Of a stretch of DNA of 23,038 bases, positions 1 to 23,038 are shown piece after piece (within the stretch, counting starts at the first letter, position 1; the number at the start of each line of letters is the position of its first letter). Below the pieces are notes generated by a model. It saw nothing but the letters and a program-made list of their open reading frames with translations. It searched no databases and had not been told where the DNA came from. This stretch comes from a virus. Position numbers and translations under genes: made by a program. The stretch is taken from positions 1-23,038 of IMG/VR virus record IMGVR_UViG_3300049733_000130. One strand, written 5' to 3'.

Positions 1-112
1 GCGCCAGTCCTTTGCACGCCGCCGAGGGTTTCCTGGGGATCGAAAGTAATCAGGCGTGGTAAAAATGGGACTGATGGTTCGCCAGCGGACGATCAGCAGG
101 GCTGATACGTGA
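1..112. other. Unassigned segment upstream of the small terminase gene
   Basis: No gene can be supported here. All three forward frames are open from the left edge but soon stop (at 47-49, 60-62 and 103-105), so one could be the end of an upstream gene. HNH endonuclease genes often precede P27-type terminases, but none of the three short tails shows a recognisable HNH motif. No convincing promoter or terminator was seen. Confidence 0.4.
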
Positions 113-589
113 ATGGGCAGACGCGGCCCGCTGCCGAAACCGACCGCGATGCGGGAACTGGAGGGCGATCCGGGCAAGCTCCTGCACAAGCGCCGGCGGG
201 AGCCGAAGCCCAAGAAGGTCACGGGGGTATACCCGCCGCGGTGGCTGGGTCGCTTCGCGCGGGACGAGTGGCAGCGGATCGTGCCGGAGCTCGAGCGTCT
301 CGGCCTGCTGACGGTGATCGACCTGGGCGCGCTCGAGATCTACTGCGACCTGTTCGGGCGGTGGCGCGTGGCGCGGGTGAAGCGGGACAACGACAGGGCG
401 GTGCTCGAGCTGGCGAACCGGCTGAAGCAGTACATCGCGGAATTCGGCCTGTCGCCGGCGGGCCGGGTTCGCATCGATGCGGACGATCCGGCCATGCCCG
501 CCCAGCCCGCGGTGAAGCCGCGTGAAGAAGGCCAAGCCGCGGGCAGAGTCGTCGACGCCTCCCGCTTCTTCGGAGACCCCAAGCGATGA
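113..589 (+). CDS. terS: Terminase small subunit, P27 family
   Basis: This 158-residue protein is the DNA-recognition subunit of the packaging motor: it binds the phage packaging site and loads the large subunit. The N-terminus (GRRGPLPKPTAMRELEGDPG) is the hallmark opening of P27-type small terminases. It is followed by a basic stretch, then EWQRIVPELERLGLLTVID and an ALEIYCDLF segment, the usual helical core. Length is normal for the family. The ATG at 113 puts the conserved GRRGP motif right at the N-terminus. The ribosome binding site before it is weak. The 3' end overlaps the large-subunit gene by 68 bases in another frame, and that gene has no later reasonable start. Family assignment rests on recognised motifs, not on a search. 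Confidence 0.9.
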   Translation: MGRRGPLPKPTAMRELEGDPGKLLHKRRREPKPKKVTGVYPPRWLGRFARDEWQRIVPELERLGLLTVIDLGALEIYCDLFGRWRVARVKRDNDRAVLELANRLKQYIAEFGLSPAGRVRIDADDPAMPAQPAVKPREEGQAAGRVVDASRFFGDPKR

Positions 590-2138
590 GGGCTTCTGGT
601 TCGACGAGGCTGCGGCTCAGCTCGCGGTCGACTTTTTCCGCGAGTGTCTGGTGCACACGAAGGGGGAGCTGGCGGGCCAGCCGTTCGTGCTGGAGCCCTG
701 GCAGGAGCAGCAGATCGTGAGGCCGCTCTTCGGCTGGAAGCGCGCGGACGGAACGCGACGATACCGGGAGGCGTATATCGAGATCCCCAAGAAGAACGGC
801 AAGTCGACGCTCGCGGCCGGGATCGCGCTGCTGCTGCTCTTCGCCGACGGTGAGGCCGGCTGCGAGGTCTACTCGGCGGCCGGCGACAAGGAGCAGGCGC
901 GGATCGTCTTCAACGACGCGAAGCTGATGCGCGGCGCGAGCCCGGAGCTCCGGAAGCGATCACGCGCGTACAAGGACACGATCGTCGCGCACGCGACCGC
1001 GTCGAAGTACCAGGTGCTCTCCGCGGACGCGCCGACGAAGCATGGGCTGAATCCGCACGGGATCGTCTTCGACGAGCTGCACGTGCAGCCAAACCGCGAG
1101 CTCTGGGACACACTCACGACGGGCGGCGCGGCGCGGCGGCAGCCGCTCACGGTGGCCCTCACAACGGCGGGCGTCGATCGGCACTCGATCTGCTGGGAGA
1201 AGCACGACTACGCGCTGAAGGTCCTCGACGGCTCCATCCCGGATCCCTCGTTCCTCGCGGTGATCTATGCGGCCGAGGAGACGGACGACTGGCGCGCGCC
1301 GGCGACGTGGGCGAAGGCGAATCCGAACCTCGGCATCAGCGTGAAGGAGGCCTTTCTCCAGGACCAGGTCAAGAAGGCCGACGACTCGCTCGCGTACCTG
1401 AACACGTTCAAGCGGCTGCATCTGAACATCTGGACCGAGAGCGTCACGCGCTGGATCTCGCCCGACCGCTGGACGGCGTGCGGTGCCGTCTTCGATCCCG
1501 AGATGCTGGTGGGGCGCGCCTGCTATGGCGGCCTCGACCTCTCGACGACGACGGATATCACGGCGCTCGAGCTGCTCTTCGTGCCCGATGAGCCGGAGGG
1601 CCTGCTGTATACGCTCTCGAAGTTCTGGTGCCCGCAGGATGCGATCGCGCTCCGGGCGCGGCGTGACCGGGTCCCCTACGACGTCTGGGCACAGCAGGGA
1701 TACCTGACCCCGACGAGCGGGAACGTGGTCGACTACGACCGCGTGCGCCAGGACGTGCGCGGGCTCGCGGAGCGCTACCGGATCCGCGAGATAGCCTACG
1801 ACCGATGGAACGCCTCCCAGCTCGTGACTCAGCTCCAAGAGGACGGCGCGACGATGGTGCCGTTCGGCCAGGGCTTCGCATCGATGTCGGCCCCGACGAA
1901 GGAGCTCGAGAAGGTGATCGTCGGCGGGCGGCTGCGGCATGGGAGCAACCCGGTCTTGACCTGGATGTCGGCGAACATCGTCATCGCGAAGGATGCGGCC
2001 GACAACTGGAAGCCGACGAAGGCGAAGTCATCGGGGCGCATCGACGGCATGGTCGCGCTCGTGATGGCGCTCGGGAGATCGATGACCGGGGCCAGCGGGC
2101 CAAGCATCTACGAATCTCGCGGGGTTACGGTCCTGTGA
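522..2138 (+). CDS. terL: Terminase large subunit (ATPase and nuclease)
   Basis: This 538-residue protein is the motor that cuts concatemeric DNA and pumps it into the prohead. The N-terminal ATPase has a Walker A-like loop at residues 89-96 (PKKNGKST) and a Walker B with catalytic acid at 181-187 (IVFDELH). A TTAGVDR coupling-type segment lies at about 214-220. The C-terminal RNase H-like nuclease shows its expected acidic residues at D339 (GGLDLSTTTD), D427 (IAYDRW) and D508 (GRIDGM). Length is typical of Terminase_1 (YmfN-like) proteins. The start is GTG at 522; no in-frame ATG, GTG or TTG occurs between it and the conserved domain, so the long overlap with the small-subunit gene appears real. 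It should act with that subunit and dock on the portal encoded at 2383-4017. Confidence 0.96.
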   Translation: MKKAKPRAESSTPPASSETPSDEGFWFDEAAAQLAVDFFRECLVHTKGELAGQPFVLEPWQEQQIVRPLFGWKRADGTRRYREAYIEIPKKNGKSTLAAGIALLLLFADGEAGCEVYSAAGDKEQARIVFNDAKLMRGASPELRKRSRAYKDTIVAHATASKYQVLSADAPTKHGLNPHGIVFDELHVQPNRELWDTLTTGGAARRQPLTVALTTAGVDRHSICWEKHDYALKVLDGSIPDPSFLAVIYAAEETDDWRAPATWAKANPNLGISVKEAFLQDQVKKADDSLAYLNTFKRLHLNIWTESVTRWISPDRWTACGAVFDPEMLVGRACYGGLDLSTTTDITALELLFVPDEPEGLLYTLSKFWCPQDAIALRARRDRVPYDVWAQQGYLTPTSGNVVDYDRVRQDVRGLAERYRIREIAYDRWNASQLVTQLQEDGATMVPFGQGFASMSAPTKELEKVIVGGRLRHGSNPVLTWMSANIVIAKDAADNWKPTKAKSSGRIDGMVALVMALGRSMTGASGPSIYESRGVTVL

Positions 2139-2152
2139 GGAAGGGGTCGGTC

Positions 2153-2383
2153 ATGCCCTCAAAGTGGTTTTTGAACGGGCTCGCGGCCGTCGGGCGCGGG
2201 CTGGTCCGGAGCCTGCCGGCGCTGACGACGACGACGGCCGTCCTCCTCGACCTGCTCCTGTTGCTCGCGGGGCTGGCCGTGATTGTGTGGGGCATCTGGG
2301 AATTCAGTCCCGCCGCGGCGCGGATCGTGGCGGGCTCGGCGATGGTCTTGCTGGCGACGCTGCCGCTGCGGCGGAGGCCTTAA
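2153..2383 (+). CDS. Small two-helix membrane protein of unknown function
   Basis: The protein has 76 residues. It has a basic N-terminus, a long hydrophobic run at about 28-49 (including LLDLLLLLAGLAVIVWGIW) and a second hydrophobic segment at about 54-72, ending in a PLRRRP tail. This predicts a two-span inner-membrane hairpin. The ATG at 2153 is preceded by a strong GAGGAAGGGG ribosome binding site. The stop codon shares its last base with the portal start (TAATG), so the two are translationally coupled. Small membrane proteins in this position are seen in other siphophages without known function. A holin-like role would fit size and topology, and no other holin is visible in the window, but nothing specific supports it. 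It could also anchor assembling proheads. It is a real gene by start site and spacing; its function is open. Confidence 0.7.
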   Translation: MPSKWFLNGLAAVGRGLVRSLPALTTTTAVLLDLLLLLAGLAVIVWGIWEFSPAAARIVAGSAMVLLATLPLRRRP

Positions 2384-4017
2384 TGGGCTTGTTTCGAGAC
2401 TTGCCGGCTCTCGTGGAACGACGGGGCCTCGAGCAAACATTCGTCTCGAATCCCGCGCAGTGGCTCGTGCAGATGTTCGGCGGGCGGAGTACCACCACCG
2501 GGACGGTGGTCAACGAAACCTCCGCGATGGCCTCGCCGGCGTTTTTTTCGGGCGTCGCCGCGGTGTCGGAGACGCTTGGTTCGCTCTCGCTCAAGGTGTT
2601 CCGCCGGCGGGCGAACGGCGGCAAGGACGAAGACCGAGCCCATCCGCTCTACGAGCGCGTGCACCTGAACCCGAATCCCGAGATCACCACGATGATGTGG
2701 CGGGAGATGAAGCAGGCGCATCTGCTCATGGGCGGCAACGCCTACTCCGAGATCGTCAGGGAGAATGGCGGCTCCGTGACGGAGCTCTGGCCGATCCACC
2801 CGAACCGCGTGACGCCTGAGCGCCTGCCGAGTGGCGCGCTCGTCTACGTCGTGCGAGTGCCGGGCATGGGCCTCTCGGCGGTGGGGCAGCCGATCCAGCG
2901 CGAGCGCGAGGTCGTGCTGCGCCAGGATCAGATGCTGCACGTGCGGGGGATCTCGCTCGACGGGCTCTGCGGGCTCTCACGCCTCGCCCTGCATCGCGAG
3001 TCCATCGGGCACGCGCTCGACTTGCAGGAGTACGGCGCCCGGTTCTTCGGCAATGGCGGAATCCCCGGCGGCGTCCTCGAGCATCCCGGCACGCTCACCA
3101 AAACGGCGCAAGACAACCTGCGCAAGTCCTGGGAGGAGACGCACGCCGGGCTTAGCAACTCGCACCGGCTCGCGATTCTCGAGGAGGGCATGAAGTGGCA
3201 TAACACCGGCGTCGAGAACGAGAAGGCACAGTATCTCGACAGCCGTCAATTCCAGGTCGGCGAGACCGCCCGGATCCTGCGCGTGCCGGGCATCCTGATC
3301 GGGCACGATGACAAGGCCTCGACGTATGCCTCGGCCGAGCAGTTCTTCCTGGCCTACGTCGTCCACACCGTGCGCGCGTGGGTCGTCCGCTGGGATCAGC
3401 AGCTCACACTCTCGCTCCTGACCGAGTCGGAGCGCCGCACGCACTTCATCGAGCACAGCCTCGACAGTCTCCTGCGGGGCGATGCGTTGACGCGCGCCCA
3501 GGCCAACGAAGTCCGCTGGCGCAACGGGACCCTGAGCATCAATGAGTGGCGGGCGATGGAGAACGACAACCCGCTGCCGGACGATGAGGGGGAGCGGTAC
3601 TTCGTGCCTCTGAACATGGTGCCGCTCGACCAGGTCGACACGATACTGGCCCAGAAGACCGAGCCCGCGGCACCGGCCGCGAAGTCGCCGCAAAACACGC
3701 CGGCGACGACGCCCAACGGCAACCGCCACGATCAGCTTCTCCGCGATCTGGCCGAGCGGGCACTGAGGCGGGAAGTCCAGGCAGTGCGAAAGCTGGGCGA
3801 GCGCGAGACGGATCCGGAGGCGTGGCGGGCCGCGGTCGATGCGTTCTATGCCCGGCACACGGCCTATCTGGCGGAAGTGTTCCACGTGTCGCTCGAGCGG
3901 GCGCGCGGCTATACGACCGAGCACCGGGCCGAAGTGCTCGCCGAGGGGCCCGGGGCGGCGGACTATTGGGAAGATGCGGCGACGGCCGAGCTGATCGAGC
4001 TCGCGACGGCGGGCTAA
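2383..4017 (+). CDS. Portal protein, HK97 family
   Basis: This 544-residue protein should form the twelve-fold ring at one head vertex through which DNA enters and leaves, and to which terminase and head-tail connectors bind. Recognisable portal segments run in order: the N-terminal SAMASPAFFSGVAAVSETLG (about 46-65), the MKQAHLLMGGNAYSEIVREN core, the ARFFGNGGIPGGVLEHPGTL loop, and the RILRVPGILIGHDDKASTYA region followed by EQFFLAYVVHTVRAW. The C-terminal third after about residue 420 is charged and proline/alanine rich, then helical, as in longer members. The ATG at 2383 has a GGAGG five bases upstream; longer in-frame extensions would run into the upstream small gene and lack portal similarity. 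It lies between the terminase and protease genes, the usual HK97-type order. Confidence 0.95.
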   Translation: MGLFRDLPALVERRGLEQTFVSNPAQWLVQMFGGRSTTTGTVVNETSAMASPAFFSGVAAVSETLGSLSLKVFRRRANGGKDEDRAHPLYERVHLNPNPEITTMMWREMKQAHLLMGGNAYSEIVRENGGSVTELWPIHPNRVTPERLPSGALVYVVRVPGMGLSAVGQPIQREREVVLRQDQMLHVRGISLDGLCGLSRLALHRESIGHALDLQEYGARFFGNGGIPGGVLEHPGTLTKTAQDNLRKSWEETHAGLSNSHRLAILEEGMKWHNTGVENEKAQYLDSRQFQVGETARILRVPGILIGHDDKASTYASAEQFFLAYVVHTVRAWVVRWDQQLTLSLLTESERRTHFIEHSLDSLLRGDALTRAQANEVRWRNGTLSINEWRAMENDNPLPDDEGERYFVPLNMVPLDQVDTILAQKTEPAAPAAKSPQNTPATTPNGNRHDQLLRDLAERALRREVQAVRKLGERETDPEAWRAAVDAFYARHTAYLAEVFHVSLERARGYTTEHRAEVLAEGPGAADYWEDAATAELIELATAG

Positions 4018-4028
4018 AGGGGGGCGCT

Positions 4029-4604
4029 ATGAACTCCGAGCGGGAACAGCGGACGTGCGCGACGGTCGAGCTTCGCACCGAGGCCGGGCAGCCGCCGCGG
4101 CTGGTGGGCTATGCGAGCGTGTTCAATTCAAAATCGCTCGACCTGGGCGGCTTCGTCGAGATCGTGCGGCCCGGGGCCTTCAAGCGCTCGCTGGCCAGCG
4201 GCGCCGACGTCCGGGCGCTGGTCAACCATGACCCGAATCTCATCATCGGGCGCAACCGAGCGGGAACCCTCGAGCTGGTCGAGGACGACCGAGGGCTGCG
4301 GGTGACGATCACGCCCCTGGAGACGCAGGCGGGGCGGGATGTCGTCGCCAACGTGCGGGCGGGCAACCTGGACGGCATGTCCTTCGGGTTTCGGACGATC
4401 AAGGACAGCTGGGACGTGGGCAGCGACCCGGCGCTGCGCGAGCTCCTGGACGTCGAGCTGCTCGATGTCTCCGTGGTGGCCTTCCCGGCATATCCGCGGG
4501 CGGACGTCGCGGTGCGCTCGCTGGAGGGAGCGCGCACACTGGCGGCGGCGCGGGAGCGTCGCGAGGAGCGGCTGCGGCAGCTCGAGCAGTCCGTGCGTTC
4601 ATAG
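4029..4604 (+). CDS. Prohead maturation protease, HK97 family (S78-type)
   Basis: This 191-residue serine protease is expected to be packaged in the prohead, where it removes the capsid protein's scaffolding delta domain and then itself. The family pattern is clear: LVGYASVFNSKS near the N-terminus, FVEIVRPGAFKRSL, the histidine motif VNHDPNLIIGR with H67, and the serine motif GNLDGMSFGF with S118. ELLDVSVVAFPAYP follows, where the third catalytic residue usually lies. The length is normal. The ATG at 4029 has an AAGGGGGG ribosome binding site four bases upstream. The stop overlaps by 6 bases the 3' end of the opposite-strand acetyltransferase gene. In most HK97-type phages the capsid gene follows at once; here about 660 bases of other material intervene. 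Confidence 0.95.
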   Translation: MNSEREQRTCATVELRTEAGQPPRLVGYASVFNSKSLDLGGFVEIVRPGAFKRSLASGADVRALVNHDPNLIIGRNRAGTLELVEDDRGLRVTITPLETQAGRDVVANVRAGNLDGMSFGFRTIKDSWDVGSDPALRELLDVELLDVSVVAFPAYPRADVAVRSLEGARTLAAARERREERLRQLEQSVRS

Positions 4605-5024
4605 CGCCACATACACGTGGCCGTCACGGATCGCCAGGAGCCGCATGTGATACGCGGCAAATATGGCGATCATCGCCGCGTTGTCGATGTGCGTTCCCGC
4701 CGTGATCCTTCGACCGGGACTCTCTAGTAGCAGGGCCTGGATGCCGCGGCCCCACGCTGCGCGTCCGTAACCCTTTCCCGGTCGTCCGATCATGATGCCG
4801 AGGTCCGCCGTGGTTCCCTCCACGTCAGCACCGAGCGTGCCGACCATGCCGCCGTCGGCCATGACAGCCCACATCGGCCCATGCTTCGACGCAAGATAGG
4901 CGCACGCCGACTCCCGCGTATGGTCGAGCAAGCGCTGCCGCGAGTACCGCATGAGATCGCGGTCGTTGAGCCAGCCCAGATATTCGGGCGTGATATGCGC
5001 TGCGGTGAATGGGACGAGATTCAT
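4599..5024 (-). CDS. GNAT-family N-acetyltransferase, RimJ/RimL-like (moron)
   Basis: A 141-residue GNAT fold is predicted. The family shows in the opening ITPEYLGWLNDRDLMRYSRQ, a central strand MWAVMADGGMVGTLG, the acetyl-CoA pyrophosphate loop IMIGRPGKGYGRAAWG (about 77-92, with the GKGYG core), and the C-terminal IDNAAMIAIFAAYHM, matching the usual N-x-x-M...F-x-x-x-G/H-M helix. GNATs transfer acetyl from acetyl-CoA to an amine; the substrate cannot be read here. It is the only convincing minus-strand gene, converging on the protease gene with a 6-base 3' overlap. The ATG at 5024 starts exactly at a normal RimJ-like N-terminus; an alternative ATG at 5033 adds three residues, and neither has a strong ribosome binding site. 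The position, opposite orientation and non-structural function fit a moron. It could modify a host protein, a toxin or a virion protein. Confidence 0.85.
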   Translation of the reverse strand: MNLVPFTAAHITPEYLGWLNDRDLMRYSRQRLLDHTRESACAYLASKHGPMWAVMADGGMVGTLGADVEGTTADLGIMIGRPGKGYGRAAWGRGIQALLLESPGRRITAGTHIDNAAMIAIFAAYHMRLLAIRDGHVYVAL

Positions 5025-5038
5025 AGCGCACATTTTAC

Positions 5039-5069
5039 TTGACACATTCCGGGGGGCGCGCGGTAGAGT
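5039..5069 (+). promoter_or_regulatory. Possible sigma-70-type promoter for the capsid gene
   Basis: A perfect TTGACA at 5039-5044 sits in a short AT-rich patch that stands out from the GC-rich surroundings. The best -10 candidate is TAGAGT at 5064-5069 (4 of 6 consensus positions) with a 19-base spacer, one or two bases longer than ideal. It points toward the capsid gene and would give a leader of about 190 bases. It lies just upstream of the opposite-strand acetyltransferase, whose insertion would have separated the capsid gene from the upstream operon. The -35 match is seen; activity is inferred. Confidence 0.4.
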
Positions 5070-5074
5070 TCTGA

Positions 5075-5262
5075 TCCAGTAGCACGGCGCTCGGTTGCCA
5101 GTCAGCCCGACGGTATGACGGGCCGAGCGTGACACGGTAGCAGCGACTCCATCGAGCCGCGTGCTCCGTTGGTTCCACGGACGAGATCACTAAACGGCCG
5201 TGGTGCCTTCGGCACGCGGCTTTTTCTTTGTCCTCCTGCCGAGGCACCGACAGGAGGCGTCG
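5075..5262 (+). promoter_or_regulatory. Structured 5' leader of the capsid gene with alternative pairings
   Basis: About 190 bases with no plausible gene and several complementary segments. Local hairpins are possible at 5105-5123 (GCCCG/CGGGC) and 5165-5181 (TCCGT/ACGGA). Segment 5156-5164 (GCCGCGTGC) is a perfect complement of 5212-5220 (GCACGCGGC). The match extends by A5155-T5221 and wobble pairs at both ends to 12 pairs. Bases 5212-5220 are also the 3' arm of the terminator-like hairpin at 5197-5220, so the two pairings exclude each other. Further on, CCTCCTG at 5232-5238 is fully complementary to CAGGAGG at 5251-5257, the capsid ribosome binding site. The design resembles an attenuator plus translation gate, but could also be a stable non-coding RNA. 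Structures are read by eye; regulation is inferred. Confidence 0.5.
5197..5225 (+). terminator. Terminator-like hairpin with T tract before the capsid gene
   Basis: GTGCC at 5203-5207 pairs with GGCAC at 5211-5215 around a TTC loop. After a small asymmetric bulge, GCCG at 5197-5200 pairs with CGGC at 5217-5220, followed by TTTTTCTTTG. This has the shape of an intrinsic terminator, lying about 40 bases before the capsid start codon. It could end transcription from upstream, act as an attenuator of capsid mRNA, or be the 3' end of a small RNA. Strength is uncertain because of the bulge. Confidence 0.5.
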
Positions 5263-6516
5263 ATGCCGAGCATCCCGGAGCGCAAGCAAGAACGCGGCAA
5301 TCTGGTCGCCGCGATGCGCGCACTTCAAGCCAAGGCCGCGAGCGAGAATCGCGACCTCACCGCCGACGAAGACGCCGAGTGGAGCCGCCTGGACAAGGCC
5401 CAGGACGCGATCGGCTCGGCGATCGCGCGCGAGGAGCGCATGGCGGCGATCGATGCCGCGCTCCACCAGACGAGCGACTCCGGTCTGCGGCCTCAGCCCA
5501 ATCCAAGCCCGAATCTCGTCGAGGATCGCGCGATCGCCAATCCGCGGGCCCACGAGGCCTACAAGAAGGTCTTCCGGTCGTACCTGCTCGACGGACCCGC
5601 CGCGATCCTGACCATGCCAGAGCACGAACGGCGCGCGCTCCAGATGGACGTCTTCACCAAGGGCGGCGCGCTGGTCGCTCCCGAGGAGTTCGTCGCGACC
5701 CTCCTTCGGGCCGTCGACGACCTCGTCTTCATCCGCCAGTTCGCCACGAAGTACACCGTGACGATGGCGGGCGCCCTCGGCGTACCGACCCTCGACGCCG
5801 ATCCGGCCGATGCCGACTGGACCTCCGAGCTCCAGACCGGCAGCGAGACGGACATGACCTTCGGCAAGCGCGAGCTGCGCCCGCATCCGCTGGCCAAGCG
5901 GATCAAGGTCAGCAACAAGCTGCTGCGCGCCTCGGCCCTGCAGCCCGAGTCCCTCGTCGCCTCCCGGCTCGCCTACAAGTTCGCGATCACCGAAGAGAAG
6001 GCCTTCCTCACCGGCACCGGGGCGCAGCAGCCGCTCGGCGTCTTCACCGCCTCGGCCGATGGGATCCCGACCAGCCGCGACGTCAGCACAGGCAACACGC
6101 AGACCGCCCTGACAGCCGACGGCCTGATCGAGGCGAAGTACACGCTCAAGGGTCCGTACTGGCCCCGGGCGCGGTGGATCTGGAGCCGCACCGCCGTCAA
6201 GAACATCCGCAAGCTGAAGGACGGCAACGGGCAGTACCTGTGGGCGCCGGGTCTCACCGGCGGCACGCCCGACACGATCCTGGACATGCCGTATTCCGTG
6301 AGCGAGTACGTGCCGGCCACTTTCACCAACGGCCTGTACGTCGGCATCCTCGGCGACTTCTCGCAGTACTGGATCGTGGATGCCCTCGACATGACCGTGC
6401 AGCGGTTGGTCGAGCTCTACGCCGAGACGAACCAGACCGGGTTTATCGGCCGGACGGAAGTCGATGGCGCCCCGGTGATGGCCGAGGCCTTTGTCCGCGT
6501 CCAGTTGGCCCCATAG
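5263..6516 (+). CDS. Major capsid protein, HK97 fold
   Basis: This 417-residue protein builds the icosahedral head. The first 90 or so residues are charged and helical (ERKQERGNLVAAMRALQAKA onward), the expected scaffolding delta domain removed by the maturation protease. The main domain follows from about residue 100 with family features: FTKGGALVAPEEFVATLLR, VGILGDF near the C-terminus, LVELYAETNQTGFIGRTEVD, and the closing GAPVMAEAFVRVQL. It has no cysteine, normal for this cytoplasmic assembly. The ATG at 5263 has AGGAGG at 5252-5257, five bases upstream; that site can pair with an upstream anti-SD segment. The frame stays open further upstream, but those codons lie in the terminator-like hairpin and lack a ribosome binding site. 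The stop overlaps the next gene's AGGAGG. Confidence 0.96.
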   Translation: MPSIPERKQERGNLVAAMRALQAKAASENRDLTADEDAEWSRLDKAQDAIGSAIAREERMAAIDAALHQTSDSGLRPQPNPSPNLVEDRAIANPRAHEAYKKVFRSYLLDGPAAILTMPEHERRALQMDVFTKGGALVAPEEFVATLLRAVDDLVFIRQFATKYTVTMAGALGVPTLDADPADADWTSELQTGSETDMTFGKRELRPHPLAKRIKVSNKLLRASALQPESLVASRLAYKFAITEEKAFLTGTGAQQPLGVFTASADGIPTSRDVSTGNTQTALTADGLIEAKYTLKGPYWPRARWIWSRTAVKNIRKLKDGNGQYLWAPGLTGGTPDTILDMPYSVSEYVPATFTNGLYVGILGDFSQYWIVDALDMTVQRLVELYAETNQTGFIGRTEVDGAPVMAEAFVRVQLAP

Positions 6517-6525
6517 GAGGCGACA

Positions 6526-6930
6526 TTGAGCGGCGATTACATCAACGAACAGACGAAGATCACGCTGGTCGCAGCGCCCGTCGCCCTGTCGACGACCATC
6601 GTCAGCAGCGCCGTAGACCGATCGAACTTCGGAAGCCTCACCTTCGCGATGGCGTTCTCGACGGCGATGGCCACCAACGTCACCGCGACGATCTCGATCC
6701 TGGCCGGGAGCGCCTCGACGGCGACAGAAGCCGCGGCCGCCGCCGACGTCGTCTTGGACTACGCCACCGCCACGACGGGATCCTTGGCGGCCACGGTGAA
6801 GAAGGCCAGCTACGTCGGCGCGTTCCGCTGGGCGAAGGCTGCAGTCGCGCCGGCGGCGGCCACCACCGGCACCGTCACGATTCTCGCGATCCAGGGGGGT
6901 CCGCGGAAGTCGCCGCAACCGGCGGCCTAA
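6526..6930 (+). CDS. Small Ala/Thr-rich structural protein, possible head decoration
   Basis: A 134-residue protein starts with TTG at 6526, supported by an AGGAGG at 6515-6520 that overlaps the capsid stop codon. The sequence alternates polar and hydrophobic residues, with FGSLTFAMAFSTAMATNVTATISILAG suggesting a beta sandwich, and AVAPAAATTGTVTILAIQ near the C-terminus. It has no cysteine, signal peptide or membrane span. Similar short beta-rich proteins with a 'GSLTF...T.TI' pattern occur next to capsid genes in other phages, usually unnamed. The position directly after the capsid gene suggests a virion protein, perhaps head decoration, but I do not recognise a named family. The very strong ribosome binding site argues for high expression, fitting a decoration protein. 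Confidence 0.7.
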   Translation: MSGDYINEQTKITLVAAPVALSTTIVSSAVDRSNFGSLTFAMAFSTAMATNVTATISILAGSASTATEAAAAADVVLDYATATTGSLAATVKKASYVGAFRWAKAAVAPAAATTGTVTILAIQGGPRKSPQPAA

Positions 6931-6966
6931 AGAAACCGACTCGAGGCTCCGTGTCTTGAGTGACTA

Positions 6967-6999
6967 GGTCGGGTGGGCCCCTCGGGGGTCCTCCCGACC
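6967..6999. promoter_or_regulatory. Strong GC-rich stem-loop between head genes
   Basis: GGTCGGG at 6967-6973 pairs perfectly with CCCGACC at 6993-6999. After one T-T mismatch the stem continues with GG/CC, one G-T wobble and CCCC/GGGG around a three-base loop. No T tract follows, so it is not a classical intrinsic terminator. It lies in the 91-base gap between the genes ending at 6930 and starting at 7022 and could stabilise or process the capsid mRNA. Confidence 0.55.
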
Positions 7000-7021
7000 G
7001 CAACCAACGGAGAAGCGCGAA

Positions 7022-7246
7022 ATGGCCGATTCCTCGTATCAGCCTCTCGTCTACCGCAAGCAGGGCGCGATCGAGTTCGTCATAGCGAGCGGCGGCGCGA
7101 TCAACGTCGAGCCGGGCGGCAAGATCACGGCCAACGGCACGCAAGCGGCCGCGATCCCGCAGGGCACGACCGCGACCGGCGTCCAAGACTCGCTCAACTC
7201 ACTTCTGATCGCCATCAAGAACGTCGGCATCATCGCGGCCACGTAG
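7022..7246 (+). CDS. Small head-fibre-like protein
   Basis: A 74-residue protein. The N-terminus YQPLVYRKQGAIEFVIASGG, followed by AINVEPGGKI, is a pattern seen in small phage proteins encoded near capsid genes. The C-terminal VQDSLNSLLIAIKNVGIIA resembles the helix at the end of Phage_fiber_2 (head fibre) family members. A GGAG lies about eight bases before the ATG. It sits between a probable decoration gene and a Rossmann-like gene in the head module. A capsid-attached fibre or decoration role is inferred from position and pattern; the family match is from memory and moderate. Confidence 0.65.
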   Translation: MADSSYQPLVYRKQGAIEFVIASGGAINVEPGGKITANGTQAAAIPQGTTATGVQDSLNSLLIAIKNVGIIAAT

Positions 7247-7259
7247 GAGCGTTCACAAG

Positions 7260-8015
7260 ATGAACACGACGGAGCGGAACGGCAATGGTCACCATGTTCA
7301 CGGAATGAACATTCCGCAGACGGTTGCGATCGTGGCGCTGGGCGCCTCGAACCGCACCTACCTGATGCAGACGATCGAAGCGGGCGGGCGCTGGCGCGTG
7401 TGGGACGAGGTCTGGGCCATCAATGCGATGGGCGGCGTGATCCAGCACGACCGCCTCTTCATGATGGACGCGCTCGAGGACCTCAACCCGGTGCCGGGTG
7501 AGAACGTGAATCACATTCCCGGCCACGTCGCCGAGATCGCCCGGTGGGCGAAGCACCATCCCGGTCCGATCTACACGCCACGGCCGCATCCGGACTATCC
7601 GGGCTCGGTGGCCTATCCGCTGGGCGATGTCATCAAGTCGGTGCCGCACGCCTACTGCAACACGACCGTCGCCTATGCGGTGGCGCTGGCGATGCACTTG
7701 GGCGTGAAGAAACTCGGGCTCTACGGCTGCGACTTCAGCTATCCGCACACGAAGCACATCGCCGAGTCCGGCCGCGCCTGCGTGGAATTCCTGCTCGGCA
7801 TGGCGGCGACGTCGTTCGGGATGGATCTCGTCGTCGCGGCCGACTCGACGCTGCTGGATGCCAGCTCGCCTCAGAGCGCGCGCTTCTACGGCTACCACGA
7901 CTCGCTGGTCTTCGAACAGACCGAGACGGGGATGGTCGTGCGACTCAAGGAGCCGAAGCCCGAGCCTGAAGCGGAGCCGGAGCCCGTGGTTGGGGGTGCC
8001 GATGCCCTACGCTGA
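7260..8015 (+). CDS. Rossmann-like enzyme candidate, DUF115/MptE-like, in head module
   Basis: The protein has 251 residues. After a polar N-terminus comes VAIVALGASNRTYLM, a Rossmann-type first strand and loop, then WDEVWAINAMGG and HDRLFMMDALED, and later KKLGLYGCDFSYPHTKHIAE. These steps recall the DUF115/MptE-like or sialyltransferase-like nucleotide-sugar-binding fold. Related proteins sit in late operons of other siphophages, where some carry a 'morphogenetic protein' label without proof. The C-terminus is a short acidic tail rich in Pro and Glu (KEPKPEPEAEPEP). The ATG at 7260 has AGGAG ten bases upstream; a second ATG at 7305 starts closer to the fold. The 3' end overlaps the next gene by 14 bases. 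It might modify a virion surface or sugar; catalytic residues cannot be assigned with confidence. Confidence 0.6.
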   Translation: MNTTERNGNGHHVHGMNIPQTVAIVALGASNRTYLMQTIEAGGRWRVWDEVWAINAMGGVIQHDRLFMMDALEDLNPVPGENVNHIPGHVAEIARWAKHHPGPIYTPRPHPDYPGSVAYPLGDVIKSVPHAYCNTTVAYAVALAMHLGVKKLGLYGCDFSYPHTKHIAESGRACVEFLLGMAATSFGMDLVVAADSTLLDASSPQSARFYGYHDSLVFEQTETGMVVRLKEPKPEPEAEPEPVVGGADALR

Positions 8016-8376
8016 ACGGCACGTCGTGCCCATTGAGACCGATGGGGCGGGGGCGGCGACCGTCTATTCTCCCGTCATCTCCGGGCGCGTGATGGCCGTG
8101 CGCTACACGAAGGGCAACCTGGCCACCACCGCCGCGATCACGATCTCCGCCGAGGCCACCGGCGAAGCGCTCTGCTCGGAAGTGTTCACCGCCGACACCA
8201 CGCGCTACCCGCGCGTGCCGACGCACACGGCGAGCGGCGGTGTCGTGCTGTTCGGGAGCACGGTCACCTACGGCGTCAACGAGCCGATGGTCGTGGCGCA
8301 GGATCGCCTGAAAGTCGTGGTCGCCAGCGGCGGGGCATCCGTCGCTGGCTCGATCAGCTTTGTGATTGGCACATGA
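8002..8376 (+). CDS. Small beta-rich structural protein of unknown function
   Basis: This 124-residue protein is almost all predicted beta strand: ISGRVMAVRYTKGNL, TTAAITISAEATGEALCSEV, then YPRVPTHTASGG and a closing DRLKVVVASGGASVAGSISF. The TRYPRVPTH core with flanking strands is a pattern I recall from small unnamed proteins in siphophage head-to-tail regions. The start is ATG at 8002, overlapping the preceding gene by 14 bases. The end overlaps the next gene in an ATGA, so it belongs to the tightly coupled run that continues to 9998. No signal peptide or membrane segment is present. A virion structural role is inferred from location only. Confidence 0.65.
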   Translation: MPYAERHVVPIETDGAGAATVYSPVISGRVMAVRYTKGNLATTAAITISAEATGEALCSEVFTADTTRYPRVPTHTASGGVVLFGSTVTYGVNEPMVVAQDRLKVVVASGGASVAGSISFVIGT

Positions 8377-8624
8377 AGATCAAGCTGCGCGCGATCCACG
8401 CGAGTCCTCGCGGGATCTTTCCGCCCGGCACGACCCTCGAGGTCGACGAGACGGAGGCGCGGGCGCTGGTCGCGGGAGAGTACGCCGACCTGGTCGAGCA
8501 GGCGGTCCCGCGGTCGGCTGAGAACACGGAGGCGGAGCCGGCGCGCGCGACCGCGGCGATGGCGCCCGCCGAGAATCGGCGGATCGACGAACCCAATCCC
8601 ACGAGTCGGCGGCGGTCGAAATGA
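8373..8624 (+). CDS. Small conserved phage protein preceding the connector genes
   Basis: The protein has 83 residues. The first half, with IKLRAIHASPRGIFPPGTTL and VDETEARALVAGEYADLV, is a small beta/helix unit often found just before gp6-like connector genes. The second half is low-complexity, charged and Ala/Pro rich. Both ends use ATGA-type overlaps (8373-8376 and 8621-8624), so translation is coupled to both neighbours. No enzymatic motif is visible. Function is unknown; its constant position near the head-tail joining genes suggests a role in the connector or its assembly. Confidence 0.65.
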   Translation: MKIKLRAIHASPRGIFPPGTTLEVDETEARALVAGEYADLVEQAVPRSAENTEAEPARATAAMAPAENRRIDEPNPTSRRRSK

Positions 8625-9202
8625 TCGACGGCCAGCTCGCGCTCGTCACGGCCCCGGGGGGTGAGCCGATCACCCTGGAGGAGGCCAAGCTCTTCTCGCG
8701 CATCGATCAGACCACGGACGACGCCCTCGTGGCGAGTCTGATCACCGCCGCGCGGCGGCACTTCGACGGCCCTGACGCCTGGTTCGGGCGGGCCCTCGTC
8801 ACGCAGACATGGGATCTGCGGCGCGACGCCTTTCCGGGCTCCGAGTGCCCGGAGCTCCTGGTACCGCTGCCGCCGCTGCAATCGGTGACCAGTATCAGCT
8901 ACGCCGATGCGAACGGCGTGACGCAGGTGCTCGCGCCAGCCGACTACACCGTCGACACGAAGCGCGAGCCCGGGCGGATCACGCCCGCTTATGGCAAGAC
9001 CTGGCCCTCAACTCGCTCGGTGCCGAATGCGGTGATCGTCCGATTCGTCGCCGGCTACGGCGCGGTGTCGGCAGTGCCCGAGGACATCAAGACCTGGCTG
9101 AAGCAAGCCGTCGACTACCTCTATGCGAATCGGACGGCTGCCGGACTGCCGGGTGGGTTCCTTTGGTCAATGGCCCGGTATCGGGCGTCGTGGAATGTCT
9201 GA
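8621..9202 (+). CDS. Head-tail connector protein, gp6/phiE125 gp8-like
   Basis: A 193-residue protein. The N-terminal segment EPITLEEAKLFSRIDQTTDD, then LVASLITAARRHFDG and LVTQTWDLRRDAFPG, is the recognised start of phiE125 gp8-like/gp6-like connectors. These form the adaptor ring under the portal. The middle contains beta strands (LPPLQSVTSISYADANG). The C-terminal VPEDIKTWLKQAVDYLYANR is the expected closing helix. The ATG overlaps the upstream stop (ATGA at 8621) and the stop shares one base with the next gene's ATG. It should bind the portal and receive the stopper protein encoded next. Confidence 0.85.
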   Translation: MIDGQLALVTAPGGEPITLEEAKLFSRIDQTTDDALVASLITAARRHFDGPDAWFGRALVTQTWDLRRDAFPGSECPELLVPLPPLQSVTSISYADANGVTQVLAPADYTVDTKREPGRITPAYGKTWPSTRSVPNAVIVRFVAGYGAVSAVPEDIKTWLKQAVDYLYANRTAAGLPGGFLWSMARYRASWNV

Positions 9203-9549
9203 TGGCGATCCAGAGCGGGGCACTCCGCGAGCGGATCAATATCGAGCGCCACGATACGGCGTCGGACGCTTGGCTGGCCTTGACGGACCTGCCTGAAGTC
9301 TGGGCCGCGGTCGAGGCCTTGGGCGACGAGCGCTTTCAGATCCAGGTCCGATACCGAGACGACCTCATCGGCTTCCAGGACGCGCAGCCCGCCTTGCGTG
9401 TGAAGTATCGCGACCGCGTCCTTGAGGTCATCGACATTCGCGAGAACAGCCGGCGCGAGACGCTGGAGATCACCGCCCAGGCGCAGCGCATCGAGATCCC
9501 GGATCTGGGCAGCTCAGCCCGTCGGACGAACCAGTGGCCACAGCCATGA
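9202..9549 (+). CDS. Head-tail joining (stopper-type) protein
   Basis: This 115-residue protein has the layout of the phage head-tail joining family (SPP1 gp16-like stopper): IQSGALRERINIERHD at the N-terminus, then WLALTDLPEVWAAVEALGDE, VRYRDDLIGFQDAQPALRVK and VLEVIDIRENSRRETLEIT. The small beta barrel typically plugs the portal channel after packaging. The ATG at 9202 shares its A with the upstream stop codon. The stop at 9547-9549 overlaps the next gene in ATGA. Placement between gp6-like and gp10-like genes is exactly that of the HK97 connector order. Confidence 0.85.
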   Translation: MAIQSGALRERINIERHDTASDAWLALTDLPEVWAAVEALGDERFQIQVRYRDDLIGFQDAQPALRVKYRDRVLEVIDIRENSRRETLEITAQAQRIEIPDLGSSARRTNQWPQP

Positions 9550-9998
9550 TCGAGACCCGGGTCGAGTTCAAGGGCCTGAGCGACATCGACGCGGCGCTGA
9601 AAGAGCTGCCGATCCAGACGCAGAAGGTCGTGCTGCGGCGCGGCCTGACACTTGCCGCGCGCGTCTACCAGGACGGCATGATGCGCCGAGTCGTCCAGGC
9701 CAGAGAGCACCGCATCGTCCGCTACGGCAAGGACTACCCGCGGAAGATCGCGCACGCGATCGGCTACCGCGTTCGCTTCAAGAAGGACGGCGATCCGATC
9801 GCGGAGATCGGGCCGCTCAAATCGGCCTTCTGGGCGATGTTCGTCGAGCTCGGAACGCGCTTCCAGCCGGCGCGCCCATTCATGCGGCCAACCTTCGAGC
9901 AGGACGGTCAGATCGCCGTCGCCGCCTTCGCGGCCGGCGCCAAGGAAGCGCTCGAGAGCGTCGTGCGGCGGATGCGCCGCATCGCGCGGAGGGGATAG
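9546..9998 (+). CDS. HK97 gp10-like tail completion protein
   Basis: The protein has 150 residues from the ATG at 9546. MIETRVEFKGLSDIDAALKE is the standard opening of gp10-like proteins. The C-terminal FVELGTRFQPARPFMRPTFE is the family's strongest signature. They cap or complete the tail end that joins the head. I chose the ATG at 9546 because it makes the common ATGA overlap with the previous stop; a GTG at 9534 in the same frame would add four residues. The last residues are very basic (RRMRRIARRG). Confidence 0.87.
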   Translation: MIETRVEFKGLSDIDAALKELPIQTQKVVLRRGLTLAARVYQDGMMRRVVQAREHRIVRYGKDYPRKIAHAIGYRVRFKKDGDPIAEIGPLKSAFWAMFVELGTRFQPARPFMRPTFEQDGQIAVAAFAAGAKEALESVVRRMRRIARRG

Positions 9999-10000
9999 CG

Positions 10001-10510
10001 ATGGCCATCAGCGCAGCGGGCACGATCACCATCGACGCAGTGCTCTCGGCGGTCGAGAATCTCGACCTCAGCGTCGACAAAAAGGCCGACCTGACCAAGG
10101 CCATCCGCCAGGTCTTCACGTCGGGCGCTGGGGCCGGACAGTTCGAGCGACTCTTTGTCGATGAGCGGCCGCTCGGGGGGGGCGCCACCGACGCGCTCGA
10201 CTTCTCGGGCGGCGGCCTCCTCGACGTGCTCGGCGGCGCGTGGGCCCCCGGCAAGCTGAAGTTCCTGATCGTCCAGAACCTCGGGCCGAACGACATCCAG
10301 GTGGTGCGACCCGCGAACGGCATCCCGATCTACACGTCGGCGAGCGGCGGTGAACAGATCCCGAGCGGCGGGATTCTCGTGAAGATCTGGCCGAGCGCCG
10401 CGGGCGTCGCCGTGACGACGGGCACCGGCGACCTGCTGAACATCGTGAACACCGCGACGGCGGCAAATACGTATCAGATCATCGCCGGCGGCGCCGGCGC
10501 GGCCACCTAA
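10001..10510 (+). CDS. Predicted structural protein before the tail tube gene
   Basis: The protein has 169 residues. An N-terminal helical part (LDLSVDKKADLTKAIRQVF) is followed by Gly-rich beta strands: ALDFSGGGLLDVLGGAWAPG, LKFLIVQNLGPNDIQVV, IPSGGILVKIWPSAAG and VTTGTGDLLNIVNTA. The strands look like a jelly-roll or beta-sandwich unit similar to small phage virion proteins. The ATG at 10001 follows a GGAGGGG ribosome binding site and the previous stop by two bases. There is no signal peptide or cysteine. Position just before the tail tube gene suggests a tail or virion-surface component; I do not recognise a named family. Confidence 0.65.
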   Translation: MAISAAGTITIDAVLSAVENLDLSVDKKADLTKAIRQVFTSGAGAGQFERLFVDERPLGGGATDALDFSGGGLLDVLGGAWAPGKLKFLIVQNLGPNDIQVVRPANGIPIYTSASGGEQIPSGGILVKIWPSAAGVAVTTGTGDLLNIVNTATAANTYQIIAGGAGAAT

Positions 10511-10532
10511 ACCGGCAAAGGGGGGCGATGCG

Positions 10533-10961
10533 ATGTCTCAGAACGCGGTTCTGACGCAAGGGACGCTGCTGAAGCGCGGCGACGGCGGATCACCGGAGGT
10601 CTTCCAGACCGTGCCGGACGTGATCTCGATCTCGGGCCCCGACGCCAGCAAGAGCGAGATCGACGTGACGGATCTGGCCTCGACCGCCAAGGAGTTCAAG
10701 GGCGGTCTGGCCGACTTCGGCCGCATGACGCTCGAGATGAACTACATCCCGGGCAACGCCATCCACACGGCGATGCGCAACGACTTCAACAGCGGCGCGA
10801 GCCCGGTGCGCAACTGGCGCCTGGCGTTCGTCAACGGCCAGCGCTGGGTCTTCTCGGCCTACGTCGCCTCGTTCCCGGGCAACACGCAGGGCGACAGCGT
10901 GCAGAAGGCCTCGGTCGTGCTCCGCATCTCGGGGCCCGTCCTTGAAGAGGCTGGCTCGTGA
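10533..10961 (+). CDS. Major tail tube protein
   Basis: This 142-residue protein fits the small siphophage tail tube class. It opens with VLTQGTLLKRGDGG, then VISISGPDASKSEIDVTDLAS (the 'sGp..s.eeidvT.l.S' pattern of tube proteins), then EFKGGLADFGRMTLEMNYIP. It closes with strands around RWVFSAYVASFPGNTQGD and ASVVLRISGPV. Tube proteins stack as hexamers around the tape measure. The ATG at 10533 has a very strong purine-rich site (AAAGGGGGG), expected for an abundant protein. The stop overlaps the chaperone gene start (GTGA). It has no cysteine. The next two reading frames are the frameshifted chaperone pair and the tape measure, as expected. Confidence 0.87.
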   Translation: MSQNAVLTQGTLLKRGDGGSPEVFQTVPDVISISGPDASKSEIDVTDLASTAKEFKGGLADFGRMTLEMNYIPGNAIHTAMRNDFNSGASPVRNWRLAFVNGQRWVFSAYVASFPGNTQGDSVQKASVVLRISGPVLEEAGS

Positions 10962-11383
10962 GTGACCTCCGCGCACGGATCCTCAGTCGTACCACCCAGA
11001 AGGGCCCGGCCGACACCCTCGACGTGCCGGAGTGGGGCGAGAAGGTCGGCGTGCGCCGGCTCTCGCTTCGAGAGCGCCTCGCCTTCGAGCGCGAGAACGG
11101 AACGCTCGATTCGCTCGATCGCGCGAAGGACCCAGAGGGCTACAGCCGGTGGCTGGTGCGCTACTGCATCGCCACGGCGACGGACCTCCAGGGCGATCGC
11201 CTGTTCCATCCCGAGGACGAGAAAGAGCTTAACGACGAGAGTGCGACGTCGATCGAGCGCGTCGCGCTGAAGGCGTTGAAGGTCAACGTCGTGACGGCCG
11301 ACGAGGTCCGCGATCTGGGAAACGTATCAAGCGGAGTCCCGAATGGGGCTTCGCATTCCGCCTCGCCGGCCATCTCGGGCTGA
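10958..11383 (+). CDS. Tail assembly chaperone, unshifted product (gpG-like)
   Basis: The protein has 141 residues from GTG at 10958, overlapping the tail tube stop as GTGA. The core, VGVRRLSLRERLAFEREN and then WLVRYCIATATDLQGDRLF followed by ERVALKALKVN, matches the helical gpG-type chaperone domain with the 'R.Ls..e' and 'LF...d' features. These chaperones hold the tape measure while tube subunits assemble, and are not in the mature virion. The C-terminal stretch after the slippery site at 11317-11323 (about 20 residues, PNGASHSASPAISG at the end) is low-complexity, typical of an unshifted tail. It lies directly before the tape measure gene. Confidence 0.85.
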   Translation: MSDLRARILSRTTQKGPADTLDVPEWGEKVGVRRLSLRERLAFERENGTLDSLDRAKDPEGYSRWLVRYCIATATDLQGDRLFHPEDEKELNDESATSIERVALKALKVNVVTADEVRDLGNVSSGVPNGASHSASPAISG

Positions 11384-11667
11384 CGGTCGAGGAGCTCGTC
11401 GATCGGATGTCGGGCGAGGAGTTCGCGGCGTGGCGCGCCCTGGACTCGGTCAGCCCGCTCGATCTCTCGGAACGGCTGGGGGCCATGACGGCGACGATAC
11501 TCGCGAACGTGCATCGCGACCGCGAGCAGCGGCCGCAAGGCTACACGGTCGAGGACATGATCGCGATGACCTCGATCCGCCAGCCGGAGCGCCTCACCCG
11601 TAGGGAAGAAGAGCACCGCTTCCGCGCGGCCTTCCAGCAGGCCGGGCTTCTCGTGGTGAGGAACTAG
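10958..11667 (+). CDS. Tail assembly chaperone, -1 frameshift product (gpGT-like)
   Basis: This is the longer product of the same gene. After decoding to AAC at 11321-11323, a -1 slip continues with CGT at 11323 and reads to the TAG at 11665-11667, giving about 236 residues. The second part (SPEWGFAFRLAGHLGLTVEE, then MSGEEFAAWRALD) has the 'W.fa..LG.t..el..rms..E...W' pattern of gpT-type domains. It has no good start of its own before the conserved region, while the frame is open back through the slippery site. In lambda this domain binds tube subunits while G binds the tape measure. The shift is inferred from motif, frame relation and position. Confidence 0.83.
11317..11323 (+). promoter_or_regulatory. 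Programmed -1 ribosomal frameshift site GGGAAAC
   Basis: The heptamer GGGAAAC lies in the zero frame as G GGA AAC, an exact X XXY YYZ slippery sequence close to lambda's GGGAAAG. It is in the chaperone gene about 60 bases before the zero-frame stop, and the -1 frame then opens a complete gpT-like domain. The efficiency cannot be read. Confidence 0.85.
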
Positions 11668-11669
11668 CG

Positions 11670-13889
11670 TTGGCGACATTGGCCCAGCTCGTTGTCGAGA
11701 TCTCCGCCAATTCGGCTGCCTTCCGCTCGGAGCTTGAGAAGGCCCGCGGTCAGTTCGGCCAGTTCACCAGCGCGATCAAGACGGGCCTCGCCACGCTCGG
11801 CACGGCCGCCTCGGTCGCCGGCCTGACGGCGATGGTCAAGTCGGCGCTCGACGCCGGCGCCGCCACGCGCGAGATGGCCGCCCGCATGGGGATCGGGACG
11901 CGCGAGCTGCAGGAGTTCCAGCACGCCGCGCGCGATACCGGCGTCAACCTCGAGGCGCTAGAGACCGGCATTCGCAACCTCAGCCGGAACCTCGACGAGG
12001 CGGCCAACGACTCCGCGCAGGCGAGGGAGGCATTCGCCCGGCTCGGTGTGAGCTGGCGAGACTCGATGGGCAATGTCCGTGACGTGGTCGACGTGCTGAA
12101 CGACGTCGCGGACTCGCTGAATCTCAAAACTCAGGCCGAGCGCGCCGCTTTAGCGGTGCAGCTCTTCGGTCGTAGCGGCACGCAGCTCATTCCGCTTCTG
12201 AAGGAAGGCTCGAAGGGTATGGCGGCGCTGCGCGCGGAGACGCAGCAGCTCGGCCAGGTCCTCTCTGACGACGCTCTGAAGGCGCTCGACGACATGCAGG
12301 ACTCCTTCGACAAGGCGACGAACAGCATCAAGGTCGGATTCATGAAGGCGGTGGTCGAGGCCAAGCCGGTGCTCGATGGCATCGCGATCGTGCTCACGAA
12401 CATCGGTAACGCGATGGCGGCGATCGCGGAGAAGGTTGGGCCGGTGGCGTCGTTCTTCTCGTCGCTCATCGGCTTCGGCCGCATCAAGCCGATCCCGGAG
12501 CCCGAGGCCTTCGGACCATTCGGTGAGAAGTTCGGGCCGCCACTACCGCCGAAGGCGTCGGGGGCACCGGCGCTGACGATCGCGCAGCGTATCCAGCAGG
12601 CCCAGGCGGCGGCCGCGGCGGCGCAGAACCGCCTGGCGATCGCCGGCGCGGCCAGCCTCGCCGCGCCGGGCTCTCAGGTCGACCTGCTGCAGCGACAGAT
12701 CACGCTCTCGCAGCAGAAGGTCCGGCTCGACCTCGACGGGCTCGCCGCGCAGCGCGCGCTCGAGCTGACCGACAAGGGCCGCCTCGAGCTCGCCCAGAAG
12801 GCCGAGAAGGTCGTGACCGACTTCATCGTCGAGCAGATCAGGCTGACGAAGGAACTCGAGGACGCGACGCAGGCCGCGGCCGCGGCCGAGGCCAACCTCT
12901 TCGACTTCTCCGGCGAAGCCGGCGCCGCGCAGCGCGACCTGGACGTCGCCGCTGACGCCGCCGGCCGATATGCCGAGGCGCTGAAGGAAGCGAAGCGCCA
13001 GGGCCTCGGGATCGGCGAGTCCGAAGTGCTCTTCGACGTGCCGCTGATGAGTTCCGCCGACGCGACGATGCAGAAGCTAGGGAGCCGGCTGAACGACATC
13101 GCCAACCAGAGCCGCGTCATGGGCTTTTCGGTCGATGAGACCGGCAAGCGGATCGCCGCGCTCGACGAGGCGCTGCAGGCGCTCGCCGACGATGGGATCT
13201 CCGAGACCGACGAGGGGCTGCAGTCGATCCGGAGCGAGCTCGAGCGCCTCACGGTGACGCGGGATGCGCTGTCAGACATCTTCGGCGGCCTGCGCAGCGC
13301 CGTCTCGGGCACGGTCCAGGGGATCGTGCAGGGGACGCTGACCATGCGCGAGGCCTTCGCGAACATGGGGCGCTCCATCGCCGCCTCCATCCTCGAGAAC
13401 GTCATCAATCGCGGGCTGCTGGTCGCGCAGCGCGCGCTCGAGGAGTTCATCGACTCGCTCGTCCGAAGCGGTCTGATTCAGTCGACGGTCCGGTCCGGAG
13501 TCGGCCTCCTGACGTCGATCCTGGGCGGCGCGGCCGGCGGGGCTGGCGGCTTCGACGCCGGCGGTGCCCTGGCAGCCGGCGGCGGCGCCGGGGCCGTCGC
13601 GCCACACCTGGCGTCGGGCGGCATCGTGACGAGCCCGACCTTCGCGATGATCGGCGAGGGCGGACCGGAGGCCGTCATCCCGCTGAACCGGCTCGGCATG
13701 GGCGGCGGCACGCAGGTCGTGATTCACAACTACACCGCGGCCACGGTCGAGCACACCGAGAGCCGGGGCCCGGATGGTCAAGAGGTCCACAACTTCGTCA
13801 TCCGCGAGCTGCGTCGCAGCATCCAGAGCGGCGAGATGGACAAGATCCTCTCGCCCTATGCGCTGTCGCGGCAGCCGGTGCGGCGCTGA
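11670..13889 (+). CDS. Tail tape measure protein
   Basis: This 739-residue protein is the longest complete product in the window. It starts with TTG at 11670, with a GAGGA seven bases upstream. The N-terminus (LAQLVVEISANSAAFRSELE) and the following helices are typical of tape measures. There are long Ala/Gln/Leu-rich coiled-coil stretches at about 300-425 and 480-535. A hydrophobic glycine-rich region at about 540-650 may insert into the host membrane. The C-terminus has GGIVTSPTFAMIGEGGPEAV (about 650-670), a strong tape-measure signature. At about 0.15 nm per residue the length implies a tail near 110 nm. It has no cysteine. It directly follows the chaperone gene. Confidence 0.93.
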   Translation: MATLAQLVVEISANSAAFRSELEKARGQFGQFTSAIKTGLATLGTAASVAGLTAMVKSALDAGAATREMAARMGIGTRELQEFQHAARDTGVNLEALETGIRNLSRNLDEAANDSAQAREAFARLGVSWRDSMGNVRDVVDVLNDVADSLNLKTQAERAALAVQLFGRSGTQLIPLLKEGSKGMAALRAETQQLGQVLSDDALKALDDMQDSFDKATNSIKVGFMKAVVEAKPVLDGIAIVLTNIGNAMAAIAEKVGPVASFFSSLIGFGRIKPIPEPEAFGPFGEKFGPPLPPKASGAPALTIAQRIQQAQAAAAAAQNRLAIAGAASLAAPGSQVDLLQRQITLSQQKVRLDLDGLAAQRALELTDKGRLELAQKAEKVVTDFIVEQIRLTKELEDATQAAAAAEANLFDFSGEAGAAQRDLDVAADAAGRYAEALKEAKRQGLGIGESEVLFDVPLMSSADATMQKLGSRLNDIANQSRVMGFSVDETGKRIAALDEALQALADDGISETDEGLQSIRSELERLTVTRDALSDIFGGLRSAVSGTVQGIVQGTLTMREAFANMGRSIAASILENVINRGLLVAQRALEEFIDSLVRSGLIQSTVRSGVGLLTSILGGAAGGAGGFDAGGALAAGGGAGAVAPHLASGGIVTSPTFAMIGEGGPEAVIPLNRLGMGGGTQVVIHNYTAATVEHTESRGPDGQEVHNFVIRELRRSIQSGEMDKILSPYALSRQPVRR

Positions 13890-14248
13890 TGGCGACCTGG
13901 CCCGGCACGCTGCCGCCGCGGCTCCTGGTCGAGGGCTACCAGGAGCGCCTGCCGAATAACAAGCTGCGCACGGAGATGGACGCCGGGCCCGCGAAGCAGC
14001 GGCGCCGCTACACGGCCGCCGTCCGCCCGATCACCGGCGCGCAGGTCCTCACGCAGGCGCAGGTCGCAGCCCTGAAGACGTTCCATAACACGACGCTCCT
14101 CGGCGGCACGCAGCCCTTCGACTGGACCGACCCGATCCCGAACTCCGGCCTCGTCAACTTCCGCTTCGTCACGGAGCCGGTCATCGACCGGGCCCTCGGC
14201 GGCGGGTTCTACCGCGTGAGCTACGAGCTGGAGATCTTGCCCTCGTGA
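13889..14248 (+). CDS. gpM-like minor tail (tail-tip) protein
   Basis: The protein has 119 residues. The pattern GYQERLPNNKLRTEMDAGPA, then RRRYTAAVRPITG, ALKTFHNTTLLGGTQPFDW and a closing VSYELEIL parallels lambda gpM and distal-tail-like proteins: an early strand with an arginine run, a helix before a 'GG..PF.W' turn, and final strands. It sits right after the tape measure as gpM does in lambda, sharing one base with that stop codon. It probably helps form the hub between tube and tip. In lambda the next gene would be L; here a six-gene exported block comes first. Confidence 0.72.
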   Translation: MATWPGTLPPRLLVEGYQERLPNNKLRTEMDAGPAKQRRRYTAAVRPITGAQVLTQAQVAALKTFHNTTLLGGTQPFDWTDPIPNSGLVNFRFVTEPVIDRALGGGFYRVSYELEILPS

Positions 14249-14259
14249 AGGGAGACAGC

Positions 14260-15360
14260 ATGAGACATCGCCGCATCGTGGCCTTCGTCGTCGTCGCGGT
14301 GCTCGCACTCGCGTCGGCGGCGTCGGCCGACATCTTTATGAATTCCAGCGGCGTCACGATCGGCTCGCCGACGTTCCGCTCGTACCAGCCCAACGGGACC
14401 TCGCACCTTCAGGGCCTGGTCATCTGCGACAAGACGGTCTCCGATCGCTGCATCACGGTCGACAACAACGGCGCGATCGCGGTGACGCTGCCGACCGGGA
14501 CCGCGGGCAGCGCTAACGCCGCCGTGCTCTCAATCCAGGGCATCGCCTCAATGACGCCGGTACAGACGACGATCACCGGCGCGCTCCCATCGGGCAGCAA
14601 CGTCATCGGGCACATCATCTGCGACTCCGGCTGCTCGTCGACGACGTCGCCGTCCTACGGGGCGGCCTTCGCATCGACGGGCACGCCGATCGGCTTCACA
14701 GACGGGACGAACATGGTGCCGGGCCGAGTGCGGACCGGACTCATCGGCTCGGGCGACAACGGCCTCGTAGTCCGACCGTTCCTGCCGTCAGACGGAACGA
14801 ACACGATGCCGGCCGGTGACAGCTCGGCGCGCTCGATTCACGTGACGGTCGACAACGGCTCGGCGACGGTGACCGAGAACAATAACCTGACGCTCGGCAC
14901 GTCGGCCGTCGCGGAGACGGTCGCGCTGCAGTACGGGGCTGTCGTGACGACGCCCTCGACGATGACCCTCGGCAGTAACGGCACCGGCATGCGCGCGACG
15001 TTGGCGGCGGCCGGTCAGCAAATCTTCCAGATCAATGCGCCGATCGGGGACTGGACGGGCGGCAAAGCGAATGCGACCGGCACGTCGGACACGTCGCTCG
15101 TCGCGGCGCTCGGCTCTGGCGTCAAGTTCTGCATGACCGACTGGATGGCGACGAACGACTCCGCTACCGATACGAGCTTCCGATTCCGCGATGGGACGAC
15201 CGACATGACCGAGCGACTCATGGTCCCGAACAAGGGGGCCAACCAGAAGTCACTGCTGACGCCGCACTGCACCACGGCAAACACGGCGCTCCAGTTTCAA
15301 GCCGACACGGGCGTGACGACCCTGCGCGTCACCGTCCGCGGCTACAAGACGAAGGAATAG
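14260..15360 (+). CDS. Exported beta-rich protein with DGTN repeats (signal peptide)
   Basis: A 366-residue protein whose N-terminus looks like a Sec signal peptide: basic RHRR, a hydrophobic VAFVVVAVLALASA core and an ASA cleavage site before DIF at about residue 24. The mature part is Thr/Ser/Gly rich and beta-rich. It has a DGTNMVPG segment repeated as DGTNTMPAG exactly 90 bases later, a motif type I recall from phage surface proteins. Six cysteines occur, four in close pairs (CDKTVSDRC, CDSGC). The ATG at 14260 has AAGGGAG five bases upstream; a GTG at 14245 would add a KGDS lead and overlap the gpM-like stop. First gene of the exported block. The function is unknown; the repeat and location suggest a surface or receptor-related protein. 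Confidence 0.72.
   Translation: MRHRRIVAFVVVAVLALASAASADIFMNSSGVTIGSPTFRSYQPNGTSHLQGLVICDKTVSDRCITVDNNGAIAVTLPTGTAGSANAAVLSIQGIASMTPVQTTITGALPSGSNVIGHIICDSGCSSTTSPSYGAAFASTGTPIGFTDGTNMVPGRVRTGLIGSGDNGLVVRPFLPSDGTNTMPAGDSSARSIHVTVDNGSATVTENNNLTLGTSAVAETVALQYGAVVTTPSTMTLGSNGTGMRATLAAAGQQIFQINAPIGDWTGGKANATGTSDTSLVAALGSGVKFCMTDWMATNDSATDTSFRFRDGTTDMTERLMVPNKGANQKSLLTPHCTTANTALQFQADTGVTTLRVTVRGYKTKE
14701..14811 (+). repeat. Two imperfect copies of a DGTN-coding repeat
   Basis: GACGGGACGAACATGGTGCC at 14701 and GACGGAACGAACACGATGCC at 14791 are near-identical and spaced exactly 90 bases apart (30 codons). Both encode DGTN-x-x-P. The differences are few single-base changes. The pair marks an internal duplication or structural repeat in the exported protein. 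Confidence 0.6.
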
Positions 15361-15366
15361 TAGGCG

Positions 15367-15855
15367 ATGCGTCGCCGGGTTGCGCTGCTCGTAGTCGTAT
15401 CCGCGCTCGTATTGCCGGCATCGCTGGTGCCGCGTTCACGGCACGACGAATTACGTTTCCGTGTCGAGGCAGCGCAATTCCCCAAGCAGGTCACGCTGAA
15501 CATGCAGACGCGCGCCGGCGGCGACTACACCTTCCCGGCCGTCACCGTGCCGACCGGCGTCGTCGGGCTCATGTTCAGCATGGACATCTCGGAAGCCAGT
15601 GGATCACTGCCGCTCATCAGCGCGAGCCTCGAGGGCTCGCTGGACGGCGGAAATACCTGGATGCCGGCGGGCGCGTTTACACGCGCGGCGGGGCCGAAGG
15701 GCCTGAACAAGCAAGGCGTCACGGTATCCACGACGGGGGCGAGCTTCTTCGGCGGCCCGTTCTGGAATGACGCCGCGAACGCGAACCGCCGACTGCGCGG
15801 CAGCGCGACGATCGGCGGCACGCTGCGCTTCGCGCTCGAGGTCATGCCGCTGTGA
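15367..15855 (+). CDS. Exported small beta-sandwich protein (probable signal segment)
   Basis: The protein has 162 residues. The N-terminus MRRRVALLVVVSALVLPASL has a basic n-region and a hydrophobic core, but the cleavage point is unclear (after PAS or later), so it may be a signal peptide or an anchor. The rest is beta-rich: QVTLNMQTRAGGDYTFPAVT, the 'DGGNTWMPAGAF' turn, and a closing RRLRGSATIGGTLRFALEV. That pattern, with 'LDGGxTW' and 'RRLRG...V.GG.l', recalls small beta-sandwich proteins of phage tails and decoration. It has no cysteine. It starts six bases after the previous stop and overlaps the next gene in GTGA. Function is unknown. Confidence 0.65.
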   Translation: MRRRVALLVVVSALVLPASLVPRSRHDELRFRVEAAQFPKQVTLNMQTRAGGDYTFPAVTVPTGVVGLMFSMDISEASGSLPLISASLEGSLDGGNTWMPAGAFTRAAGPKGLNKQGVTVSTTGASFFGGPFWNDAANANRRLRGSATIGGTLRFALEVMPL

Positions 15856-16598
15856 GGCTTCTCTACGCGCTGCTCGCGGTCCTGTTGCTAGCCACGCCAG
15901 CGCACAGCGCGATCGCCGTCGTGCAGACGGTCTCGTGCTCGGCGCATGGCGCGACGTCCTGCACGACGGGCGCTGTCACCACGACGAACGGCAATCTATT
16001 CGTCGCGAACTCGTCGTACTGCTGCGCGGCGTTCACGTCGGTAACAGACAGTAAGTCAAACTCCTACGGCAACGCGATTGCCGCGACTTCAGACGCTGAC
16101 GGGGGAACGATCCGTCAGGACTTTATCGCGGCTGGTACGGGCGGCGCATCCCACACCTTTACTTTGACTGGCGCGAGCGGTGCCTTCTTCGGCTCGCTGA
16201 GCGTGATCGAGGTCTCTGGCGCGGCGGCGTCACCGCTCGACAAGACGGCGACCGGACAGGACTCCGGCACGAGCCACACCACTAGCAACACCGCGACGAC
16301 CTCGCAGGCGGACGAGCTCCTGATCGGGGTCGGCGCGTCGATTGACATCACGACGTATACGACCGACACGGGCGCGGGCTGGACGGAGCGAACCAACATC
16401 GCGACCGACGTCAACACCGAAGGGATCCTCACCGGCTCAAGGGTCGTCTCGGCCACGGGCACGTATGCCTACACCTACACGTCGGGCACCAACGACGACT
16501 TCGCACAGGGCATCAGCACATGGAAAGCCGCGGCGGCCGGCGGCGGGGCACGCCAGCAGTGCGTCGGCTGTGGCGCCGATCGCAAGGTGATCGAATGA
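15852..16598 (+). CDS. Exported Ser/Thr-rich beta-sandwich protein with Cys pairs
   Basis: A 248-residue protein, GTG start at 15852 overlapping the previous stop. RLLYALLAVLLLATPAHS is a clear signal peptide with AHS before AIA as likely cleavage site. The mature part is Thr/Ser rich. 'TDSKSNSYGNAI', 'GSLSVIEVSGAAASPLD' and the closing 'GISTWKAA' resemble a secreted beta-sandwich domain known in many bacterial extracellular proteins. Six cysteines (SC...SC, YCC, QCVGC) hint at disulfides; the QCVGCG near the C-terminus is a C-x-x-C. The stop overlaps the beta-helix gene's ATG (ATGA). No enzyme motif is seen. A structural or adhesive surface role is inferred. Confidence 0.65.
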   Translation: MRLLYALLAVLLLATPAHSAIAVVQTVSCSAHGATSCTTGAVTTTNGNLFVANSSYCCAAFTSVTDSKSNSYGNAIAATSDADGGTIRQDFIAAGTGGASHTFTLTGASGAFFGSLSVIEVSGAAASPLDKTATGQDSGTSHTTSNTATTSQADELLIGVGASIDITTYTTDTGAGWTERTNIATDVNTEGILTGSRVVSATGTYAYTYTSGTNDDFAQGISTWKAAAAGGGARQQCVGCGADRKVIE

Positions 16599-18631
16599 GC
16601 ATCTGGCTGATCATCCGCGCCGCGCTCTTCGTCATGCCGTCCGTCGTCGTGCTCCTCGTGATGACGTATCCCGCCAGGCCAGCCACGACCTTCGTGGCAT
16701 CGAACGTCGGTAACGATGCCGCCGGCACACCCTGCACGGATAGCGTCCCCTGCTCGGTGCGCCGCGCGATCCTCACCGCGAATTGCGCCAACAATGACGT
16801 GATCGAGCTGCTCGACGGCACCTATACCGGCGCGAACTATATGCTGGACGTCTTCAACTACGCCGGCAGCAAGTCGGGCACGGATGACACGCACCGCTGT
16901 ACGATCCGCGCCCGCAACGACGGCGGCGTCCTCATCGACGGCCAGAACACACGGACACCGCTCTGGCTGCAGGGCAATTCCTGGTGGACCGTCGAAGGCA
17001 TCAATGCCCGAGACGGCGACGACGTCTTCTTTGTGAAGAACTCAAGCAATCTCATCTTGCGCCGCCTTGTGGGCTGGGACACCAAGAGCCTCGTCGATCG
17101 CAAGGTATTCATAGTCGAGAGCAGTACGAACGTGCTGGTCGAGGATGTCGGGGCCTTCGGGCTGGCCGTCGAGACGATTCTCGACTACGGCAACAATGTC
17201 AACGTCAAATGGCGACGAGTCTGGACACGAACCGAGGGCCAGGTGTTTACCCCGAGCGTTTGTTGCACGGGGAGCACCGCGAACCAGTTCAACTACACGA
17301 CCGCGAATCATCCTACGCCGTCGCTCATCGAGAACATCATCCAGCTCGCCGGGCCGGACCGCGGCTCTGAGGGGATCGCGGCCGTCACGAATTGGATCCG
17401 CCACGACGCGCTGACGCCCTTCGTGCGCTTCTTCGGAACGATGCACTACGTGACCACCGGGGCGCCGACGATGCACTTCGGCTCCATCGCCTACGACGGC
17501 AACCCCGAGGCCTGTACGGGCTACATCATCACCGATAGCGTTGTGCACGCCAATGGCTCGGCGAGCCGACCCATTCAGGTCGGGCAAGGAGCCACGCCAG
17601 CGCAAGGGTGCGACGGGTCGAATCCCGGAGCCCCGCAGCAACTGACGCGCGTGAACAGCGTCCGCGGCAGCACGGCGTCGACCTACGGTCACGCCACGCT
17701 GACGAATGTCAACGAGTCGACCACCATCGGCGGCACTGGCTTCGACTACGTGGGCACCGGGAACACGGCGAAGCTCTGCTTCCGATACGTCGATGGCGTC
17801 TACACGGCCACGCCGCTCTGGCCCTGGCCGATGGATGGCCGCATCAAGGCCGCGATCGAGATGAATGCGGGCCGCGGCAGCGTCGCGCTGACGGGCGGCG
17901 CGGGGACCGGCTATCAGGCCGGCACGGTGACGAGCGAGATCGCCAGCATCTTCGGCCCGATCCCGGCGGCCTGTAACAGCTCTGGCGGCCCGTTCGTGCC
18001 GAACTTCCCGACCGCCAGCGACTTCCCGTCGACACCGATCATTGATGATTTCAACCGCGCCAATGGCTCGATCGGACCCAACTACACCTGGGCCGTCGGG
18101 TCCGGCTATACCATCTCGGGCAATCTCGCGCTCGCCCCGGTCGGCGCCACGCGCGGCTGGTGGAACGCGGACACCTTCACGGCGTCGCATGAGGTCTATG
18201 CGACCTGGCCGACGGTCCCCAGCGGCGACAGCGTTCTCCTCACCTTCGCCGGACCCGATCTCGCAGACAACGGCTATCACCTGATCCTGACTCGCTCGGG
18301 CGGCAATGCCTTCCTGCGGGTCGCGCGCATCACGGGCGGCTACACGGAGATCCTTGGGCCGATCAATCTCGGGACGGACGTGGCGAACGGGCAGAGCTTC
18401 GGCATTCGCGTGAGCCCGACGCAAACGATCTCGATGTACTGGAAATATAGCGACGGGCTCTGGTATCGCATCGGCTCGGTGATCGACACGAATCTGCCGG
18501 CGACCGCACGGATCGGCGTCGGCGGCATCCTGAGCAATACGATCAACGATCTGGGCGGCGGCACATGCTGCGGCGGCGCCGTGAGCCCGGCGAATATCGG
18601 GCGCTTCGGCACCCGGTTCCCGACGCAATGA
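16595..18631 (+). CDS. Exported beta-helix protein with jelly-roll-like C-terminus
   Basis: The protein has 678 residues. The N-terminus MSIWLIIRAALFVMPSVVVL with LVMTYPARPA is strongly hydrophobic; a clean cleavage site is absent, so signal peptide and membrane anchor are both possible. From about 30 to 430 the sequence has repeated short strands and Asn/Gly turns of a right-handed parallel beta-helix (VIELLDGTYTGANYMLDVFN, CTIRARNDGGVLIDGQ, NSWWTVEGINARDGDD, SSNLILRRLVGWDTKS). A segment with PLWPWPMDGRI at about 405 recalls secreted bacterial beta-helix proteins. From about 480 a jelly-roll-like domain starts at DDFNRANGSIG. Twelve cysteines are present. It could be a polysaccharide-binding or depolymerising protein; no catalytic residues can be assigned. 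ATGA overlaps couple it to both neighbours. Confidence 0.72.
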   Translation: MSIWLIIRAALFVMPSVVVLLVMTYPARPATTFVASNVGNDAAGTPCTDSVPCSVRRAILTANCANNDVIELLDGTYTGANYMLDVFNYAGSKSGTDDTHRCTIRARNDGGVLIDGQNTRTPLWLQGNSWWTVEGINARDGDDVFFVKNSSNLILRRLVGWDTKSLVDRKVFIVESSTNVLVEDVGAFGLAVETILDYGNNVNVKWRRVWTRTEGQVFTPSVCCTGSTANQFNYTTANHPTPSLIENIIQLAGPDRGSEGIAAVTNWIRHDALTPFVRFFGTMHYVTTGAPTMHFGSIAYDGNPEACTGYIITDSVVHANGSASRPIQVGQGATPAQGCDGSNPGAPQQLTRVNSVRGSTASTYGHATLTNVNESTTIGGTGFDYVGTGNTAKLCFRYVDGVYTATPLWPWPMDGRIKAAIEMNAGRGSVALTGGAGTGYQAGTVTSEIASIFGPIPAACNSSGGPFVPNFPTASDFPSTPIIDDFNRANGSIGPNYTWAVGSGYTISGNLALAPVGATRGWWNADTFTASHEVYATWPTVPSGDSVLLTFAGPDLADNGYHLILTRSGGNAFLRVARITGGYTEILGPINLGTDVANGQSFGIRVSPTQTISMYWKYSDGLWYRIGSVIDTNLPATARIGVGGILSNTINDLGGGTCCGGAVSPANIGRFGTRFPTQ

Positions 18632-19296
18632 GATCGCTCCTCGCGCTGCTCCTCGTCGCGCACGCAGTCGCCACGGCGGCCGCCGATAGTCCGCTCTGCA
18701 GCGGCGCGACGTGTACGGCGACGCTGGTCTACACCGAGCCAACCACGAAGGTCGACGGCGCGCCGCTGACGGACCTTCAAGACGGCGTCTTCACATATGT
18801 GAGAGACGGGAAGGAAGAGCGGCGGCTCGTCATTCCATCTAGCAAGCCGGCCGGCGGCGGCACGATCTCGGTCGACATCGCGCTGCAGGTTCCGCCATGC
18901 ACGGACGCGGTCTTCACCGGCGCGCTGGTGATGCGCTCGCCGTCAGTAAGGGCCTCGGCTCCCGTCACGGCGCCGACGCTCAGTATCCAACGCAGCACGC
19001 TGCCGACCGGCGAGCCCGATCCGGCGTGCGTAGCACCGACGAGCGTGACGCTGCAATGCCGGGACGCCGACTGCGCGCTCACCTGGACGCCTGTCGTCGG
19101 CGCGCAAGGGTATCGCGTCGTGCGCTGTACGCAGAAGGACCGCTGCGCGCGGATAAGTGGCTGGCAGACCGTCGCCACGACCACAGGCACGACCGCGAGT
19201 ATCACGGCGCCGCCCGGCCTTTCGGACTATGCGGTTTACGCGGACACGGGCACAACGTCGAAGCTGCTCGGGCTGCGCACGACGGTGATGCGGTGA
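18628..19296 (+). CDS. Exported protein with two fibronectin-III-like domains
   Basis: The protein has 222 residues. MRSLLALLLVAHAVATAAAD is a clear signal peptide with AAA before DSP. Two FnIII-like units follow. The first (about 30-118) contains YTEPTTKVDGAPLTDLQDG, like the 'PT.n.DGtpLtdL' start of bacterial FnIII domains. The second (about 135-220) contains ALTWTPVVGAQGYRVVRC and ends in LSDYAVYADTG, like the 'W..v.gA.gYrV' core. Eight cysteines occur, several in near pairs (CSGATC, CRDADC, CTQKDRC), supporting disulfide formation after export. The ATG overlaps the previous stop; the end overlaps the next GTG (GTGA). Such domains commonly bind or space surface structures; a specific partner is not evident. 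Confidence 0.7.
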   Translation: MRSLLALLLVAHAVATAAADSPLCSGATCTATLVYTEPTTKVDGAPLTDLQDGVFTYVRDGKEERRLVIPSSKPAGGGTISVDIALQVPPCTDAVFTGALVMRSPSVRASAPVTAPTLSIQRSTLPTGEPDPACVAPTSVTLQCRDADCALTWTPVVGAQGYRVVRCTQKDRCARISGWQTVATTTGTTASITAPPGLSDYAVYADTGTTSKLLGLRTTVMR

Positions 19297-19637
19297 GACC
19301 CATACTCGCGGGCCTCGTGCTTACCGCCTTCGCCGGAGTCGTCGGCGCGGAAGCCCCGCGACCGCTCGGCGAGCTCGACGCGCTCCGGATCGGGAAACTC
19401 TACGCCGAGCGCCAGGTCTTCGAGCAGGCGCTGCTGAAGCTCCAGGCGCAGCAGGAATCCCTGCGCGTGCAAACGCAGAGCACGCGGCGTGAGTACGAGG
19501 CGAAGAACGCCGAGCTCCAGGCGGCGATCGGGGCGGCGGCCGCCGGGGCAGGCCTCTCGGCGGCGGATCTCGCGGCGGGCTGGCAGCCGGCGCCTGAAGA
19601 GCGTCGCTGGATCAAGGTCGAGCCGGCTAAGCCATGA
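19293..19637 (+). CDS. Small exported coiled-coil protein
   Basis: A 114-residue protein, GTG start at 19293 inside a GTGA overlap. The N-terminus RPILAGLVLTAFAGVVGAEA is a good signal peptide with VGA before EAP. Residues about 28-75 form an amphipathic, Gln/Glu/Leu-rich coiled coil (LYAERQVFEQALLKLQAQQE), then an Ala/Gly-rich linker and a polar C-terminus. It has no cysteine and no lipobox. An inner-spanin-like or periplasmic chaperone role would fit signal plus coiled coil, but no outer-spanin partner or other lysis gene is visible. It closes the exported block, overlapping the DUF1833 gene by ATGA. Confidence 0.62.
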   Translation: MRPILAGLVLTAFAGVVGAEAPRPLGELDALRIGKLYAERQVFEQALLKLQAQQESLRVQTQSTRREYEAKNAELQAAIGAAAAGAGLSAADLAAGWQPAPEERRWIKVEPAKP

Positions 19638-20155
19638 GTCCGCTTCCGCTCATCCCTGGTGGCGGCGCGTTCGGCGGCACGTCGGGCCGCGACCTCTCGG
19701 GCCCTGCACGGCAGTCGATCTACGCGCAGGAGACCGGCGAGATCTGGCTGCACTTACTGGAGATCGAACACACCGCGATCACCACGCTGCGCTTCGTCGA
19801 CAACACCGAGCAGATAACGAGCAACGGCGACATCTACCTGCCCTATGCCTTCCGGATCGCGCTGCCGGGTGAGTTCGACGACCAGCTCCCATCCGTGCAG
19901 CTCGAGATCGACAACGTCGACCGGCAGATCCTCGAGGGCATCCGGGCCCTGCCGTCAGCCCCGACTATCGTCCTGGCCCTCATCCTCGCAAGCAGCCCAG
20001 ACGTCATCGAGGCGGGGCCCTTCCGATTCACGCTGAAAGCCGTCGACTACGACGCGCAGACCATCAGCGGGACGCTCGCCTTCGAGGACACGCTGAACGA
20101 GCCCTACCCGGCGATCCGCTTCACACCGAACTACTTTCCGGGGATCTTCCCGTGA
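19634..20155 (+). CDS. DUF1833-family tail protein (gpL position)
   Basis: The protein has 173 residues. After a short Gly-rich start (PLIPGGGAFGG) the DUF1833 pattern is clear: RQSIYAQETGEIWLHLLEIE, TSNGDIYLPYAFRIALPGEF, LEIDNVDRQILEGIRAL and the ending NEPYPAIRFTPNYFPGIF. Members sit between the tape measure and the NlpC/P60 peptidase genes in many siphophages of Gram-negative bacteria, in the place of lambda gpL, and are thought to help form the tail tip. It has no signal peptide, unlike the six genes before it, and no cysteine. The start overlaps the coiled-coil gene stop (ATGA), the end overlaps the peptidase gene (GTGA). Confidence 0.87.
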   Translation: MSPLPLIPGGGAFGGTSGRDLSGPARQSIYAQETGEIWLHLLEIEHTAITTLRFVDNTEQITSNGDIYLPYAFRIALPGEFDDQLPSVQLEIDNVDRQILEGIRALPSAPTIVLALILASSPDVIEAGPFRFTLKAVDYDAQTISGTLAFEDTLNEPYPAIRFTPNYFPGIFP

Positions 20156-20574
20156 GGACGCTGCCGGCCTGGGCGGCGCGCTACGTTGGTCGGCCCTTCG
20201 CTGACGGAGGACGGGACCTCGACGGCGTCGATTGCTGGGGCCTCGTCAGGCTCATCCTACGCGAGCAGTACAGCCTCGAGCTGCCGAGCTACGCGGGCGC
20301 CTATCCGAGCGCGTCGGAGCGCTCCGAGGTCTCGACGCTCGTCGCGGCCAGCGTGCCCGAGCTCGGCTGGATTCCAGCGCGACCGCCCTATCTGGCCGGG
20401 GACGGCGTCGTGCTCCGCGTTGAGAATCGCCCGTGGCACGTCGGGCTGATGCTGAACGACGACGACTTTATCCACGTCATGCCCAGCGGCACGTCGCTGA
20501 TCGAGTCGATCACGGGGCTGCGGTGGGGCCGGAGGATCGTCGGCGTCTACCGACACCCGGAGGTCAGGGCGTGA
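20152..20574 (+). CDS. NlpC/P60 cell-wall peptidase, tail assembly (gpK-like)
   Basis: This 140-residue C40-type cysteine peptidase has the expected order: PFADGGRDLDGVDCWGLVRL with catalytic C28, then PWHVGLML with catalytic H96, and FIHVM with H108 as likely third residue. It should cut peptide cross-bridges in peptidoglycan, helping DNA pass the wall, or process tip proteins during assembly. It lacks the N-terminal JAB/MPN-type domain of lambda gpK, as in many siphophages. The start is GTG at 20152, within a GTGA overlap with the DUF1833 gene; the stop overlaps the next GTG at 20571. There is no signal peptide, fitting a virion-borne enzyme. Confidence 0.92.
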   Translation: MRTLPAWAARYVGRPFADGGRDLDGVDCWGLVRLILREQYSLELPSYAGAYPSASERSEVSTLVAASVPELGWIPARPPYLAGDGVVLRVENRPWHVGLMLNDDDFIHVMPSGTSLIESITGLRWGRRIVGVYRHPEVRA

Positions 20575-23038
20575 CGACGGAGCTCGTCGACGAGCCGCTG
20601 ATCGAGCGCGTGCAGCTCGTGACGGCGTCGCGGCCGTTCTCATTCGATACCACGGCGCTCGAGGTCGGGCGCGCCACGATCGCGGACCTGATCGCGCTGG
20701 CCGGCATCCCGGCGGGCACGCCGACCCGCGTCTACGTGAACGGGGTTTTGCATTACCCGGCGTACTACCACGTCACCAGGCCGAAGGCCGGCTCGCACGT
20801 CCTGATCCGTGTGGTACCAGCGGGCGGCGGCGGCAGCGGCGGGAAGAACATCGGCCAGGTCGTCCTCGGCATCGTGCTGATCGTCGTGGGCGCCGCCCTA
20901 TCCCTGTCCACACTCGGCTGGGGCACGTCGGTCGGCGTTCCGATGATTGTCGGCGGCGTCGGCATGGTGATCTCCGGCGTGATCAATATGCTGATTCCGC
21001 CGCCGACGCCGCCCAAGCTGCGGCCGCTGTCTTCGGGGACCGCCGACCAAGAAAGCCCGACCCTGTCGATCGCCGGGCAGCGGAACGACCTGCGCCCCTA
21101 CGGCGTGGTGCCGCGCATTCTCGGCACGCATCGGATCTTCCCGCCGTTCGCAGCGGCGCCATTCACGGAGGTCGTCGGCGCGGACCAGTACCTGCGGCTG
21201 CTCTTCCTGATCGGCCTCGGCGAGACGAGCTCGACGGAGCACAAGATCGGCGAGACGCCTATCGAGAACTTCGACGGCGTCGAGATGGAGGTCCGGACTG
21301 GCGCCGCGGGCGAGCCGCCGATCACCCTCTATACCAACGACGTCAACGAGCAGCCGCTCACCGACGCGCTGACGCAGGCGGGCGGCGGCGTCATCCGGAC
21401 CACGGTGCCCGACACGGCGGAGATCTCCATCAGCAACGCCTTCCTCGGCGGGCTCGTGCAGTTTGACCCGAACACCGGGGAGAAGTTCAACACGACCGTC
21501 TCGGTCGACGTCGACTACCGCCTGGTCGGGCAGGCGACATTTGTGCCAGCGCCGGGTTCCCCGCTCGTCACGCGCGAGGCGCGTCAGGCGATGGTTCGGA
21601 CCGGCCTAAGCTGGAAGCCGCAGCGGCCGGCCGGTCCCTATCCAGCGACGAGCTGGTCTCATCTCGGCCTCTCTTCGGTCACGCTGTCGCGGTTCAACGA
21701 TGGCGCTCTGGACCTGAAAGCCTTCGACGCGCACGCCGCCGAGGCCGGATCCTGGATTGAAGTCGACGCAGGCGATGAAGTCGAGTTCGGTCGCGTCGTC
21801 GTCACGTCGCTCGACACCGGCGCCACGAGCATATGGAGCGTCGAGGTTAGCAATGATCATGTGACCTGGACGAGCGTCTTCCAGGGGTTTTCGACCGGCG
21901 GCGCATTGAGTCGGAGCGCCGAATGGCGCGCGACGCGCGGCCGCTACTGGCGCCTGCTGAAGACCAATGGGCCGAATCTGGGCTTTAACCCCAACTACAC
22001 CGAAGTCGAGTGGTGGCAGACGACGCCGGGCCAGTACGACGTGCGCCAGACGCGAACGACGGCCGACTCGGGGAGCCAGAACACAATCGACCTCGTCGTC
22101 TGGGCATCACTGCGATCCATCCGGCTCGTGAGTCCTGTGAATCTGCCGGCCGGCATGCCGGTCGCACTCACGGCCCTACGCATCAAGGCGACGGACCAGC
22201 TCAACGGCGTGCTCGATAGCTACAACTGCCTCGCGACCGGCCGGATGCTGGACTACGCGAGCTACGCGGGCAGCGTGCAGGCGGACAGCCCGCTCGGCTA
22301 CTGGCGCCTCGGGGAGGTCAACGGGGCCCCGCTCGCGTTCGATGCCAGCGGCAACGGCCGGAGTGGCTCGTATGCCGGCGACCCGGGCCTCTGGAGCGCC
22401 GGGCTAGTGACCGATGACGCCGACCGCGCGATGACGGCCGATGGCATCGACGACACCGTCAGCGTCGCGGCCGTCTCGTCGATCGACATGGGCAATATGA
22501 GCTTTACGCTCGAGTGCGCCGTGAAGTTCCTCTCCGTCGCCGCCGGGACGCACGGGATCATGCACAAGGGCGACGGCCTCGAGTTCACTGCGAGCCACAT
22601 CGGCTGGGCGCTGATCCGCGACGGGGACCGGATCAAGTTCGTGCGCGCGACCGGCAGCGGCTCGCCGACCGTGCTGACGAGCAACACCGCCTTCCCGGTG
22701 GACTTCGTCGCGCATCTCCTCGTGCAGTACGACAAGGTCACCGGGAACGCGACCCTCTGGGTCAACGGCACCGTCGACGGCACGACGAACGTCGGGACGG
22801 CGTCCTACGCGGACACCTATCCGCTCCAGATCTCGCATCCTGTCTCCGGCGGCGCCGTCTGGGACGGCATCCTCGACGAGGTCGCCGTCTACCCGGCTCG
22901 GCTCGAGGATTTCCGCGTGCAGCTTCATTACGCCGCCTTCACGGGCACGCGCGAGTGGATCGTCGCCGGCACGAGCAACCCGGCAAGCCACTACCGACGG
23001 ATCCTGCAGGGCCCGGAGAACGCGCGGCCGCTGGCCGA
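20571..23038 (+). CDS. TipJ-like tail tip/host specificity protein (incomplete)
   Basis: The frame is open for over 820 codons from GTG at 20571 and runs off the right edge. The N-terminus has a small beta domain, then a Gly-rich, hydrophobic segment (about 83-143), as in fused gpI-like regions. Next comes the J-type core GQRNDLRPYGVVPRILGTHR (about 172-190), LRLLFLIGLGE and HKIGETPIENFDGVEME. Two insertions follow: a discoidin-like module at about 375-482 (WIEVDAGDE, SVEVSNDHVTWTSVFQGF, RYWRLL...YTEVEWW), and a LamG-like module at about 563-785 (SPLGYWRLGEVNGAPLAFDA, NMSFTLECAVKF, WDGILDEVAVYPARL). They are candidates for receptor binding. The remaining C-terminus is beyond the window. Confidence 0.9.
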   Translation, partial: MTTELVDEPLIERVQLVTASRPFSFDTTALEVGRATIADLIALAGIPAGTPTRVYVNGVLHYPAYYHVTRPKAGSHVLIRVVPAGGGGSGGKNIGQVVLGIVLIVVGAALSLSTLGWGTSVGVPMIVGGVGMVISGVINMLIPPPTPPKLRPLSSGTADQESPTLSIAGQRNDLRPYGVVPRILGTHRIFPPFAAAPFTEVVGADQYLRLLFLIGLGETSSTEHKIGETPIENFDGVEMEVRTGAAGEPPITLYTNDVNEQPLTDALTQAGGGVIRTTVPDTAEISISNAFLGGLVQFDPNTGEKFNTTVSVDVDYRLVGQATFVPAPGSPLVTREARQAMVRTGLSWKPQRPAGPYPATSWSHLGLSSVTLSRFNDGALDLKAFDAHAAEAGSWIEVDAGDEVEFGRVVVTSLDTGATSIWSVEVSNDHVTWTSVFQGFSTGGALSRSAEWRATRGRYWRLLKTNGPNLGFNPNYTEVEWWQTTPGQYDVRQTRTTADSGSQNTIDLVVWASLRSIRLVSPVNLPAGMPVALTALRIKATDQLNGVLDSYNCLATGRMLDYASYAGSVQADSPLGYWRLGEVNGAPLAFDASGNGRSGSYAGDPGLWSAGLVTDDADRAMTADGIDDTVSVAAVSSIDMGNMSFTLECAVKFLSVAAGTHGIMHKGDGLEFTASHIGWALIRDGDRIKFVRATGSGSPTVLTSNTAFPVDFVAHLLVQYDKVTGNATLWVNGTVDGTTNVGTASYADTYPLQISHPVSGGAVWDGILDEVAVYPARLEDFRVQLHYAAFTGTREWIVAGTSNPASHYRRILQGPENARPLA

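Follow-up and report, generated by a model that had tools for sequence, protein, structure and literature searches.

Six consecutive genes with predicted export signals form a candidate mobile cassette within the tail-tip operon of a siphovirus fragment

As a rule, the genes in the assembly operons of tailed phages are taken to encode cytoplasmic virion parts. The window, i.e. the whole stretch of DNA analyzed here, is an IMG/VR virus record of 23,038 bases, which gene calls, PHROGs and Pfam identify as a siphovirus fragment. Its genes run from head genes through the tape measure (11670-13889) and a gpM-like tail protein that carries no export signal (13889..14248, plus strand; phrog_384, E 1.7e-22) to six genes, here termed S1 to S6, which are followed by a DUF1833 tail-tip protein (19634..20155, plus strand; PF08875, E 1.3e-19; phrog_396), an NlpC/P60 (K-like) tail protein (20152..20574, plus strand; PF00877) and a J-like central fibre (20571..23038, plus strand; phrog_31, E 4.9e-35). 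The fibre is cut by the window end and continues past it in L002, a contig from a separate assembly that overlaps the window from part of S4 into J with 100% identity, including S5, S6, DUF1833 and K. A preceding sequence-only reading had proposed that a block of six signal-bearing genes splits the conserved order of the tail-tip genes: All six open reading frames occupy 14260-19637 as claimed, and in the cassette-less relatives L004-L008 and L015 the gpM-like gene is immediately followed by DUF1833, which identifies the block as an insertion. The gene behind it, which had been called L-like, is DUF1833 and corresponds to lambda L by position.

Start and stop codons overlap in a chain from S2 through S3, S4, S5 and S6 into DUF1833. 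Gaps of 11 nt and 6 nt separate gpM from S1 and S1 from S2, respectively. An in-frame GTG at 14245 provides an alternative start of S1; we favour 14260 because it is preceded by GAAGGGAGA and aligns with the start in the close relative G001. Within 13600-20700, a search with the sigma-70 consensus found no promoter-like site. As an accessory gene insertion that is absent at the same place in relatives, the block resembles phage morons, from which it differs by having no promoter-like site of its own, by its translational coupling to the flanking morphogenesis genes through overlapping start codons, and by comprising several co-inherited genes.

All six genes lie on the plus strand and their products are predicted to be exported. 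S1 (14260..15360; signal peptide MRHRRIVAFVVVAVLALASAASA^D at 14260..14328, with ^ marking the predicted cleavage) encodes 366 amino acids with six cysteines in the mature part and is the most conserved member, its homologues in the comparison genomes G001, G002 and G003 being 70-82% identical. S2 (15367..15855) is a beta-rich protein of 162 amino acids without cysteine. S3 (15852..16598; signal peptide MRLLYALLAVLLLATPAHSA^I at 15852..15911) comprises 248 amino acids with six cysteines in the mature part and is predicted to form a beta-sandwich with a minor-tail-protein-like fold. The largest member, S4 (16595..18631; 678 amino acids), is predicted to combine an N-terminal right-handed beta-helix, resembling pectate lyase Pel9A and PL6, with a C-terminal beta domain. 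S5 (18628..19296; signal peptide MRSLLALLLVAHAVATAAA^D at 18628..18684) has 222 amino acids and eight cysteines, and its C-terminal region weakly resembles phage major tail proteins or an FNIII domain. S6 (19293..19637; signal peptide MRPILAGLVLTAFAGVVGA^E at 19293..19349), with 114 amino acids and no cysteine, is probably a coiled-coil, as judged by eye.

Signals were called with a home-made heuristic that evaluates hydropathy, charge and cleavage site and applies a threshold of 2.4 to the hydrophobic core. According to this heuristic, 6/6 cassette proteins have a positive charge in the n-region and a hydrophobic core of 11 residues whose mean KD is at least 2.47, whereas 0/22 of the other window genes carry a Sec-type signal (maximum core KD 2.07, with a negative n-region) and 3/730 background non-gene ORFs exceed the threshold. 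The chance that exactly these six of 28 genes pass is ~3e-6, and that of any contiguous block of six is ~6e-5. A lack of signals in most of the six, which the sequence-only reading had named as grounds for refutation, was not observed. Cleavage sites of the AxA type can be recognized clearly in S1 (ASA^D), S3 (HSA^I), S5 (AAA^D) and S6 (VGA^E) and less so in S2 and S4. Clear sites are present in homologues of S2 (PAWA^Q, VASA^Q, TAWA^Q) and S4 (PVGA^A). Between the window and G001, the signals of S2, S3, S4 and S6 are 39-53% identical and the mature parts 47-77%, with corresponding values of 80% and 82% for S1. The cassette members are under purifying selection, as computed from dN/dS values of 0.22-0.42 between the window and G001, where S4 evolves fastest among the measured members (S5, which G001 does not have, was left out). 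None of S1-S6 contains a lipobox of the kind found in the Llp/Ltp lipoproteins, and lipoprotein anchoring of the window proteins was rejected for this reason.

The cysteine content follows the same pattern. The mature parts of S1-S6 contain 32 cysteines in 1652 residues (1.94%) vs 23 in 6190 (0.37%) for the rest of the proteome (p=1.9e-9), and the counts in the mature parts of S1, S3, S4 and S5 of the window are even, which fits folding in an oxidising compartment. Six cysteines of S1 are invariant across four phages; its total is six in the window, G001 and G002 and seven in G003, where one lies inside the predicted signal. In the same order, S3 has 6, 6, 8 and 8 and S4 has 12, 16, 18 and 14 cysteines. 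S1 relatives in other contigs have 5-16 cysteines where the signal is clear; two without signal have none in 610 and two in 1019 amino acids. Together, conserved signals, cysteine enrichment, translational coupling and the absence of a detected internal promoter give good support to the prediction that S1-S6 are exported and produced alongside the tail genes, as the sequence-only reading had anticipated.

A search for the block in other phages yielded homologues in G001 (47.8 kb), G002 (44.8 kb), G003 (42.7 kb) and G004 (43.7 kb), and the heuristic finds the signal in every one detected. G001, whose genome is probably complete because its end fragment repeats the beginning of the contig, has the same cassette junctions as the window and is missing S5. 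Most ATGA/GTGA couplings are retained in the homologues of all four genomes: The S3/S4 start-stop overlap occurs in all four full cassettes, and overlaps also recur at the S4/S5, S5/S6 and S4/S6 joins. In G002 and G003, which contain tyrosine integrases and an additional exported gene upstream of S1, the cassette directly abuts a portal-like gene; portal and head-tail-adaptor matches lead us to infer that both are podoviruses. In a blastp comparison of all ORFs, the window and L002 have only S1-S6 in common with G002 or G003, which suggests that the cassette is independent of virion architecture. The sequence comparison suggests that S1-S6 form a horizontally mobile cassette, present as an isolated module in unrelated phage types. 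The gene next to every full cassette encodes a virion protein or, in G001, is a small gene followed by a virion protein gene. In all full cassettes, the product of the gene right behind begins with an M-x-PLPLLPG-like stretch (window 19634-19690; L028 13205-13460; L019 15693; L029 13172), although these proteins (DUF1833, portal-like, small gene product) are unrelated. For DUF1833 of the window, this N-terminus, MSPLPLIPGGGAFGGTS, is an extension that is missing in the cassette-less relatives, which begin with MARTLS or MSRxLS. The motif might be a recombination scar of the right cassette edge or a docking peptide and is possibly functional.

Signal-bearing S1- or S4-like genes also occur in the phage contigs L014, L016, L018, L020, L021, L025 and L027, in several cases among virion genes, with gene context read from gene calls rather than full annotation. 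Lipoprotein-type signals are found in S4 relatives of L015 (from genome G005) and L066 and in a beta-helix protein of L027; in the distant S4 relatives they point to membrane tethering, which argues for an envelope role. Relatives without signal are encoded in L026 and L056 (S1) and in L067 (S4), and the S3-like protein of G005 has no signal and a single cysteine. Among cultured phages (tblastn, INPHARED), S1 and S3 gave no match and S4 one weak match, to an archaeal-virus record. Scans of bacterial genomes returned nothing for S3 and one weak S1 match, in a prophage of an Oleiharenicola MAG; across 150 genomes from the group given for the family of this MAG, S1 was found only in that same MAG. 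The respective contig, L053, carries the signal-bearing S1-like gene together with apparent rpsB and tsf genes. Its prophage-like region at 9608-12028, with rpsB/tsf at the edge, encodes the S1-like protein of 806 amino acids amid tail genes. In L015 (8841-12282), which belongs to a related siphovirus, lipoprotein-like FNIII and S4-like proteins follow J and a fibre and precede the non-exported, cysteine-poor S3-like protein. An S1-like protein with signal, a small lipoprotein and the lipoprotein-type beta-helix are inserted among virion genes in L027 (9329-15289), and L045 of G004 (6198-8569) harbors a second overlapping pair of exported genes, a beta-helix and another, away from the S2-S3 genes of this genome.

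Searches of Pfam and NCBIfam gave no match above cut-off for S1-S6, PHROGs nothing firm beyond a weak match of S5 to major tail proteins, and PDB sequence profiles only weak matches for S1-S3. For the structural model of S3 (pLDDT 74, pTM 0.76), the BFVD matches are minor tail proteins predicted for mycobacteriophages as well as further phage proteins; a fold search of the PDB found no significant solved relative. The S4 model is a beta-helix of fair confidence (pLDDT 63.5) that is good for the first 200 residues only. The S4 family profile finds Pel9A (1ru4) at E 5.5e-6 and chondroitinase B only weakly (0.03), and the model matches the PL6 enzyme 7o7a (foldseek E 3.4e-4, low TM). L066, a distant S4 relative, passes the cut-off of PF14592 (chondroitinase B), which S4 itself does not. 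The S4 alignment contains conserved ED, RR, Q..Y and EN columns. Fibre-type and beta-helix folds are thus represented in the set, according to the S3 fold search and the S4 model and matches. Like the bacterial PL9/PL6 lyases Pel9A and chondroitinase B, which are secreted, S4 is predicted to be exported, and its profile match to them covers the N-terminal helix; the similarity is remote, and the S4 gene resides in a phage tail operon.

We favour, with a probability of about 0.5, the reading that S1-S6 constitute a mobile, late-expressed set of proteins that would be exported via host Sec, disulphide-bonded, and glycan-binding or glycan-cleaving, with the host envelope or matrix as their target. 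It is supported by the resemblance of S4 to pectate lyase/PL6, the lipoprotein-like S4 relatives, the independence of virion type and the separate, non-exported fibre-like genes that G001 has after J, and it ranks first among the possibilities that the sequence-only reading had left open. While virions are being assembled, the proteins would pass through the Sec pathway into the periplasm, where they would fold and form disulphides, and then act in the envelope or be released beside the virions at lysis. S4 would bind or cut a surface or matrix polysaccharide, S1, S2, S3 and S5 may serve as fibre-type binding proteins, and S6 possibly as a coiled-coil scaffold. The likely benefit would be to mask or strip the receptor glycans that the dying cell, cell debris and the matrix of neighbouring cells present, so that progeny would not be wasted and could spread; co-production with the tail proteins would match the supply to the burst, without S1-S6 being tail parts. 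Three points weigh against this proposal: Sec export ends in the periplasm if the host is a diderm, which counts against surface action before lysis; the minor-tail fold of S3 suits a virion part at least as well; and the S4 model is of no more than fair quality.

Known systems cover parts of the proposed behaviour. The T5 Llp/Ltp lipoproteins are exported to the envelope of the infected cell and mediate superinfection exclusion (PMC9586334, PMC3952083), and Llp masks the receptor against superinfection and against progeny loss on debris (PMC9586334). The cassette would share with them export to the envelope and the proposed sparing of progeny from unproductive adsorption; however, they are small single lipoproteins, whereas the signals of S1-S6 are of signal-peptidase-I type and only distant S4 relatives are lipoprotein-like. 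Phage depolymerases exist in soluble and virion-bound forms, the soluble ones being released at lysis, and the two reviews make no mention of signal peptides on them (PMC5380687, PMC6966330). S4 resembles them in its carbohydrate-active beta-helix architecture and late production and differs in bearing a Sec signal itself and in being accompanied by five genes for further exported proteins.

The main alternative, a tentative one that is also contained in the sequence-only reading, is that the cassette supplies an exported virion appendage. Fibre or decoration proteins would acquire their fold in the periplasm and join the virions during lysis or later, for example by docking on the directly downstream protein. 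A periplasm-assembled fibre is possible in view of the fold of S3 and of the conserved motif on the product of the next gene, which in full cassettes is a virion protein gene or, in G001, a small gene followed by one; the weak major-tail-protein matches of S5 and a fibre-like 'ISALTAAS' stretch behind the signal peptide of S7 in L030 point the same way. However, the cassette would have to find the same dock in a siphovirus and in portal-linked phages that are otherwise unrelated. Distant S4 relatives resemble lipoproteins, ordinary fibre-like genes are present in G001, and S1-S6 carry export signals, which would not be expected of tail fibres or tailspikes made as cytoplasmic proteins. Moreover, we know of no tailed phage that assembles parts by export. 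A bolder version, to which we assign a small probability, envisages a Caudoviricetes appendage or coat built outside the cytoplasm, in which exported, disulphide-bonded fibre-type proteins would be stored in the periplasm and attached at lysis through a PLPLLPG docking peptide; a peptide travelling with the cassette would explain its transfer between virion types.

Lysogenic conversion or surface exclusion, in which the proteins would cover the surface of lysogens to keep out related phages or change adhesion, had likewise been put forward and appears unlikely. The nearest precedent for an exported protein from a tail-tip region is lambda Lom, for which such a role has been proposed. This outer-membrane beta-barrel is encoded by a nonessential gene (PMC10695390) located between J and the side-fibre genes (PMC12309495). 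Like S1-S6, it bears a signal peptide and comes from the tail-tip region of a lambda-type siphovirus. Lom, however, is one Ail-type barrel encoded downstream of J, whereas the window has six unrelated proteins upstream of J that are mostly disulphide-rich (predicted) and shared with portal-linked phages, and no Pfam or NCBIfam match of S1-S6 to the Ail/Lom family lies above cut-off. The integrases of G002 and G003 make conversion possible in these phages, where it fits poorly with late-gene coupling; neither the window nor G001, whose contig ends overlap, contains a PF00589 integrase, which renders it less likely for the window phage. The start codons overlapping or abutting downstream morphogenesis genes, the 11 nt gap to gpM, the missing promoter-like site and the lack of any PADLOC defence model match to S1-S6 also speak against it. 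Alternatively, the hydrophobic N-termini could stay uncleaved and serve within the virion or at the inner membrane instead of directing export. This would agree with the inconspicuous cleavage sites of S2 and S4 and is improbable given the clear AxA sites in homologues, signals that diverge faster than the mature parts while keeping their pattern, and cysteine enrichment that tracks the signals. It is hardly conceivable that the block stems from misassembly or from contaminating bacterial genes for secreted proteins, a reading that no observation favours, since L002 is identical from part of S4 through J, G001 has the same junctions, and bacterial scans with S1 and S3 gave a single weak prophage match; a chimeric assembly was rejected on the first two grounds.

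Exported accessory phage proteins as such are already known from Lom and Llp. S1-S6 match neither family, and a search of the open-access literature found no multi-gene exported cassette described. A conserved exported set wired into the particle-building operons of unrelated phages suggests an overlooked phage action outside the cytoplasm: Either secreted proteins that act on glycans are a routine tool of phages in late infection, or certain virion parts are completed only after leaving the cytoplasm. Each possibility is testable and would change the annotation of such genes.

Two further features lie in the head region of the window. On the minus strand at 4599-5135, between the prohead-protease-like and capsid genes, an antisense ORF resembles a GNAT acetyltransferase, and at 7260-8015 a gene of 251 amino acids ('VAIVALGASNRTYL') looks non-structural and has similar-looking counterparts in G001.
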